Assembly (NCBI RefSeq): GCF_000934685.1
Contig: NZ_JYNQ01000001.1
Span: 3,137,501-3,201,500, forward strand
Length of the DNA stretch: 64,000 bases
Origin: Lacinutrix sp. Hel_I_90
GTDB taxonomy: Bacteria; Bacteroidota; Bacteroidia; Flavobacteriales; Flavobacteriaceae
Direction: 5' to 3'
Under the pieces are notes generated by a model that was not told where the DNA came from, ran no database searches, and saw nothing but the letters and a program-made list of their open reading frames with translations. A program made the translations under genes and the position numbers. The first letter of the stretch is position 1, and every line of letters starts with the position of its first letter. Shown one piece after another: positions 1 through 64,000 of the stretch.

Positions 1-1722
1 ACACATAATAATAGAGCAGAACAGACTAATAATACTGAGTTGAACAAATTAAAAGGAAAGTCTCATAAATATGCCGCGCGTATTGAAGGTAAGTTTCCAG
101 AGTATTCCTATCCCAATAAGGAAGAATTAACTTTAAAAGTAGGTGCTCAAGTAATGTTTATTAAAAATGACAGTTCAGTAGATAAGCGCTATTTTAATGG
201 AAAGATTGGAAAAGTTATTTTATTAGACAAGGATGAAGTCGTTGTTAAATGTCCAGATGACGCGTATAATATTGTTACTACACCAGAAGTTTGGGAAAAT
301 ATAAACTACTCAGTTGATGCTGAAAGCAAGGCTATCACTGAAAATAAAATTGGCTCATATACACAGATGCCTTTGCGATTAGCCTGGTCTATTACCATCC
401 ATAAAAGTCAAGGCTTAACTTTTGAAAGGGCCATTATTGATGCGCAAGGTGCTTTTGCTCACGGTCAAACCTATGTCGCTTTAAGTCGTTGTAAAAGTTT
501 AGAAGGCCTAGTGTTGAAAAGTAAAATAAGTTCCAGTCAAATTATTAGTGATAGTAATGTTCTTTCCTTTAATAAAATGACCGAAGAGAATCAACCAGAC
601 GCAAGTGTTTTGCAACAATCAAAAGCTGAGTTTCAGCTTAATTTGATTTCAGAACTGTTTGATTTTTACAAGTTTTTATATCCAATAGGGAGAATGCTGG
701 ATATCTATTATAAAAATAGAACCAGTATTGAAGGTAAAATAGAAGAACCTTTAAATGAAATTAAAGACTGTATTACGAATTTATTGAAAGTAGCTAATGG
801 GTTTAAAGCACAATTAAGGGACTTATCTGAAATTGCATTAACACCAGAATCAAGTAAAGAAATTCAACAACGTTTTACGAAGGCTATTAAATATTTCGAA
901 ACAGAAACTAAGGCTAAAATTGCTGAGCCATATAAGGTGTTTGGATTTACTACGGATAATAAGGCAATAGAAAAGGATATTAATAAGCAATTAGATACTT
1001 TTGAAGATCAGTTGGCAACGAAACAACTATATTTCTCAAATTTAGCTAATAAGTTTGATGTTTTAACCTTTTTAGAGTTACGTGCTAAATCAGTATTTCT
1101 TGCCAAAGAGAAACCTAAAAAACCGAGAAAAGCTGTTATAGATGGCACGACTAATGTTGAGTTATTTGAGCTACTTCGAGAACTCCGTAATGAAATAGCT
1201 CAAGAAAAGGGATTAGTTCATTTTCAAATTTTTACTCAAAAAGCATTATATGAAATGTGTGAAACGTTGCCAATTAGCAAAAAACAATTATTAGAAGTCA
1301 ATGGTTTTGGAAAAGTAAGAGTAGAAAAATATGGTAACGCTATTCTTAAGGTCATCAAAGATTTTTGTGATGAAAATGATATTGAAACTTTAGATGAGAC
1401 TGATGTTTTTGAAAAAAAAGGCACAGGTAAAAAAGGAGACACCAAGAAAGAATCTTTAGCGTTGTTTAAAAAAGGTAAGTCGGTTTCTGAAATTGCTCAT
1501 GAACGAGGATTAAATGAAAATACAATTAGCGGACATTTAGCTAGTTTTATACCCACTGGAGAAGTGAAAATAACAGATTTAATTTCTGAACTGCATTATA
1601 ATGAACTAAAGGATATTATTCCTAAACATCAATTTGAAAACCTCTCAGATTTAAAAAATCAAATTGATAATAAATTTAGTTATGGAGAAATTAGATTGGT
1701 GTTGAATGCTTTAAAAGAGTGA
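1..1722 (+). CDS. ATP-dependent DNA helicase, C-terminal part (HRDC and HTH domains), cut by window edge
   Basis: The frame is open from base 1, so the gene begins upstream and only its last 573 residues are visible. At visible residues about 130-165 lies the helicase C-terminal motif TIHKSQGLTF followed by TYVALSRC, typical of Pif1/RecD-like superfamily 1 helicases (the UvrD_C_2 region). The preceding stretch, with VGAQVMFIKND, is the usual beta-barrel segment of Pif1-like enzymes. An HRDC-like domain sits at about 381-458, with LLRELRNEIAQEKG and the hairpin-like VNGFGKVRVEKYG. A helix-turn-helix of the HTH_40 type is at about 483-520. This architecture is common in Bacteroidota and points to nucleic-acid unwinding in the cytoplasm; the precise role is unknown. 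The Walker A motif must lie outside the window. Confidence 0.88.
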   Translation, partial: THNNRAEQTNNTELNKLKGKSHKYAARIEGKFPEYSYPNKEELTLKVGAQVMFIKNDSSVDKRYFNGKIGKVILLDKDEVVVKCPDDAYNIVTTPEVWENINYSVDAESKAITENKIGSYTQMPLRLAWSITIHKSQGLTFERAIIDAQGAFAHGQTYVALSRCKSLEGLVLKSKISSSQIISDSNVLSFNKMTEENQPDASVLQQSKAEFQLNLISELFDFYKFLYPIGRMLDIYYKNRTSIEGKIEEPLNEIKDCITNLLKVANGFKAQLRDLSEIALTPESSKEIQQRFTKAIKYFETETKAKIAEPYKVFGFTTDNKAIEKDINKQLDTFEDQLATKQLYFSNLANKFDVLTFLELRAKSVFLAKEKPKKPRKAVIDGTTNVELFELLRELRNEIAQEKGLVHFQIFTQKALYEMCETLPISKKQLLEVNGFGKVRVEKYGNAILKVIKDFCDENDIETLDETDVFEKKGTGKKGDTKKESLALFKKGKSVSEIAHERGLNENTISGHLASFIPTGEVKITDLISELHYNELKDIIPKHQFENLSDLKNQIDNKFSYGEIRLVLNALKE

Positions 1723-1965
1723 CATTCCATGGTAAATTCACTTGGCATTTTATATCAAGTGATATCTTACTTAATTTTACATTATTATAGTATGTAGACC
1801 ACCCTTAGTTTTCAGTATAGGGTTTTGTTAATATAAAACCTTTAATGCTGTATTGTTATAAATTTTCCCTGAAAATGTATCTATTCTATGACCTAAGCTA
1901 AGGGGTTAAATTTATCAGTCGAATAGACTTGAAAAAAAGTTAAAAGAGTGGTCGTTTTTACATAG
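1723..1965. other. Intergenic region between convergent genes
   Basis: The 243 bases lie between the helicase stop and the stop of the minus-strand OmpA-family gene. A short inverted repeat, TCACTTG and CAAGTGA around 1738-1763, could form a 7-bp hairpin but lacks a good T-run, so I do not call it a terminator. I see no gene here. Confidence 0.5.
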
Positions 1966-3264
1966 CTATAGTTTTAAAAATTCTACCCTACGGTTTTGTT
2001 CCTTTCCTGCTGCAGAGGAGTTGTCTGCTATTGGATTAGACGCTCCTTTACCGTCAGTTTGTATCCTAGCGCTATTAATGCCAAATTTGGTAACCAAAGC
2101 AGCTCTTACAGATTTTGCTCTTTCTTCTGAAAGTTTCTGATTACTAACTAAGTTTCCGTCGGAATCTGTGTGACCTATAATTAGTATTCGCATATCGGGG
2201 ACACTTTGCATAGCTTCACCAACTTCTTTTAAAATGGCTTCACTACCACTTTTAATGGTTGCTGAACCGGTATTAAAGAGTATGGCGTTTGTAGAAAGTT
2301 TTCCTTCGGTTATCAGCTTACTACGATTATCTTGACCAGTCTTGGCTATTCTAAAATTATTAATGTGTATTTCATCAAAATTCCTGTCATCGCGTAAGCC
2401 TCTTGTACCTATTTTAAAATTCGTAATGCCATCTGGTACAAGTCTTGGAGTGTCAACAATTTTGTTTTCATTCAGCCAAACACGCATTCTGGTTTTATTC
2501 ACCTCAATTGAGATTTTAGATGCGCCTTTAATACTATTACGATAATCTTTATCAATTTTATTCCGCATTTCTCGAGATCCGTTGGTTACTTTTTCAATAG
2601 ATCCAGGCGAGTCAATAAATTGGCATGGCGAAAGTTCAACCATGCACCAATTTCTTCCTTTCTCATATTTATTGTTGTTTGATAAAAATAAGGTGAGCAT
2701 CGCTTGAGAACTTGTTTTGTTATCCAATCCGGTGGTAAGTAAATCAAACTCAATGGTGTAATTTTCAGGAAGATTTTTTGAAGTCATTGGTAAAAACATA
2801 GACTTGTTTGCAAGACGGAACCATTTTTCTCCATTTACTGTAACTATTTCACCAGAGCCGTTGGTATCCCATTTTGCAGGAAAGTCTCCTGTATTATCTT
2901 TACTAAAATTGTCCTCAAAAAGGACGATATCTCCTGGTGTAAAGTCAAAAGTTGAATGCACTTGTGGTCTTGACTTGTTAATTGGGCTGTTTTCAGATTC
3001 AGATGAAGCGCCACCAATAGAAAATTCTTTATTGCGGTTTTTTTTGCGATTACCCCGTTTTTCTTTCTTTGATTTTTTTGGCGCTTCTATAAGGGTATCT
3101 AATGTGCGATTCGTACTTTTTTCTGTCTCGCGTTCTACTCTGCGTTCTATAGTTCTTTCTGCTGCTTTTTCTGCTTTTTTACCCAGTTTTTTCCAAATCT
3201 GTGCATAGCTCATTGTTCCCATTAAAAGCAATAATACTATGAATGTCTTCTTTAAAATTTTCAT
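1966..3264 (-). CDS. OmpA family outer-membrane/periplasmic protein
   Basis: This 432-residue secreted protein starts with a signal peptide that ends near ...MSYAQ at residue 22. Next comes a charged, Arg/Glu/Lys-rich segment (about 23-90, possibly coiled coil). A middle beta-rich region (about 110-310, with FEDNFSKDNTGDFPAKW) resembles LamG/concanavalin-like folds. The C-terminal OmpA domain at about 325-432 carries the peptidoglycan-binding signature GHTDSDGN...LSEERAKSV and ends NRRVEFLKL. OmpA-C domains tether the outer membrane to peptidoglycan, so an envelope-structural role is likely; the ligand of the middle domain is unknown. The gene stands alone, convergent with the helicase. Domain identification is by motif only. 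Confidence 0.85.
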   Translation of the reverse strand: MKILKKTFIVLLLLMGTMSYAQIWKKLGKKAEKAAERTIERRVERETEKSTNRTLDTLIEAPKKSKKEKRGNRKKNRNKEFSIGGASSESENSPINKSRPQVHSTFDFTPGDIVLFEDNFSKDNTGDFPAKWDTNGSGEIVTVNGEKWFRLANKSMFLPMTSKNLPENYTIEFDLLTTGLDNKTSSQAMLTLFLSNNNKYEKGRNWCMVELSPCQFIDSPGSIEKVTNGSREMRNKIDKDYRNSIKGASKISIEVNKTRMRVWLNENKIVDTPRLVPDGITNFKIGTRGLRDDRNFDEIHINNFRIAKTGQDNRSKLITEGKLSTNAILFNTGSATIKSGSEAILKEVGEAMQSVPDMRILIIGHTDSDGNLVSNQKLSEERAKSVRAALVTKFGINSARIQTDGKGASNPIADNSSAAGKEQNRRVEFLKL

Positions 3265-3593
3265 GATTATTTATTTGTTGTTACACTTCTTTTAACCTTA
3301 ATATTTAAATCATGAAAAGGTTAACAGTGATCTTTCATTTATTTTAAAAAAGAATAGTAAACACGTACAAAAAAATAGAGTTATTGATATAACGTGTTGT
3401 ATATAGTGGAAATAGTAATGTAATAAACAAAATATGGAAAAGAAAGACAGTGTAAGTAGTTCTCGACAAGGATAGAATTCCAAAAATTACAGAGCAGATG
3501 CTTGAAAGGCATTGAAGAAAGGGCTATTATAAAATAAAAAAAAAAGCTATTGAATGTTATCAATAGCTTTTAAAAGGCATATAATTTGATTTA
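3265..3593. other. 329-base gap between two minus-strand genes
   Basis: It holds the upstream region of the OmpA-family gene and, at 3542-3571, the terminator of the acyl-CoA dehydrogenase gene. A 60-codon minus-strand frame at 3381-3563 runs through that terminator stem and its composition looks random, so I do not call it a gene. I found no exact TAnnTTTG element next to the OmpA-family start. Confidence 0.5.
3542..3571 (-). terminator. Intrinsic terminator after acyl-CoA dehydrogenase
   Basis: A perfect 11-bp inverted repeat, AAAAGCTATTG and CAATAGCTTTT, encloses an 8-nt loop. On the minus strand it is followed by a long T-run (the A-rich stretch just left of 3542). It lies 23 bases past the stop of the acyl-CoA dehydrogenase gene. 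Confidence 0.85.
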
Positions 3594-4736
3594 TTAGGCT
3601 TTAATAACACCTCGAGAAATGACTATTTTCTGAATTTCAGAAGTCCCTTCGTAAATTTGAGTAATCTTAGCGTCGCGCATCAAACGTTCTACGTGGTATT
3701 CTTTTACAAAACCATTACCACCGTGAATTTGTACAGCTTCAACAGTGTGTTCCATTGCTACTTTTGAAGCGTATAATTTTGCCATAGCACTAGACATATC
3801 ATAGTTATTGCCTTGATCTTTATCCCAAGCAGCTTTCATGACCATATGTCTCGCCGCTGAAATATCTGTATACATGTCGGCCAATTTAAAAGCAATTGCT
3901 TGATGATTGCAAATTTCGGTTCCAAAAGCCTTTCGTTCTTTCGAATATTTAAGCGCCAATTCATAAGCACCTTGAGCAATTCCTAAAGCTTGAGCAGCAA
4001 TACCAATGCGTCCACCAGATAAGGTTTTCATAGCGAATTTAAAGCCAAAACCATCTTCCCCAATTCTATTTTCTTTTGGCACTTTTACATCGTTAAATTG
4101 TAAGGTGTGCGTATCACTACCGCGAATTCCTAATTTGTCTTCTTTAGGTCCAATATCAAAACCTTCCATGCCTTTTTCAACAATGAAAGCGTTGATTCCT
4201 TTGTGCCCTTTGTCTCTATCTGTTTGTGCGATTACTAAATAAACATCACTACGACCACCATTAGTAATCCAGTTCTTTGTTCCATTTATAATATAGTGAT
4301 CCCCTTTATCAATTGCAGTTGTTGTTTGAGACGTTGCATCACTTCCAGCCTCTGGCTCACTTAAACAAAAGGCACCAACAAACTCACCAGTAGCGAGTTT
4401 TGTTAAATATTTTTGTTTTTGCGCCTCGGTACCATAAGATTCTATACCATAACATACTAAAGAATTGTTTACCGAAACAATTACAGAAGCAGAGGCATCA
4501 ATCTTAGATAATTCTTCCATGATAAGAACATATGATGTCGCATCCATTCCGCTTCCCCCGTATTTAGGATCAACCATAATACCCATGAATCCTAATTCTC
4601 CCATTTTACGAACTAATTCTTGTGGGAATTCCTGTTTATTGTCACGTTCTATAACACCAGGCAATAATTCGGTTTGAGCAAAATCGCGAGCGGCATCGCG
4701 TAGCATTAAATGTTCTTCGGTAAGGCTAAAATCCAT
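3594..4736 (-). CDS. Acyl-CoA dehydrogenase
   Basis: This 380-residue FAD enzyme has the normal length for the family. It catalyses alpha,beta-dehydrogenation of acyl-CoA thioesters in the cytoplasm and passes electrons to ETF. Visible landmarks are the family motif FCLSEPEAGSD with TKNWITNGG in the middle domain, the LSGGRIGIAAQALGIAQGA helix, KERKAFG, and the C-terminal QIYEGTSEIQKIVISRG. In that last motif E363 is at the usual position of the catalytic base of short/medium-chain enzymes. Chain-length preference cannot be read from the sequence. The gene is monocistronic: it has its own promoter at 4774-4804 and a strong terminator at 3542-3571. It is divergent from anmK. Confidence 0.95.
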   Translation of the reverse strand: MDFSLTEEHLMLRDAARDFAQTELLPGVIERDNKQEFPQELVRKMGELGFMGIMVDPKYGGSGMDATSYVLIMEELSKIDASASVIVSVNNSLVCYGIESYGTEAQKQKYLTKLATGEFVGAFCLSEPEAGSDATSQTTTAIDKGDHYIINGTKNWITNGGRSDVYLVIAQTDRDKGHKGINAFIVEKGMEGFDIGPKEDKLGIRGSDTHTLQFNDVKVPKENRIGEDGFGFKFAMKTLSGGRIGIAAQALGIAQGAYELALKYSKERKAFGTEICNHQAIAFKLADMYTDISAARHMVMKAAWDKDQGNNYDMSSAMAKLYASKVAMEHTVEAVQIHGGNGFVKEYHVERLMRDAKITQIYEGTSEIQKIVISRGVIKA

Positions 4737-4773
4737 AATATAATTAATTAGTTTATTTAATAAAATAAGAGTG

Positions 4774-4804
4774 CAAAGATAACTCTTAAATCGCTTTTTT
4801 TCAA
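4774..4804 (-). promoter_or_regulatory. Promoter of acyl-CoA dehydrogenase (-33 TTG, -7 TATCTTTG)
   Basis: On the minus strand the -7 box TATCTTTG (4781-4774) matches the Bacteroidota consensus TAnnTTTG. A TTG lies 20 nt upstream (4804-4802). The start codon follows after about 37 nt. Confidence 0.65.
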
Positions 4805-4828
4805 TAGATATTCTTATTTTTACTTTAT

Positions 4829-5893
4829 ATGATAAAAAATGAATACCATGTTATTGGTGTAATGTCTGGAACCTCATTAGACGGAATTGATTTAGCGCTT
4901 GTTACCTTCTCTTTCAATAATACATGGACCTTTAAAATTAACAGTGCCGAAACAGTACCGTATTCGGAAAAGTGGCAACTCGAATTAAAAACACTAATCA
5001 ATCACTCAAAAGAAGCGCTCTATTTGATTGATCAATACTATACTGATTATTTGGCTGATATTATTAATCAATTCATTTTAAAACATAGTATAAATACTAT
5101 TGATGCTGTATGCTCTCATGGCCATACAGCTTTGCACCAACCTGAACATCAATTAACCTATCAAATAGGAAACCTGCCACAGTTGTCTAGAAAGGTAAAA
5201 CAAACAGTAGTTTGTGATTTTAGAGTTCAAGATGTGGCTCTCGGGGGACAAGGCGCCCCGTTAGTTCCTATTGGTGATGAATTGTTGTTTGTAGATTATG
5301 ACTATTGCATTAACCTTGGTGGTTTCGCAAATGTTTCAACTAAAGAGCAATCAAAACGAATTGCTTTCGATATTTGCCCTTTAAATATAGTCTTAAACAA
5401 CTATGTTTCAGCCATGGGCCTCAAGTATGATGCAGAAGGCGTTCTAGCTTCCAAAGGTGAAATAAATACAGCATTATTAAACAAACTAAATAACCTAGAC
5501 TTTTATAAAAAGTCTTACCCAAAATCCCTAGGGTTAGAATGGGTGAATACTATAGTATTTCCTATAATTGACAGTTATAACCTCTCAGTAAAAGACATTC
5601 TAAGAACCTATGTCGAGCATATCGCTATTCAAATCTCTGAAGTTATAAACCAAAAACAAAAAGCTTCTGTTTTAGTTACTGGCGGCGGCGTTTTTAATTT
5701 GTTTTTGATCAATAGAATTAAGGAATTAAGCAAAAATCAAATTAGTATTCCTTCCAAAGAAATTATCGAATTCAAAGAAGCATTAATTTTTGCTTTCTTA
5801 GGCGTTTTGAAGTTGCGAGGAGAAAATAATTGCTTAAGCAGTGTAACTGGAGCGATAAAAGACCATTCTTCAGGTAAAATATTTCAGCTATAG
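4829..5893 (+). CDS. anmK: Anhydro-N-acetylmuramic acid kinase
   Basis: This 354-residue sugar kinase of the ASKHA fold phosphorylates and opens 1,6-anhydro-MurNAc to MurNAc-6-phosphate during cytoplasmic murein recycling. The N-terminal phosphate loop GVMSGTSLDGIDLAL (about residues 10-24) is diagnostic. Also present are SHGHTALHQPE, the region VALGGQGAPLVPIGDELLF, NLGGFANVS, and the C-terminal VTGGGVFN. Length and motif order are normal. The ATG at 4829 is used because MSGTSLDG follows only 11 residues later, as in homologues. No other recycling gene (nagZ, ampG, murQ) is in the window. It is divergent from the acyl-CoA dehydrogenase gene and separated from the next gene by 185 bases. Confidence 0.95.
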   Translation: MIKNEYHVIGVMSGTSLDGIDLALVTFSFNNTWTFKINSAETVPYSEKWQLELKTLINHSKEALYLIDQYYTDYLADIINQFILKHSINTIDAVCSHGHTALHQPEHQLTYQIGNLPQLSRKVKQTVVCDFRVQDVALGGQGAPLVPIGDELLFVDYDYCINLGGFANVSTKEQSKRIAFDICPLNIVLNNYVSAMGLKYDAEGVLASKGEINTALLNKLNNLDFYKKSYPKSLGLEWVNTIVFPIIDSYNLSVKDILRTYVEHIAIQISEVINQKQKASVLVTGGGVFNLFLINRIKELSKNQISIPSKEIIEFKEALIFAFLGVLKLRGENNCLSSVTGAIKDHSSGKIFQL

Positions 5894-5957
5894 CTATTAA
5901 TAAGCACAATTTAATAATAAAAAAGAACTTTACTTTTTAAAGCTATTTTTTGTTTTT

Positions 5958-5965
5958 TATATTTG
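5958..5965 (+). promoter_or_regulatory. -7 promoter box TATATTTG upstream of the Glu/Leu/Phe/Val dehydrogenase
   Basis: Exact match to TAnnTTTG. No TTG lies at the ideal -33 spacing. It would give an untranslated leader of about 105 nt before the start at 6079. Confidence 0.4.
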
Positions 5966-6078
5966 TTGAAACTAATCAAAAAAAACACCTTTCCAGATGA
6001 ATCAACTTTAGCTATTCTCCACATAAATTTCGAAAATTAATTTAAAAAAAAAGTTAAAGAAGATTCAATAAAATTTAG

Positions 6079-7305
6079 ATGAAAGAATTATTAAAAAAGT
6101 ACGAAAATAAAGAGCCGGAAATAATATTCAACTGGAAAGATCCCGAAACAGATGCAGAGGGTTGGACTGTTATCAACTCACTTCGTGGCGGTGCAGCAGG
6201 AGGAGGAACAAGAATGCGCAAAGGGCTCGATATTAATGAGGTTCTGTCACTTGCAAAAACGATGGAAGTTAAATTTACGGTATCTGGACCAGCAATTGGC
6301 GGCGCTAAATCGGGGATTAATTTTGACCCTAAGGACCCAAGGAAAAAAGGCGTTTTAGAACGCTGGTACAAAGCGGTTTCACCCTTGCTTAAAAGTTATT
6401 ACGGCACTGGAGGTGATTTAAATGTTGATGAAATACACGAAGTTATTCCCATTACAGAAGAATCTGGTGTTTGGCACCCGCAGGAAGGTGTTTTTAACGG
6501 ACACTTTAAACCTACTGAAGCTGATAAAATTAATCGGATTGGACAACTGCGTCAAGGCGTAATTAAAGTCATAGAGAATCCAGGCTTTTCTCCAGATGTG
6601 GTAAGGAAATATACCGTAGCAGATATGATCACAGGCTATGGTGTTGCCGAGGCAGTAAGGCATTATTATGAAATTTATGACGGCAGTGTCGTTGGAAAAC
6701 GTGCTGTGGTTCAGGGTTTTGGTAATGTGGGGTCAGCAGCAGCTTATTACTTGGCTCAAATGGGAGCTAAAGTGGTTGGTATTATTGATGTATCTGGCGG
6801 GGTTATAAATGAAAATGGATTTTCTTTTGAAGAAATAACTAATTTCTTTTTAACCAAAAACGGCAATACCTTAGCGACTGACAACATGATTCCGTTTGCT
6901 GAAATGAATGAACGAATTTGGTCATTGCAGACTGAAATTTTTGCACCTTGCGCGGCATCCCGTTTAATTACACAAAATCAAATTGATCAAATGATTTCTA
7001 CAGGATTAGAAGTCATTTCTTGTGGGGCAAATGTGCCATTTGCGGATAAAGAAATATTCTTTGGAAGCATAATGGAACATACTGATGAAAGAGTAAGCCT
7101 CATTCCAGATTTTATATCCAATTGCGGAATGGCAAGAGTCTTTGCTTATTTTATGGAACGCAAAGTACAGATGACGGATGAAGCGATTTTTAGCGATACC
7201 TCAAATATTATTAAAAAAGCAATTCAAAACGTTTACGATAAAAACCCTAATCCTACAGAATTAAGTAAAACAGCATTTGAAATTGCACTAACACAACTTG
7301 TATAA
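6079..7305 (+). CDS. Glu/Leu/Phe/Val family amino acid dehydrogenase
   Basis: This 408-residue NAD(P)-dependent oxidative deaminase interconverts an amino acid and its 2-oxo acid plus ammonia in the cytoplasm. The N-terminal ELFV domain holds GGAAGGGTRMRKG and the catalytic-lysine segment GPAIGGAKSGINFDP, then YYGTGGDLNVDE. The Rossmann domain has VVQGFGNVGSAAAYYLAQMG with a downstream Asp in GIIDVSG, and CAASRLI follows later. Substrate (Glu, Leu/Val or Phe) cannot be fixed by eye. It lies 3 bases upstream of nhaD and probably starts the run that continues to folC. Confidence 0.9.
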   Translation: MKELLKKYENKEPEIIFNWKDPETDAEGWTVINSLRGGAAGGGTRMRKGLDINEVLSLAKTMEVKFTVSGPAIGGAKSGINFDPKDPRKKGVLERWYKAVSPLLKSYYGTGGDLNVDEIHEVIPITEESGVWHPQEGVFNGHFKPTEADKINRIGQLRQGVIKVIENPGFSPDVVRKYTVADMITGYGVAEAVRHYYEIYDGSVVGKRAVVQGFGNVGSAAAYYLAQMGAKVVGIIDVSGGVINENGFSFEEITNFFLTKNGNTLATDNMIPFAEMNERIWSLQTEIFAPCAASRLITQNQIDQMISTGLEVISCGANVPFADKEIFFGSIMEHTDERVSLIPDFISNCGMARVFAYFMERKVQMTDEAIFSDTSNIIKKAIQNVYDKNPNPTELSKTAFEIALTQLV

Positions 7306-7308
7306 ACT

Positions 7309-8703
7309 ATGGAAGCAGTAATCATTCTCGTATTTGTCTTTGGCTATTTGGCAATTACTTTAGAACACAGTATAAAAATAGACAAATTAATACCTGCACT
7401 CGTAATGATGGCCATAAGTTGGGCACTTATTTCTTTGGGAATTGACTCGTTTCCAAATTGGTTTGACTCAGCAAAACATGCTTTAGTAGATAACTTTCCC
7501 GCTTTAGGACATGAAGAAAAGATGCATTTAATGGAGGAAACATTATTGCATCATTTAGGGAAGACCGCTGAGATTTTAGTGTTTCTATTAGGCGCCATGA
7601 CTATAGTAGAAATTATTGATTATTTTGATGGTTTTTCAACTATTAAAAACTTTATTAAGACTAAAAAGAAAAGTAAAATTTTATGGATTTTTGCTTTTCT
7701 TGCCTTTATACTATCTGCAATTATCGATAATTTAACAGCAACTATTGTACTAATTTCAATTCTACAAAAAATAGTAAAGGATAGAAATGTTCGTATTTGG
7801 TTTGCAGGTTTAATTATAATTGCAGCGAATGCAGGTGGGGCTTTTTCACCAATAGGCGATGTAACAACTACAATGCTTTGGATAGGTAATAAGGTTTCTA
7901 CAGGACATCTTTTTGGTTACTTGCTATTGCCTTCATTAGTATGTATGCTGTTGCCTACATTAATTGCTTCTTTTCTTCCTGCTTTTAAAGGAAATCTTGA
8001 TATGGATGATAGTGCTGTCGAAAAATCTAAAAGTCGTTTCAGTTCTACTATGTTATACTTAGGTCTGGGTGCTATTGTTTTTGTACCTGTATTTAAAGTG
8101 TTTACGCATTTACCACCTTACGTTGGTATGATGCTATCCCTAGGTGTTGTCGCTATTTTTGCAGAAATTTACAGTTCTAGAAAATTTAGTTTAACAGAAA
8201 TCGATGACGATGTTAGTGAGGCGCACGCCCATCACAGTCCAGTACACCATTCTTTATCTAAAATTGAACTACCAAGTATTTTGTTTTTCTTAGGAATATT
8301 AATGGCTGTAGCCGCTTTAGAATCTTTAGGCACATTATTTGGTTTCGCCTCTTCCCTACAAGAAAATGTACCTATGTTAGGTACAGAATTGCACCATTCA
8401 GGTGTATCAGATTTAGTGATTATTTTATTAGGAATTGGTTCTGCTGTGATTGATAATGTACCTCTGGTAGCAGCTAGTTTAGGAATGTTTTCAGAGCCTA
8501 TGGATAATGAGTTATGGCACTTCATCGCCTATTCGGCAGGAACAGGTGGTAGTATGTTAATTATTGGATCAGCTGCTGGAGTGGTTGCTATGGGAATGGA
8601 GAAAATTGATTTCTTCTGGTATCTAAAAAAGATTTCATGGTTAGCATTTATAGGTTTTATAGCAGGAACACTTGTTTTCTTTTTTACAAGAACTTTATTT
8701 TAA
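7309..8703 (+). CDS. nhaD: Na+/H+ antiporter NhaD
   Basis: This 464-residue inner-membrane protein has many hydrophobic segments (roughly 10-12 helices) and belongs to the NhaD branch of the ion transporter superfamily that also holds ArsB. Family landmarks include LGAMTIVEIIDYFDGF, the helix-breaking stretch SAIIDNLTATIVLISIL, NAGGAFSPIGDVTTTMLWI and, in the second half, GIGSAVIDNVPLVAA and AYSAGTGGSMLIIGSAAG. The two IDN repeats reflect the inverted-repeat fold. It exports Na+ or Li+ in exchange for protons, which fits a marine salt load. It follows the amino acid dehydrogenase by 3 bases and precedes exbB by 50 bases. A His-rich cytoplasmic loop (HAHHSPVHHS) lies near residue 310. Confidence 0.93.
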   Translation: MEAVIILVFVFGYLAITLEHSIKIDKLIPALVMMAISWALISLGIDSFPNWFDSAKHALVDNFPALGHEEKMHLMEETLLHHLGKTAEILVFLLGAMTIVEIIDYFDGFSTIKNFIKTKKKSKILWIFAFLAFILSAIIDNLTATIVLISILQKIVKDRNVRIWFAGLIIIAANAGGAFSPIGDVTTTMLWIGNKVSTGHLFGYLLLPSLVCMLLPTLIASFLPAFKGNLDMDDSAVEKSKSRFSSTMLYLGLGAIVFVPVFKVFTHLPPYVGMMLSLGVVAIFAEIYSSRKFSLTEIDDDVSEAHAHHSPVHHSLSKIELPSILFFLGILMAVAALESLGTLFGFASSLQENVPMLGTELHHSGVSDLVIILLGIGSAVIDNVPLVAASLGMFSEPMDNELWHFIAYSAGTGGSMLIIGSAAGVVAMGMEKIDFFWYLKKISWLAFIGFIAGTLVFFFTRTLF

Positions 8704-8753
8704 ACATACGCAATACAAAAAAGTAACGTTATACATTTAATAAACCCCAAGAT

Positions 8754-9443
8754 ATGATAAGTACATTTTTGCAAGATTCTGCACAAGGTGCAGAAGGAGA
8801 ATCGGTTAAAAAAACATTGTCCATTATAGAGTTAGTGACTACAGGTGGAACAGCAGGAATAATTATTATTACAATCTTAATAGTACTTATGATTGTTGCA
8901 ATTTATATCTATTTTGAAAGAATTCTCGCTATTAAAGAAGCTTCTAAAGTAGATGCTAATTTTATGAATCAAATTAGAGATTATGTCAGTAATGGTAAAA
9001 TAGATTCAGCTCAAAACCTTTGTTCTCAGTCTAATTCTCCGGTTTCAAGATTAATTAGTAAAGGCATTTCTAGAATTGGAAAACCACTGGAAGACATTAA
9101 TACTGCCCTTGAAAATGCAGGCCGTTTAGAAATATACAACCTGGAGAAAAATGTTAGTGTTTTAGCTACAATTTCAGGAGCTGCACCCATGATTGGATTC
9201 CTTGGAACAGTTATTGGAATGATACTCTCAATATTCGAAATTGCTAATTCAGGAGGCTCTATCGACATTAAAACTTTGGCAGATGGTTTGTATACTGCAA
9301 TGACAACAACCGTTGGCGGTTTAATTGTGGGTATTATTGCATACATCTCATACAACCACTTAGTCGTAAGAACAGATAAATTGGTGTATCAAATGGAAGC
9401 AAATTCTTTAGAATTTTTAGACCTATTAAATGAACCGAGCTAA
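8754..9443 (+). CDS. exbB: MotA/TolQ/ExbB proton channel family protein
   Basis: This 229-residue inner-membrane subunit of the TonB energising motor has three hydrophobic segments (about 34-58, 128-152, 170-196). The conserved motor region ISGAAPMIGFLGTVIGMI and the last helix TAMTTTVGGLIVGIIAY are typical of ExbB/TolQ. With ExbD it converts proton flow into conformational energy for TonB. Spacing to exbD is 10 bases and exbD is followed directly by tonB, so it serves outer-membrane TonB-dependent transporters rather than flagella. Confidence 0.93.
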   Translation: MISTFLQDSAQGAEGESVKKTLSIIELVTTGGTAGIIIITILIVLMIVAIYIYFERILAIKEASKVDANFMNQIRDYVSNGKIDSAQNLCSQSNSPVSRLISKGISRIGKPLEDINTALENAGRLEIYNLEKNVSVLATISGAAPMIGFLGTVIGMILSIFEIANSGGSIDIKTLADGLYTAMTTTVGGLIVGIIAYISYNHLVVRTDKLVYQMEANSLEFLDLLNEPS

Positions 9444-9453
9444 ATCATAAATT

Positions 9454-9846
9454 ATGAATTTAAGAGGAAGAAATAAAGTAACACCAGAATTCAATATGTC
9501 GTCAATGACGGATATTGTATTTCTGCTACTTATCTTTTTTATGATTGCATCTACACTCGTTTCTGCAGAAGCTATAGATTTATTGTTGCCTAAATCGACA
9601 AGTAAAACGACGCAAACAAAAAATGTATCAGTGAGCGTCAATAAGGACATACAATATTTTGTAGATTTAAAAGAAGTGCCTAAAGAAGGATTAGAAGCCG
9701 AAGTACTTGCGAAAATTGGTAAAACAGATTCACCAACAATAACCATACGATCAGATCAGGATGTTGAGATGAAACATGTAGTCTATATTATGGACATTGC
9801 TAATAGAAATAAAATAAAGTCCACATTGGCAGTAAAATCTCAGTAA
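9454..9846 (+). CDS. exbD: Biopolymer transporter ExbD
   Basis: This 130-residue protein has a single N-terminal transmembrane helix and a periplasmic domain. The start of the helix, MSSMTDIVFLLLIFFMI, contains the conserved Asp (D in MTDIVF, about residue 22) that carries protons in the ExbB-ExbD channel. Length is normal. It lies between exbB and tonB with gaps of 10 and 13 bases, so co-transcription is very likely. Confidence 0.94.
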   Translation: MNLRGRNKVTPEFNMSSMTDIVFLLLIFFMIASTLVSAEAIDLLLPKSTSKTTQTKNVSVSVNKDIQYFVDLKEVPKEGLEAEVLAKIGKTDSPTITIRSDQDVEMKHVVYIMDIANRNKIKSTLAVKSQ

Positions 9847-9859
9847 TTCATAACTTAGT

Positions 9860-10762
9860 ATGAAATATCTAAATACAAAACACGAGCGAAACTCAGCAAA
9901 AATTACAACATTAGTAGTGTTGATTTTATTATTGTTGTTATTCGTTGTAGGGCCTTCGTATTTAGATCCGCCACCAGAATACGGGGTGGCCGTTAATTTC
10001 GGAAATTCAGCAGTTGGAAGCGGGGCTATTCAGCCTAACAAACCTGTCAAGTCAGAAGATTTAAACAGTAATGAGCTACCACAAGACGCTCAGTCTGAAC
10101 CCCAAAAAGCTGAAGAACAAGATACTGAAGACACTAAAGAAGCCTCTAAATCTGAGCAAACAAAGGAAAATATTTTAACTCAAGAGTCTGAAGAAGCAAT
10201 TGCTATTAAAAAAGCAGAAGCAGCTAAAAAAGCGAAGGAAGAGGCAGATGCTATGGCTAAAGCAGAGGCTGCACAAAAAGCTAAAGCAAAGGCAGATGCC
10301 GAAGCAAAAAAGAAAGCAGAAGAAGCTAAGAAAAAAGCGGAATTAGACGCTATTATGGGCGGCTTAAACAACTCAGAGGGTGAAACCACCGGTAGTCAAG
10401 GTAATGATAATCAAGTGGGCGATAAAGGACAATTAGATGGAAGCCCATATGCCCCAAGTTATTTTGGAGGCGGAAAAGGAAATGGTGGCGTTGGGTCTGG
10501 ATTAGGTGGAAGAGGCCAAGGAAAATTTCAAGAGGTAAAACAACAATGTAATGAATCTGGTTTAGTTGTCGTTAGGGTTGAGGTAGATAGAAGTGGGCGG
10601 GTTGTAAAAGCAGAAGCTGGTGTAAAAGGAACGGAGAACACAGCGCCTTGTTTATTAGATCCAGCGAAGAAAATTGCACTATCTGGGAAATGGCCTGCAG
10701 ATGCTAAAGCCCCTACAAGGCAAATAGGTTTTGTGAGTATAGACTTCAAATTAGGACAATAA
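9860..10762 (+). CDS. tonB: Energy transducer TonB
   Basis: This 300-residue protein has one transmembrane helix at about residues 16-33. A long periplasmic linker very rich in Lys, Ala and Glu (about 90-165) contains repeated AEAAKKAKEEAD-like units and then a Gly-rich stretch (about 170-215). The C-terminal domain (about 220-300) has SGLVVVRVEVDRSGRVV and FVSIDFKLGQ, the TonB-C type fold. It transmits energy from ExbBD to outer-membrane receptors. The repetitive Lys/Ala region replaces the Pro-rich spacer of enterobacterial TonB. Overall assignment is firm because of motif order and the exbB-exbD context. Confidence 0.9.
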   Translation: MKYLNTKHERNSAKITTLVVLILLLLLFVVGPSYLDPPPEYGVAVNFGNSAVGSGAIQPNKPVKSEDLNSNELPQDAQSEPQKAEEQDTEDTKEASKSEQTKENILTQESEEAIAIKKAEAAKKAKEEADAMAKAEAAQKAKAKADAEAKKKAEEAKKKAELDAIMGGLNNSEGETTGSQGNDNQVGDKGQLDGSPYAPSYFGGGKGNGGVGSGLGGRGQGKFQEVKQQCNESGLVVVRVEVDRSGRVVKAEAGVKGTENTAPCLLDPAKKIALSGKWPADAKAPTRQIGFVSIDFKLGQ

Positions 10763-10763
10763 A

Positions 10764-11981
10764 ATGACCTATATCGATACCGTAAATTGGCTGTTTTCGC
10801 AATTGCCAATGTATCAAAATCAAGGTAAAAGTGCTTATAAGGTAGATTTGTCAAATACTATTTTATTAGTTAATCATTTAAATAATCCAGAGAAAAAATT
10901 TAAATCTGTTCATGTAGCAGGAACTAACGGTAAAGGCTCAACGAGTCATATGTTAGCTTCCGTTTTACAAGAAGCCGGCTATAAGGTTGGGCTTTATACA
11001 TCACCTCATTTAAAAGATTTTAGGGAGCGCATAAAAATAAACGGAAAAGAGATTTCTAAGCACGCCGTAATTGCGTTTGTCAAACAGAACAAAACCTTTT
11101 TTGAAGTAAATAGCCTGTCTTTTTTTGAAATGACGGTAGGCTTAGCTTTCGATTACTTCGCTAAGCAAAAAGTTGATATAGCAATAGTTGAAGTTGGTTT
11201 AGGAGGTCGATTAGATTCTACAAATGTTATTATTCCAGAAGTCTCCGTTATTACAAATATTGGTTTAGATCATACGCAATTCTTAGGAGACACACTTGAA
11301 GCTATTGCAAAGGAAAAAGGGGGTATTATAAAAAATGGAATACCGATTGTTATTGGTGAAACTCAAAAAGAAACTGAGAGGGTCTTTAAAGCTTATGCTG
11401 AAGCTAAAAAATCAAAACTAGTTTTTGCAGATCAGGGAAGCGATATAAAATACATCAGTGATTTAAAAGGAAGTTACCAAATTAAAAACCGTAAGACAGT
11501 AGTTCACGTCATTGACCAACTTAAACACAAAGGCTTTATTATATTAGATAAGCATGTGCAAGAAGGTTTGCTACATGTTGTTAAAAACACAAAACTTAAA
11601 GGACGCTGGCAAATCATCCAAGAAAAGCCAAAAGTTATAGCAGATATAGCTCACAATAAAGAAGGGTTAACCTATACTATAACACAGCTTTTAGAAGAGG
11701 ATTTTGAAAAACTACACATTGTATTTGGAGTGGTAAACGATAAGGATTTAGATTCAATAATCAATTTGATGCCAAAAAAAGCAATCTATTACTTTTGCAA
11801 ACCAAATATTCCAAGAGGAATGGCTGTTGAAACTCTTCAAAGCTACTTTAGTCAAAAAGAATATGTAGGAAAGGCTTATGATTCTGTAAATGAAGCATAT
11901 AAATCAGCATTAATGAATGCAAATTCAAATGATGTTATCTATGTTGGAGGGAGTACTTTCGTAGTGGCTGAAATAATTTGA
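10764..11981 (+). CDS. folC: Bifunctional folylpolyglutamate synthase/dihydrofolate synthase
   Basis: This 405-residue Mur-ligase-family enzyme adds glutamate to dihydropteroate and to reduced folates. The P-loop GTNGKGST is at residues 53-60. It is followed by LYTSPHLKDFRERI, the magnesium-site segment VEVGLGGRLDSTN, and TNIGLDHTQFLGDTLEAIAKEKGGI. The C-terminal domain has IADIAHNKEGL and the late VGGSTFVVAEI. The start is one base after the tonB stop, so it is translationally close to the Ton genes although functionally unrelated. It is the last gene of the run that begins at 6079. Confidence 0.94.
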   Translation: MTYIDTVNWLFSQLPMYQNQGKSAYKVDLSNTILLVNHLNNPEKKFKSVHVAGTNGKGSTSHMLASVLQEAGYKVGLYTSPHLKDFRERIKINGKEISKHAVIAFVKQNKTFFEVNSLSFFEMTVGLAFDYFAKQKVDIAIVEVGLGGRLDSTNVIIPEVSVITNIGLDHTQFLGDTLEAIAKEKGGIIKNGIPIVIGETQKETERVFKAYAEAKKSKLVFADQGSDIKYISDLKGSYQIKNRKTVVHVIDQLKHKGFIILDKHVQEGLLHVVKNTKLKGRWQIIQEKPKVIADIAHNKEGLTYTITQLLEEDFEKLHIVFGVVNDKDLDSIINLMPKKAIYYFCKPNIPRGMAVETLQSYFSQKEYVGKAYDSVNEAYKSALMNANSNDVIYVGGSTFVVAEII

Positions 11982-12000
11982 AAATTTTTTTAAAAAAGCT

Positions 12001-12030
12001 TTTGCAGAACCAAAATCTCATGTATATTTG
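12001..12030 (+). promoter_or_regulatory. Promoter of tRNA-Val (-33 TTTG, -7 TATATTTG)
   Basis: TTTG at 12001-12004 and TATATTTG at 12023-12030, with an 18-nt spacer, match the Bacteroidota housekeeping promoter. The mature tRNA begins 16 nt downstream. Confidence 0.75.
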
Positions 12031-12045
12031 CACACCGAATAAGTA

Positions 12046-12120
12046 GGGCGACTAGCTCAGTTGGTTCAGAGCACTTGGTTTACACCCAAGGGGTCAGGGG
12101 TTCGAATCCCTTGTCGCCCA
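12046..12120 (+). tRNA. tRNA-Val (anticodon UAC)
   Basis: A complete 75-nt cloverleaf. The acceptor stem is GGGCGAC with GTCGCCC and discriminator A. The D-arm GCTC...GAGC includes AGTTGGTT. The anticodon stem CTTGG/CCAAG has loop TTTACAC, anticodon TAC, reading GUA valine codons. The T-arm is AGGGG-TTCGAAT-CCCTT. The 3' CCA is not encoded. It stands alone with its own promoter and terminator. Confidence 0.97.
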
Positions 12121-12130
12121 CAACAAATAA

Positions 12131-12163
12131 AAATCCGATAACCGCAAGGTCATCGGATTTTTT
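12131..12163 (+). terminator. Intrinsic terminator after tRNA-Val
   Basis: The hairpin AAATCCGAT...ATCGGATTT has an inner ACC/GGT extension and a GCAA tetraloop and is followed by a T-run. It lies 10 bases after the tRNA. Confidence 0.9.
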
Positions 12164-12199
12164 ATTTTAAGACTATTAAATCTTAGTTACATAAATAGA

Positions 12200-12207
12200 G
12201 AATAGCC
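12200..12207. repeat. Left 8-bp target site duplication of the insertion sequence
   Basis: GAATAGCC is repeated exactly at 13622-13629 and the two copies abut the inverted repeats of the element. Confidence 0.93.
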
Positions 12208-12230
12208 GGATCAAGCCTAATAGTTGTGTT
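12208..12230. repeat. Left terminal inverted repeat of the IS
   Basis: Starts GGATCAA and contains AGTTGTGT. It matches the reverse complement of 13599-13621 at 18 of 23 positions. The transposase stop codon overlaps its inner edge (12230-12232). Confidence 0.9.
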
Positions 12231-13222
12231 TATGCAAAAATTGTGGTTAATCTATAAAGAAAAAATTCTACATTTTTTACACCTCTAAACTGCGCTCTGA
12301 AGGCTTTTATTTTAGCATTGAAAGATTCTGCAGAAGCGTTGGTGCTTCGATTGATAAAATAGTTTAAGATAGAGCGATAGTTTATATGTATTGTATTTGC
12401 AATTGTATTGAATGCTCTAAATCCAGATTCTTCTACCTCCCTGTACCAATGTGCAAGTTTGGTATACGCTATCTTTATTGATTTTGCTGAGTAAAAGATA
12501 TGCCTAAGTCCTTGAACTAAATCAAAAGCGGTTTTAATATCTGGATATTCACTAAACACTATTTTGCTTCTTAGGTACTGGCTTTCTGTCCAATTAGACG
12601 GTGCTTTGTAGAGTAAGTATCTACTTCTTGCTAGTAATTGTTTTCTTGTATCTCCCTTACTAAATACTTGTAAATTATAATTTTTATTTGTGAGCTTAGC
12701 CTGTTTTATTAGTTCGTTTTCTAAATCTATGGCGTCCCATCTGTGTTTAATTCTAATATCTTGCAATGCTTCAAGGGCTAGTTTCTGTACATGGAAACGG
12801 TCTGTAACTTGTATGGCTTTAGGGAAGCATTTCTTAGCTATCGTTTTCATTGAATTTGCCATATCCAGTGTAATCTCTTTAACTCTAGCTCTTTTCTTAG
12901 CAGAGATCTTCAATAGTTGTTCTATAATGGGCTCCACCTTGGTTCCTGCGAAGATGGCAACAATACTTCCTTTTTTACCTTTCGCTTTTTTGTTAGTAAT
13001 GATTGTATAGAGTTCTCCCTTAGACAAAGCTGTTTCGTCAATAGATAAATAACTTCCTATATTCTCTGGAAAGATAAGCCACTCTTTAGCGTGGGACTTT
13101 TGCTTCCAGTCTTTGAAGTCGCTTAGATGGTCTTTATATTGTCGCCCAAGTTTCTTTCCATTAACACCATAAAAATGACCAATGGTATGACAATCTGAGG
13201 CTCTAGTATTGACTAATTTCTT
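12230..13222 (-). CDS. IS transposase, C-terminal part with DDE catalytic domain (no own start; needs frame change)
   Basis: This is the second frame of the split transposase, open from 13222 down to a stop at 12230 (330 codons). It starts with no clear initiation codon; the first ATG/TTG-type codon, near 13027, would remove the first catalytic residue. The ISL3-type DDE triad is complete: Asp in LSIDETALSKG (codon 13039-13037), Asp in TLDMANSM (12865-12863) and Glu in NASAESFNAKI (12328-12326). RFHVQKLA is also typical of the family. The frame is +1 relative to the upstream part, and the two overlap at 13203-13222. It is probably expressed as a fusion by recoding or slippage at the T6A4G run (13220-13230). 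Alternatively it is a single-base decay. Confidence 0.88.
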   Translation of the reverse strand, partial: KKLVNTRASDCHTIGHFYGVNGKKLGRQYKDHLSDFKDWKQKSHAKEWLIFPENIGSYLSIDETALSKGELYTIITNKKAKGKKGSIVAIFAGTKVEPIIEQLLKISAKKRARVKEITLDMANSMKTIAKKCFPKAIQVTDRFHVQKLALEALQDIRIKHRWDAIDLENELIKQAKLTNKNYNLQVFSKGDTRKQLLARSRYLLYKAPSNWTESQYLRSKIVFSEYPDIKTAFDLVQGLRHIFYSAKSIKIAYTKLAHWYREVEESGFRAFNTIANTIHINYRSILNYFINRSTNASAESFNAKIKAFRAQFRGVKNVEFFLYRLTTIFA

Positions 13223-13556
13223 TTAAAAAAGCAGCGAACTCGTTGGTCATACGTGTTCCCTGTGCTACTAAATTCCAGTCTCTCTGCACCACTTGCTTGG
13301 TGGTCTTGTCTAGCCATCTACGCCGTTTCACGTGCAGATACACTGTGTTTCCCCTAAGAGGAAAGTCTTGAATAGTCACTTCTTTATGGAATCCATGAGC
13401 GATTAATATACGCTTAGCTTCTTCTTTAGGAGTTACATTTCGTTCTTCAAAATAAAGATGCATGACTTCGCCATTTTTAGTGTTGTTAACTAAATCGAAG
13501 TGATTAATCAGAAATTCTGGAAGGATAAGTTTAAGTAGTTCTCGATAATGGTCCAA
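13203..13556 (-). CDS. IS transposase, N-terminal part (ISAon1-type N-region protein)
   Basis: This 117-residue frame forms the DNA-binding N-terminus of the transposase. The segment IQDFPLRGNTVYLHVKRRRW corresponds to the part of ISL3 transposases that follows their zinc finger (DLPxxGxxVxLxxxRRxxxC), but the zinc-binding cysteines are absent. It starts 43 bp inside the right inverted repeat. It ends 20 bases into the frame of the catalytic part, right after the run TTTTTTAAAAG on the minus strand. Split N-region and catalytic entries are a recurring annotation for this type of element in Bacteroidota, which argues for recoding rather than random decay. Confidence 0.85.
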   Translation of the reverse strand: MDHYRELLKLILPEFLINHFDLVNNTKNGEVMHLYFEERNVTPKEEAKRILIAHGFHKEVTIQDFPLRGNTVYLHVKRRRWLDKTTKQVVQRDWNLVAQGTRMTNEFAAFLKEISQY

Positions 13557-13598
13557 GAGTCTTTTTTTTTACAAAAATCCGAAAACTATATTAATTCA

Positions 13599-13621
13599 CA
13601 CACAACTTTTGAGATTGATCC
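13599..13621. repeat. Right terminal inverted repeat of the IS
   Basis: The reverse complement begins GGATCAATCTC and contains AGTTGTGT, matching the left end. It is followed immediately by the right target duplication. Confidence 0.9.
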
Positions 13622-13629
13622 GAATAGCC
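13622..13629. repeat. Right 8-bp target site duplication of the insertion sequence
   Basis: GAATAGCC, identical to 12200-12207. Confidence 0.93.
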
Positions 13630-13755
13630 TTCATCCAAATAAATTTAAACCATTAAACTGATTCTATTAGTTTTTTATCGAATCCTATCACTTTATAGTG
13701 CAATAAAAAGGGTTCATTATTTTGCTTCATAGTATTTCTTAGCTAACTTTAAATA

Positions 13756-15336
13756 ATGAATAAGTGGATAAAATACGGGGTGTTTATAATTTCAAGTATT
13801 GCTTTAATTGTAGTCGGACTAATACTTTATGCGAATAAAACAATAGAAGATAAAATTGAAAATTTTCTCGCTAATAGATTACCAGAGATAGTCTTTCAAA
13901 AGAATGAAGGGATTGCTTTAAATATTTTTGAAGGCACCATAACAATTAAAAAACTGGTAGTTGAAATCAAAAATAAAAACAACGAAAACAATCATGCTTT
14001 TGTAGATCTCGAAGCACTTATTATTGAAGATATAAGCTATTGGGATTATCTTTTTAAATCAGAAATTAGGATTGAAGACATTAAACTGAAATCACCTAAT
14101 ATCGTGTATTATAAAGATAGGTATGAAAAGAATGAAAAAAGCGATTCAACTTCAGGTTTTATTAAAATATACAAACCCATTCTTATTGATGAGTTGAGTA
14201 TTGACAACGCTACGTTTCATATATATGATTCAAAAAAAGATTCCGTTTTATTATATGTCGAAAATGCAACTATCGAAATAGATGCTATAGAAATTAATAA
14301 CAAAACAATTAGACAGCGATTACCGGTATCATTTAAAGCTTACGAAGTAGATGCAGACTCCATTTTTGTTAAGGCAAGCGATTTTGAAAACCTAAGTACA
14401 TCGAACTTTAAACTCAAAAACAATAAAGCAGTCATCAATACGATTCAATTAAAGACTAAATTTTCGCGCAAAGCCCTTTCTGGAATCATATCTAAAGAAA
14501 GAGATCACTTTAATCTTAAAATTGAATCACTAAAGTGTGAAGGTATAGGCTTTGGCTTTAAAAATAGAAATCTCTATATTTCTAGTAAGCAAATCAATAT
14601 TAATAATGCCGATTTTGAGATATTCCGAGATAAATTAGTAAATGATGATGAGTCAATAAAAAAAATGTATAGCGAATCTATAAGGAGTATTCCTTTTGAT
14701 TTAACTGTGGATTCTGTATTCGTTAATGAGGCTCACATAAAATATACAGAAAAGGTTAATGCAGATAATAGTGGAGGGGCTATTGATTTTTCTAAGCTAT
14801 ATGCTAAAATTAGTAATGTTAGTAATACGTATAAGTCACCTGAAATGACCAACTTGAATATTCAGGGGGTATTTATGGAGGCTACACCGTTTACTGTAGA
14901 TTGGTCATTTGATGTAAACAGTAAGACGGATTCTTTTGTATTTGCAACGGCTATGGATAAGTTGGAGTTATCAAAAATAAACACGTTTACAGAGCCTAAT
15001 TTAAATGTGAGGTTAGAAGGGGTAACTAACCAAACATACTTCACAATAGACGGGAATAATACTAAATCCAAGGTGGACTTAAAAGTCAATTATGAAGATT
15101 TAAATATTTCTGTTCTAAGTAAAAATGGAAAAACTGAAAATTGGTTTTTGTCTACTGTTGCTAATCTTTTTGTTTCAAATACGAGTAAGGATCAAAGTGA
15201 TTATTTTAGAGCATCTCAAGCAGAAGTGGATAGAGATAAAACCAAATCTATTTTTAATTTCATATGGCTAAATATAAAACAGGGGTTGTTAAAAAGTATG
15301 ACTGGAGATGGGGAGGTAGTAAAGAATAGTAAGTAA
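13756..15336 (+). CDS. AsmA-like envelope protein (function unknown)
   Basis: This 526-residue protein has one N-terminal transmembrane helix (about 7-27) followed by a long beta-rich region with no cysteine-rich or catalytic motif. The layout, a membrane anchor followed by repeated strands such as FEGTITIKKLVVEIKNK and IRIEDIKLKSPNIVYYKD, resembles AsmA/DUF748 proteins, thought to bridge the envelope in phospholipid transport. The C-terminus, with IFNFIWLNIKQGLLKSMTG, is also typical of these proteins. It lies 11 bases upstream of the alpha/beta hydrolase gene. It is the first gene after the IS insertion; the 126 bases between the right duplication and its start contain no exact -7 box. Assignment is by general appearance only. 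Confidence 0.6.
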   Translation: MNKWIKYGVFIISSIALIVVGLILYANKTIEDKIENFLANRLPEIVFQKNEGIALNIFEGTITIKKLVVEIKNKNNENNHAFVDLEALIIEDISYWDYLFKSEIRIEDIKLKSPNIVYYKDRYEKNEKSDSTSGFIKIYKPILIDELSIDNATFHIYDSKKDSVLLYVENATIEIDAIEINNKTIRQRLPVSFKAYEVDADSIFVKASDFENLSTSNFKLKNNKAVINTIQLKTKFSRKALSGIISKERDHFNLKIESLKCEGIGFGFKNRNLYISSKQININNADFEIFRDKLVNDDESIKKMYSESIRSIPFDLTVDSVFVNEAHIKYTEKVNADNSGGAIDFSKLYAKISNVSNTYKSPEMTNLNIQGVFMEATPFTVDWSFDVNSKTDSFVFATAMDKLELSKINTFTEPNLNVRLEGVTNQTYFTIDGNNTKSKVDLKVNYEDLNISVLSKNGKTENWFLSTVANLFVSNTSKDQSDYFRASQAEVDRDKTKSIFNFIWLNIKQGLLKSMTGDGEVVKNSK

Positions 15337-15347
15337 ACCATAGGCTT

Positions 15348-16133
15348 ATGAGAAAGGCAACAATTTTAGGCTGTATGTTTTGCATTGTATTCGCCTGTAA
15401 GGAAGAAAAACAATTACAACCGTTAAATTTAGAAGAAGCAATGAGTAGCGATCAAGTGGCACCAATAAAGACTGAAACGATAACGTTTCCATCCCTTGAT
15501 GGATTACCTATAACGGCTGATGTATACAAAGTAGATAACACACCCATTACCATGCTTTTATGTCATCAGGCAGGGTATAGCCGAGCAGAATATACGGATA
15601 CAGCATCAAAGCTGAATGCTATGGGGTATACGGTAATGGCCATCGATCAACGTTCGGGAAATGAAGTTGATGATGTTGTTAATGAAACGGCAAAATTGGC
15701 AAAAGCACAAGATTTACCAACAAATTATATTGATTCGAGAAAGGATATAGAAGCTGCAATACATAATATTTATAAAAATAATGGCAATAGGCAAATACTC
15801 ATTGTTGGTAGTTCTTATTCTGCTACTCTGGCTTTATTAATTGCTAATGAAAATGAAAAAGTAATTGCCGTTGCAGCTTTTAGTCCCGGCGAGTATTTTA
15901 CAGGGATGCATGTTCAGGAAATGCTTAAAGGGCTTCAGAAACCAGTTTTCGTAACGTCATCCAAAGAAGAGTCTGAAGCACTTTCGCAGCTCGTAAAAGA
16001 GATGTCCAAAACTAATTTAACACATTACATACCAAACGAAAAAGGAATTCATGGTTCAAGAGCATTATGGGAGTCTACAGAAGGTCATGTAGGCTATTGG
16101 AATGCTTTTAGGGCTTTTTTAGACCAGCTTTAA
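15348..16133 (+). CDS. Alpha/beta hydrolase lipoprotein
   Basis: This 261-residue protein has a lipobox, VFAC, at residues 14-17, so it is probably a periplasm-facing lipoprotein. The alpha/beta hydrolase fold is shown by MLLCHQAGYSRAEY (oxyanion-side HxxG region), the nucleophile elbow GSSYS (Ser156) and a late His in the GIHGSRALW or EGHVGYW segment. Dienelactone-hydrolase-like serine hydrolases look like this. The substrate is unknown. It is co-oriented with the AsmA-like gene (11-base gap). Its stop overlaps the murF stop by the four bases TTAA. Confidence 0.82.
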   Translation: MRKATILGCMFCIVFACKEEKQLQPLNLEEAMSSDQVAPIKTETITFPSLDGLPITADVYKVDNTPITMLLCHQAGYSRAEYTDTASKLNAMGYTVMAIDQRSGNEVDDVVNETAKLAKAQDLPTNYIDSRKDIEAAIHNIYKNNGNRQILIVGSSYSATLALLIANENEKVIAVAAFSPGEYFTGMHVQEMLKGLQKPVFVTSSKEESEALSQLVKEMSKTNLTHYIPNEKGIHGSRALWESTEGHVGYWNAFRAFLDQL

Positions 16134-17410
16134 AGTAAATCCAAAATACGTTCTAAAGCCATGCCGCGAGAGCCTTTAATTAATAGTGTTGCTCCTTGAT
16201 CTAAAGGGGTTTTAAAATCCTTTTTTAATGCTTCAAAAGAGCGGTAGTGTTTCGTTTTACCAGAAAGGCTTTCGGTCTTATAAAAATTTTCTCCAACTAG
16301 AATAATTTCGTCTATTTTCAAATTAGAAGCTAAATCAGTAATAGTTTGATGTTCTTTTTTAGCTTCATTACCAAGCTCAAACATGTCTCCAAGAAACGCT
16401 ATTTTATAATGGTCCTTCAGTTGTCCAAAATTAGTAAGTGCAGCACCCATACTTGTTGGGTTCGCATTATAGGCATCTAATATTATTTTAAAACCTGATT
16501 TCTCAACAATTTGCGAACGATTATTTGTTGGAGTATAGGTTTCTAAGGCTTTTTTAATGGCTTCAGCAGAGACTTTAAAGTAATTGGCAATACAAATAGC
16601 TGCAGAAACATTATTGAAGTTATACGCGCCAATTAAATTCGTTTTGATAATTTGGTTGTCAAATTTACAGGTGACAAAAGGTTGTGCCTCAATAAAATTC
16701 ACGGTGACTTCGCATTCATTTTCTTTTCCAAAAGTATAAACCTTTGGCCCTTGAGACAATGTCATTTGCTTTTCATCATTAGCATTTACAAAAATTACTT
16801 TGTTATTTGCTTTTAGATATTGGTAAAGTTCTGTTTTACCTTGAATAACACCTTCAACGCTTCCAAAGCCTTCTAAATGTGCTTTTCCAAAGTTTGTGAT
16901 ATAACCATAATCTGGTTTAGCAATAGCGGATAAGAACGCAATTTCTTTTAAATGATTTGCTCCCATTTCAACGATGCCTATTTCAGTGTTTCGGGTCATA
17001 GACAATAAGGTTAGAGGCACACCAATATGATTATTTAAATTACCAACTGTAGCTGTGGTTTTATATTTTTGAGAAAGCGCTGCATTTATGAGTTCTTTAG
17101 TTGTGGTTTTGCCATTACTCCCTGTTAATGCTATTATTGGAATATTTAGAAAGGTTCTATGATACGTGGCCAATAGTTGAAGGGTTTCTAAGACATTGTC
17201 AACTAAGATATATTGGTCAGAGGTCTTGTATTTTGCCTCATCTATTACGGCATATTTGGCACCCTTTGTTAACGCTTGTTCTGCAAATGTATTACCGTTA
17301 AAGTGTTCTCCTTTTAAAGCAAAGAATAGATCGTTCTTTTTAACCTTTCTGGTGTCTGTGCATGCAGAGTCACAGTCTTGGAATAAAATGTAGAGGTCTT
17401 TTATTTTCAT
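16130..17410 (-). CDS. murF: UDP-N-acetylmuramoyl-tripeptide--D-alanyl-D-alanine ligase
   Basis: This 426-residue cytoplasmic Mur ligase adds D-Ala-D-Ala to the UDP-MurNAc-tripeptide. The P-loop GSNGKTTT is at residues 97-104. NHIGVPLTLLS, EMGANHLKEIAFL, ITNFGKAHLEGFGS and ILDAYNANPTSM (adenine/ribose side) follow in the right order, ending LIKGSRGMALERIL. Family length is 420-460. It lies downstream of gldJ on the same strand, behind the gldJ terminator at 17427-17455. No exact -7 box is visible in that gap, so it may depend partly on read-through. Confidence 0.95.
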   Translation of the reverse strand: MKIKDLYILFQDCDSACTDTRKVKKNDLFFALKGEHFNGNTFAEQALTKGAKYAVIDEAKYKTSDQYILVDNVLETLQLLATYHRTFLNIPIIALTGSNGKTTTKELINAALSQKYKTTATVGNLNNHIGVPLTLLSMTRNTEIGIVEMGANHLKEIAFLSAIAKPDYGYITNFGKAHLEGFGSVEGVIQGKTELYQYLKANNKVIFVNANDEKQMTLSQGPKVYTFGKENECEVTVNFIEAQPFVTCKFDNQIIKTNLIGAYNFNNVSAAICIANYFKVSAEAIKKALETYTPTNNRSQIVEKSGFKIILDAYNANPTSMGAALTNFGQLKDHYKIAFLGDMFELGNEAKKEHQTITDLASNLKIDEIILVGENFYKTESLSGKTKHYRSFEALKKDFKTPLDQGATLLIKGSRGMALERILDLL

Positions 17411-17426
17411 AAAATAAATGTATAAA

Positions 17427-17455
17427 AAAAGTCCTAACGGTGTGTTAGGACTTTT
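17427..17455 (-). terminator. Intrinsic terminator after gldJ
   Basis: A 12-bp perfect inverted repeat, AAAAGTCCTAAC and GTTAGGACTTTT, has a 5-nt loop. On the minus strand it is followed by T-rich sequence. It lies between the gldJ stop and the murF start. Confidence 0.82.
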
Positions 17456-17476
17456 AAAATATTTTAAAAATTATTT

Positions 17477-19159
17477 CTAGTTTTTAGTTTTGTTCTTGCT
17501 TTTAGATTTAGAACCTACTCTTGACATAGCACATCTAAAGCCTATATAATCTGTAGCCATACTTTGTGGGAAATAACGTCTTTGTGCAGGATCTAACCAG
17601 TACTCTCTGTCTTTCCATGAACCACCTTTATAAACTCTTACTTCATCGTTAATTAAAGACGTTCTTCTGTTAGACTTATCCCATTCTCTAACCAATGTTC
17701 CAGTTGAATCATACTGTACTCTATGATCTGGAGAGTTATACATTTTGCGTGTAACCGCAGCTGTGTTTTCATTTCCTTCAACTTCATCATCAAAACTTTG
17801 ACTGTAACCTCTTGAAGATTGTCTGTCTCCATCTCTAAAGTTACGGTTATCACTTCTGTCGAAGTTTGTTCTTAGGTAAGTTTCGTTTTCATTTACAGGA
17901 ACTTGAGCAATTTCACCAGGTAAATCTCTAGCGATTACCCTTCCGTTTGGTAAAGTATCATATACGATACCACTGGTCGTTACAATAGTAACCGTACCAT
18001 CTTCTGAGATTGCATTTTTAGTATAAACATTACCTCTATAATAGTTGAAATCATTAAACTCATCATCAACAATTGGACGATAAACATCTGCTACCCATTC
18101 TGCAACATTGCCAGCCATGTCATATAGGCCGTGATCGTTTGGTTCATAAGATTTTACTTGTGCAGTAATATCGGCACCATCGTCAGACCAGCCTGCAATT
18201 CCACCATAATCCCCTTTTCCTTGCTTGAAATTAGCCAATTGATCACCACGTACTTTACGTTTTCCAGAACGTGTATATTGTCCATCCCAAGGGTATTTTT
18301 TACGTCCTCTATAAACGTTGTAACTTCTAATTTCAGATAAACCTAATGCAGCATATTCCCATTCTGTTTCCGTTGGTAGTCTATACTTAGGAGAAATAAC
18401 ACCTGTTTGTCTTGAAGCATAAACACCTGTTTCATTGCCCTCAGCATCCACTTGAATGTTTCTTGATTTACCTGGCTTGATTATTTCTTCATTTCCACCA
18501 AAGGTTTGTGTTGGTGAGTTGATATAAGTATCGGTATTAAAGTTAGCATCAGCAGTTGCTTCATATTGGCTGTCTTGTTTTAAGTAGCCCTCTTGTTGTA
18601 AGTACATTTCGTTAACACGATCTGTTCTCCAATTCGCATATTCAACAGCTTGAATCCAGCTAACACCTACTACAGGATATTCTGCATAGCCAGGGTGACG
18701 TAAGTAATTTTCTGTCATTACTTCGTTATAACCCAAACGATTTCTCCATACTAACGTATCTGGTACAACACCATCATAAATTCTGCGGAAGTTTTCATCT
18801 TCTGGTGGATAAACTCTTTTAATCCAATCTAAGTATTCCATATACATTAAATTAGTTACTTCTGTTTCATCCATATAGAATGATTGTAAGTGTTGTTGAT
18901 TGGGTGTATTATTCCAATCATGCATAACATCATCTTGAACGCGTCCCATTGTAAATGTTCCACCTTCAACAAATACTAAACCCGGAGATGTTTCTTGTTC
19001 TTTAAACTGAGTGTTGTATTGGAAACCACCTTCTTTGGCGTTAATTTCCCAACCTGTTCCTCTGGAGGTATTTGATCCGCCAGATGATCTGCCACAACCA
19101 ACCAAGGTTAGCGACACTGCTAATAATATTAAAATCCTCGATACGATTACTTTTTTCAT
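17477..19159 (-). CDS. gldJ: Gliding motility lipoprotein GldJ
   Basis: This 560-residue outer-membrane lipoprotein has a signal peptide ending in the lipobox LVGC (Cys22). The body is a formylglycine-generating-enzyme/sulfatase-modifying (SUMF1) fold: GGTFTMGR near 70, DETEVTN near 97, PVVGVSWIQAVEYANWR, YRLPTETEWEYAA, YDMAGNVAEWVADVYR and the C-terminal RVYKGGSWKDREYWLDP...IGFRCAMS. GldJ is required for gliding in flavobacteria and stabilises other Gld proteins; the fold is not known to be catalytic here. A long insertion at about 380-500 with many Asn/Asp/Arg distinguishes it from its paralogue GldK. It is divergent from porU, with 272 bases between the starts. Confidence 0.93.
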   Translation of the reverse strand: MKKVIVSRILILLAVSLTLVGCGRSSGGSNTSRGTGWEINAKEGGFQYNTQFKEQETSPGLVFVEGGTFTMGRVQDDVMHDWNNTPNQQHLQSFYMDETEVTNLMYMEYLDWIKRVYPPEDENFRRIYDGVVPDTLVWRNRLGYNEVMTENYLRHPGYAEYPVVGVSWIQAVEYANWRTDRVNEMYLQQEGYLKQDSQYEATADANFNTDTYINSPTQTFGGNEEIIKPGKSRNIQVDAEGNETGVYASRQTGVISPKYRLPTETEWEYAALGLSEIRSYNVYRGRKKYPWDGQYTRSGKRKVRGDQLANFKQGKGDYGGIAGWSDDGADITAQVKSYEPNDHGLYDMAGNVAEWVADVYRPIVDDEFNDFNYYRGNVYTKNAISEDGTVTIVTTSGIVYDTLPNGRVIARDLPGEIAQVPVNENETYLRTNFDRSDNRNFRDGDRQSSRGYSQSFDDEVEGNENTAAVTRKMYNSPDHRVQYDSTGTLVREWDKSNRRTSLINDEVRVYKGGSWKDREYWLDPAQRRYFPQSMATDYIGFRCAMSRVGSKSKSKNKTKN

Positions 19160-19431
19160 ACTGATACGTTTAAGTAGCTAATTCTGTTTTATTTGGAGAC
19201 GCAATATAACAATTATACATAACTCTACAAGCTTTTTTGTGAAATTTGAATAAAAAAAATTGCATTTCATCCTAATTATATGCTTTACATCGATGTTTTT
19301 TGTGTGTTTTATCGATGATTTCAGACACTATAACGTGGTTTTTATTATATTATTATTGTATTTTTGAAAGGTTTTTATGAAAATGTTAAAATTATAATAA
19401 TAACAGAGTAATATAGACGTTAATATAAGCA
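19160..19431. promoter_or_regulatory. Divergent gldJ/porU intergenic region with porU -7 box
   Basis: The 272 bases hold control signals for gldJ (leftward) and porU (rightward). An exact -7 box TATTTTTG at 19359-19366 faces porU and would give a leader of about 60 nt. For gldJ I see only a near match around 19202-19210 (TATATTGC on the minus strand). Confidence 0.45.
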
Positions 19432-22400
19432 ATGAAAAAGATATTATTTATTACCATAGTATTATTAAGTAGTGTTGTGTATTCTCAGCAAAAGAAGTTT
19501 AACATAACATGGAATGCCAGTAAAACCATTAACACAAGCGGTTATACTATAGCTATTCCGCATTTTTCTCCTGAAGAGAATTACAGTTACAGCCTTAGTG
19601 ATGGATTACAAGTGGTATCACAATGGAAAACGAACACTTACATAAATGAGAAGAGTGTGCAGCTTTCAAACGTTAATTATCAACCCATTTCTAAAGCAGA
19701 ATTAAAAGCGTTAGACTTAAAAACGGTTCCTTCCAAAATAACAGTTGAATTAAAAAACGCTATAGCGAGAGATAAAAGCTTTGCAGTATTAAAAGTTTCA
19801 GCAATTATAAAGTCTGCAACAGGGGAATATAAAAAGGTCACTTCCTTCACTGTAAATTATAAAAATGCAACAGCTGCCAATACCGCTCTAAATAGGACTA
19901 ATTTCCCAATTAGTAATTCAGTACTTAACACAGGTTCTTGGTATAAATTTGCTATTGATAAATCTGGAGTGTTTAGATTGTCTAAAAGTTTTTTACAACA
20001 AACAGGGATTAACGTTAATGCCATAGATCCCAGAACTATTCGCATATATGGTAATGGAGGGCGAATGATTCCTTATTTAAATGATATAAATTATCCTTTT
20101 GATCCTGTAGAGAACGCTATTAAAATTGTAGGTGAAGCTGACGGAGTTTTTAACGATGAAGATTATATCTTGTTTTATGGTGTTGGTCCTAAGGGTATTG
20201 TTGAAAACCCTGCTATTAATACTAATATTAATCCGTATCAGGATATTGCTTACTATTACATTAATATTGGTTCTGGGCCAGGAAAACGAATCAATTCCAT
20301 GGTGGAGCCCAGTGCTTCAGCTTCAGTGCAAATAAATACATTTCAAGATTATCAATTTCATGAAGTAGATGAGTTTACATTAGCTTTAGTTGGAAGACGC
20401 TGGTTTGGTGATAAGTTTGATATTGAAGTGAATAAGTCATTCAGCTTTAATTTCCCTAACTTAATTGTAACAGAACCAGTTCAGTTTAAAGTCTATACTG
20501 CTGCTATTTCTTCAATAGCAACTAGCTTTGAAGTTTTGGTAAATAACAATTTTATAACAAACCTTCCAATTTCAGGTATTTCTTCAAATGATTCTAATTT
20601 TGCTTATGAAGGTAATTTTAATAATAACATAACTATTTCTTCAGACAATGTTTCGGTTCAAATAAATTATAATAAAGCTGGTAATCCAAGTGCTGTTGGT
20701 TATTTAGATTATATTTCTCTTGAGGCGACGAGAGCTTTAACGCATGCTGGTAATCAATTAAAATTTTACAACAAGAGTACCGCTCAGACCTCTGGCATTG
20801 GTAATTACATTATTTCTAATGCAACAGGTGTTTCTGAAGTTTGGGACATTACAGATACTAATAATATTACTTCAAAAGTTAATGAAAATCAAGCTTCTAT
20901 AAGTTTTAAAGCCAATTTAGGGAGCTTAAAAACATACGTTGCAGTGACACCTTCCGACTATTATAGTGCTATTGCAGTGTCTAATCCTAATGTTGCAAAT
21001 CAAAATATTAAAGGGACTATATTTAAAAATGCGCAAGGTAATTTTGAAGATGTCGATTATTTAATGATTACCCCCAGCACACATTTAAGTCAAGCGCAAC
21101 GTCTGGCGCAGATTAATAGAACAAAAAATAACTTAAATGTAAAGGTAGTCACTATTGAAAGTATTTATAATGAATTTAGTACTGGAAATAGTGATATTTC
21201 AGCCATTAGGAATTTTGTTAAGTATGTCTATGATAATTCGAGTAATCCGGCAAATAGAGTAAAATATTTATGTTTATTTGGAGACAGTTCTTTTGATTAT
21301 AAAGGAAGGATTTCTGATAACACCTATAATATGCCTTTATGGAATGCCTATTCGAGCTTAAATTTAACAAGCTCTTTTATTTCAGACGATTTTTATGGTA
21401 TGATGGATGCTAATGAAGGTACTCTAGCGACTTCAGATAAATTGGATATAGCAGTAGGTAGAATACTTGCAGATTCGCCACAACGTGCAAAAAAAATGGT
21501 TGATAAAATAGAGACCTACTATTCTAAAGCGGCTTTTGGTAACTGGAGGAATAATATTATTGCTATTTCAGATGATGTTGATGTGGCCTGGGAGCGAGAA
21601 CTTCAGGAAACTACAGATGAAATAGCCGATGAGATTACTACTCAAAAACCATTTATTAATGCTGTTAAAATACATGCTGATGCTTATCAACAGGAATCCT
21701 CTTCAGGAGGCGATCGTTATCCAGCAGTCACTTCAGCTATTGCAGATGCTATAGAAAATGGGGCATTAGTAGTTAATTATTTTGGGCATGGCGGTGAAGA
21801 TGGTTTGGCCTCTGAGCGTGTTTTTGAAAAATCAGATGCTGAAGGATTAAGAAATGAATGCAAACTTACTTGTTTTGTTACGGTTACTTGCGAGTACACA
21901 AGATTTGATAACCCGTTAAGAGTTACCGCAGGAGAATTGATATATTGGAATGAAAAGGGAGGGGCGATTAGTTTAATTACCACAACACGGCAAATTTTTG
22001 TGAGTGTTGGTGTGACATTCAATAAAAAACTAGAAGAATATTTATTCTCTTATAGCGATAATGATACCTACAGTGATTATGAATATCCTACAATGGCAGA
22101 AGCTTTAAGATTGACAAAAATAGACCCTTCAGTGACTAATATTAATCAGAAAAATCTGGTGTTCTACATTGGAGATCCTGCTTTAAAATTAGCGTTTCCG
22201 GACCCAGATGTTCGTCTAACAAAAATTAATGATGTACCAATAACCCAGCAAACAGAGGTTTTAAGTGCTTTAAGCTACGCCAAATTGTCTGGTGAAGTAA
22301 CAGATCCAGCTGGTAATGTATTAACTAATTACAATGGTAAAGTGGTTGCTACTATTTTCGATAAGACTATACAAAGACAAACACTAGGTAATGATAATAC

Positions 22401-23319
22401 GACGAGTGGTGGACAAGTTATAAAATTAGATTATACGACTTTAGGTGAAGTTATATTTAGAGGGCAAGTAACGGTAACTAACGGTGCGTTTGATTTCGAT
22501 TTTATTGTGCCTAGAGATATTGGTATTCCTGTGGGTTATGGTAAAGTGAGTTTTTATGCGTCAACAGACAATCCGGCTAAAGATCAAAGTGGGGCAGCAA
22601 TAAATACACTACAAATAGGAGGTATTAATGAGAGTGCAGCAGAAGATAATCAAGGTCCAGTTATAAACGTCTTCATGAATGATGAAAACTTTGTCTCAGG
22701 AGGTGTCACTAATGAGTCGCCAACCCTTTTAGTTAAATTACAAGATGAAAATGGTATTAATACGGCTAGTGGTATTGGACATGATATTGTTGCTGTAATT
22801 GATGGGGACGAAGTGAATCCTTTTGTGTTAAACAATTATTATGTTACAGAATTAGATGATTACACCAGAGGGAATTTGAGTTTCCCTTTTAGAGATTTAG
22901 AACCTGGTTTGCATACACTTTCTCTAAAAGCTTGGGATGTTTACAATAATTCATCAACTTCAGAGTTACAGTTTAGAGTTTTTAACGAAGATGCGCATTT
23001 GATAATTGAAAACGTTTTAAATTATCCAAATCCTTTTGTGAACTATACAGAGTTTTGGTTTAGTCATAATAGCTCTGAAAACCTGGATGTATCGGTTCAA
23101 ATTTTTACGATCTCAGGTAAATTAGTAAGAACCTTGAATGGTAGCACTAATGGAGCAGGAATCAAGTCGACGGCTTCAACTTCTAGAGACATTGTTTGGG
23201 ATGGGCGTGATGATTTTGGAGATAAGATAGGTAAAGGTACCTATATCTATAAGTTAAAAGTACACTCCAGTGCAACAAATAAAACGGTTGAAAAAATAGA
23301 GAAACTTGTTATACTCTAA
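19432..23319 (+). CDS. porU: Type IX secretion system sortase PorU
   Basis: This 1295-residue secreted protein has a signal peptide (residues 1-18, cleavage after VYSQ-like AQ/SQ). The central gingipain-type C25 peptidase domain holds CLFGDSSFDYKG, the catalytic His in VVNYFGHGGEDGL (H786) and the catalytic Cys in VTCEYTRFDNP (C820). PorU cleaves the C-terminal signal of type IX cargo at the cell surface and attaches cargo to a lipid anchor. The C-terminus (about 1195-1295), with NYPNPFVNYTEFWF and WDGRDDFGDKIGKGTYIYKL, is a FlgD/T9SS-CTD-like domain, which PorU is known to keep as its own. porV follows after 33 bases, which matches its role in the attachment complex. Confidence 0.96.
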   Translation: MKKILFITIVLLSSVVYSQQKKFNITWNASKTINTSGYTIAIPHFSPEENYSYSLSDGLQVVSQWKTNTYINEKSVQLSNVNYQPISKAELKALDLKTVPSKITVELKNAIARDKSFAVLKVSAIIKSATGEYKKVTSFTVNYKNATAANTALNRTNFPISNSVLNTGSWYKFAIDKSGVFRLSKSFLQQTGINVNAIDPRTIRIYGNGGRMIPYLNDINYPFDPVENAIKIVGEADGVFNDEDYILFYGVGPKGIVENPAINTNINPYQDIAYYYINIGSGPGKRINSMVEPSASASVQINTFQDYQFHEVDEFTLALVGRRWFGDKFDIEVNKSFSFNFPNLIVTEPVQFKVYTAAISSIATSFEVLVNNNFITNLPISGISSNDSNFAYEGNFNNNITISSDNVSVQINYNKAGNPSAVGYLDYISLEATRALTHAGNQLKFYNKSTAQTSGIGNYIISNATGVSEVWDITDTNNITSKVNENQASISFKANLGSLKTYVAVTPSDYYSAIAVSNPNVANQNIKGTIFKNAQGNFEDVDYLMITPSTHLSQAQRLAQINRTKNNLNVKVVTIESIYNEFSTGNSDISAIRNFVKYVYDNSSNPANRVKYLCLFGDSSFDYKGRISDNTYNMPLWNAYSSLNLTSSFISDDFYGMMDANEGTLATSDKLDIAVGRILADSPQRAKKMVDKIETYYSKAAFGNWRNNIIAISDDVDVAWERELQETTDEIADEITTQKPFINAVKIHADAYQQESSSGGDRYPAVTSAIADAIENGALVVNYFGHGGEDGLASERVFEKSDAEGLRNECKLTCFVTVTCEYTRFDNPLRVTAGELIYWNEKGGAISLITTTRQIFVSVGVTFNKKLEEYLFSYSDNDTYSDYEYPTMAEALRLTKIDPSVTNINQKNLVFYIGDPALKLAFPDPDVRLTKINDVPITQQTEVLSALSYAKLSGEVTDPAGNVLTNYNGKVVATIFDKTIQRQTLGNDNTTSGGQVIKLDYTTLGEVIFRGQVTVTNGAFDFDFIVPRDIGIPVGYGKVSFYASTDNPAKDQSGAAINTLQIGGINESAAEDNQGPVINVFMNDENFVSGGVTNESPTLLVKLQDENGINTASGIGHDIVAVIDGDEVNPFVLNNYYVTELDDYTRGNLSFPFRDLEPGLHTLSLKAWDVYNNSSTSELQFRVFNEDAHLIIENVLNYPNPFVNYTEFWFSHNSSENLDVSVQIFTISGKLVRTLNGSTNGAGIKSTASTSRDIVWDGRDDFGDKIGKGTYIYKLKVHSSATNKTVEKIEKLVIL

Positions 23320-23352
23320 TAAAAAATTATATTTGCTAAATAAAATTAATCC

Positions 23353-24591
23353 ATGAAATTAAATCTTTTTACATTATTAGTCCTTGTTTTCGCTTTTAAC
23401 TTGGATGCGCAAAATACAGTCGTAGAAATAACACCTAATCAAGACTCAAGGGTAATTACAACCGGAATGCCATTTTTGTTAATTGCACCAGATGCAAGAG
23501 CTGCGGGTATGGGAGATATGGGGGTTGCAACATCTACGGATGCCTTTTCTCAAAAATGGAATGCATCAAAATATGTGTTTTCTACTGCTAAATCAGGATT
23601 CTCTTTAAGCTATACACCATACCTTAGTAAGTTGGTTAATGATATTGGTATAGGTTATGTTTCTTACTTTAATAGAATAAATGAACAAAGTGCTTTTGGA
23701 GCTAGTTTGACTTATTTTAGTTTGGGAGAAATTGAATTTGTAGATGATGAATTTTCTGAACCATTAATTCAAAAGCCTAACGAGTTAGCCCTAGATATAT
23801 CTTACTCATTAAGATTGGATGATCATTTCGGTATGGGTGTAGCCATGCGTTATTTACGTTCAGATTTGAAATTAAATACAGGAGGGAATGATATTAATGC
23901 AGCAAGTACTTTTGGAGTAGATATCACGGGATATTATCAAAGTGAAGAAAAAGCTTATAATGACTTTAATGGTCGCTGGAGAGGTGGTTTTGCGATTCAA
24001 AACCTAGGGCCAAAATTTAAATACGATGAGGGCGGACAAGAGAATTTTCAACCTACAAATCTTAGGCTAGGAGGTGGCTTCGATTTTATTTTTGATCAAT
24101 ATAATAAGTTAGGTGTTACCTTAGAACTCTCCAAATTATTAGTGCCTACGCCACCAATTACAGCGCAACGTTTTGAGTATATTGACAATAATAACGATGG
24201 CGAATTTAATTCTGGTGATGAAGCGGTGAGTACAGACGATGATTTTGTATTAGAAGGTCAAGACAATGATGTTGATTTCATCTCGGGTGTTTTTCAGTCT
24301 TTTGGTGATGCGCCAGGTGGAGGAAAAGAAGAATTAAAAGAATTCACCTATGCAATAGGAGCTGAATACTTATATCAGGAATCTTTTGCTTTTAGATTGG
24401 GTTATTTTAATGAGCATGAAACAAAAGGTGCGCGTAACTTTTTTGCTTTAGGAGCAGGGTTTAAATACAATGTTATGAATATCGATTTATCTTATTTGTT
24501 CTCTGCATCTAAAGTGCAAAGTCCGTTAGAAAGTACCTTACGTTTCTCACTTACCTTTAATCTAGGAGCAGGAGAATATAAAGAGTATTAA
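23353..24591 (+). CDS. porV: Type IX secretion outer-membrane shuttle protein PorV (LptO)
   Basis: This 412-residue outer-membrane beta-barrel of the FadL/PorV family has a signal peptide ending DAQ (about residue 20). The family start PFLLIAPDARAAGMGDMGVATS follows directly, then KWNASKYVF. The barrel strands alternate through the protein and it ends in a hydrophobic strand, LRFSLTFNLG. PorV binds the C-terminal domain of cargo at the translocon and delivers it to PorU. Gene order porU-porV is conserved. A strong hairpin at 24611-24645 ends the unit. Confidence 0.95.
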   Translation: MKLNLFTLLVLVFAFNLDAQNTVVEITPNQDSRVITTGMPFLLIAPDARAAGMGDMGVATSTDAFSQKWNASKYVFSTAKSGFSLSYTPYLSKLVNDIGIGYVSYFNRINEQSAFGASLTYFSLGEIEFVDDEFSEPLIQKPNELALDISYSLRLDDHFGMGVAMRYLRSDLKLNTGGNDINAASTFGVDITGYYQSEEKAYNDFNGRWRGGFAIQNLGPKFKYDEGGQENFQPTNLRLGGGFDFIFDQYNKLGVTLELSKLLVPTPPITAQRFEYIDNNNDGEFNSGDEAVSTDDDFVLEGQDNDVDFISGVFQSFGDAPGGGKEELKEFTYAIGAEYLYQESFAFRLGYFNEHETKGARNFFALGAGFKYNVMNIDLSYLFSASKVQSPLESTLRFSLTFNLGAGEYKEY

Positions 24592-24610
24592 AAGTATATT
24601 TCGCTTAAAA

Positions 24611-24645
24611 CATAAAAACTATTGCCAATCGCAATAGTTTTTATG
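24611..24645 (+). terminator. Intrinsic terminator after porV
   Basis: A perfect 14-bp inverted repeat, CATAAAAACTATTG with CAATAGTTTTTATG, encloses a 7-nt loop and carries a T5 run inside the right arm. It lies 20 bases after the porV stop and could act in both directions. Confidence 0.8.
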
Positions 24646-24683
24646 TCTAAAATAGTTTCATATCTTGGTATCAAATAAGTTTA

Positions 24684-25166
24684 ATGAAAGAAGTAAAAAT
24701 AGAATCTACACTCTTCGTTTTTGAATCTCTGAAAGAGACTCCTGAAGCTATTCAAAAATTGATGCATAAAGCTATAGAGGCTAGAGATAATGCGTATGCG
24801 CCCTATTCACGATTTCATGTGGGTACTGCTTTATTATTAGATAATGGTGAAATAATTTCTGGAAGCAATCAGGAAAATGCATCCTACCCTTCAGGGCTTT
24901 GTGCAGAGCGTACAGCTATCTTTTATGCTGGGGCAAAATATCCAAAGGCAAAAGTGCTAAAAATGGCAATTTCTGCTGCTTCCCAAAATCAAAAAACAGA
25001 TAAGCCAATCCCGCCATGCGGCGCTTGCAGGCAGTCTATTGCAGAATATGAAATAAAGCAAGAGAAACCAATTGAAATCTATTTTATGGGTGAGACTGGA
25101 AGCGTCATGAAATCAAGTTCGCTAGCTAATTTATTGCCATTTAGTTTCGACGCGTCAAATCTATAA
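24684..25166 (+). CDS. cdd: Cytidine deaminase
   Basis: This 160-residue tetrameric-type zinc enzyme deaminates cytidine and deoxycytidine to uridine forms in pyrimidine salvage. The motifs are YAPYSRFHVGTALLLDNGE, the zinc and proton-shuttle segment CAERTAI and the second zinc pair PCGACRQ. Length fits the family with a slightly extended N-terminus. The gene lies between porV and pdhA, with its own upstream gap after the porV terminator. Confidence 0.95.
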   Translation: MKEVKIESTLFVFESLKETPEAIQKLMHKAIEARDNAYAPYSRFHVGTALLLDNGEIISGSNQENASYPSGLCAERTAIFYAGAKYPKAKVLKMAISAASQNQKTDKPIPPCGACRQSIAEYEIKQEKPIEIYFMGETGSVMKSSSLANLLPFSFDASNL

Positions 25167-25219
25167 CGATTTCGTAAAACTTTACGATTTCCAATCTTTT
25201 TTATTACTAACTAAAGTGT

Positions 25220-25227
25220 TACTTTTG
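25220..25227 (+). promoter_or_regulatory. -7 promoter box TACTTTTG upstream of pdhA
   Basis: Exact TAnnTTTG match, about 93 nt before the pdhA start, leaving a leader of roughly 87 nt. No clear -33 TTG at the best spacing. Confidence 0.45.
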
Positions 25228-25320
25228 TTATCGCTTATGCCAATTTTATATTGGTATCTCATGAAGAACTGGCTTGAAGTCAAATCAGGAGCATTAGTAT
25301 GGCGTTAAATAATAGATTAA

Positions 25321-26322
25321 ATGCAAAAAATCACAAAAGAAGTTTACCTAAAGTGGTATGAAGATATGTTATTCTGGAGGAAGTTTGAAGACAAGCTTGC
25401 CGCCGTTTACATTCAGCAAAAAGTAAGAGGGTTTCTTCACCTATATAATGGTCAGGAAGCTGTTTTAGCAGGCGCTTTACACGCTATGGATTTAACAAAA
25501 GACAAAATGATTACGGCCTATCGTAATCACGTACAGCCTATTGGTATGGGTGTAGATCCTAAACGGGTTATGGCAGAGCTATTTGGTAAAGCAACAGGAA
25601 CTTCAAAAGGTTTAGGGGGCTCTATGCATATTTTTTCTAAAGAGCATCGTTTTTATGGAGGACACGGTATTGTTGGAGGTCAAATTCCTCTAGGTGCAGG
25701 GATTGCATTTGGAGACAAATACCACGATAAAGATGCGGTAACTATTTGTTGTTTTGGAGATGGTGCAGCGCGGCAAGGTTCACTTCACGAGACCTTTAAC
25801 TTAGCAATGCTTTGGAATTTACCTGTAGTGTTCGTATGTGAGAACAATGGGTATGCCATGGGAACCTCAGTTGAAAGAACGGCAAACCACACAGACATCT
25901 GGAAGTTGGGCTTAGGTTACGAAATGCCTTGCGGTCCAGTAGATGGAATGAACCCTATTAAGGTTGCCGAAGCTTTTGACGAAGCAATTACTAGAGCAAG
26001 AACTGGTGGCGGACCAACCTTTTTAGAAGTAAAAACATACAGGTATAGAGGACACTCGATGTCAGATGCGCAACATTATAGAACAAAAGATGAAGTAGCA
26101 GAATACAAGAAAGTAGATCCTATTACTCAAGTAAAACAAATCTTATTAGATAAAAAATACGCCACTGAAGATGAAATTAAAGTCATTGATAAGCGCGTAA
26201 AGGCATTAGTTTCTGAGTGTGAGAAATTTGCAGAAGAATCTCCATATCCTGAAAAAAGGGTCATGTACGATGCCGTTTATGAACAAGAAGATTACCCATT
26301 TATCGAGCATAAAATAAAATAA
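25321..26322 (+). CDS. pdhA: Pyruvate dehydrogenase E1 component, alpha subunit
   Basis: This 333-residue thiamine-diphosphate-binding subunit of the heterotetrameric E1 has the TPP/Mg motif GDGAARQGSLHE...CENN at about 146-177. GGHGIVGGQIPLGAGIAFG precedes it, and the regulatory-loop equivalent YRYRGHSMSDAQHYR comes after. It decarboxylates pyruvate and transfers the acetyl unit to E2. The E2 gene starts 3 bases downstream. The E1 beta subunit is not adjacent and must be elsewhere, as is usual in this family. Confidence 0.94.
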   Translation: MQKITKEVYLKWYEDMLFWRKFEDKLAAVYIQQKVRGFLHLYNGQEAVLAGALHAMDLTKDKMITAYRNHVQPIGMGVDPKRVMAELFGKATGTSKGLGGSMHIFSKEHRFYGGHGIVGGQIPLGAGIAFGDKYHDKDAVTICCFGDGAARQGSLHETFNLAMLWNLPVVFVCENNGYAMGTSVERTANHTDIWKLGLGYEMPCGPVDGMNPIKVAEAFDEAITRARTGGGPTFLEVKTYRYRGHSMSDAQHYRTKDEVAEYKKVDPITQVKQILLDKKYATEDEIKVIDKRVKALVSECEKFAEESPYPEKRVMYDAVYEQEDYPFIEHKIK

Positions 26323-26325
26323 GCT

Positions 26326-28029
26326 ATGGCAGAAGTAATAAACATGCCGCGTTTAAGCGACACGATGGAGGAAGGTACAGTAGCCAGCTGGTTAAAGAAA
26401 GTTGGAGACAAGGTTGAAGAAGGAGACATATTAGCTGAAATTGAAACTGATAAAGCAACTATGGAATTTGAGTCTTTTAACGAAGGCACTTTGTTACACA
26501 TTGGTATTCAGGAAGGCGAAACAGCAAAAGTAGACACCTTATTAGCTATTATTGGGGAAGAAGATGAAGATATTTCTGAGTTATTAAAAGGAAGTAAGTC
26601 GGAAGATAATAAAGAGTCTAAGGAAGATCAAGAGGAATCTAAAGAAGAAGCATCAGACCATAAAAAGGAAAGTAAAACGGAAGACCAGAAAGAGGACCCT
26701 TCTGAAACCAAAGAAGAAACCCAAGCATCTACAGATATTCCAGAAGGCGTAACGGTTGTTTCTATGCCACGTCTAAGCGACACAATGGAAGAAGGTACTG
26801 TTGCAACGTGGTTAAAGAAAGTAGGGGATAAGGTTGAAGAAGGAGATATTTTAGCAGAAATTGAGACCGATAAGGCGACTATGGAGTTCGAATCGTTTCA
26901 ATCAGGAACCTTGCTATATATTGGTTTGGATGAAGGAGAATCAGCAAAAGTAGATTCATTATTAGCCATTATTGGCCCAGAAGGAACAGATGTTTCTGGT
27001 ATTGCTAAAGACTTTAAAATAGAAGGAAATACTTCTGCTAAAACAGAAGGGAGTTCTAAAGAAACTAAAAAAGAAGAGACAAAGACTGAAGCTCCAAAGC
27101 AGGAAAGTAAATCAGAAACCAAATCAAGCGGTTCTGAAACGTCTAGAGAAGTGCAAAGTAGCACAGGTGCTAATGGTCGTATTTTTGTATCGCCTTTGGC
27201 CAGAAAAATGGCAGAGGAAAAAGGAATCAATATCGCTCAAGTTCAGGGTACAGGAGAAAATGGACGGGTAGTAAAGCGCGATATAGAGAACTTTACGACT
27301 TCAGTGGCATCGTCTGCTTCTGCAGCGAAATTCGTAGCATCAGGTCAAGAAGACTTTGATGAGAAGCCGAATTCACAAATGCGTAAAGTAATTGCGAAAC
27401 GTTTAGCAGAATCTAAATTCACTGCACCGCACTATTATTTAAATGTAGAGTTTGACATGGATAATGCTATGGCCTTTAGAGCCCAGTATAATTCATTACC
27501 TGACACTAAAATTTCATATAACGATATGATTGTTAAAGCTTGTGCTTTAGCCTTACGCCAACACCCACAAGTAAACTCTCAGTGGTTTGCAGATAAAATG
27601 AAATTAAACAACCATGTACATATTGGCGTAGCAGTTGCTGTCGAGGATGGTTTAGTCGTACCCGTAGTTAAATTTGCTAACGAGCAAACCTTACCGCAAA
27701 TAGGGGATGCTGTAAAAGATTTTGCCGGACGTGCAAGAGTTAAGAAATTGACACCAGCAGAGATGGAAGGGAGTACGTTTACAGTTTCAAATTTAGGAAT
27801 GTTTGGTATTGAAAGTTTTACATCAATAATCAATCAGCCAAATTCTGCAATCTTATCCGTTGGTACTATTGTTTCAAAACCGGTAGTTAAAAACGGACAA
27901 GTAGTCCCAGGGAATACGATAAAATTAACACTTGCCTGTGACCATAGAACGGTTGATGGCGCAACTGGAGCACAGTTTTTGCAAACCTTAAAAGGGTATA
28001 TCGAAAATCCAGTGACCATGTTAGTCTAA
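26326..28029 (+). CDS. pdhC: Pyruvate dehydrogenase E2, dihydrolipoamide acetyltransferase with two lipoyl domains
   Basis: This 567-residue core enzyme has two nearly identical lipoyl domains (about 1-80 and 145-222) with ETDKATMEFESF motifs that place the lipoylated lysines at K43 and K183. They are separated by very acidic, Lys/Glu/Ser-rich linkers. A peripheral subunit-binding domain at about 285-322 (ISPLARKMAEEKGINI-type) follows, then the catalytic CoA-acyltransferase domain (about 350-567) with the active-site HRTVDGA near 540. It transfers acetyl from lipoamide to CoA. It is coupled to pdhA and ended by the terminator at 28082-28117. Confidence 0.95.
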   Translation: MAEVINMPRLSDTMEEGTVASWLKKVGDKVEEGDILAEIETDKATMEFESFNEGTLLHIGIQEGETAKVDTLLAIIGEEDEDISELLKGSKSEDNKESKEDQEESKEEASDHKKESKTEDQKEDPSETKEETQASTDIPEGVTVVSMPRLSDTMEEGTVATWLKKVGDKVEEGDILAEIETDKATMEFESFQSGTLLYIGLDEGESAKVDSLLAIIGPEGTDVSGIAKDFKIEGNTSAKTEGSSKETKKEETKTEAPKQESKSETKSSGSETSREVQSSTGANGRIFVSPLARKMAEEKGINIAQVQGTGENGRVVKRDIENFTTSVASSASAAKFVASGQEDFDEKPNSQMRKVIAKRLAESKFTAPHYYLNVEFDMDNAMAFRAQYNSLPDTKISYNDMIVKACALALRQHPQVNSQWFADKMKLNNHVHIGVAVAVEDGLVVPVVKFANEQTLPQIGDAVKDFAGRARVKKLTPAEMEGSTFTVSNLGMFGIESFTSIINQPNSAILSVGTIVSKPVVKNGQVVPGNTIKLTLACDHRTVDGATGAQFLQTLKGYIENPVTMLV

Positions 28030-28081
28030 TTCTTTTTTATTTCTGGCAAATTGTAAGTCTAAAAAAGAAATCAAAAATCAT

Positions 28082-28117
28082 AATCCCAATTCATCGAATT
28101 TGAATTGGGATTTTTTT
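28082..28117 (+). terminator. Intrinsic terminator after pdhC
   Basis: An 11-bp perfect stem, AATCCCAATTC and GAATTGGGATT, has a 9-nt loop and is followed by T7. It also shows that the next gene starts downstream of it. Confidence 0.93.
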
Positions 28118-28144
28118 ATATTTAAACGCATTATAAAACCAACT

Positions 28145-29167
28145 ATGAAAACAATAACCGCATTATGTATCGCCACCTTATTATTTGGTTGTAATACTTC
28201 AAAAAACACAACAACAGAAAACACAACTAATAATCCCACAGAACGTTTAGAGACACCGGCAACGGTAATTGTGTCGGCAACACCTAAAATGTCTGAAATT
28301 GTTTCTGCAGGAGATGTCAAAGAAACCGTTAGTTTCTTAGCTTCCAATGATTTAAACGGCAGGAATACGGGCTCAGAAGGTATTGCTGAAGCCGCAGACT
28401 ATGTTGAAACTCAATTTAAAACCTTCGGATTAAAACCTTATTTTGATACGTTTAGAGATAATTTTAAAGTTGGAGAATTAGAAGCTTTCAACGTTGTAGG
28501 ACTAGTGGAAGGTAATGATTCACAGTTAAAAAATGAATACATCGTAATTGGCGCACATTACGATCATATAGGCTCAATTAAAGCGGTTGCCGGCGATAGC
28601 ATTGCTAATGGGGCAAATGACAATGCCGCGGGAACGAGTGCTGTGCTAGCCATGGCGAAACACTTCGGGAAAAACAAAACCAATAAGCGCAGTTTGATTT
28701 TTGTAACCTTTACGGCTGAAGAAATGGGGTTATTAGGTTCAAAACACTTAGCTGAAAAACTAAAAGCTCAAAACATTAATTTGTACACGATGGTTAATTT
28801 TGAAATGATTGGAGTGCCTTTTATAGGTAGAGATTATGAAGCTTTTATCACGGGCTATGAGTTGTCAAATCTAGCCGAGAAAATTAACGATTATGCGGGG
28901 ACTAAATTAGTAGGGTATTCCGAGGTTGCTAAAAAATATAATCTGTTTAAACGTTCAGATAATTATGCTTTTTATGAAGCATTTAAAGTGCCATCGCATA
29001 CTATATCTTCTTGTGATTTAACCAATTTTGATTTCTATCATCATGTGGATGATGAGATCGATAAATTGAATTACAGTTTTATGGCAAATTTAATCAACAA
29101 AATGGCACCAGTTTTAGAAGCAATGGCAAATGCTCCAACCCAAGAAATTAAAATGAATGACAACTAA
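28145..29167 (+). CDS. M28 family metallopeptidase lipoprotein
   Basis: This 340-residue zinc aminopeptidase-like protein starts at ATG 28145. The frame is open further upstream, but an earlier start at 28100 would lie inside the pdhC terminator stem, and only the 28145 start gives a clean lipoprotein signal with LFGC (Cys16). Zinc ligands and catalytic motifs appear in order: GAHYDHIG (His, Asp), NGANDNAAGTSA (bridging Asp), FTAEEMGLLGS (Glu base and Glu ligand), and the C-terminal HHVDDEID (His). It is expected to be anchored in the envelope and to trim peptides. Its last 11 bases overlap the SDR gene, so the two are probably co-translated. Confidence 0.9.
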   Translation: MKTITALCIATLLFGCNTSKNTTTENTTNNPTERLETPATVIVSATPKMSEIVSAGDVKETVSFLASNDLNGRNTGSEGIAEAADYVETQFKTFGLKPYFDTFRDNFKVGELEAFNVVGLVEGNDSQLKNEYIVIGAHYDHIGSIKAVAGDSIANGANDNAAGTSAVLAMAKHFGKNKTNKRSLIFVTFTAEEMGLLGSKHLAEKLKAQNINLYTMVNFEMIGVPFIGRDYEAFITGYELSNLAEKINDYAGTKLVGYSEVAKKYNLFKRSDNYAFYEAFKVPSHTISSCDLTNFDFYHHVDDEIDKLNYSFMANLINKMAPVLEAMANAPTQEIKMNDN

Positions 29168-29843
29168 AAACATTATTATTACAGGAACAAGTAGGGGTAT
29201 TGGCCTTGAGCTCGTGCACCTATTCGCAAATCAGGGACATAATGTTTTAGCACTATCACGAAACGAACAAAAGGTAAGTAACTTGCATTTTGATAATATT
29301 GAGTCTTTTTCTTTTGATTTATCTGAATTGGATGATTACAAAAAAGTCGAGGATTTTATTAAAACCGAATGGAAGCACGTTGACATCTTGATTAATAATG
29401 CAGGAACCTTGTTAAATAAGCCTTTTGCGGAAACGACTATGGCAGATTTTGATGCGGTTTATAAAACCAATGTATTTGGAGTCGCCGAAATGACGCGTTG
29501 CGTTTTGCCTTTTATGAAAAGAGAGAGTCATGTAGTGACTATTAGTTCTATGGGTGGCGTACAAGGGAGTATGAAATTTCCGGGCTTATCTGCTTACAGT
29601 TCAAGTAAAGGAGCAGTGATCACCTTAACAGAGTTACTGGCAGAAGAATATAAAGAAACAGGACCAAGTTTTAATGTATTGGCCTTGGGAGCTGTGCAAA
29701 CAGAAATGCTTGCCGAAGCCTTTCCAGGTTACAAGGCACCTACGACAGCCTTAGAAATGGCGAAGTATATTGCGGACTTTTCATTAAACGGGAATAAGAA
29801 CTTTAACGGTAAAACGCTACAGGTATCTAATTCAACACCTTAA
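29157..29843 (+). CDS. Short-chain dehydrogenase/reductase
   Basis: This 228-residue classical SDR has the NAD(P)-binding motif TGTSRGIGLELV at the N-terminus, NNAG (ILINNAGTLL), the catalytic Ser in ISSMGG and the YSSSK motif (SAYSSSKGAV) with Tyr and Lys. The C-terminus is short. The substrate is unknown. The start codon overlaps the end of the M28 peptidase gene by 11 bases, and the bestrophin gene follows after 11 bases. Confidence 0.9.
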   Translation: MTTKNIIITGTSRGIGLELVHLFANQGHNVLALSRNEQKVSNLHFDNIESFSFDLSELDDYKKVEDFIKTEWKHVDILINNAGTLLNKPFAETTMADFDAVYKTNVFGVAEMTRCVLPFMKRESHVVTISSMGGVQGSMKFPGLSAYSSSKGAVITLTELLAEEYKETGPSFNVLALGAVQTEMLAEAFPGYKAPTTALEMAKYIADFSLNGNKNFNGKTLQVSNSTP

Positions 29844-29854
29844 ACGCTTAGCAT

Positions 29855-30871
29855 ATGTATGTTAAAAGAAATATTGGTTGGGGACTTGTTTTTAGATTCG
29901 CATGGAAAAACCTGATTATTTTCACTGTATATACCAGTATCATATTTTGTCTTTATTATTATGTAGGATGGAACTTCATAAACATACCTTTTCAGCCTTT
30001 AAGTATTATAGGTATTGCTGTTGCTTTTTATATTGGTTTTAAAAACAGCCAGAGTTATGATCGTTTTTGGGAAGGTCGAAAAATTTGGGGTGGTATAGTT
30101 AATTATAGCCGTACATGGACGATACAAGTGCTAAGTTTCGTAGATACTGGAAATGAAAGTAAAAACAAACAAATACAGCAACGATTAATCTACAGGCACA
30201 TAGGCTGGATAAACGCACTGCGTGTGCAATTACGTCAACCACGATCATGGACGATAAAAGAAAATCATAGCGTCGAAGCACTTTTTGATAAACATAATGA
30301 ACGAAATATCTCTTGCAATGAAGCTGTTTTGTTTGTATCAGCTAAAGAATATAAAGATTTAGAGAAGCGGGTAAATCCAGCAACTCATTTGGTTAAAAAT
30401 CAAGCCTTGGATATTACGACACTTAAAAAAGAAGGCGCTATTGACGGTTTTCAGGAGGATCAATTGCAATCCATACTTGAAGAGTTTTACAATCTCCAGG
30501 GCATGTGTGAACGAATTAAGAATACGCCTTTTCCAAGACAGTATGGGTACTTCTCAAAAGTGTTTACTTGGATTTTTGTACTCCTTTTACCCTTTGGTCT
30601 TCTGGATGTGTTTGAAGATAATGCACTTGCTTTAACAAATGAGCTAAAGGGGTGGTATTCCTTTTTAATGATTCCATTTTCAGTATTAATTTCATGGATT
30701 TTTGTAACAATGGAAGTCATTGGTGATAATAGTGAAGATCCATTTGAAGGGCGAATAAACGATGTGCCAATGACCGCCTTATGCAGAACTATAGAAATAG
30801 ATTTACGGGATATGCTAGATGAAACGGAGCTTCCTGAAGGAATTCAGCCAATGGATAATATATTGTATTAA
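29855..30871 (+). CDS. Bestrophin family ion channel
   Basis: This 338-residue membrane protein belongs to the bacterial bestrophin (UPF0187/YneE) family. Landmarks are FAWKNLIIFTVYTSIIF at the N-terminus, the conserved GFKNSQSYDRFWEGRKIWGGIVN segment, and the C-terminal NSEDPFEGRINDVPMTALCRTIEIDLRDML. It forms a pentameric anion or cation channel in the inner membrane. It lies 11 bases after the SDR gene. Its stop overlaps the stop of the convergent next gene by TTAA. Confidence 0.92.
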   Translation: MYVKRNIGWGLVFRFAWKNLIIFTVYTSIIFCLYYYVGWNFINIPFQPLSIIGIAVAFYIGFKNSQSYDRFWEGRKIWGGIVNYSRTWTIQVLSFVDTGNESKNKQIQQRLIYRHIGWINALRVQLRQPRSWTIKENHSVEALFDKHNERNISCNEAVLFVSAKEYKDLEKRVNPATHLVKNQALDITTLKKEGAIDGFQEDQLQSILEEFYNLQGMCERIKNTPFPRQYGYFSKVFTWIFVLLLPFGLLDVFEDNALALTNELKGWYSFLMIPFSVLISWIFVTMEVIGDNSEDPFEGRINDVPMTALCRTIEIDLRDMLDETELPEGIQPMDNILY

Positions 30872-31287
30872 TCAATATGCTCTAAAGCGGCGTAAGCTTT
30901 TGCTCCTGAAAAACTTTCTTTAGCAAACACATTATATTCTAAAATTTCTATAATTTTAATTAATTGGTTGAAGTCTTTTTTCTTGTAGATATGCTTTAAT
31001 TTATCGCCAAATTTAAAAAACATTTCTGTGGTATTGTTTTCAGAGTCTATGCCGTAGAAAAAAAGTATTTCATTTTTTTTAGGTTTAAAAAAACGGTAGT
31101 CTTCAATAATACTACCTTCTCTTACGTAGTATACTTTAAGGTTTATTTTATCTACACCAATCTCTTTATCAATATTCAATTCTTCAGGCTGTAGTTTGTA
31201 GCGTGTGACCTCTAAGGGTGTTTTAAAATCCTGTGCAGATGAGAAATACGAAGATAGGAGTAATAGGAGTATAAGAGAATACTTCAT
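30868..31287 (-). CDS. Small secreted protein of unknown function
   Basis: This 139-residue protein has a clear signal peptide (LILLLLLSSYFSSAQ, cleavage about residue 19). The rest is a mixed alpha/beta domain with no recognised motif and no cysteines after the signal peptide. Codon use looks like that of its neighbours and there is no overlap with another coding strand except the four-base TTAA at its stop, so I accept it as real. Nothing in the sequence shows a function. Confidence 0.7.
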   Translation of the reverse strand: MKYSLILLLLLSSYFSSAQDFKTPLEVTRYKLQPEELNIDKEIGVDKINLKVYYVREGSIIEDYRFFKPKKNEILFFYGIDSENNTTEMFFKFGDKLKHIYKKKDFNQLIKIIEILEYNVFAKESFSGAKAYAALEHID

Positions 31288-31479
31288 GTTAGTTTTTGCT
31301 ATTAAGAATTGCTATTAATCTTTTTCAAGAACGCAATTAAAAATCAATTATTATAACAATTTTATGAAAAATTAAAATAGAGAGGGGTGTGTTATGAAAA
31401 CCTTAAGAGGGATAAATTGTGCAATTTCAGCATTTCGATTAACTTTATAATTCGAAGACTTTTAAACTAAAAACAGACT

Positions 31480-32034
31480 ATGGCACGTACAGAATCTAAT
31501 ATTTTTGAAAATGGAACCTTAGCACCAGAGTTTTCTTTGACCGATACGGTAACGGATAGAACCATGAACCTTCATCAGCTTAAAGGTAACAAAGTAACCG
31601 TGATAATGTTTATCTGTAACCATTGTCCTTTTGTGGTGCATGTGAATCCGCAATTAGTAAAACTGGCTAACGACTATAAGGATAAAGGTGTTGCTTTTAT
31701 TGCTATTAGTAGTAATGATGCTGAAAATTATCCGCAAGACAGACCTGAATTAATGAAGCAGGTTGCTGCTAATTTAAAATATCCGTTTCCTTATTTATAT
31801 GATGACACACAAGACGTGGCCAAAGCATATGACGCAGCTTGTACTCCAGATTTTTATGTTTTTGATGGGGAACTAAAAGCGACCTATCACGGGCAGCTAG
31901 ATAATTCAAGACCAGGAAATGGTTTGCCTTTAACAGGAGAAGATTTGAGGCAGGCAATAGACGCTATTTTAAATAATAAAAAGCCGATAGAACACCAGAA
32001 ACCTAGTGTGGGCTGCAATATTAAGTGGAAATAG
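31480..32034 (+). CDS. Thioredoxin-like redoxin (AhpC/TSA-type)
   Basis: This 184-residue protein of the thioredoxin fold has the motif FICNHCPFV, giving a C46-N-H-C49 active site. DTVTDRTMNLHQLKGNKVTV precedes it and the cis-proline-side segment CTPDFYVFDGE is found near residue 125. No signal peptide is visible, so it is probably cytoplasmic. Homologues are annotated as thioredoxin family proteins of unknown partner. It is monocistronic, with a 94-base gap before the ctlX start. Confidence 0.9.
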   Translation: MARTESNIFENGTLAPEFSLTDTVTDRTMNLHQLKGNKVTVIMFICNHCPFVVHVNPQLVKLANDYKDKGVAFIAISSNDAENYPQDRPELMKQVAANLKYPFPYLYDDTQDVAKAYDAACTPDFYVFDGELKATYHGQLDNSRPGNGLPLTGEDLRQAIDAILNNKKPIEHQKPSVGCNIKWK

Positions 32035-32105
32035 AGCCCCTAGATGTTATGTTTTAGTATTTTCAATTTCCTTGTTTTTTAAATGAATTACATTTTAAAT
32101 TAATT

Positions 32106-32113
32106 TACTTTTG
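32106..32113 (+). promoter_or_regulatory. -7 promoter box TACTTTTG of ctlX
   Basis: Exact TAnnTTTG match, 15 nt before the chosen ATG at 32129. It also argues against the TTG start at 32111, which lies inside the box. Confidence 0.55.
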
Positions 32114-32128
32114 CAAAAAAAAATCGAA

Positions 32129-33061
32129 ATGCGACAAACAACAAACACCATCTTAATGATTCGTCCTGTAGCATTCAGAATGAATGAGCAAACCGCCGTT
32201 AATAATTATTTTCAAGAAGAACTTAAACTTAAAAATGCTGAAGTTAATACAAAGGCACAAGAAGAGTTTGATGCTTTTGTAGAGAAGTTAAGGGCTGTTG
32301 GTGTTACTGTTATTGTTGAGCAGGACGATATACTATTAGATGCACCAGATTCTATTTTTCCTAACAATTGGGTAAGCTTCCACGAAAACGGAAATGTTGG
32401 AATCTACCCTATGTTTGCAGAAAACAGAAGGAAAGAACGTAGAGATGAGATTTTTATAAGATTGGAGCAAGAAGGTTTTAAAATCAATAATATCATCGAT
32501 TATACTTCGGCAGAGGAGGAAGGTGTTTTCTTAGAGGGGACTGGAAGTTTATTGTTAGATCGTGCAAATGATAAAGCCTATTGTGCATTATCACCAAGAG
32601 CCGACGAAACTTTGTTTATCGAATTTTGTGAGGATTTTGAATATACACCAGTAGTTTTTACAGCGTATCAAACCTTTGAAGGTAAAAGGTTGCCTATTTA
32701 CCACACCAATGTGATGATGTGCCTTGCAGAAACGTTCGCGGTCATTTGTTTAGACAGTATCGACGACAAAAAAGAACGTAAAAATGTCATTCAAAATTTA
32801 ACCGATGACGGTAAAGAAATTATAAAAATTAGTGAAAAGCAACTGGCGCAGTTTGCTGGAAATATGCTTCAGGTAAGAGGTGCTAACGATAAATTGTTTT
32901 TAATTATGAGTCAGTCAGCTTATGATTCTTTATCTCAGACTCAAATAGAATTGATTGAGAAACACTGTGAGATAATATCAAGTTCTTTAGAAACTATCGA
33001 GACTTGTGGAGGTGGGAGTGCGCGCTGTATGATGGCTGAGGTGTTTCTACCGAAGGTGTAG
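32129..33061 (+). CDS. ctlX: Citrulline utilisation hydrolase CtlX (guanidino-group hydrolase family)
   Basis: This 310-residue protein belongs to the arginine-deiminase-like, amidinotransferase superfamily. The substrate-binding motifs are DSIFPNNWVSFHENGN and EGVFLEGTGSLLLDR, the catalytic His is in YHTNVMM (H192) and the nucleophile Cys is in GGGSARCMMAE (C300). The start ATG at 32129 follows a -7 box, while the frame is open 18 bases further to a TTG inside that box. CtlX in flavobacteria is linked to citrulline breakdown; direct neighbours here do not add to the pathway. Its last 68 bases overlap the end of the opposite-strand histidine kinase gene. Confidence 0.88.
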   Translation: MRQTTNTILMIRPVAFRMNEQTAVNNYFQEELKLKNAEVNTKAQEEFDAFVEKLRAVGVTVIVEQDDILLDAPDSIFPNNWVSFHENGNVGIYPMFAENRRKERRDEIFIRLEQEGFKINNIIDYTSAEEEGVFLEGTGSLLLDRANDKAYCALSPRADETLFIEFCEDFEYTPVVFTAYQTFEGKRLPIYHTNVMMCLAETFAVICLDSIDDKKERKNVIQNLTDDGKEIIKISEKQLAQFAGNMLQVRGANDKLFLIMSQSAYDSLSQTQIELIEKHCEIISSSLETIETCGGGSARCMMAEVFLPKV

Positions 33062-35129
33062 TTCCTGTGTTTACAGCGTTTTCTATACTCTTTTTTGGCA
33101 GTTCAACAAAAAAGGTGCTGCCTACATTGGGTTCACTATCTACCCAAATGCGGCCTTCATTAAGTGCTACCAATTCACGACAAATGCTTAAACCTAAACC
33201 AGTACCTATTTCATTACTAGTCCCCACAGTAGTAAATGCGTTATTATCAAATAACTTATGCTGATTCTCTATTGAAATACCAACACCAGAATCGGCAACA
33301 CTAATAATGGTTTTGTTCTTATCTATTTCATTACCAATAGTAATGGAATCTCCAGATTTGCAGAATTTAACAGCATTAGCCAATAAGTTCTGAATAATAA
33401 TTTCAACCATGCTTCGGTCGGCAAATACAAAATCAGGAAACGTATTATCGATCAAAACAATGCCTTTGGTTTGCATTTTTTGTTCTATCAGTTTTACTTT
33501 TTCATAGAATACTTCTTGAACATCAAATGAAGATGGCTTTGGCTTAAGAGACTGCATTTGAGATTTAGACCAGTTTAAGAGGTCAAATAATAGTAATGAG
33601 GCGTTGTTTGCACTCTTACTTAGTTCTGGTAATAAGCTATTAAATTCCTCTTGCGAAAGTTGGCCGTCGTTTAATAAGTCTATAAAACCTTTAGTTGAGG
33701 TTAATGAATCTTTTAAGTCATGAGATATAATAGAAAACAACTTATCCTTTACATTGTTAATATCTTCCAGATGCTTGCTTTGTTCAAGAATGGCTTCATT
33801 TTGTAGTTCTATTTTTTTATTTTTAGCTTCTAATTCTTGAGTATACTTAAGACGATTGTTCCGTTTTAAATAGAAGAGTATAAAGAAAGTAGAAATAATA
33901 GCAAAAGCCCCAAGTAAGGCATAAAAAATAAGTTTGTATTTATCTAGTATTCTTTTAGCCTCATTATCTTCTTTAGTAGAGGAAAGTGTTGGTTCTTCTA
34001 GTTGTAATGTGCTTTCTATAATAGGTTCTTCTAAGGGAGCAGGCGTATTATATGTCTTTTTTTCAGCATCTAAAGCACTCTTTATTTTGTAGTATTGACT
34101 TTGCCAGGTAAAAGCACTTTTAAAATCACCTCTCGTAGAATCTAAAGCCTTCATCAAAGCGTAATTTTTTAGAAGTTCTTGTTTATTAGCTCTATTCCTT
34201 CCTAAACTCCCGGCTTCTAGAAGTTGTTGTTCTGCAATTTTAAACTGTTGTTTAGCCAGATTAAGAGCGGCTAAATTATTTAATGATTTAATTATACCAT
34301 CGTTGTCTTTTAATCGCCTATTTAATTTTATTCCTAGCACCAAATACTGAGCAGATAATTTGTAATCTCCTATTTTAAAATAGGCTTCGCCAAGTTCTGG
34401 TAGAATTGAAGCTCTTAATGTGTCGTTAGTGTCTTGAGCATAATTGAGGGCATTTTCATAATAACGAATGCTTTTTTTAAAGTCTTTTTTATAATAATAC
34501 AAATGCGCTAGATTAATGTTACTATTTATCAGACCCTCAGTGTCGCTTAGTTCTTTTTCAATTGCTAAACTTTTCAAATTGTAGTCAATGGCCTTTTCAA
34601 GACTGTTTGTTTTTTCATAGGCTTTAGCCAAACCATTATAAGCAATGATTAACTCTTCTTTTACATCTCGTTTTTCAAGTTCTCTGATACCGTCAAACAC
34701 CTGTTTTAAACCTATGGAATACTTGCCACGTGCTATTTCAAGGGAACCAAGACGGCTTTTAATTTTCGCAAGTGCTAAAGTGTCTTTTAGTGTTTCAAAT
34801 AGAGTTGCCGCTCTTTTAAATTGAACGGAAGCATTAATGTAATCGTCTTTTTTATTATAGATTATAGCTTTAAAATAAGCCATCTCTGCAGAACCTCTGG
34901 TGTAATTGAGTTCCTCAGAAAGTCGTTCGGTCTCTATACTATATTTTAATGCCCTATCGTACGCTTTGGAGTTGTAAAGTAACTTAATGATTTTTGAAGC
35001 TGTTTTTATTTTTGTAGTGTCAGATTTCTGAAACGATAACCCAATAATAAGACTTTCAAGTTCTTCATTTTGAGAAAAACAAGAGCAGGAGAGTACGAAG
35101 GAGAAAAAAAGAACAATTAGTCTTTTCAT
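32994..35129 (-). CDS. TPR-containing sensor histidine kinase
   Basis: This 711-residue membrane kinase has a signal peptide (ends about residue 19), then a periplasmic array of tetratricopeptide repeats (about 40-370). One transmembrane helix follows (about 402-424) and a coiled-coil linker. The HisKA box FSIISHDLKDSL has phospho-His H470. The HATPase_c domain has an N-box (IIQNLLANAVKFC), DSGVGI and GTGLGLSI. There is no receiver domain and no response regulator nearby, so the partner is unknown. The 31-residue C-terminal tail after the ATPase domain is encoded over the antisense of the ctlX active-site end. Confidence 0.9.
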   Translation of the reverse strand: MKRLIVLFFSFVLSCSCFSQNEELESLIIGLSFQKSDTTKIKTASKIIKLLYNSKAYDRALKYSIETERLSEELNYTRGSAEMAYFKAIIYNKKDDYINASVQFKRAATLFETLKDTLALAKIKSRLGSLEIARGKYSIGLKQVFDGIRELEKRDVKEELIIAYNGLAKAYEKTNSLEKAIDYNLKSLAIEKELSDTEGLINSNINLAHLYYYKKDFKKSIRYYENALNYAQDTNDTLRASILPELGEAYFKIGDYKLSAQYLVLGIKLNRRLKDNDGIIKSLNNLAALNLAKQQFKIAEQQLLEAGSLGRNRANKQELLKNYALMKALDSTRGDFKSAFTWQSQYYKIKSALDAEKKTYNTPAPLEEPIIESTLQLEEPTLSSTKEDNEAKRILDKYKLIFYALLGAFAIISTFFILFYLKRNNRLKYTQELEAKNKKIELQNEAILEQSKHLEDINNVKDKLFSIISHDLKDSLTSTKGFIDLLNDGQLSQEEFNSLLPELSKSANNASLLLFDLLNWSKSQMQSLKPKPSSFDVQEVFYEKVKLIEQKMQTKGIVLIDNTFPDFVFADRSMVEIIIQNLLANAVKFCKSGDSITIGNEIDKNKTIISVADSGVGISIENQHKLFDNNAFTTVGTSNEIGTGLGLSICRELVALNEGRIWVDSEPNVGSTFFVELPKKSIENAVNTGTTPSVETPQPSYSAHSHLHKSR

Positions 35130-35518
35130 AAATACTCAAAAAAGTAAAAAATAAAAAATAACTAAAAGACCTTATTTATGTCGTAGTTGCGAAAGACAGT
35201 GGGTCAGTTAGGGATTAAATATTATTGATTAATAGCGTAACAACAAAAGTTCAAAAAAGTTAACTATAAAACTAATTAATGGGTTTTAATGTAAAAAAAT
35301 TAGTTTAAGTGAGCGCTTTCTTTTTGGCAGATACAAAATTAAGGTGTTTTAATTAACGCGTTAAGAATTAGTTGCCCGTTATCTGCGAAATGCATAAACC
35401 CTAAACGAACTAATATTTTACTATGAAAAGGAGGTGCACGAGATAGATTAAAAAACGCGTTAAGCAAATAGGTTTCAATCATAAAATAGTATCTTTGTCG
35501 CTTTAAAAATAAAACAGA
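35130..35518. other. 389-base divergent intergenic region with repeated palindromic 11-mers
   Basis: It lies between the histidine kinase (leftward) and argS (rightward). It contains the perfect palindrome TTAACGCGTTAA at 35353-35364, and the 11-mer AACGCGTTAAG occurs at 35355-35365 and again at 35454-35464, 99 bp apart. A minus-strand -7-like box TAATTTTG is at 35341-35334, and the argS -7 box is at 35490-35497. A 63-codon minus-strand frame crosses both repeats; I do not accept it as a gene. Confidence 0.5.
35490..35497 (+). promoter_or_regulatory. -7 promoter box TATCTTTG of argS
   Basis: Exact TAnnTTTG match, 21 nt before the argS start codon. Confidence 0.55.
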
Positions 35519-37309
35519 ATGAACCTTCAAGAGACCTTATCTCAACACGTAAAAGCGGCTGTAAAATCTATTTTTAGTGCCGATTTAGAAACTGTAGAAT
35601 TTCAAACCACACGTAAAGAGTTTGCAGGAGATATTACGGCTGTGGTTTTCCCGATGCTTCGTGTGGTGAAAGGGAATCCCGTACAAATTGGTGAAGCTAT
35701 TGGTCAATATTTGTTGGATCATGTAGTGCAGGTTAAGGGTTTTAATGTGGTAAAAGGCTTTTTAAACATTGAAATTCACGATGCGTATTATATTCGTTTT
35801 TTCAATACTATAAAAAATGATCCAGAATATGGGTTTGTAAACGCTAAGGCTGAAGACAAAGCCATTATGGTTGAGTATTCTTCACCAAATACAAATAAGC
35901 CGTTGCATTTAGGTCATGTTAGAAATAATTTATTGGGTTACAGTGTTGCCGAAATTATTAAGGCCGCTGGACATAAAGTTTATAAAACGCAAATTATAAA
36001 TGATCGCGGCATCCATATTTGTAAAAGTATGCTGGCCTGGGAACGTTTTGGAGATGGTGAAACGCCGGAGTCGACAGGGTTAAAAGGCGATAAGCTAGTT
36101 GGTAATTATTATGTGAAGTTTGACCAGGAATACAAAAAGGAAATTGAAACCCTAAAAGAGGAGGGCAAGACCGAAGAAGAAGCAAAAAAACAAGCACCAA
36201 TTTTAATTGATGCTCAAAATATGCTTTTAAAATGGGAAGCTGGCGATAAAACAGTCGTTGCACTTTGGGAAAAAATGAACCAATGGGTTTATGATGGTTT
36301 TGATTTGACCTATCAAAATTTAGGTGTCGATTTTGACACACTATACTACGAAAGTCAAACCTATTTATTAGGTAAAGAATTTGTTGCTGAAGGCTTAAAA
36401 ACAGGTGTCTTTTATGAAAAAGAAGACGGCTCGGTTTGGTGTGATTTAACAGCGGACGGTTTAGACGAAAAAATAGTATTACGAAGTGATGGTACCGCGG
36501 TTTACATGACGCAAGACATTGGAACAGCCATACAACGTGTTAAAGATTTTCCAGACGTTGGTGGTATGGTGTATACTGTTGGTAATGAGCAGGAATATCA
36601 CTTTCAGGTCTTGTTTTTAATTATTAAAAAATTGGGCTTTGACTGGGCGAAGAATTTGTTTCATTTAAGTTACGGGATGGTAGATTTGCCTTCAGGAAAA
36701 ATGAAGAGTAGAGAAGGAACAGTAGTAGATGCTGATGATTTAATAACTGAAATGGCAAGTACAGCCAAAGAAATTTCTGAAGAACTAGGAAAATTAGAAG
36801 GCTATAGCGACGCTGAAAAAGCGGCCTTATACAAAACCATAGGTCTTGGCGCTTTAAAATACTACATCTTAAAAGTAGACCCGAAAAAACGTATTTTGTT
36901 TGACCCAAAAGAATCTATCGATTTTCAAGGCAATACAGGGCCGTTTATACAATATACCTACGCTAGAATACAATCTATTTTACGTAAAGCCCAATCCGAC
37001 CGGGATGCTGTGTCTAATGAAGTTGATGCAGCTTACGAACTCCACGAAAAAGAAAAGAGCGTATTAAAACAACTGCAACTCTTTCCAGAAGTGATTCAAA
37101 ATGCAGCAGAGAATCATAGTCCGGCGCTAATAGCTAACTATACTTATGAGCTAGTGAAAGACTTCAATTCGTTCTATCAAAATGTTTCTATTTTAGGCGC
37201 AGATAATGCTACAGATAAAGGTTTTAGAATCCAATTGTCACATGCGGTTGCTAATACCATTAAAAAAGCCTTTGGTTTGTTAGGGATTTCGGTTCCAGAA
37301 CGTATGTAG
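35519..37309 (+). CDS. argS: Arginyl-tRNA synthetase
   Basis: This 596-residue class I synthetase has the HIGH motif as HLGH (about residue 130, in NTNKPLHLGHVRNNLLG) and KMSK as KMKSRE (about 394). The N-terminal ArgS additional domain and the C-terminal anticodon-binding DALR domain (about 480-596, ending LGISVPERM) are both present. DPKESIDFQGNTGPFIQYTYAR is a strong family signature. It charges tRNA-Arg in the cytoplasm. It is monocistronic, with its own -7 box. Confidence 0.97.
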   Translation: MNLQETLSQHVKAAVKSIFSADLETVEFQTTRKEFAGDITAVVFPMLRVVKGNPVQIGEAIGQYLLDHVVQVKGFNVVKGFLNIEIHDAYYIRFFNTIKNDPEYGFVNAKAEDKAIMVEYSSPNTNKPLHLGHVRNNLLGYSVAEIIKAAGHKVYKTQIINDRGIHICKSMLAWERFGDGETPESTGLKGDKLVGNYYVKFDQEYKKEIETLKEEGKTEEEAKKQAPILIDAQNMLLKWEAGDKTVVALWEKMNQWVYDGFDLTYQNLGVDFDTLYYESQTYLLGKEFVAEGLKTGVFYEKEDGSVWCDLTADGLDEKIVLRSDGTAVYMTQDIGTAIQRVKDFPDVGGMVYTVGNEQEYHFQVLFLIIKKLGFDWAKNLFHLSYGMVDLPSGKMKSREGTVVDADDLITEMASTAKEISEELGKLEGYSDAEKAALYKTIGLGALKYYILKVDPKKRILFDPKESIDFQGNTGPFIQYTYARIQSILRKAQSDRDAVSNEVDAAYELHEKEKSVLKQLQLFPEVIQNAAENHSPALIANYTYELVKDFNSFYQNVSILGADNATDKGFRIQLSHAVANTIKKAFGLLGISVPERM

Positions 37310-37452
37310 TGTTTTGGTTTCTACATGTGGTTGCATAGACTAATAGAATGAAGATGTCATTAGACGTGTTCCAGTAATTATTTTCAAATGGTTGTATGCT
37401 TATTATGAAAAAATGCTTATTGCCTTAACTGTTAATTTTACAACATCGTTCC

Positions 37453-39012
37453 CTATGTTTTTTCTGGTATTCTGTCAATAGCCCTTTCAGCAATGGCTGT
37501 AATTGTCAATGATGGATTAACTCCTGGATTGGCTGAAATCATTGCACCATCTATAACAAACATATTTTTGTATCCAAAAACCTTATTGTCTTTATCAATG
37601 ACACCTGTAGTTTTGTCTTTTCCCATAACGGCACCGCCTAAAATATGTGCTGTAGAAGGTATTCCTGCTATTGTTTCTAAAGCAAAGGAAGTGCTCACAC
37701 CATTTATGGCTTTACGGTAGGCTTTCACTAAATTTATAGATTCAGGTATAAAGGGTGTAGGTGCTTTACCTGTACTTACAGAGGAAGTCATTTGCCCTAG
37801 GATATTTCGTTTAAATTTTAGGGTGCTATCAAGCGTTTGCATAAAAAGTAAAACCACTGTGTTTTTTGCCCAGCCATTAACAAAATAGATTTTGAAATAA
37901 GCAACGGGATGTTTTAAAAGCTTAGCGAGTACCTTAAAAAGACGCGAGACAACATTCGATCCCGTTACGTAGGGTAAGTGTGCCAGTTTCCAAGCATCAG
38001 AACCCTCACCATATCTGCAAATTTCGAGATGGCTATTTTCATCAGTGTCAAGTATGCTACCAATAGCGATCCCTTTTGAATAGTTTTTTTCTTTTTCAGT
38101 GCTGGTAACACTTATTAACGTCTCATTGTTACTTCGGATGTCTTCACCCAATCTATCTGATAAATTGGGTAGTGATTTCATTTTAAGCTTCAGCAGCAAT
38201 TTTACAGTACCCAAAACGCCTCCCGAGAAAATTACCCCTTTAGATTTTATTTTTTTACGTGTACTGAAAAATGTTGTACTACTTTTTAATGAAACCTCAT
38301 AGCCTTGAGAACCGTTAGCACTGCCAATAGTTTGTACATCATATACTTCATTTTCGGCCAGAATTTCTGCGCCGTTTTTTTGAGCGAGGTAGAGATAATT
38401 TTTGTCAAGCGTATTTTTAGCATTATACCTGCAACCCGTCATACATGCACCACAAAAATTACAACCAGAGCGTTCTGGTCCTTCGCCATCGAAATATGGG
38501 TCTTTTACGGTTTGATTAGGTTTTCCAAAGAAAACAGCAACCCGAGTGGCATCAAAATTTTTCTTGATGTCTAAGTTTTCTGCCATTCTTTTGAGGCCCA
38601 AATCACCATCAAACAATTTTGGGTTTTTTGTAGCACCTAGCATTCTTAATGCTATAGCGTAATAGGGCTTAAGTTCAGTTTCCCAATCGTTTAATACACT
38701 CCAACTACCAGAATTGAAAAAAGCAGTTTTTGGCGTAGGTAAGGTATTAGCGTAAACCAAAGAACCTCCACCAACTCCAGTCCCTGAAATTATCGCGATA
38801 TGTTTAAAGACGGAAAGTTTCATAATGCCAAAAAATCGTAAGGACGGTATCCATAACCACTTTTTGAAGTTCCAATTGGTTTTTGGAAAGTCTTTCGCTT
38901 TATACCATTTTCCTTTTTCAATGACTAAGACCTTATAGCCTTTCTTAGACAGTCGTAAAGCACTAACAGATCCTCCGAAACCACTTCCTATTATAATATA
39001 ATCGTACTCCAT
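37453..39012 (-). CDS. GMC-family FAD oxidoreductase with a four-cysteine motif
   Basis: This 519-residue flavoprotein has the FAD-binding dinucleotide motif DYIIIGSGFGGSVSAL at the N-terminus and VIEKG after it. GTGVGGGSLVYANT follows. The C-terminal GMC signature AHILGGAVMG...NMFVIDGAMISANPGVNPSLT carries the catalytic His and Asn. It resembles cholesterol oxidase and glucose-methanol-choline oxidoreductases; the substrate is unknown. Notable are four cysteines, C184-x2-C187-x2-C190-x3-C194, in a ferredoxin-like spacing. No signal peptide is seen. It has no close same-strand neighbour. Confidence 0.85.
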   Translation of the reverse strand: MEYDYIIIGSGFGGSVSALRLSKKGYKVLVIEKGKWYKAKDFPKTNWNFKKWLWIPSLRFFGIMKLSVFKHIAIISGTGVGGGSLVYANTLPTPKTAFFNSGSWSVLNDWETELKPYYAIALRMLGATKNPKLFDGDLGLKRMAENLDIKKNFDATRVAVFFGKPNQTVKDPYFDGEGPERSGCNFCGACMTGCRYNAKNTLDKNYLYLAQKNGAEILAENEVYDVQTIGSANGSQGYEVSLKSSTTFFSTRKKIKSKGVIFSGGVLGTVKLLLKLKMKSLPNLSDRLGEDIRSNNETLISVTSTEKEKNYSKGIAIGSILDTDENSHLEICRYGEGSDAWKLAHLPYVTGSNVVSRLFKVLAKLLKHPVAYFKIYFVNGWAKNTVVLLFMQTLDSTLKFKRNILGQMTSSVSTGKAPTPFIPESINLVKAYRKAINGVSTSFALETIAGIPSTAHILGGAVMGKDKTTGVIDKDNKVFGYKNMFVIDGAMISANPGVNPSLTITAIAERAIDRIPEKT

Positions 39013-39315
39013 TTTAAATCAGTCTCAAGGTTTTCTTAATATAAAATCATTCCAATGTTTTATAACAGGTGTCAAACGAAGTTAATCCTTTTTTGTCAGA
39101 AATCTATGCGAGGAACTGCCTGTTTTTCGTGGTTAACGCTTCTGCTTTATTGCAATAAAAAAAGATTTCACAAGTATGTACTAAAGAAAATAGATTTTAA
39201 AGGATTGTTTATTTTGTTTAATAATTTTAACTAAACTTTAAACATTATAATTTTTTTCTTTCAACTTATACTTTAAATTTACTTCATATTAGAAACTTAA
39301 AACAAATATAAAATT
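39013..39315. other. 303-base intergenic region
   Basis: It is the divergent space between the GMC oxidoreductase and the fasciclin lipoprotein gene. It is AT-rich at the right end. I see no hairpin with a T-run, no exact TAnnTTTG and no credible reading frame. Confidence 0.5.
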
Positions 39316-39912
39316 ATGAAAAAGAGAAACTTAATAGTTACAATGACTTTTATAGGCGCATTATTTATGTCTACAACTGCTTGTAATGAAGCAAAAAAGG
39401 AATCCGCAACAGAATCAGAAGAAGTGGTAATGGAAGAAGAGGTTGCAATGAACGAGGAAGTTGAAACACCAACAATTGTAGGTGTGGCAGCAGGAAACGA
39501 AAATTTTTCAACCCTAGTCGCCGCGGTAAAGGCAGCAGATTTAGTTGAAACATTAAACAGTGAAGGACCATTTACTGTATTTGCACCAACAAACGACGCT
39601 TTTAGTAAATTGCCAGAAGGCACAGTAGAGACGTTACTAAAGCCAGAAAATAAAGAAAAACTATCTGGAATATTAACGTATCACGTGGTGTCTGGAAACT
39701 TAGATGCAGCAGCAGTGACCAAAGCTATTACTGATAATAATGGAAGCTTTACAGTAAAGACTGTGCAAGGTGAAGAGATTACAGCCATGGTTGTAGATGG
39801 TAAGGTGGTATTAACAGACGCAAACGGAAATACAGCAACAGTAGTCATGGCAGATGTAAAAGCTTCGAATGGAATAATACATGCTATAGACACTGTAGTA
39901 ATGCCTAAATAA
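39316..39912 (+). CDS. Fasciclin domain lipoprotein
   Basis: This 198-residue protein has a lipoprotein signal (lipobox STTAC, Cys about 23) and a short Glu-rich linker. A single FAS1 domain occupies about 55-198, with the two conserved motifs: [18 protein letters not shown] near 85 and [27 protein letters not shown] at the end. FAS1 domains mediate adhesion at the cell surface in many bacteria; the partner is unknown. A wobble-containing terminator follows at 39958-39996. Confidence 0.93.
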
Positions 39913-39957
39913 TACATAAACAAATAGTAATTTCATTGGTTGGTTATTATTAGTTAG

Positions 39958-39996
39958 AAATGCTTGGATCTTATTTTAGATTCAGGCATTTTTTTT
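39958..39996 (+). terminator. Intrinsic terminator after the fasciclin gene
   Basis: The stem AAATGCTTGGATCT with AGATTCAGGCATTT gives 14 pairs, counting two G-U pairs, and encloses a 6-nt loop. A T-run follows. Confidence 0.87.
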
Positions 39997-40143
39997 GTTT
40001 GAATGGGCTGTGGAACATAAAAAAGCGAGGTTATATATGTGGTAGTACAACCAAAACACTCAGTAGATATTTAATTTCCCCACGCATAAATAAGGCCATT
40101 AGAACTTAGTTTAAAAAAATGCTGAATTCATAAGACTTTCTAT

Positions 40144-40151
40144 TATTTTTG
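40144..40151 (+). promoter_or_regulatory. -7 promoter box TATTTTTG five bases before the SprT-like start codon
   Basis: Exact TAnnTTTG match. Only CCACA separates it from the ATG at 40157, so the transcript would start at or within a few nt of the ATG. Confidence 0.5.
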
Positions 40152-40156
40152 CCACA

Positions 40157-40756
40157 ATGCAAAACACCTTATACAATCATATTCCACAACAAGCAATTGC
40201 TCAGATTAATCAACTTTTAGAGCATGATAATCTGGTGGTTTTAGTGAAAAAAGAACGTAAAACCAGACATGGTGATTATAGGCCTTTGCCAAATGGAAAA
40301 CACCAGATTACCATAAATGAGAATTTAAATCACTATAAGTTTCTAATCACCCTCATTCATGAAATTGCACATTTTGAAGCTTATAAAGCCTTTGGGCGTT
40401 ACATAAAACCGCACGGTTTAGAATGGAAACATACCTTTCAAAGATTAATGTTGCCATTCATTAATCCGGACGTTTTTCCAATGGACTTGCTACCTTTGTT
40501 AGCAAGACATTTTAAAAATCCAAAAGCGTCCAGTGATACCGATTCAAAATTAGCCTTGGCTTTAAAAGAATTTGATGAACCTAATGATAAAACCTATATT
40601 TTTGAAGTGCCATTTGGTGAAACCTTTATATTTAGAAATGATAAACGTTTCAAAAAAGGCAATAAACGGACAAAACGTTACGAATGTACAGAGATTAAAA
40701 CAGGAAAAGTATATCTTTTTAGTCCGAATGCTGAGGTGGCATTAATTGCAGATTAA
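40157..40756 (+). CDS. SprT-like metalloprotease-fold protein
   Basis: This 199-residue protein has the zinc-protease helix HEIAH at residues 68-72, in LIHEIAHFEAY, and a third ligand candidate, H86, in KPHGLEWKHTF. That spacing is typical of the SprT/SprT-like (zincin) family, whose eukaryotic relatives degrade DNA-protein crosslinks. The C-terminal part lacks the usual zinc-ribbon cysteine pairs; a single Cys is in RYECTEI. No signal peptide is seen. The gene precedes the mannose-1-phosphate guanylyltransferase gene by 223 bases. Confidence 0.85.
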   Translation: MQNTLYNHIPQQAIAQINQLLEHDNLVVLVKKERKTRHGDYRPLPNGKHQITINENLNHYKFLITLIHEIAHFEAYKAFGRYIKPHGLEWKHTFQRLMLPFINPDVFPMDLLPLLARHFKNPKASSDTDSKLALALKEFDEPNDKTYIFEVPFGETFIFRNDKRFKKGNKRTKRYECTEIKTGKVYLFSPNAEVALIAD

Positions 40757-40836
40757 TTCCTTTCCCAAAAAGTAGGGCATCTCATAAATTGAAATAAAAT
40801 GTCACACTAGGCCTGAGCATTGCTAAAATGAACATA

Positions 40837-40844
40837 TATTTTTG
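40837..40844 (+). promoter_or_regulatory. -7 promoter box TATTTTTG upstream of manC
   Basis: Exact TAnnTTTG match within the 223-base gap after the SprT-like gene. It would give a leader of about 130 nt. A purine-rich AGAGGAAAG lies just before the start codon. Confidence 0.4.
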
Positions 40845-40979
40845 TTTTAAGCAGTAACGCTTAGCCTAAAGAAGTGTAATGGAAATAAGGAAAACAGAGT
40901 ACTTGTCATTCCTTTGTAGTTAGTAGCCATTATGTTCAAATAAATTTATAATAAAATACAATCAGAGGAAAGAACGACT

Positions 40980-42062
40980 ATGAAAAATAAAAATTATTAT
41001 GCCATACTAATGGCAGGAGGAGTAGGCTCAAGATTTTGGCCAGTAAGTACTCAGGATTTTCCTAAGCAATTTCATGATATGCTAGGAACAGGTGATACGC
41101 TGATTCAAAAAACTTTTAATCGTTTAGCAAATCTAATTCCGAAGGAAAATATTTTTATTTTAACGAATGAACGTTATAACGATCTGGTTTTTGAACAACT
41201 ACCTGAAGTCACTAAAAGACAAGTCGTTTTAGAGCCAGCCATGCGTAATACGGCGCCTTGTATTTTATATGCCTCATTAAAAATTCAGAAAGAAAATCCA
41301 GAGGCGATCATGATTGTTGCACCTAGCGATCACTGGATTGAAGATGAAAAAGCATTTACTAATAATGTGCAGCAGGCCTTTAACTTTTGTTCTAAAAATA
41401 AGGCTTTAATGACCTTAGGCATTCAGCCCACCTTTCCTAATACGGGTTATGGTTATATTGAATTTGAGAGTACTTCCGAGGAAGTAATAAAAGAAGTCCG
41501 CCAGTTTAGAGAAAAACCAGACTACGAAACAGCCAAAAACTTTATCTCACAAGGTAATTTTTTATGGAATGCGGGTATATTTATGTGGAGCGTAAAAAGC
41601 GTAATCGATAACTTTGAAAAGAACCAGCCGGCACTTTTTAAATTGTTTAAAAATGGTGCTTCGGTTTATAATACTGAAGCTGAAGACGATTTTATTAAGG
41701 AGAACTATAGTAAGGCTGAAAATATTTCTGTGGATTATGCCATTATGGAAAAATCAAATAACGTCTATGTTTTGCCAGCGACTTTTGATTGGAATGATTT
41801 GGGTACCTGGGGAAGTTTGTACGATAAATTAGATAAGGACGAGAACGATAACGCCATAGTAAATGCGCGAACATTAACCGAGGATGCTTCTGGAAATATG
41901 ATTAGAACCAAAGACAACAAGATTGTGGTTGTGGATGGCTTGAAAGATTATATTATTGTGGATAAAGAGGAGGTTTTACTTATCTATCCGAAGCACAAAG
42001 AACAAGATATTAAAAAAGTACTCCAGCAGGTTAAAGACAAATTTGGAACGCAACATGGTTAA
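40980..42062 (+). CDS. manC: Mannose-1-phosphate guanylyltransferase
   Basis: This 360-residue nucleotidyltransferase makes GDP-mannose for surface polysaccharides. The N-terminal motif is MAGGVGSRFWPVSTQDFPKQ. The catalytic core contains VLEPAMRNTAPCILYASL, VAPSDHWI, and FLWNAGIFMWS; VDYAIMEKS follows. Length corresponds to the single-domain form without a C-terminal isomerase. It lies upstream of the DUF389 gene (89 bases). Confidence 0.92.
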   Translation: MKNKNYYAILMAGGVGSRFWPVSTQDFPKQFHDMLGTGDTLIQKTFNRLANLIPKENIFILTNERYNDLVFEQLPEVTKRQVVLEPAMRNTAPCILYASLKIQKENPEAIMIVAPSDHWIEDEKAFTNNVQQAFNFCSKNKALMTLGIQPTFPNTGYGYIEFESTSEEVIKEVRQFREKPDYETAKNFISQGNFLWNAGIFMWSVKSVIDNFEKNQPALFKLFKNGASVYNTEAEDDFIKENYSKAENISVDYAIMEKSNNVYVLPATFDWNDLGTWGSLYDKLDKDENDNAIVNARTLTEDASGNMIRTKDNKIVVVDGLKDYIIVDKEEVLLIYPKHKEQDIKKVLQQVKDKFGTQHG

Positions 42063-42151
42063 AAAAAAACTTTGTTTTAATCTTTGGTTTAAGATTATTA
42101 CGCATGTGTCGAGTTTGGCATATGGAATTTTTAAAGTGAAATTTTAAAGAT

Positions 42152-43648
42152 ATGACTGAAGAAAATAAATTTAATTTCTCTGATGAAGAACTTAAAGATG
42201 AGGCTGCTATAAAAGATGAAGCGGTAAAACAATCTAAAGAAGCAGTAAAGAAAGAGGCCAAAAGTTTTTTTGAAAGTATTCGGTCTTTTTTAAATGAGCT
42301 TCTCGATTTTAGAAACGATACCGATCGTGATGCCACCATTCTAGCCATAAAAGCCGATATTTCTTTTAAAGGCGCCACAGCATGGATTTTGGTCTGTTCT
42401 ATTTTTGTGGCTTCCGTTGGCTTAAATGCAAACTCACCTGCTGTAGTAATTGGCGCCATGCTTATTTCTCCTTTAATGGGGCCTATTTTAGGTATTGGCC
42501 TAGCCATTGCAATTAATGATATTGATACGCTTAAACGCTCTTTAATAAACTTAGCAATCATGATTGTTTTAAGTTTATTGGCGGCTTTTTTATTCTTTTA
42601 TTTCTTTCCCTTAAGTGAAGACACGTCTGAGCTTTTGGGGCGCGTACGTCCAGATATTCGCGATGTGTTAATTGCTTTTTTTGGAGGTTCAGCTTTAATT
42701 ATAGCACGAACTAAAAAAGGAACCATTGCTTCCGTGATTTTTGGGGTTGCCATAGCGACAGCTTTAATGCCACCACTTTGTACGGCAGGTTATGGCTTAG
42801 CAAAAGGGAATTGGGTTTACTTTAGAGGTGCCATGTATTTGTTTACTATCAACACTATTTTTATTGCGTTGGCGACTTTCTTAATTCTTAAAATACTAAG
42901 GTTTCCGATGCTTAAGTATGCTAATTCTGCTAAGCGTAAACGCATTGCTCGTTTTGCTTCTTTGTTAGCAATTATTGTTATGGTTCCAGCATCAATAACC
43001 TTTTATAATGTTTTACAAGAAAGTAAATATGAAATGGATTACAGTAATTATATTGCGAATGAAATTGTTGCTAATGACAATTTGTGGTTACATAGAGGCG
43101 TTTTAGATCCAGAAAATAGAAGAATTAATTTATATTTTAATGGGGAACTAGCAGATGCTACCATTACCGATTTGCAAAATGAATTAAAAAAAGGGACAGA
43201 TTATGGCAACATCAAAGATTTTGATTTAATTATCAATGCGAATAAAACAAGAAGTGTCGATCGTATTTCAAAATCTTTAGATCGTGCGTATGAAGATTTA
43301 GATAGAAGTGAAAATATTGTTGCAGGTTTACAAAAACAAATAGAAGCACTACAAACTGAAATGAATAACTTAAACCTTCAGCTAGAGCAAAAAAGCAATA
43401 CGCAAAATCAGATATCATTTACGAATCTCGCAAAAGAAGCTAAAATCAGGTTTAAAGATTTAGAGTTTTTTAGTTACGCTAAAATGTTAGAGTCTAAAGA
43501 TTTTATAAGAATAGATACCGTTTCTATGGCTTTGGTAAAATGGAATGCTAATTTGAATGATAGCTTGAAATTGAAAAAAGAAAAAGAGTTAAGAGAATGG
43601 CTTAAAGAAGAAACAAAATCTAAGAATATTGTGGTAAAACGGAATTAA
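42152..43648 (+). CDS. DUF389 domain membrane protein
   Basis: This 498-residue protein begins with an acidic and basic cytoplasmic segment (about 1-60). It continues with a DUF389 core with five or six hydrophobic helices (about 75-290), including SVGLNANSPAVVIGAMLISPLMGPILGIG, FFGGSALIIARTKKGTIASVIFGVAIATALMPPLCTAGYG and VMVPASITF. The C-terminal third is soluble, with a predicted coiled coil around 400-425. The family has no established biochemical function. The stop overlaps the mlaF stop by four bases. Pairing with manC and the SprT-like gene may be a family arrangement. Confidence 0.88.
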   Translation: MTEENKFNFSDEELKDEAAIKDEAVKQSKEAVKKEAKSFFESIRSFLNELLDFRNDTDRDATILAIKADISFKGATAWILVCSIFVASVGLNANSPAVVIGAMLISPLMGPILGIGLAIAINDIDTLKRSLINLAIMIVLSLLAAFLFFYFFPLSEDTSELLGRVRPDIRDVLIAFFGGSALIIARTKKGTIASVIFGVAIATALMPPLCTAGYGLAKGNWVYFRGAMYLFTINTIFIALATFLILKILRFPMLKYANSAKRKRIARFASLLAIIVMVPASITFYNVLQESKYEMDYSNYIANEIVANDNLWLHRGVLDPENRRINLYFNGELADATITDLQNELKKGTDYGNIKDFDLIINANKTRSVDRISKSLDRAYEDLDRSENIVAGLQKQIEALQTEMNNLNLQLEQKSNTQNQISFTNLAKEAKIRFKDLEFFSYAKMLESKDFIRIDTVSMALVKWNANLNDSLKLKKEKELREWLKEETKSKNIVVKRN

Positions 43649-44412
43649 TCATCCTCATCCAAATACATTTGGCGCACTTTTTTAAATAGCTCAGAAGAGT
43701 ATACAAAATCGGTTACAATTTCATTGTCTGTTTTAAAGATAGATTGCCTTGAGCCTTCCCAGGCTTTTAACCCATCTTTTAAGAACACAATTTTTTCGCC
43801 AATTTCCATTACCGAATTCATGTCATGGGTATTAATAACAGTAGTAATATCGTATTCTTCAGTAATTTCTTTAATTAAATTATCGATTACTATGGCTGTT
43901 TTTGGATCTAAACCAGAGTTAGGTTCATCGCAAAACAAATATTTAGGATTATTTACAATCGCCCTAGCTATAGCCACACGTTTTTGCATACCACCAGAGG
44001 CTTCACTTGGCATCTTTTTATGGGCATCATCTAAATTCACACGCTTAAGCACAACATCTGCTCGTTCTCGCATTTCATCACGTTTCATTTTAGTAAACAT
44101 ACGCAATGGAAACATGACGTTTTCTTCAATAGTTAATGAATCAAAAAGTGCACTTCCTTGAAATACCATACCCATTTTAGCACGCATGTCGCGTTTTTTG
44201 TCTTCAGATAAATTAGCAAAGATTTCACCGTTGTATTCAATACTCCCTTGCTCGTAATCAAACAGACCTAACAGGCATTTTAAAAACACAGTCTTACCAG
44301 AGCCACTTTGTCCAATAATTAAATTAGTCTTGCCTTTGTCGAAAGTCGTGCTTATCCCTTTTAAAATGTGAGCATCACCAAATGACTTATGTAAATTTTT
44401 AACTTCTATCAT
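43645..44412 (-). CDS. mlaF: ABC transporter ATP-binding protein, MlaF-like
   Basis: This 255-residue ATPase has Walker A GQSGSGKT, the Q-loop in MVFQGSALFDSLTIEENV, signature ASGGMQKRVAIARA and Walker B LFCDEPNSGLD, then the H-loop NTHDM. The sequence around the signature matches the MlaF/Ttg2A branch, which moves phospholipids between envelope membranes. It overlaps the permease stop/start by one base. MlaD and outer components are not adjacent. Confidence 0.9.
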   Translation of the reverse strand: MIEVKNLHKSFGDAHILKGISTTFDKGKTNLIIGQSGSGKTVFLKCLLGLFDYEQGSIEYNGEIFANLSEDKKRDMRAKMGMVFQGSALFDSLTIEENVMFPLRMFTKMKRDEMRERADVVLKRVNLDDAHKKMPSEASGGMQKRVAIARAIVNNPKYLFCDEPNSGLDPKTAIVIDNLIKEITEEYDITTVINTHDMNSVMEIGEKIVFLKDGLKAWEGSRQSIFKTDNEIVTDFVYSSELFKKVRQMYLDEDD

Positions 44413-45149
44413 TAGCTTAAAAGGAGTTGGGTTGCTAAATAGTTTAATAAAATAATAGTGACACTAGTCCATACAAAAGAAGTTGTACTCGCTTCTCCTA
44501 CTTCCAGTGCACCACCTTTCATGAAGTACCCATGATAAGAAGGAACCGTAGCTAAAACAAAAGCAAACAAAAAGGTTTTTATAAAAGCATAAGCAATATG
44601 AAAGGGTTCAAAGTCCTGCTGCAAACCAGTAATAAAGCTATCTGCTGAAGAATAGCCGCCATAAACACAAGCAGCTAAACCACCAAGAATGCCCAGAAAC
44701 ATAGCTATAGAAATCACAAATGGATAAAAAGCCATGGCTATAAATTTAGGAAAAACAAGGTAATTAATAGAGTTAATACCCATAACTTCCAAGGCATCAA
44801 TTTGCTCAGTAACACGCATAGTACCTATACTAGAAGTAATAAATGAACCAACCTTTCCAGCCATAATAATAGACATAAAAGTAGGGGCGAATTCCAGAAG
44901 TATGGATTGTCTGGTTGCAAAACCTACCAATTCTTTTGGAATTAATGGGTTATCAATATTTAAAGCCGTTTGTATAGTCACTACACCACCTACGAAAAAA
45001 GAAATAAAAGCAACAATTCCTAACGAACCTATAATAAGATCATCGATATCCTTTAGAATAAGATGTCTCATAACGGACCATTTAGTTGGTTTACGAAACA
45101 TCTCGATAACCATTAAAAAGTATGTGCCAATATTATGAAGGTACTGCAT
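44412..45149 (-). CDS. mlaE: ABC transporter permease, MlaE-like
   Basis: This 245-residue permease has the family sequence VGSFITSSIGTMRVTEQIDALEVMGINSINYLVFPK in its middle and about five hydrophobic segments. It belongs to the MlaE/YrbE family, which works with MlaF to move phospholipids in asymmetry maintenance. It lies upstream of the ATPase gene with a one-base overlap. The minus-strand promoter region has only a near match (TACTTTAG) to the -7 box. Confidence 0.9.
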   Translation of the reverse strand: MQYLHNIGTYFLMVIEMFRKPTKWSVMRHLILKDIDDLIIGSLGIVAFISFFVGGVVTIQTALNIDNPLIPKELVGFATRQSILLEFAPTFMSIIMAGKVGSFITSSIGTMRVTEQIDALEVMGINSINYLVFPKFIAMAFYPFVISIAMFLGILGGLAACVYGGYSSADSFITGLQQDFEPFHIAYAFIKTFLFAFVLATVPSYHGYFMKGGALEVGEASTTSFVWTSVTIILLNYLATQLLLS

Positions 45150-45228
45150 AGGTCATTTTATTACGCTAAAGTATAAAAATATGAAATGTATTTAGCGATA
45201 AATTTAAATTAAGATTCTTAAAATAATG

Positions 45229-45236
45229 TATTTTTG
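45229..45236 (+). promoter_or_regulatory. -7 promoter box TATTTTTG of the PafA-type phosphatase gene
   Basis: Exact TAnnTTTG match, 25 nt before the start codon at 45262. Confidence 0.5.
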
Positions 45237-45261
45237 GCAAGTACACTAAAAGCGTAGAAAA

Positions 45262-46926
45262 ATGAGATTCGGATTGAGCATATTTTTAACGGTATTACTT
45301 TTTAATTGTAAAGCACAAAATACGGTATCGACCGGAAAACCTTCAGGTATTGAATCGGTTATTGCTACCAGACCTAAATTAGTAGTTGGAATCGTTATTG
45401 ACCAAATGCGATATGATTATCTGACACGGTTTTATGAAAAGTATGGCACTGACGGATTTAAACGCCTAGTAAATGATGGTTTTAATTGTAAAAACAATCA
45501 TTATAATTATATTCCTACCTATACGGGCCCAGGGCATGCGTCTATTTATACGGGCACCACACCAAAAAATCACGGTGTGATTGCTAATAATTGGTATGAT
45601 AAATTTGAAAAAGAAACGGTCTATTGTGCAGGAGATCCTAATGTTTTAGCTGTTGGGACTGATTCTGAATATGAGCGTATGTCTCCTCACCGCATGAAAA
45701 CCACAACGTTTGGAGATGAGAACAGATTATTTACACAGTCTAAAGGAAAAACCATTGGTGTTTCTATTAAAGATCGCGGTGCCATTTTACCAGCAGGACA
45801 TGCTGCAAATGGGGCGTTTTGGTTTAGAGGAAGGGAAGAAGGTAACTTTATTACCAGTACTTATTATATGAATGAATTGCCGCAATGGGTTCAGGATTTT
45901 AATAGTTCTGATGTTGCTGAAAGTTATTTAAAGGTATGGAATACCTTGTATGCTATTGAGAGTTATACTGAAAGCGGAAGTGATTTAAACACGTTTGAAG
46001 CTGGTTTTAATGGAAAAGATACCGCTACATTTCCCTATGACCTAGCAGCTTTAAAAGATGAAAATGCAGGTTTTGATATTATTAAGGCGTCCCCTTACGG
46101 TAATAGTATTGTTGCCGATTTTGCAATAGCAGCACTGGATGGCGAGCAATTAGGACATGATGCAATTACAGATGTTTTAACAGTTAGTTTTTCTAGTACA
46201 GATTATATCGGCCATAATTTTGGAGTGAATTCTAAAGAAATACAAGATACTTATTTACGGTTAGATCAAGATTTAGCGCGCTTGTTTAACGCCTTAGATA
46301 CTAAGGTTGGAGTAGGTGAGTACACTGTTTTTTTAACTTCAGATCATGGTGCTATTGATGTGCCGGGTTATTTGCAGAGTGTTAAGATACCATCCGGTTA
46401 TTTTGACGGAAGAGCTTTCAGTAGTCAATTAAATACTTTTATGTTACAGCAATTTAATGCGTCTGATTTAATAGAGAACATTAGTAATAACCAACTGTTT
46501 TTAAATAAAGAAAAACTTGATTCTTTAAATATAGAACTCGATGAAGTACAAAACGCTTTAGTTAATGAATTGATTAATTATAAAGCTATTGATAAGGTGT
46601 TTTCAGCAGAAGCAATGCAAACCTCTAATTATACGAAAGGCATTGAAGCCTTGTTGCAAAATGGTTACCATCAAAAACGCTCTGGAGATATACTCTACGT
46701 TTACGATCCAGCTGTGATTAGCTATCCAAAAACAGGCTCGACACATGGTTCTGGTTTAAGTTATGACACGCATGTGCCCTTATTGTTTTATGGTCAAGGT
46801 ATTAAAAAAGGTAGTACATTAGTAAAAACTGAAATCACAGATATAGCACCAACCATTTCTGCTTTATTGGGGATTGGTTTTCCTAATGGCGCAACAGGGC
46901 AGGTTTTGGAATTTGTGGTTGATTAA
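45262..46926 (+). CDS. Alkaline phosphatase family protein, PafA-type
   Basis: This 554-residue secreted metallophosphatase has a signal peptide (to about CKAQN, residue 20). Metal ligands and the nucleophile appear in PafA order: IVIDQMRYDYL (D47), the nucleophile Thr in PTYTGPGHASIYTGTTP (T88), STDYIGHNFG, LTSDHGAIDVPGYL and TGSTHGSGLSYDTHVPLLFYG. PafA is a periplasmic phosphate-irrepressible, broad-specificity phosphatase in flavobacteria. Exact substrate and phosphate regulation cannot be read here. It is monocistronic and convergent with the acyl-CoA-binding protein gene. Confidence 0.9.
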   Translation: MRFGLSIFLTVLLFNCKAQNTVSTGKPSGIESVIATRPKLVVGIVIDQMRYDYLTRFYEKYGTDGFKRLVNDGFNCKNNHYNYIPTYTGPGHASIYTGTTPKNHGVIANNWYDKFEKETVYCAGDPNVLAVGTDSEYERMSPHRMKTTTFGDENRLFTQSKGKTIGVSIKDRGAILPAGHAANGAFWFRGREEGNFITSTYYMNELPQWVQDFNSSDVAESYLKVWNTLYAIESYTESGSDLNTFEAGFNGKDTATFPYDLAALKDENAGFDIIKASPYGNSIVADFAIAALDGEQLGHDAITDVLTVSFSSTDYIGHNFGVNSKEIQDTYLRLDQDLARLFNALDTKVGVGEYTVFLTSDHGAIDVPGYLQSVKIPSGYFDGRAFSSQLNTFMLQQFNASDLIENISNNQLFLNKEKLDSLNIELDEVQNALVNELINYKAIDKVFSAEAMQTSNYTKGIEALLQNGYHQKRSGDILYVYDPAVISYPKTGSTHGSGLSYDTHVPLLFYGQGIKKGSTLVKTEITDIAPTISALLGIGFPNGATGQVLEFVVD

Positions 46927-46962
46927 TTATAGGGCATAACAAAAAACCGTTACCAGAAGTGA

Positions 46963-47229
46963 CTACTTACGGTATAAAAAATAATTTTTCACCAAATCAA
47001 TATAGGCTTGTTTGGCTTCGTCTTCTGAAATTTGCTGTATTTGAAAGAGTGCGTTCGTTTTAAACGCATTAATAATTGGGGTTCTACTACTGGGTCTTTC
47101 GTAATTATTTGTGGCCTTTTTATAATAGGCATACAAACGAAGCAAAAAATCTGCAGGGAAAGGTTCTGTATGTGCATTTATGCGCTCTACAGCATCTTCA
47201 AATTCGATATTTATCTCTTTTGAAGTCAT
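46963..47229 (-). CDS. Acyl-CoA-binding protein
   Basis: This 88-residue four-helix ACBP-like protein has the LLRLYAYYKKAT motif and a late KQAYIDLVKNYF helix. The conserved Trp region of typical ACBPs (KWxAW) is not obvious, so it is somewhat diverged. It binds acyl-CoA esters and probably feeds or protects acyl chains for phospholipid synthesis. The stop is followed by the convergent phosphatase gene. Its start shares one base with the psd stop, so the genes are co-transcribed. Confidence 0.78.
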   Translation of the reverse strand: MTSKEINIEFEDAVERINAHTEPFPADFLLRLYAYYKKATNNYERPSSRTPIINAFKTNALFQIQQISEDEAKQAYIDLVKNYFLYRK

Positions 47230-47879
47230 TACATTTCGGCAATAATACTTTCACCACCACGAACTTTTTGATTCAGTTCTACTTTGATGTTGGTACCTAT
47301 AGGTAAATATAAATCTACTCGTGATCCAAATTTTATAAATCCAGAATCACTTCCTTGAGTGACTAATTCCCCTTCTTTTGCATAATTAACAATACGCTTA
47401 GCCAGTGCACCGGCTATTTGGCGATATAAAACTTTACCATAGCTTTTACTCTCTATTACGACCGTTGTGCGTTCATTTTCTTCACTGGCTTTGGGGTGCC
47501 ATGCGACTAAGTATTTTCCGGGGTGGTATTTGCTAAAAGCAATTTTTCCTGCGATTGGATAACGGGTAACATGCACATTTATAGGCGACATAAACACGCT
47601 TACCTGTAAACGTTTGTCTTTAAAATATTCCTTTTCAAAAACTTCTTCAATCACCACGACTTTACCATCAACGGGTGAGACTACAGCGTGATCTCCACTA
47701 AATAAGTTTCGTTTTGGATTTCTAAAAAATTGAAGGATTAGAAATAAAAAGATTCCAGATATCGCAAATAAAAGATATTGAAGCCACGATACATATATAA
47801 ACCTATCTACAAGTAATACTAAGGCAATGACTATAATAAAAGTAATTACAACTATTTTATGACCTTCTTTATGAAACAT
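47229..47879 (-). CDS. psd: Phosphatidylserine decarboxylase (short form)
   Basis: This 216-residue protein has an N-terminal membrane region (two short hydrophobic stretches to about 50) and the decarboxylase core: SPVDGKVV, FMSPINVHVTRYP and the self-processing site in SGFIKFGSRVDLYLP. Cleavage before the Ser of that site creates the pyruvoyl group. It makes phosphatidylethanolamine, the main lipid in this phylum. It is coupled to cdsA (11-base overlap) and to the acyl-CoA-binding gene. Confidence 0.93.
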   Translation of the reverse strand: MFHKEGHKIVVITFIIVIALVLLVDRFIYVSWLQYLLFAISGIFLFLILQFFRNPKRNLFSGDHAVVSPVDGKVVVIEEVFEKEYFKDKRLQVSVFMSPINVHVTRYPIAGKIAFSKYHPGKYLVAWHPKASEENERTTVVIESKSYGKVLYRQIAGALAKRIVNYAKEGELVTQGSDSGFIKFGSRVDLYLPIGTNIKVELNQKVRGGESIIAEM

Positions 47880-48690
47880 ATTGAACTATTGTTAAAAATA
47901 AATATATAAACGGTGCCGCAAAAATAATACTATCAAAACGGTCTAATAGGCCGCCGTGGCCTGGCATAATTACACCACTGTCTTTTACATTGGCTTGACG
48001 TTTAAATTTGGATTCTATGAAATCGCCAACTGTACCAATCACACTAATAATTACCGCTAGAGTAAGCCAGTTATTAAAACTTAATGTTTCTGTAAAGGTA
48101 GTAATAAAATAGCTTGCAATGCAGGCAAATAATAATCCGCCAAGAAAGCCTTCAACTGTTTTTTTAGGCGAAATACTAGGAAATAATTTTTGCTTACCAA
48201 ATTGCCTTCCTATTAAATATGCAAAGGTATCGTTAACCCACACAAGGATAAAAGAACCTAATAAAAGCTTTGGAGTATACTCATTTTTATAATTTGCAAT
48301 TAATATTAAAAAAACAAAAGCACTAGATAAGTAAAAGGTGGTTAATATAAAGCGTTTAGATTCAAATAAAGGAATTACTTTTTCTGAAAATAAATCCTTA
48401 ATTAATAGTAACTGCACGAAAATAGTGATCACATGTAAAATACTGGTTGCTTCCCTTAAACCTTCTGTAGAATTCATTAGGGACTGCCAGTAGCCAAAAA
48501 TGAAATAGAGGATAGTAAATACGATATAAGGCATAAAGCTTTTAAGTTGGATGAGCCTATTAAACTCTACCAAGCAGATGATCCCAAAGATGAAAAACAC
48601 AACAATTGCCGCATGCTCATTTAACAACGACGTTAAGAGTATTGTAATATAAAGTAACCCAGATAAGGCTCTAGTAGCTGTTTCTTTCAT
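47869..48690 (-). CDS. cdsA: Phosphatidate cytidylyltransferase
   Basis: This 273-residue inner-membrane enzyme has several transmembrane helices and the family signature near the C-terminus, ESKFKRQANVKDSGVIMPGHGG followed by LLDRFDS. It makes CDP-diacylglycerol from phosphatidate and CTP. It lies between the LUD-domain gene (3-base gap) and psd (11-base overlap), giving a lipid-synthesis group. No pssA gene is in the window. Confidence 0.94.
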   Translation of the reverse strand: MKETATRALSGLLYITILLTSLLNEHAAIVVFFIFGIICLVEFNRLIQLKSFMPYIVFTILYFIFGYWQSLMNSTEGLREATSILHVITIFVQLLLIKDLFSEKVIPLFESKRFILTTFYLSSAFVFLILIANYKNEYTPKLLLGSFILVWVNDTFAYLIGRQFGKQKLFPSISPKKTVEGFLGGLLFACIASYFITTFTETLSFNNWLTLAVIISVIGTVGDFIESKFKRQANVKDSGVIMPGHGGLLDRFDSIIFAAPFIYLFLTIVQYVS

Positions 48691-48693
48691 TAA

Positions 48694-49299
48694 TTATAAG
48701 TCTTCAAGTAGCAACAAATATAAGTTTTTTGTAGCACTGCCATAACTTAAAAAGTCTTTTTCAGCAACATCCTTAAAGTGTTTGATAGTCGTGATGTTAG
48801 TAGGGATTTTTTTTGTGTTTCTGTTTTTGATTTGGCGTAAACCTTCTCCAATATTTGTTACAATTTGACTAGTAGTCGCAAAAACGATAAAATTATTAGG
48901 AAATTCTATTAGCTTTTTTTCGGCAATTTGTAAAGAGGAAACTAAAATGGAGCCATCGTTTGAAATCAAATTTTCACAAGTGGTAAAAAAATACGTAGCT
49001 TCATTTAGACTGCCTAAATTTAGATTGGCATCTTTAAATTTAGCTTTTAATTTTTCGTCGTAGAAGTAGCCTGATTGTTCTAGCCAATTGTTTTCTTCAA
49101 GAATGTGATTAATGTTTTCGTGGACTTCATTAAGGCTTTCGCAATAGAGAAACTTCCCGCCATTAGCTTTAAAGTTTATTGTAAAACTTTCGTCTATTGG
49201 GAGTTTTACAGGAGGCATATGCTTACCCCTGTCTAGATTTTTTATTTCTTCTTTCTCCTTATTAGATTTAGAACGAAAAATGTTTCTAAATATGCTCAT
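48694..49299 (-). CDS. LUD domain (LutC/YkgG-like) protein
   Basis: The 201-residue form starting at 49299 (MSIFRNIFRSKSN) is preferred. The frame is open to 49341, but that codon lies inside the -7 box TATATTTG (49346-49339), and the extra 14 residues are unlike a normal start. The LUD fold is suggested by ANGGKFLYCES, TYFFTTCENLISNDGSI and IVFATTSQIVTNIGEGL. In other phyla LutC works with LutA/LutB in lactate use, but here the gene stands next to ftsH and cdsA, so its role is probably different. It is the first gene of the lipid unit on this strand. Confidence 0.82.
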   Translation of the reverse strand: MSIFRNIFRSKSNKEKEEIKNLDRGKHMPPVKLPIDESFTINFKANGGKFLYCESLNEVHENINHILEENNWLEQSGYFYDEKLKAKFKDANLNLGSLNEATYFFTTCENLISNDGSILVSSLQIAEKKLIEFPNNFIVFATTSQIVTNIGEGLRQIKNRNTKKIPTNITTIKHFKDVAEKDFLSYGSATKNLYLLLLEDL

Positions 49300-49338
49300 G
49301 TATTGTTTGCTATTAACCTGAAAAATTTGGGTATTTCT

Positions 49339-49346
49339 CAAATATA
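49339..49346 (-). promoter_or_regulatory. -7 promoter box TATATTTG of the LUD-cdsA-psd unit
   Basis: An exact TAnnTTTG on the minus strand starts immediately past the ftsH terminator. It is about 40 nt from the chosen start at 49299, giving a leader of roughly 33 nt. It supports that start codon. Confidence 0.5.
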
Positions 49347-49387
49347 AAAAATCTCAAATTAACAAAGGTTGTTATTTTGAGATTTTT
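49347..49387 (-). terminator. Intrinsic terminator after ftsH
   Basis: A 17-bp stem with one mismatch (AAAAATCTCAAA... with ...TTTGAGATTTTT) and a 7-nt loop is followed on the minus strand by T-rich sequence. Confidence 0.82.
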
Positions 49388-49409
49388 AATATTGTTGATA
49401 GAAAACGAC

Positions 49410-51410
49410 TTATTTTTTATCTTCTTTTTCTTCTTTCTCTATTTTCTCTACTTTTTCGTCCTCTTTTTCGCCTTCTTTTAGTATTTCATTTTCTGGCATA
49501 CTAAACGGTCTTTTTCCTAAGATTTCTTCCAGATCATCTTTGAAAATCACCTCACGCTCTATAAGTCTTTCCGCTAATTTATCTAAAACATCTCTTTTAG
49601 ATTCTAATAGATTTACCGCACGTTTGTATTGTGTTTCTACGATATCTTTTATTTCATTATCAATAAGTTCTGCTGTTTTTTCACTGTATGGTTTTACAAA
49701 GCCATTTTCACCTGCAGGATCATAAAAAGTGATGTTTCCAACTTTTTCATTCAAGCCATAGATCATAATCATTGCTTTGGCTTTTTTGGTCACATTTTCC
49801 AAGTCACTTAAAGCACCCGTTGAAATTTCATTGAAAATAATTTTTTCTGCAGCACGCCCTCCCATAGTAACACAAATTTCATCTAAAAACTTGCTCGTTC
49901 TGGTAATGTAAGCTTCTTGTGGTAAATACCATGCCGCACCAAGTGAACGACCTCTAGGAACAATGGTTACTTTTACTAAAGGATCTGCATGTTCTAAGAA
50001 CCAGCTTACTGTTGCATGACCAGCTTCATGGTAGGCAATCGTTTTCTTTTCTTCAACAGAAAATAAGTTGCTACGTTTTTCTAATCCGCCAACAATTCTG
50101 TCTACAGCATCTAAGAAATCTTGTTTTTCAACTGCCTTTTTATTTTTTCTTGCAGCAATTAATGCCGCTTCGTTACATAAATTAGCAATATCTGCACCAG
50201 AAAAGCCCGGTGTTTGCTTAGATAAGAAATCGATATCTAAACCTTCTGCTTTTTTTAACGGTCTTAAGTGCACTTCAAAAATAGCACGACGCTCTGTTAA
50301 ATTTGGTAGATCTACATAAATCTGTCGATCAAAACGGCCAGCACGCATAAGTGCTTTATCTAAAATATCTGCTCTGTTTGTGGCAGCGATAACAATTACG
50401 TTTGTGTTTGTGCCAAAGCCATCCATCTCTGTTAAAAGTTGGTTTAAGGTGTTTTCACGTTCGTCATTACTTCCCGACATTGCATTTTTACCACGAGCAC
50501 GACCTATAGCATCAATTTCATCTATAAAAATAATAGCCGGTGATTTTTCTTTAGCTTGTTTAAATAAATCTCTAACACGAGAAGCACCAACACCTACGAA
50601 CATTTCAACGAAATCTGAACCAGATAATGAAAAGAAAGGTACTTTAGCTTCACCTGCAACGGCTTTTGCTAATAAGGTTTTTCCTGTTCCAGGAGGGCCA
50701 ACTAAAAGCGCTCCTTTTGGTATTTTACCGCCAAGTGAGGTGTATTTTTCAGGATTTTTAAGGAAATCTACAATTTCTTGTATTTCTTCTTTTGCACCTT
50801 CTAAACCGGCAACATCTTTAAAAGTCGTTTTTACTTTTGTGTTTTCATCAAATAGCTTGGCTTTAGATTTTCCGATATTAAAAATCTGTCCACCAGCACC
50901 GCCTCCGGCACCGCCAGACATTCTGCGCATGATGAAAATCCAAACAGCGATTAAAAGAATAAAGGGTAAGAAATTAATTAATAAGTCGCCAAAAGTGCCA
51001 CTCTCTGTTTCGAATTCGTAATTAGTAGTTAAATTGTTTTCTTTAATGATTCTTTTAAACTCTTCTTCAAAAATCTCCTGGCTACCATATTCGTAATAGT
51101 AGTTTGGAACAGCAGCACCAAATACCGAAACCGAACGCTCTGCCGCTTTTTTGTGTGTAGCGTCATCCTTTGCTTCTTTTGTAAGGAATATTTTTACTTT
51201 TTTAGAGTTTTGTACAACTTTAAAGTTTTTAATATCTCCCTTTTCGAGGTATTCAAAAAATTCAGAAGTATTTATTTTACTCGAATCGTCTGGACCATTA
51301 TTAAAAAAGAATTGAGAAAATATTAGTGCCAATATTAAGCCTCCTGAAATCCAATATGGATTGAATTTTGGTTTCTTAGGTGCTTCTTGTTTTTTATTTT
51401 TTTCTGCCAT
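49410..51410 (-). CDS. ftsH: ATP-dependent zinc metalloprotease FtsH
   Basis: This 666-residue inner-membrane AAA+ protease has two transmembrane helices (about 17-37 and 150-170) around a periplasmic segment. The AAA domain holds GPPGTGKT (about 238-245), [12 protein letters not shown] and the second region of homology. The metalloprotease domain has HEAGH at about 461-465. It degrades membrane and short-lived cytoplasmic proteins. The C-terminus ends in a Lys/Glu-rich tail (about 635-666) typical of Bacteroidota. It follows rsfS by 9 bases and is ended by its own terminator. Confidence 0.96.
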
Positions 51411-51419
51411 GAAATGGAT

Positions 51420-51791
51420 TTAAAATTTTGATTCGATTATGGTGGTTTTTGCATCTCCCCAAAGACTTTCAATGTCATAATACTCGCGAATGTGTTTTTG
51501 GAAAACATGAACCACTACATTTACATAATCCATTAAAATCCACTCAGCGTTGTCTTCACCTTCAATATGCCAAGGCTTGTCTTTTAGTTCTTTGCTAACT
51601 TTTTTCTGGATCGAGTTAACAATAGCATTAACCTGAGTGTTAGAGGTACCTTCACAAATAACGAAATAATCGCAAACGGTATTTTCAATCTCTCTTAAAT
51701 CTAGAATATTTATTTCTTTTCCTTTTACATCTTCAATGCCACCAATTATTGTTGTAATTAGTAAATCTGCGTTTGCTTGTTCTTTAACCAT
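51420..51791 (-). CDS. rsfS: Ribosomal silencing factor RsfS
   Basis: This 123-residue protein of the RsfS/Iojap family has the core TIIGGIEDVKGKEINILDLR, CDYFVICEGTSNTQVNAI and GEDNAEWILMDYVNVVVHVFQ. It binds ribosomal protein L14 and blocks subunit joining under starvation. A -7 box TAACTTTG (51819-51812 on the minus strand) precedes its start. It is probably co-transcribed with ftsH. Confidence 0.95.
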   Translation of the reverse strand: MVKEQANADLLITTIIGGIEDVKGKEINILDLREIENTVCDYFVICEGTSNTQVNAIVNSIQKKVSKELKDKPWHIEGEDNAEWILMDYVNVVVHVFQKHIREYYDIESLWGDAKTTIIESKF

Positions 51792-51811
51792 TAATTAGAT
51801 TTAATTTGTGC

Positions 51812-51819
51812 AAAGTTAT
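51812..51819 (-). promoter_or_regulatory. -7 promoter box TAACTTTG of rsfS-ftsH
   Basis: Exact TAnnTTTG match, about 20 nt from the rsfS start codon. Confidence 0.5.
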
Positions 51820-51896
51820 TATTTTTTGGTTCTTTATACTTTAAATTAATCATAAGATTTTGCAATTTATTTTAACTACGAAGATAACCAATTTAT

Positions 51897-52628
51897 ATGC
51901 GTATAATCAAACTTGATGCCATCGATTCTACAAACACGTTCTTGAAAGAGATTAGCAGTGCAGATGCACTTGAAGATTATACCGTTGTTATCGCCAAAGC
52001 ACAAACTAAAGGCAAGGGGAGAATGGGTAATGAGTGGAACTCTAAATCATCAAAAAACCTTACTTTTAGTGTGTTTAAGCACCTTCATGGGGTGTCATTT
52101 GAGCGCCAATTCTATCTCAGTATAGTCACAGCTTTAGCAATAACTAAAACACTGGAGGCTTATAATATATCTAAATTGTTTGTGAAATGGCCTAACGACA
52201 TTTTGTCAGCAGACAAAAAAATAGCGGGTATTTTAATTGAAAATGTCATTAAACAAAACAAGCTTGCTCACAGTATTATTGGCATTGGCTTAAATGTTAA
52301 TCAAATTGAATTTGAGCATTTACCGCGTGCCTCTTCTTTAAAAAAAATTAGTGGAAAAACCTTTGATTTGGATGAAGTACTCCAACACTTATTAATAAAT
52401 TTAAAGTATTATTTTTCGCTTTTAGAATCTGGAGAAATAGAAATGCTAAAACACACCTATGAAGCTCAGCTTTTTAGAAAAAATAAACCTTCAACATTTG
52501 AAAACGTTGAAGGTGAATTATTTTCTGGATTTATTCAAGGTATTTCTAATACAGGAAATCTAATCGTTTTATTAGAAGATGCCATTATTAAAGAGTTTAG
52601 CTTAAATGAAATAAAGTTACGTTACTAA
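51897..52628 (+). CDS. birA: Biotin--[acetyl-CoA carboxylase] ligase
   Basis: This 243-residue monofunctional BirA has no N-terminal HTH, so it has no repressor function. The biotin/adenylate site is AQTKGKGRMGNEWNSKSSKN; KWPNDILSADKKIAGILIEN and GIGLNVNQ follow. It attaches biotin to the carboxyl carrier protein. Its stop overlaps the stop of the opposite SRPBCC gene by four bases (CTAA). Confidence 0.94.
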   Translation: MRIIKLDAIDSTNTFLKEISSADALEDYTVVIAKAQTKGKGRMGNEWNSKSSKNLTFSVFKHLHGVSFERQFYLSIVTALAITKTLEAYNISKLFVKWPNDILSADKKIAGILIENVIKQNKLAHSIIGIGLNVNQIEFEHLPRASSLKKISGKTFDLDEVLQHLLINLKYYFSLLESGEIEMLKHTYEAQLFRKNKPSTFENVEGELFSGFIQGISNTGNLIVLLEDAIIKEFSLNEIKLRY

Positions 52629-53020
52629 AAAGCAGTACGCATATTTGTCGCTAGAGTCTCAATAAATTTACTTATTGGACCTTTTATCATCATGGCCATC
52701 ATCGCATTAAATTCGCCTTCAAAATTTAATTGTACTTCGCTGGTATTGGCATCAATTTCTGTGATATTTCCAATCAAAGAAAAATCTATTTTGCCCCCAG
52801 CAGCTCCTAAAACAATTTTATTTGGTGGTATAGCTTCTTTCTTTTTAAGTACGATTTCTGGCATGCCTTTTAAAGCAAAAAGAAATTTTTCCTTGTCTAT
52901 AACTTCAAATTTACTAATGTTTTCGGGCATTAGAGATTCGAAATTTTCAATAGTATTTAAAAAATCGAAAGTTTCCTGAGCAGATTTTTGTAGTGTTACT
53001 TTTTGTGATTCTAAGTTCAT
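52625..53020 (-). CDS. SRPBCC (START-like) family protein
   Basis: This 131-residue polyketide-cyclase/START-like protein has a typical start VTLQKSAQETFDFLNTIENFESLMP and a C-terminal amphipathic helix, GPISKFIETLATNMRTAF. It probably binds a hydrophobic ligand. It stands 69 bases downstream of pyrE on the same strand and is likely transcribed with it. Function is unknown. Confidence 0.82.
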   Translation of the reverse strand: MNLESQKVTLQKSAQETFDFLNTIENFESLMPENISKFEVIDKEKFLFALKGMPEIVLKKKEAIPPNKIVLGAAGGKIDFSLIGNITEIDANTSEVQLNFEGEFNAMMAMMIKGPISKFIETLATNMRTAF

Positions 53021-53089
53021 TCTATATAGCTTATTAGTTGGTGTTTACTTGATTGTGTTGACTAATTTAAAACAATAGTATGGTCACAA

Positions 53090-53734
53090 TCAATTCGCAT
53101 GCCATGCGCCAGGATTGGCATTCCAATCGGCTAAAGTTTTTAATTGTTCTTGAGAAATATAATTCGCTTCTGCTGCTTCAAGAAGTAAGTTTTCGTAGTT
53201 ACTTAAAGTATTTAGTTCTATGTGTTCAGCTTCAAAATTTTGTTTGGCGATATCAAAATCATAGCTAAAGATGGCAAGCATTCCTTTTACATTCACATTT
53301 GCTTCTTTTAAAGCTCTAACCGCATTAAGACTGCTTTTTCCTGTGCTTATCAGGTCTTCAATAACAACTACATTTTGTCCGCTTTCAAGGAAACCTTCAA
53401 TTTGATTTTGTCTCCCATGACTTTTAGCTTCTGGTCTTACGTATACAAAGGGCAGGCCAAGATACTCCGCTACTAGCATGCCAATGCCTATTGCTCCTGT
53501 TGCTACACCTGCTATAACATCTGGTCTCCCGTAATGTTGTTCAATAAATTTACTCATTTCCTCACGTATATAATTTCGAATTAGAGGAAAAGAGAGTACA
53601 ATACGGTTGTCGCAGTAAATTGGAGATTTCCAACCTGAAGCCCATGTAAAAGGATCTTCCGGATTTAATTTAATTGCGTTTACTTGAAGTAAAACTTTTG
53701 CGGCTTGTCTGGCAATGTGTTTATCGAAAATCAT
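53090..53734 (-). CDS. pyrE: Orotate phosphoribosyltransferase
   Basis: This 214-residue enzyme attaches orotate to PRPP in pyrimidine synthesis. NPEDPFTWASGWKSPIYCDNR is near the N-terminus. The PRPP-binding motif VVVIEDLISTGKSSLNAV is at about 120-137. The start codon lies only five bases after the perfect -7 box at 53747-53740, so the message may be leaderless. Confidence 0.96.
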   Translation of the reverse strand: MIFDKHIARQAAKVLLQVNAIKLNPEDPFTWASGWKSPIYCDNRIVLSFPLIRNYIREEMSKFIEQHYGRPDVIAGVATGAIGIGMLVAEYLGLPFVYVRPEAKSHGRQNQIEGFLESGQNVVVIEDLISTGKSSLNAVRALKEANVNVKGMLAIFSYDFDIAKQNFEAEHIELNTLSNYENLLLEAAEANYISQEQLKTLADWNANPGAWHAN

Positions 53735-53739
53735 AGTTG

Positions 53740-53747
53740 CAAAAATA
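53740..53747 (-). promoter_or_regulatory. -7 promoter box TATTTTTG five bases before the pyrE start codon
   Basis: Exact TAnnTTTG match on the minus strand, followed by CAACT and the ATG. It would imply a leaderless or near-leaderless transcript. Confidence 0.5.
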
Positions 53748-53860
53748 ACAATAATTTCATTTTTAAGTATTATTTGATTGCATAAAAAAATATCTTTTTA
53801 AGATATAAGAAACTAAATCAAAAAATAATACTTTTACCAACACTAACTGTTCGACATACT

Positions 53861-54445
53861 ATGATGTATCGTATTTTTGTAAACGACAAGCCTATTATTT
53901 TAACAACGGAAGTTGAAAAAGAAACTGATTTTAAAAATTTTTTATTGAAGGGTGTTGATATGGAGCAAGTAATCAACGCTTTAAAGAAGAAAAAAATAAG
54001 GCATGTACGGTTAATTCATCATAATAAAGATACCATTTTAAAAAAGTTTCTAAAAAAGTTGCCTAATGTTATTGCTGGTGGCGGCAAAGTATATAATAAA
54101 AACAAGTCCGTTTTATTTATTTACAGAAATGATAAATGGGATCTACCTAAAGGAAAAGCTGAAGGAAAGGAAACTATAGAAAGAACAGCGATAAGAGAGG
54201 TTGAAGAAGAAACAGGAGTTAAAGGGTTGAAAATTGAAAAACCATTAGAGACCACTTATCATTTGTTTAGACGTAATGGTAAGCTTAAAATAAAAATCAC
54301 GTATTGGTTTGAAATGTCTACAGACTACGAGGGAACACTTTTGCCACAAGAGAATGAAGGGATTACAAAAGTAGAATGGCTAAATAAGCAAGACTCAGAA
54401 GACGCCTTAGAGAATTCTTATGCTAATATTAAGCTGTTGATTTAG
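53861..54445 (+). CDS. NUDIX hydrolase
   Basis: This 194-residue protein has a complete NUDIX box, with G98, E104 and R112-E113-x2-EE around GKAEGKETIERTAIREVEEETG. An N-terminal extension of about 65 residues with KKLPNVIAGGGKVYNKNKSVLFIYR leads into the NUDIX fold. It hydrolyses a nucleoside diphosphate linked to another moiety; substrate unknown. Start could be the second codon (M2). Confidence 0.92.
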   Translation: MMYRIFVNDKPIILTTEVEKETDFKNFLLKGVDMEQVINALKKKKIRHVRLIHHNKDTILKKFLKKLPNVIAGGGKVYNKNKSVLFIYRNDKWDLPKGKAEGKETIERTAIREVEEETGVKGLKIEKPLETTYHLFRRNGKLKIKITYWFEMSTDYEGTLLPQENEGITKVEWLNKQDSEDALENSYANIKLLI

Positions 54446-54530
54446 AAGGTTATTTATTAATCTATCTTATTTTTTTAAAATTAGCAGCCCCTTTTTTCTT
54501 AGCCATTAAGTAGGCTGATGAAAATAGTTT

Positions 54531-55220
54531 TTAGACTTTAACGGTATTGACTATGTCTTCAATAGCAGCATATAGGTCTTCTTTTATCTGATAATTCATC
54601 TTGTTTTTACTTGAAAACTGCTGATTGATTTCAATCTCAAGACCGCTATAGTTTTTTTCTGTTTGCTGCCTTAAATACGTGGTAAATCCATCGGCTTTTC
54701 CTAAGTATGGATAGTTAAAACGAACCAACCACTTTGGGTTAATAGTATGTATAGCTTTTTTTAGTTTCAAAGCAATCTGTTTTTCGTTTGGTTTAGAAGG
54801 ATCATAAAGAATACCAATATCACAGTGTCTTACCACATGGTTTAAAACGGGAGTGAACGAATGGATAGACAGGTGTAAAACGTGGCTGACCTTTATTAGC
54901 TTTTTTATTTCGTATGCTACAGTGTTTCTATACGTCAAATAGTAATCTTTAATAATCTTTTTCTTTGACTCACTCGTTAGTGAATTGGAGAATTCCGAAA
55001 ACAAAGACTTGTGGTGTAAGGAGCGGTTTAATTCTATTAACAGTCGGCTTGTTTCACTATAATTAGAATAGGCTGCCAATGGTTTTAAATAATTAAATAC
55101 ATCTAAAGCGCCTAGGTCATAACCTCTATGTGACTTTAGCGCTTCCTTGTTATTAAAAATGGCGGTATATTCTTCTGGGATATTGTTGCCGCCATGCTCA
55201 CAGGTTAATACAAGTTTCAT
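54531..55220 (-). CDS. N-formylglutamate amidohydrolase family protein
   Basis: This 229-residue protein of the N-formylglutamate amidohydrolase (FGase) superfamily starts with LTCEHGGNNIPEEY (the family metal-binding start SCEHxxxxxP). The middle motif LSIHSFTPVLN carries another metal-ligand His. It follows the GCS2 gene by one base and is probably translationally coupled. In comparable operons it is thought to hydrolyse an amide or peptide bond of the product made by the neighbouring ligases. No histidine-degradation genes are adjacent, which argues against the classical hut role. Confidence 0.85.
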   Translation of the reverse strand: MKLVLTCEHGGNNIPEEYTAIFNNKEALKSHRGYDLGALDVFNYLKPLAAYSNYSETSRLLIELNRSLHHKSLFSEFSNSLTSESKKKIIKDYYLTYRNTVAYEIKKLIKVSHVLHLSIHSFTPVLNHVVRHCDIGILYDPSKPNEKQIALKLKKAIHTINPKWLVRFNYPYLGKADGFTTYLRQQTEKNYSGLEIEINQQFSSKNKMNYQIKEDLYAAIEDIVNTVKV

Positions 55221-55221
55221 T

Positions 55222-56454
55222 TTATTTTTTCGGAATAAAAAGAGTGTTGCTTTCTAAGCAATCTGCTAATTGATTATAGATGATTCTAATGTTTTTTTCT
55301 GAAGAGTCTTCCTCTAGAGCAGTAAGAATTCTGGTCGATAATGTGCCGTGCTCGAGGATGATTTCAATCGCGTTTTGATAGTTGTCAGAGAGGTTGTCTT
55401 TTACCAGTTCATACAAGTGCTTCCAAAGATTTTTGACTGAAGTACCCGCGTTCATATTGAATAATTCCAGGTAATCAGTATTGTAAATATTATAATTCTC
55501 AGCATCTTTTATTGTAGCATTAAGAATTTGAAACAAGTCTTGTTTTAACCATTTCTTTTGGTTTTTCAAGGGCGCTAATTCACCGTTAACTAGTTTTTTC
55601 AAGACTTCAATAATCAATACGCAAATGGCAATGTCTGCTTTTGGGCACTCTTGAATATCAACTAATCTGATTTCAATGGCATTTCTGTCAAAACGTGCGA
55701 TAGCCCCTCGAGAATTTAAAAAATGATGATCTAAAATATTATTAGTATCGTACTTCTTAATGGCCTTATTAATAGGCTCAAAAATTGTCGCATAATAATC
55801 TACTTTACTAAAAACACGTTCAGGTATAACTAAACCAGTCATCTCTGGAATCTCTTTTTGATTGTTTTTGTAGTATTCCAGACGGGTGTCTTTAAAATCA
55901 GTAACGCGGCCTTCTAAAATTGGAGAACTGGCACATAAACCGGGCAATAGTGGTAAAATAATGCGAATAGCAGCATGTAGTTTTTCAAACTCTTTATCAT
56001 CGTAGAAGGGTAAATTTATATGTGTACTTTGCACATTACTCCAGCCATGACCTTTACAGTCAAAAATACGATTGTACAACTCGTACACTTCACTATAGCT
56101 GTGTTTCCAAAGCTGCGTGTCCCGTAATGGATTCATTAAAGGGTGACATGCCGTTGGTAATAATTTCGTGCTTAGGGGTTTTAAAAGACTATTTATTTCT
56201 AAGATGTTGTTATGAAAGTCTTCTGAAAGCGTCTCTAAATTCGCAGTTGGACCATTGGTTTTTATTTCAACAACATGAGCGACTAACTCATTACTCCAGG
56301 CAACCGTTCCATTATCAATATCTGAGGTTAATGTGCCATTTTTTGCTGTTAATAAGGTGTCAACGATAGGCGCAATTTTAAAAGAAGACGTATCAATAAG
56401 CATGTATTCCAATTCGATACCAAAAACTTCAAAAAGGTGATATTTTTTACCCAT
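55222..56454 (-). CDS. Glutamate-cysteine ligase family (GCS2/carboxylate-amine ligase) protein
   Basis: This 410-residue glutamine-synthetase-fold amidoligase has the N-terminal VFGIELEYMLID (metal-binding GxExE start), SNVQSTHINLPF and IEIRLVDIQECPKAD, which are typical of the GCS2 family. Such enzymes join glutamate or another carboxylate to an amine with ATP. It lies between the RimK-like and FGase genes with one-base gaps on both sides, so the three are surely one transcription unit. The substrate is not known. Confidence 0.87.
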   Translation of the reverse strand: MGKKYHLFEVFGIELEYMLIDTSSFKIAPIVDTLLTAKNGTLTSDIDNGTVAWSNELVAHVVEIKTNGPTANLETLSEDFHNNILEINSLLKPLSTKLLPTACHPLMNPLRDTQLWKHSYSEVYELYNRIFDCKGHGWSNVQSTHINLPFYDDKEFEKLHAAIRIILPLLPGLCASSPILEGRVTDFKDTRLEYYKNNQKEIPEMTGLVIPERVFSKVDYYATIFEPINKAIKKYDTNNILDHHFLNSRGAIARFDRNAIEIRLVDIQECPKADIAICVLIIEVLKKLVNGELAPLKNQKKWLKQDLFQILNATIKDAENYNIYNTDYLELFNMNAGTSVKNLWKHLYELVKDNLSDNYQNAIEIILEHGTLSTRILTALEEDSSEKNIRIIYNQLADCLESNTLFIPKK

Positions 56455-56455
56455 A

Positions 56456-57901
56456 TTATTCTAATCGTTTTTTTAATGCTGAAAGCACCTTAGTATACAC
56501 CAAATCACCATAATGAGCATCTTCTACGCCAAAATCTATATTTGGATTGTCATTAATTTCAATAACCATCGGTTTGTTGTCTACTACTTTTATATCAATG
56601 CCATATAAACCTTTGCCCATTAGTTTTGCCGATTTTAAAGCCATGTGTATAACCTCTTTTGGTACGTCTTCAATAGGTAAACACTCTGCATCTCCATCTT
56701 GATCATTCTTTTTCTTGGCATTCCAATTATAGATTTGCCAATGTCCCTTTGCCATATAATACTTGCAGGCAAAAAAGGGTTTGTCGTCTATAATACCAAT
56801 CCGCCAATCATAATCTGATGGGCAAAATTCTTGTGCAATAATAAGATCAGACTCTTTTAGCATTTCAGAGACTAGCGTATTGTATTCTTTTTCTGTTTTT
56901 GCCTTTTTTACACCAAAAGAAAAGGTAGAATCAGGAGCTTTTAAAACGCAAGGCAAACCAACTTGTTTCATTACAAATTCGCGGTTATCTTTATGTACAA
57001 TAAGGGTTTTTGGGGTTGCGATATGCGCATTGTTTAAAGCTTCGGCCATAAAGACTTTATTACAGCATTTTAAAATAGCATCAGGGTAGTCAATAATCGC
57101 AAGACCTTCTTGTTGTGCTTTACGCGCAAAGGCATACGCTTCATTATTAACTTCTGTGCTTTGGCGAATAAACAAGGCGTCAAAAGAGGATAAGCGACTT
57201 AAATCTTTAGGCTCAATAATTTCAGCATAAATATTCATCTTTTCGGCAATATCTATAAACTTTTTTAAAGCTTTGGTATTACTTGGAGGTGCAGGATCGT
57301 TTGGATTAACTAAAATAGCCAGATCAAAATCAGAAGTTGTTAGCTTAGGTGTGTCGTAACGTTTTTTAGAGAAATATTGGTTTGCAAAGACATGTACACT
57401 TTCTAAATGCTCGTTCGGGATTTCAGATTCTGAAATTGCTCTAATACTTTGTATGTTCCATTTGGTGTTATGATAAAACTTGACCCGTAGAAAAGGGACT
57501 TGAAAATGCTTGTAAAACAAGCTGCTTAGTGCTTTGTATTTTTGAGCTACATTTTGACCAAAATAAATACTTAATGTAAACTCTCTAGACTTAATGTTTT
57601 TTAAACTCTGCTGAATCACATCATCAAACTCATCTGAAACTATTTTAACCAATTTCAGTGTCTTTAAATCTACTATATTTCTAACCGTTGGAATGGCTAA
57701 ATGTCCTCTAGCTTCAGCTAAAAGTGAGACATAGTAGCCCTTTGATTGATAACTGTAATCTTTACAAAGATTAAATATTCTAGCTTTCTTTAAAAGTGAA
57801 AACTGAGGATCGGTAAGGTAGTCTTGCGAAGAAATCACCTTGATATTCTCTATCGAAAAATGCCATTTTTCAGGCTGATTGACAACTATGTATTTATTCA
57901 T
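56456..57901 (-). CDS. RimK-like ATP-grasp ligase with RLAN N-terminal domain
   Basis: This 481-residue protein has an N-terminal RimK-like RLAN domain (about 1-190, with KARIFNLCKDYSYQSKGYYVSLLAEARGH) and a C-terminal ATP-grasp. CVLKAPDSTFSFGVKKA is the ATP-binding loop; SDLIIAQEFCPSDYDWRIGIID and VIEINDNPNIDFGVED give the Mg-binding end. ATP-grasp enzymes of this type add amino acids, often glutamate, to a carboxylate. It is the first gene of the three-gene amidoligase operon and has a -7 box at 57933-57940. Confidence 0.9.
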   Translation of the reverse strand: MNKYIVVNQPEKWHFSIENIKVISSQDYLTDPQFSLLKKARIFNLCKDYSYQSKGYYVSLLAEARGHLAIPTVRNIVDLKTLKLVKIVSDEFDDVIQQSLKNIKSREFTLSIYFGQNVAQKYKALSSLFYKHFQVPFLRVKFYHNTKWNIQSIRAISESEIPNEHLESVHVFANQYFSKKRYDTPKLTTSDFDLAILVNPNDPAPPSNTKALKKFIDIAEKMNIYAEIIEPKDLSRLSSFDALFIRQSTEVNNEAYAFARKAQQEGLAIIDYPDAILKCCNKVFMAEALNNAHIATPKTLIVHKDNREFVMKQVGLPCVLKAPDSTFSFGVKKAKTEKEYNTLVSEMLKESDLIIAQEFCPSDYDWRIGIIDDKPFFACKYYMAKGHWQIYNWNAKKKNDQDGDAECLPIEDVPKEVIHMALKSAKLMGKGLYGIDIKVVDNKPMVIEINDNPNIDFGVEDAHYGDLVYTKVLSALKKRLE

Positions 57902-57932
57902 TTAAGGTCTAAGCCGTGGTGTAAATTTCAAA

Positions 57933-57940
57933 CAAAACTA
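57933..57940 (-). promoter_or_regulatory. -7 promoter box TAGTTTTG of the amidoligase operon
   Basis: Exact TAnnTTTG match on the minus strand, about 31 nt from the RimK-like start. It indicates that this operon can be transcribed independently of the upstream M14 gene. Confidence 0.45.
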
Positions 57941-58091
57941 TAGTATTTTTTAATTGGTTTCACATAGCACTGAAAATATTTTTAATGGCATATATTATAA
58001 TGGTTTGCTCGTGTTCTATCCTAATAAAATACTAAAAAAAACAGTCGTGTTTATTTTAAATTTGTAAGTAAAAAAAATAAAAAGAATACGC

Positions 58092-59822
58092 TTATTCTAT
58101 TCTGTAAACAGGATATTGTAAATGTGCTTTCTCATAGTTTTCACTTTCTTTATGTAGCCACTCTAATTGTGCATACCAATTGTTCGCAAAGTCAGGGTTG
58201 TAAGATTTTTTAATATTAAAAGCAATTTGTAGTTTAGGATTTTCAGCTAATAAGGTTTTAGCTTTATCTTCCCAGACATAAGGTGAAAAGCCTTCTTTTT
58301 GCTGCAAAATGGTATCGAAAAAATTCCAATTAAAAAAGGAATCTGGTGCTTGAGGTTCTAAGGTTTCTAGTAAATAACGGAGGCCGTTTTGGTTTGTGTT
58401 AATAATATAATCCCCTTTTTTAAAGGCAATTTGTTCTTGAGTCGTTTTTACATTGGTATTATAATGAAAATAGTGACCTTCATAGGCTTGCTTACGCGTG
58501 TCGTAGTTTTCAATCTTGTAGGATGTAACGGGAAGTGTAGAATCTTTTTCTAATACTTTAAATTGGACACGGTTTAATTCTAATAACGCCATAACATGCC
58601 ACCAACCTTGAGGAATTACATACGCGCTTGGTATGCTTACTTCTAAAGTAGGTTTAAAGTAATTTTGATAAGTTACTGGTTTAACAAACGGTTTTGAAGT
58701 GTCGTACTTTAAACGTTTTGCTCCGGTAAGGTCACTATCAATTGTGTTGCCTTCAAAGCCTTTGAAATTTAAAGTTGTAGCCTTAGTTGTGTCTATTTCC
58801 CATTGTAACGGATAGTTATTTTTTGCTATTAGCGTCTTATTAAAATCCTGTCTTAGTGTTTTAATTTTTTCGTGGTCTTCTTCAATAATAACTAACATGC
58901 TTTTCATAAGTTCGTAAGTGCCTTCTACACGTAGTTTATATGGTTTTAGCATGTGTGTTTCTACCATCATGCCTAAGGTGTTAAATAAAGTGGTGTAGCC
59001 AGTAGAGTATCTTGGCGAATCCATAAATTGTGAAAAATCTTTTTCTGGAACACTATTAAAAACGTTTACATAAGGGGTAATGTCCCACTGTTTGGCTTCT
59101 AATTTTTGCTCCAGTTTGGGCATCATTTCAGTGTGTAAATAGTGTCCGAGTTCCCCTCCCAATTTATTATGCTGTGTAAATAAGTGAGTCAATGTATATT
59201 GGTAGTCTGCACCATTACTCACGTGATTATCTATAAACACATCAGGTTGTACGGTATGAAAGATTTTAGCAAAGGTTTTGGCATTTTTTGTGTCACTCTT
59301 TATAAAATCGCGATTTAAATCATAATTACGGGCGTTGCCTCTAAACCCATATTCTTTTGGTCCATTTTGATTGGTGCGTGTCCCGGTGTTACGGTTTAAA
59401 CTACCACCAATATTATAAATAGGAATAGTCACTATAACCGTATGTTTTGGCATCTTTATTTTGCCTTGTATAATATCTCTGAACAATAGCATGGTGGCAT
59501 CAATACCGTCACTTTCTCCTGGGTGAATACCATTGTTAATTAAAAGAATACGTTTATTTTTTCTAATGTCTGAAAAATCAAAATTAGATTCTGGATTTAA
59601 GGTGACGATATGTAGTGGTTTTCCTGAGTCGGTTTCGCCTATTGAATCGATTGAAATTTCAGAATAATAGTCTGCTAAATTTTTATAATATTGAATCGTT
59701 TCGAAGTAGGTAGCGGTTTCTGTCCCTTCTGAGGTTTCAAAAACGGTAGTAAAATCATATTCTTTTTTTGAATGACAGCTAAAACAAAAAATAATTAATG
59801 CGGCCAGTGCTATTTTTTTCAT
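58092..59822 (-). CDS. M14 family zinc carboxypeptidase lipoprotein
   Basis: This 576-residue protein has a lipoprotein-like signal (IFCFSC, Cys16). The M14 domain contains the zinc pair in NNGIHPGESDGIDA (H100, E103), the RNYDLNRDF segment, FIDNHVSNGADYQYT with the third ligand, and the catalytic-Glu region LGMMVETHMLKPYKLRVEGTYE. A C-terminal beta-rich domain of about 200 residues follows. It probably trims peptides or glutamate tags in the periplasm. It lies upstream of the amidoligase operon on the same strand, with a 190-base gap. A minus-strand -7 box (TATATTTG, 59859-59852) precedes it. Confidence 0.88.
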   Translation of the reverse strand: MKKIALAALIIFCFSCHSKKEYDFTTVFETSEGTETATYFETIQYYKNLADYYSEISIDSIGETDSGKPLHIVTLNPESNFDFSDIRKNKRILLINNGIHPGESDGIDATMLLFRDIIQGKIKMPKHTVIVTIPIYNIGGSLNRNTGTRTNQNGPKEYGFRGNARNYDLNRDFIKSDTKNAKTFAKIFHTVQPDVFIDNHVSNGADYQYTLTHLFTQHNKLGGELGHYLHTEMMPKLEQKLEAKQWDITPYVNVFNSVPEKDFSQFMDSPRYSTGYTTLFNTLGMMVETHMLKPYKLRVEGTYELMKSMLVIIEEDHEKIKTLRQDFNKTLIAKNNYPLQWEIDTTKATTLNFKGFEGNTIDSDLTGAKRLKYDTSKPFVKPVTYQNYFKPTLEVSIPSAYVIPQGWWHVMALLELNRVQFKVLEKDSTLPVTSYKIENYDTRKQAYEGHYFHYNTNVKTTQEQIAFKKGDYIINTNQNGLRYLLETLEPQAPDSFFNWNFFDTILQQKEGFSPYVWEDKAKTLLAENPKLQIAFNIKKSYNPDFANNWYAQLEWLHKESENYEKAHLQYPVYRIE

Positions 59823-59851
59823 TTCAAACGATTTAGTGAATTTATGTGAAA

Positions 59852-59859
59852 CAAATATA
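59852..59859 (-). promoter_or_regulatory. -7 promoter box TATATTTG of the M14 peptidase gene
   Basis: Exact TAnnTTTG match, about 29 nt before the start codon. It is part of a divergent promoter pair with the SulP gene. Confidence 0.5.
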
Positions 59860-59870
59860 GTAATTGCGTC

Positions 59871-59901
59871 TTTGCTAAGATAACAATTAAACGTACTTTT
59901 G
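59871..59901 (+). promoter_or_regulatory. Promoter of the SulP transporter gene (-33 TTTG, -7 TACTTTTG)
   Basis: TTTG at 59871-59874 and TACTTTTG at 59894-59901 are separated by 19 nt, the ideal Bacteroidota spacing. The start codon follows after 20 nt. Confidence 0.7.
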
Positions 59902-59921
59902 CCGCTTTAAAAATAGAGGTT

Positions 59922-61583
59922 ATGACAGCATATTTTAGAAAACAAAGAGCCACTGCAAAAAACGATGTTTTAGCGGGGATTACGGTGTCTTTAGCGATGA
60001 TACCAGAAGTAGTTGCTTTTGCTTTTGTAGCACAAATAGATCCATTAGTAGCGCTTTCTGGCGCCTTTATTATTGGTTTGATCACTGCTATTTTTGGTGG
60101 CCGTCCAGGATTAATTTCTGGAGCCGCAGGAGCAGTAGCTGTTATATTTGTAACCATGATAGCTGAAGGTCATACGAAAGGCATGTTGTTTGACCAACCT
60201 ATAGATAATATGGGGTATTTTTATCTTTTGGCTTGTGTAATATTAATGGGGGTTATTCAAATTGGTGCTGGCGTTTTTAAACTCGGACGATTTGTTCGTT
60301 TGATTCCACATTCTGTAATGATGGGGTTTGTTAATGGTTTAGCGATTGTCATTTTTTGGGCGCAAGTAAAAATGTTTACACATAAAAAGGTCGCCGTTAG
60401 TAAAGATGGTGTAAAAGAATATATAAGTACTTATATGCAAGGCGAAGAATTGTATATGATGATTGGTCTTGTTGCGTTAACCATGTTGATTATTTGGTTA
60501 TTACCTAAGTTGACTAAAAAGATTCCAGCCTCTTTAACGGCTATTTTAATCACTACCTTTATCGTGGTGTTTTCTGGAATAGAAGTAAATACAGTAGGTT
60601 CTTACATTATTGAAGGTGGTGGAACGGGTTTGAAAGGAGAGTTTCCAACACCAAATATGGAGTTATGGCAAAATTTACCTTTTAATATGGATACCTTAAC
60701 ATTTATATTACCATTTGCCTTTCTGGCTGCTTCGGTTGGCTTAATTGAATCTTTAATGACGTTAAACCTGGTAGATGAGCTTACCGAAACTAGAGGAAAT
60801 GGAAATAAAGAATGTATCGCTCAAGGTGCAGGAAATATAATGAGTGGCTTATTTGGAGGAACAGGAGGTTGTGGTATGATTGGTCAAACCGTTATTAATA
60901 TAAATGCTGGCGGACGCGGCCGTTTATCTGGTATCATGACAGCTTTAACTTTATTAACTTTTATTTTATTTACAGATAAATTAATAGAGCAAGTACCAAT
61001 TGCGGCATTAGTAGGGGTAATGTTTATGATGGTTATTGAAACCTTTGCATGGTCTAGTTTTAGAATCATGCGTAAAATTCCAAAAACAGATGCCTTCGTA
61101 TTGGTGATCGTAAGTGCGGTAACTGTAATTTATGATTTGGCGATTGCCGTTTTTGTAGGTGTTATTATTTCGGCATTAGTTTTTGCTTGGGAAAATGCTA
61201 AGAAAATTAGAGCAAGAAAACGCGTAAAGGAAGATGGTACCAAAGTTTATGAAATTTGGGGACCTTTATTCTTTGGAAGTATTACTGCGTTTAACGATAA
61301 ATTCGACGCAAAAAATGATCCAGATAGGGTAGAAATTGATTTTGTAGAATCGCGGGTAAGTGATCATTCTGCATTAGAAGCTATTTTTAATCTTGTTGAA
61401 AAATATGAAGCCGAAGGCAAAAGCATTAAATTAAAACATTTAAGCGAAGATTGTAAAGAGTTACTTTATAAGGCAAGTCCGAAATTTAGAGAAGTCATCA
61501 TTGAAGATATCGATGACCCGCGATACCACCTAGCAGCAGATCCAGAACGGTTTACCAAATCGCTTTCAGAATATAAACTGTAA
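59922..61583 (+). CDS. SulP family anion transporter with STAS domain
   Basis: This 553-residue inner-membrane transporter has about 10-12 helices in the SulP core: LAGITVSLAMIPEVVAFAFVAQIDPLVAL at the N-terminus, FGGRPGLISGAAGAVAVIF, and ECIAQGAGNIMSGLFGGTGGCGMIGQTVIN. A C-terminal STAS domain occupies about 450-553, with YEIWGPLFFGSITAFNDKF. Sulfate, bicarbonate or another anion is likely; the substrate cannot be read. The promoter at 59871-59901 is canonical. Confidence 0.92.
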   Translation: MTAYFRKQRATAKNDVLAGITVSLAMIPEVVAFAFVAQIDPLVALSGAFIIGLITAIFGGRPGLISGAAGAVAVIFVTMIAEGHTKGMLFDQPIDNMGYFYLLACVILMGVIQIGAGVFKLGRFVRLIPHSVMMGFVNGLAIVIFWAQVKMFTHKKVAVSKDGVKEYISTYMQGEELYMMIGLVALTMLIIWLLPKLTKKIPASLTAILITTFIVVFSGIEVNTVGSYIIEGGGTGLKGEFPTPNMELWQNLPFNMDTLTFILPFAFLAASVGLIESLMTLNLVDELTETRGNGNKECIAQGAGNIMSGLFGGTGGCGMIGQTVININAGGRGRLSGIMTALTLLTFILFTDKLIEQVPIAALVGVMFMMVIETFAWSSFRIMRKIPKTDAFVLVIVSAVTVIYDLAIAVFVGVIISALVFAWENAKKIRARKRVKEDGTKVYEIWGPLFFGSITAFNDKFDAKNDPDRVEIDFVESRVSDHSALEAIFNLVEKYEAEGKSIKLKHLSEDCKELLYKASPKFREVIIEDIDDPRYHLAADPERFTKSLSEYKL

Positions 61584-61695
61584 TCTAAAAGGCATCTTAA
61601 AACAGGTGAAAAAACCGATAAAAGTATGTTTTTAAGTGATGAAATGCTGTTTTGTGAGTTTTTTTACTACATTGCGACACAGAAATTGTACCCCA

Positions 61696-63873
61696 ATGAA
61701 GAAGACCTACTATAGCTTTGTTCTTCTATTAATTACCCTTGTACCGCTACATGCACAACAGGAGTCTACCACTCCTATTGATTCAATGTACAAGGAAATA
61801 GAACGCGCTTTTGAACTTTGTCAACGAAACAAATATGGAGAGGCTATAGAGATAAGTACCAAAGTACTAAGCCACTCTATTAAAGTAAATGATGATAATC
61901 TTAGAGCACGAGCATATAATGTTTTAGGCAATGCCCATTATTTTGTTAAAAATGATTCTTTAAGTTTTGATTATTTATTTAAGTCCAAAGATTTATTTAT
62001 TAAGGAAAAAGATACCTTACGAATTATTATAGCCTACAATAACATTGGGGTTAATTATAGAGCTTATGGTGACTTGGAGAAATCCAGTGCTTTTTTTAAA
62101 AAGTCATTGGAGCTAGCACAAAAGAGCCAATCGCCAGTACAATCTGTTTATCCGCTTTACAATATTGGTTTCAATCTAGTAAGTCATGCGGACGATGAAG
62201 ATAACGATTATAAAGAAAGTCTTATTTATCTTTCTGAGGCAGAGGATCTTGCTGAACAGTATTACGAAAGTGAAGCTATTAAAGGCGAAATCTTTTCAGT
62301 TTTAATATATGTTTATCACAAGTTAGGTAATACAAAGCAATCTATTGTGTATTACAATAAGACCATAGCGTTTACTAAAAAGTATAATTATTTAGATGTT
62401 TTAGCAGAAGCACATTCTAATATCGCTTATGTAAACGCTGAAGATAAAAACTTTGAAAAAGCGTATGCTGCTCTAGATGAATATATTGCTGTAAAAGATT
62501 CTGTCTATTCTTTAGAACAATATGAAAAAGCAAAGCAAGTAGAGGCAGATAATTTTCTAAGGGAAAATGATATAAAACTAAAACTTAAAGAAAAGGAAAA
62601 CGCCATACAAGAATCTGTTATTTCAGAAACCAGAGGCTATAATATTATTTTGGTATTATTTATTTCAGCATTATTAGTACTCGCTTTTTTATTGTATAAC
62701 AAGAATAAAGAATTAAAACGCGCTAAAGACAGAGCTGAAAATTTGTCCAAAACCAAAAGTGAATTTTACTCTGAAATTAGCCACGAATTAAGGACGCCAT
62801 TATACGCAGTAATAGAGTTGTCAGGGCTTTTATTGAAAGAAAATATAAATGCCACACACAAAGAATACTTGGAGTCTCTTAAGTTTTCTGGCAATCATCT
62901 CATGTCTTTGATCAACAATGTTCTCGAATTAAATAAAGTTGAATCTGGAAAACTAAAGATTCAGCTATCGGAGTTTGATTTAAAACACCTTATTTCTAAT
63001 ATTATCGATAGCTTAGAATATGCCTTGCGCGATAGTAATAATACCATTAATTTAAATTTTGACAGTAGTATTCCAGACGTATTGGTTGGAGATTCATTGA
63101 AGTTATCACAAGTATTAATTAATTTAATATCAAACGCTATAAAATTCACTAATGACGGTCATATAGATGTTGTTATTAATAAAGTAGAAGAGTTTGATGA
63201 AAAGGTAACTGTATATTTTAAGGTTTCAGATAACGGACTAGGAATTTCTCAAGAAAAACAAGGTCAAGTGTTTGAAGATTTCTATCAAGAACATTCTAAG
63301 AACTCGAAATCTTATAAAGGCACAGGTTTAGGGTTGTCTATAGTAAAACGTATGCTTACAGCGATGAATAGCGATATCGCTGTAATAAGTAATGAAAACG
63401 AAGGGGCTACTTTTTATTTTGAACTTGATTTTGGAAAAAGCAAAAAAGCGGACTTGTCAACAGTCATCTACGAAGATCACCTACAACAGATTAAAGACTT
63501 TAATATTTTGATTGTAGATGATAATAAGGTTAATCAATTAGTCACTCGGAAAGTATTAGATCAATTAAATATAAAAGCTAAAGCTGTAGCTTCTGGAGCA
63601 GAAGCTGTTGAAATTATTAAGATAGAACATTTTGATTGTATTTTAATGGATTTACATATGCCAGAATTAGATGGTTATGAAACAGCCAAGCAGATTAGAT
63701 TATTTAATCAAGACATAGCCATCGTCGCATTAACGGCGGCATCTACTGAAGAAGTAGAAAGTAAAATAAATGATTATGATATGGATGGTTATATTATGAA
63801 GCCATTTTTTACCGTAGATTTTGTTGAAACTATTAACAAGGCAAAACAAAACAGAAATGAAATTACAACTTAA
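61696..63873 (+). CDS. Hybrid TPR sensor histidine kinase with receiver domain
   Basis: The start at 61696 gives a proper signal peptide (SFVLLLITLVPLHAQ); the frame is open 60 bases further upstream, but those 20 residues look unlike a signal. The 725-residue protein has periplasmic TPR repeats (about 50-290), a transmembrane helix (about 318-338), and a HisKA box EISHELRTPLYAV with H363. The HATPase_c domain has SNAIKFTNDG and GTGLGLSIV. The C-terminal receiver has DFNILIVDDNKVNQLV, phosphorylatable D652 in LMDLHMPELDG and the late Lys in GYIMKPF. It is an orphan hybrid kinase with no output gene beside it. Confidence 0.92.
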   Translation: MKKTYYSFVLLLITLVPLHAQQESTTPIDSMYKEIERAFELCQRNKYGEAIEISTKVLSHSIKVNDDNLRARAYNVLGNAHYFVKNDSLSFDYLFKSKDLFIKEKDTLRIIIAYNNIGVNYRAYGDLEKSSAFFKKSLELAQKSQSPVQSVYPLYNIGFNLVSHADDEDNDYKESLIYLSEAEDLAEQYYESEAIKGEIFSVLIYVYHKLGNTKQSIVYYNKTIAFTKKYNYLDVLAEAHSNIAYVNAEDKNFEKAYAALDEYIAVKDSVYSLEQYEKAKQVEADNFLRENDIKLKLKEKENAIQESVISETRGYNIILVLFISALLVLAFLLYNKNKELKRAKDRAENLSKTKSEFYSEISHELRTPLYAVIELSGLLLKENINATHKEYLESLKFSGNHLMSLINNVLELNKVESGKLKIQLSEFDLKHLISNIIDSLEYALRDSNNTINLNFDSSIPDVLVGDSLKLSQVLINLISNAIKFTNDGHIDVVINKVEEFDEKVTVYFKVSDNGLGISQEKQGQVFEDFYQEHSKNSKSYKGTGLGLSIVKRMLTAMNSDIAVISNENEGATFYFELDFGKSKKADLSTVIYEDHLQQIKDFNILIVDDNKVNQLVTRKVLDQLNIKAKAVASGAEAVEIIKIEHFDCILMDLHMPELDGYETAKQIRLFNQDIAIVALTAASTEEVESKINDYDMDGYIMKPFFTVDFVETINKAKQNRNEITT

Positions 63874-64000
63874 CGCATGTCCTTTTTCGCTGTTATGTAG
63901 TGTAATTACCATTATGTCTAATGACAGCTCTTCCTTTTAATAGAGCAAGAAGCCTTCGCGAAGTTGGTGTTTTTGTGTTTATGATAGTAATTGTAACCTT
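63874..64000. other. Terminal 127 bases without a recognised gene
   Basis: The stretch after the hybrid kinase shows no T-run hairpin and no credible coding frame before the window edge. A gene may begin beyond it. Confidence 0.4.

What the first reader, a model, noticed from the sequence alone, without database searches (positions are those of the whole stretch)
54531..57901. Tightly coupled RimK-like ATP-grasp, GCS2 and N-formylglutamate-amidohydrolase operon of unknown product
Three minus-strand genes are separated by one base each: an ATP-grasp ligase with an RLAN domain, a GCS2 glutamine-synthetase-fold ligase, and an FGase-superfamily amidohydrolase. Two unrelated ATP-dependent amide-bond formers plus an amide hydrolase form a synthesis-and-trim logic that has been noticed in comparative genomics of amidoligases, but no product is established as far as I know. 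No hut, glutathione or ribosomal S6 context is nearby. Inference: the trio makes a small gamma-glutamyl-type metabolite or modifies a protein or peptide carboxylate.
Basis: partly seen in the sequence, partly recalled or inferred. Interest (0 to 1): 0.75.

Follow-up and report, generated by a model that had tools for sequence, protein, structure and literature searches.

The report
Conserved write-and-erase glutamyl ligase operon
Three back-to-back genes in a Bacteroidota genome encode two unrelated ligases and one hydrolase that appear to build and take apart the same glutamate-containing amide; the set is widely conserved and its product is still unknown.

Summary
Three minus-strand genes, one base apart, encode an RLAN-RimK ATP-grasp ligase, a GCS2 ligase and an FGase-family hydrolase. 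The trio is kept in the nearest Flavobacteriaceae and, in the same order, in Legionella adelaidensis (41-45% identity).

In 77 Bacteroidota genomes with RLAN (73 with readable partners), RLAN-RimK has one second acyl-transferring partner: an adjacent GCS2 (55) or a GNAT acetyltransferase (18; 17 fused), never both. A papain-like C39 peptidase sits just upstream in 49 of 51 GCS2 loci outside the window's family. C39 and FGase occur together or singly.

The order peptidase > ATP-grasp > deacylase recurs in two other cassettes of this genome. One is RimB-RimK-AspA, whose RimK/RimB pair is a published write/erase glutamylation pair.

Best reading: a ligate-cap-release module making and recycling an N-capped glutamyl conjugate, more likely a small peptide than a protein tag. 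No substrate or product is shown. The proteins fall below the curated models for S6 ligase, glutamate-cysteine ligase and N-formylglutamate deformylase. Limits: partner exclusivity may reflect one evolutionary switch, two of five plasmid-borne RLAN loci have no such partner, and the association was, as I recall, noted in 2009.

The parts
56456..57901 (-). RLAN-RimK ATP-grasp ligase, 481 aa (RLAN domain residues 26-168; RimK-like part residues 192-481)
55222..56454 (-). GCS2-family carboxylate-amine ligase, 410 aa, no curated subfamily reached
54531..55220 (-). FGase-superfamily hydrolase, 229 aa
   Evidence: Pfam FGase 65.6 bits; HutG deformylase model 14.6 bits against cut-off 278.75; nearest solved structure by sequence 2odf, E 7e-10. 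E8, H9, D35, R59, N65, R66, H116, H120 are invariant in 109 of 109 and E195, E197 in 108 of 109.

Best explanation
A ligate-cap-release module. Step 1 (inferred): RLAN-RimK activates a carboxylate with ATP and joins it to the amine of an amino acid, probably L-glutamate. Step 2 (inferred): GCS2 activates a glutamate gamma-carboxylate with ATP and places a gamma-glutamyl cap on an amine of the same molecule, the job that GNAT does with acetyl in sister modules. The product would be a small N-capped glutamyl peptide, comparable in logic to N-acetylaspartylglutamate or N-acetylglutaminylglutamine amide. Step 3 (inferred): FGase here, or the C39-like cysteine peptidase in relatives, hydrolyses an amide of the product and returns glutamate, so the pool can be built up and drawn down. 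Shown: gene content, order, conservation, partner exchange and conserved residues. Not shown: any substrate, product or reaction order.
For: (1) Linkage: the RLAN>GCS2 gap is within 20 bp or overlapping in 121 of 136 loci, GCS2>FGase in 99 of 109, C39>RLAN in 42 of 49. (2) Exchange: of 77 Bacteroidota RLAN genomes, 55 have GCS2, 18 have GNAT (17 in one ORF with RLAN-RimK, 1 as a GNAT-C39 fusion), 0 have both. The 4 with neither are 3 contig ends and 1 short contig. Both partners are acyl-amine formers, which fits a cap. (3) Hydrolases: of 49 GCS2 loci with both flanks readable, 28 have C39 and FGase, 15 C39 only, 4 FGase only, 2 neither. The 4 FGase-only genomes have no match to this type of C39 anywhere; 8 of 9 C39-only genomes tested have no FGase match anywhere. 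(4) Layout parallel: in this genome a RimB-like protease, S6-type RimK and an AspA-like deacylase, and separately a MATCAP peptidase, a GSH-synthetase-like ATP-grasp and an AspA-like deacylase, stand in the same order. The RimB-RimK pair is adjacent in 14 of 15 loci fetched from other RLAN genomes, and AspA follows in 12 of those 14; the 15th locus held no RimK. RimB removing glutamates that RimK adds is published (PMC11957791, abstract and passages). (5) Three RimK residues contacting bound glutamate (R64, R189, N262 in PMC10092738 section 3.3) align with R246, R367, N450 here. (6) Beyond the module no gene cluster reaches more than 10 of 77 loci, and the 12 largest small-ORF clusters each stay within one family, so no dedicated target or precursor is seen.
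Against: No activity data. Partner exclusivity is a Bacteroidota result: of 5 plasmid-borne RLAN loci, 1 has the trio, 2 a GNAT-C39 fusion, and 2 (Pseudomonas aeruginosa L003, Aeromonas caviae L006) have none of these partners on the same strand nearby. The exclusivity may also be one event: the tree with all GNAT rows as one clade was even 4.4 log units better than the freely found one (p-AU 0.605), so the 73 loci are not 73 independent cases. The 17 GNAT fusions have no linked C39 or FGase; the C39 query found nothing in the 12 such genomes tested, and FGase was absent from 14 of 15 tested, so an erase step is not shown for every form. The C39 query is narrow: it also missed the DUF3335-type C39 that G155 does have. 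GCS2-family genes can exist elsewhere in GNAT-type genomes (one strong, G223; weak hits in ORFs of about 650-740 aa in others). R189 and N262 equivalents are general ATP-grasp residues (recalled), so point 5 is weak; S68 is not kept (E250 here). The GNAT of the Azospirillum locus passes the RimI (protein N-terminal acetyltransferase) model, which favours a protein target. The profiles of FGase and AspA do not match, so the layout parallel rests on a shared superfamily that I recall. The MATCAP cassette was seen only in this genome.
Confidence: 0.4

Rival explanations
1. Reversible modification of a protein or peptide: the two ligases add glutamyl groups to a protein terminus or side chain, and FGase/C39 remove them, as RimK and RimB do on ribosomal protein S6.
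Confidence: 0.3
2. Free poly-alpha-glutamate or a related polymer is made by RLAN-RimK from a gamma-glutamyl primer and broken down by FGase.
For: RimK itself makes free poly-alpha-glutamate, stimulated by RimB (PMC11957791 passages); RLAN-RimK has the RimK fold.
Against: The RimK residue S68 contacting the second glutamate is not kept (E250 here). FGase is related to single-residue deacylases rather than endopeptidases (family knowledge, recalled). Residues S7, R8 and S14 fall outside the alignment and were not compared.
Confidence: 0.12
3. Glutathione or gamma-glutamylcysteine synthesis with local turnover.
For: GCS2 family and fold; the genome has no match to the other glutamate-cysteine ligase family PF04262 and has one glutathione-synthetase-like ATP-grasp gene (407 bits against cut-off 408).
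Against: GCS2 scores 38.8 bits against cut-off 249.05 for cyanobacterial-type glutamate-cysteine ligase. The GSH-synthetase-like gene is coupled to MATCAP and AspA-like genes, not to this trio. In the other 19 of 20 RLAN genomes searched the best PF02955 hit is weak (E no better than 6e-23) or absent.
Confidence: 0.06
4. Ribosomally made peptide (graspetide-like) maturation, with C39 as leader peptidase.
For: ATP-grasp plus a C39-family peptidase fits RiPP clusters in general (PMC8939145 passages).
Against: 1,696 small ORFs within 1.2 kb of the module were compared in 78 loci; the 12 largest clusters each stay within one family. No other gene, transporters included, is found in more than 10 of 77 loci.
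Confidence: 0.04
5. Histidine-catabolism remnant: FGase is HutG and the ligases are chance neighbours.
For: FGase Pfam family.
Against: HutG model 14.6 bits against cut-off 278.75; the same linkage is seen in several families and in Legionella adelaidensis.
Confidence: 0.02

Closest known systems
RimB-RimK (RimABK) S6 glutamylation module of Pseudomonas and the RimB-RimK-AspA cassette of Bacteroidota
   Same: ATP-grasp RimK-fold ligase with a peptidase gene directly upstream and, in Bacteroidota, an AspA-like deacylase directly downstream in 12 of 14; published write/erase of glutamates
   Different: RLAN-RimK has an extra N-terminal RLAN domain and scores 31.1 bits against cut-off 331 for S6 ligase. 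It adds GCS2 or GNAT. Its peptidase is C39-like, not retropepsin-like. S6-type RimK is a separate gene in the same genome.
N-acetylglutaminylglutamine amide (NAGGN) system (Ngg, GNAT plus ATP-grasp in one protein; recalled) and N-acetylaspartylglutamate synthesis (GNAT NAT8L plus RIMKLA/B; recalled)
   Same: Acyl cap on an amine plus RimK-like amide ligation giving an N-capped dipeptide; the GNAT-RLAN-RimK fusions share this domain pairing
   Different: GNAT-RLAN-RimK L126 is not matched by NAGGN synthetase TIGR03103 at E 1e-4; the window module uses GCS2 instead of GNAT
YbdK-type GCS2 carboxylate-amine ligases
   Different: Only 49 bits against cut-off 176.4 for the YbdK family; adjacent to RLAN-RimK in 80 of 80 nearest relatives
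RimK/GCS2/N-formylglutamate-amidohydrolase neighbourhoods predicted by Iyer et al. 2009 (Mol Biosyst 5:1636)
   Same: As I recall, that paper already listed such associations as predicted peptide or metabolite pathways
   Different: The paper is not held; I saw only its entry in reference lists, so how much of the GNAT/C39 exchange it describes is unknown to me

Membership tests
RimK S6 glutamate ligase (NF007764) | Score above the curated cut-off of 331 bits | tested here: not met
   31.1 bits; another gene of the genome scores 388.9
RimK family alpha-L-glutamate ligase (TIGR00768) | Score above the curated cut-off of 143.4 bits | tested here: not met
RLAN-domain RimK-like ATP-grasp proteins (PF14401 plus ATP-grasp) | RLAN domain followed by a RimK-like ATP-grasp domain | tested here: met
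   162.8 bits against cut-off 25; RimK 37.3 bits against 21
Glutamate-cysteine ligase / YbdK (TIGR02048, TIGR02050, NF010039) | Score above the curated cut-offs 249.05, 176.4, 371 | tested here: not met
   38.8, 49, 57.9 bits
GCS2 superfamily | Pfam cut-off and fold | tested here: met
N-formylglutamate deformylase HutG (TIGR02017) | Score above the curated cut-off of 278.75 bits and hut context | tested here: not met
   14.6 bits; no hut gene recognised in the flanks read by me
FGase superfamily (PF05013) | Pfam cut-off | tested here: met
   65.6 bits against 28.9
NAGGN synthetase (TIGR03103) | Score above the curated cut-off of 569 bits | tested here: not met
   Not listed at E 1e-4 for the GNAT-RLAN-RimK fusion L126; 36 bits for the Azospirillum GNAT-C39 protein. 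For the window protein it is not among the best 25 of 33 families shown.
Pup ligase/depupylase system (PafA/Dop) | A Pup substrate gene and closer similarity to PafA/Dop than to other GCS-type ligases | tested here: inconclusive
Graspetide (RiPP) cluster | Conserved precursor peptide ORF beside the ATP-grasp gene | tested here: not met
   The 12 largest small-ORF clusters each stay within one family; smaller clusters were not printed
Anti-phage defence systems (PADLOC-DB) | Any match of the module proteins | tested here: not met
   0 families for 4 proteins at E 0.1
Any of the above by activity | Reaction catalysed | not testable with these tools
   Needs purified enzymes

The most novel reading that the evidence does not exclude
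Bacteroidota carry at least three parallel write/erase glutamylation cassettes, all ordered peptidase > ATP-grasp ligase > deacylase: RimB-RimK-AspA, MATCAP-GSHS-AspA (seen here in this genome only) and C39-RLAN-RimK-(GCS2)-FGase. The RLAN cassette makes a new class of N-capped glutamyl conjugate whose cap is gamma-glutamyl (GCS2) in some lineages and acetyl (GNAT) in others.
Probability: 0.3. Interest if true: 0.75.

Novelty: new variant of a known kind. Interest (0 to 1): 0.55.

Why it matters
The module is common (RLAN over the cut-off in 43 of 395 sampled Bacteroidota genomes), appears self-contained and has no known product. The exchange of GCS2 for GNAT, and of C39 for FGase, narrows the reaction to cap, ligate and release, which makes it directly testable in a few assays. 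The shared layout with the RimB-RimK cassette suggests that reversible glutamyl ligation may be a recurring regulatory or storage theme in this phylum.

Tried and rejected
Glutathione context: rejected as the main reading, because the GSH-synthetase-like gene belongs to another cassette and is weak or absent in the other 19 of 20 RLAN genomes searched. S6 modification: rejected, because the genome has its own S6-type rimK. Defence: no PADLOC match. RiPP: no small ORF cluster crossing families among the 12 largest. RNA element: no Rfam match in 53000-60500. Bacteroidota-type promoter pattern TTTG-N17-21-TANNTTTG (recalled consensus): 4 in the window against 4.4 expected, none upstream of the trio. 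Sigma-70-like sites 23 against 15.4 +/- 3.8 expected and 0 terminator-like sites against 2.2 expected in 54300-58300, not informative. Independent switches between GCS2 and GNAT: parsimony gives 3 and 2 changes, but one clade is not rejected (p-AU 0.605, held-together tree 4.4 log units better), so I do not claim repeated switching. The upstream gene 58092-59822 as operon member: 190 bp away and kept mainly in near relatives, so not included. FGase-AspA homology by profile: no match, inconclusive. The RLAN domain fold could not be judged: model pLDDT is low there, and the PDB rows cover 188-481. GCS2 profile against PDB sequences: nothing at E 0.01; GCS2 profile against E. coli YbdK: hhalign probability 60%, E 9e-5, over 276 columns. 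Phage collection: ATP-grasp matches only, covering at most 47% of the query. GCS2 in plasmids: only the Legionella adelaidensis record. RLAN-RimK in plasmids: 48 records with a match, 11 of them covering 80% or more of the query, five of which I opened.

Literature: searches returned no paper; two returned one each, whose passages do not bear on the trio; of 61 (9 papers), 62 (590) and 89 (160) I saw only the listed ones. Most subscription papers are not held. So 'no held paper on the trio' means these searches only.

Rows dropped before counts: G370 (fragment with stops, below cut-off) was never fetched; L136, L006 and L219 were left out of the second tree. The first tree used 77 Bacteroidota loci, 15 of the 80 GCS2-seeded loci and 5 plasmid loci. 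The flank-readable set of 49 is drawn from the 55 GCS2 loci.
Full report
What is there. The three ORFs lie on the minus strand at 56456-57901, 55222-56454 and 54531-55220, with exactly one base between neighbours. Pfam gives RLAN plus RimK-type ATP-grasp, GCS2 and FGase, each above its curated cut-off. None reaches a listed NCBIfam cut-off: S6 ligase 31.1 of 331 bits, RimK family 70.5 of 143.4, YbdK family 49 of 176.4, cyanobacterial-type glutamate-cysteine ligase 38.8 of 249.05, HutG 14.6 of 278.75 (for the RLAN protein the best 25 of 33 families were shown). The genome has a single match each to RLAN, GCS2 and FGase, and all three are here. The GC content of the stretch (32-35%) does not stand out from its flanks.

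Conservation. A scan of genome contigs with the GCS2 pair (window and Legionella adelaidensis) found 369 relatives, of which the best 80 were kept. All 80 have RLAN-RimK adjacent; 76 of 80 have FGase, 3 of the misses being at contig ends and one (Brumimicrobium, L066) a real absence beside the genes. These are near relatives, mostly Flavobacteriaceae. The order RLAN-RimK, GCS2, FGase is also kept in Legionella adelaidensis at 45, 43 and 41% identity.

Survey. RLAN was found over the cut-off in 43 of 395 genomes sampled across the phylum, 50 of 128 in the order of G108, 9 of 164 in the order of G031 and 52 of 195 in the class of G085; these sets overlap. The 77 distinct RLAN genomes (the fragmentary G370 left out) were read with flanks and labelled with profiles built here. 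GCS2 is present beside RLAN in 55, GNAT in 18 and both in 0. Of the 4 with neither, 3 end at a contig edge (L187, L207, L219) and one (L217) is a short contig whose RLAN groups with the Pseudomonas row. In 17 of the 18 GNAT cases the GNAT domain lies in one ORF with RLAN-RimK; in one (L136) a GNAT-C39 fusion is adjacent. Of 5 plasmid-borne RLAN loci, Legionella adelaidensis has the trio, Azospirillum and Tistrella have a GNAT-C39 fusion (DUF3335 by Pfam for Azospirillum; by my profiles for Tistrella), and Pseudomonas aeruginosa (L003) and Aeromonas caviae (L006) have none of these partners on the same strand. So 'always one partner' holds for the Bacteroidota set, not for all RLAN proteins.

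How far exclusivity goes. If GCS2 and GNAT fell independently among 73 loci, zero overlap would have probability about 2e-17, but the loci are related. The tree needs only 3 or 2 changes, and the tree with all GNAT rows as one clade was 4.4 log units better than the freely found one (p-AU 0.605). I therefore claim exclusivity of partners, not repeated replacement. At genome level the statement is weaker: G223, a GNAT type, has a separate full-length GCS2 gene elsewhere, and most of the GNAT genomes searched have weak GCS2 hits in ORFs of about 650-740 aa, as does a GCS2-type genome.

A fourth gene. Directly upstream of RLAN-RimK in 49 of 51 GCS2 loci outside the window's family lies a gene of about 240 aa; two of them were scanned and match the C39-like cysteine-peptidase family. 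Residues C18, H174, D192 and Q12 (numbering of L118) are invariant in 51 of 51. Of 49 GCS2 loci with both flanks readable, 28 have C39 and FGase, 15 C39 only, 4 FGase only (the window's family) and 2 neither. The FGase-only genomes have no match to this C39 type (4 of 4), and 8 of 9 C39-only genomes tested have no FGase (G146 has one elsewhere). So the two hydrolases look like alternative or joint erasers. The GNAT fusions usually have neither: no C39 match in 12 of 12 tested, no FGase in 14 of 15 tested, the remaining one (G085) having a weak unlinked match. That limits the generality of the erase step. The C39 query was narrow: it did not find the DUF3335-type C39 known to be in G155.

Parallel cassettes. 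Looking for glutathione and S6 genes elsewhere in the genome uncovered two more cassettes of the same order. L222: RimB-like protease (PF05618), S6-type RimK (388.9 of 331 bits), AspA-like deacylase. L221: MATCAP/QEGLA peptidase, GSH-synthetase-like ATP-grasp two bases later, AspA-like deacylase. Around RimK-type hits in 15 other RLAN genomes, RimB-RimK was adjacent in 14 and AspA followed in 12 of the 14; the 15th locus (L238) held no RimK. The MATCAP cassette was not surveyed in other genomes. RimB removing glutamates that RimK adds is published (PMC11957791, abstract and passages). By analogy, the C39 and FGase enzymes of the RLAN cassette probably undo what RLAN-RimK and GCS2 do. Profile comparison did not connect FGase with AspA; their shared metallopeptidase-like superfamily is recalled.

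Nothing else is seen fixed to the module: no further gene cluster reaches more than 10 of 77 loci, the 12 largest small-ORF clusters each stay within one family, and there is no Rfam element and no defence-family match. This argues for a self-contained pathway on common substrates rather than a RiPP or a dedicated target.

Interpretation. The simplest scheme is cap, ligate, release: GCS2 (gamma-glutamyl) or GNAT (acetyl) acylates an amine, RLAN-RimK makes a second amide with glutamate or a similar amino acid, and FGase and/or C39 hydrolyse. That is the logic of NAGGN and NAAG synthesis (recalled) with a different capping enzyme. A protein or peptide target is the main rival, supported by the RimB-RimK parallel and the RimI-like GNAT of L005 (87.4 of 86.4 bits). 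I put 0.4 on the small-conjugate scheme and 0.3 on the protein scheme.

Novelty. Neighbourhoods of RimK, GCS2 and N-formylglutamate amidohydrolase were, as I recall, predicted by Iyer et al. in 2009. The paper is not held here; I saw only its entry in reference lists. My searches of the held library showed no paper on the trio (in 89 only 10 of 160 papers were listed). The partner table (GCS2 against GNAT, C39 against FGase) and the same-order cassettes are what this work adds, with the caution that I could not check them against the 2009 paper.

Noticed in passing
L222 (window genome C1:1981500-1992000), locus 3960-6307: RimB-like protease, S6-type RimK and AspA-like deacylase in a row; RimB-RimK is adjacent in 14 of 15 other loci examined and AspA follows in 12 of those 14. 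The role of the AspA-like gene beside RimK is unknown to me.
   Followed up: partly
L221 (window genome C1:1446500-1457500), locus 3144-7042: MATCAP/QEGLA-type peptidase, glutathione-synthetase-like ATP-grasp (two bases apart) and AspA-like deacylase: a further ligase-plus-two-hydrolases cassette.
   Followed up: partly
L066 (Brumimicrobium glaciale contig), 6559-9227: RLAN-RimK of a Crocinitomicaceae genome groups with Winogradskyella rows, and no FGase lies beside it: probable horizontal transfer or contamination.
   Followed up: no
L003 (Pseudomonas aeruginosa plasmid) and L006 (Aeromonas caviae record): RLAN-RimK genes with no GCS2, GNAT or C39 partner on the same strand nearby: solo forms whose partners, if any, are unlinked.
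   Followed up: no
   Followed up: no
   Followed up: no
GNAT-type genomes, e.g. G187:C6:579460-580173: Weak GCS2-family hits (about 20-30 bits) in ORFs of about 650-740 aa, also present in GCS2-type genome G108: perhaps a separate, larger GCS2-like family.
   Followed up: no
window 58092-59822 (-): 576-aa protein upstream of the trio with no Pfam match over cut-off and a weak MpaA-like match (E 0.22), which I read as M14-like; it is kept near the trio in many relatives, perhaps only by synteny.
   Followed up: partly
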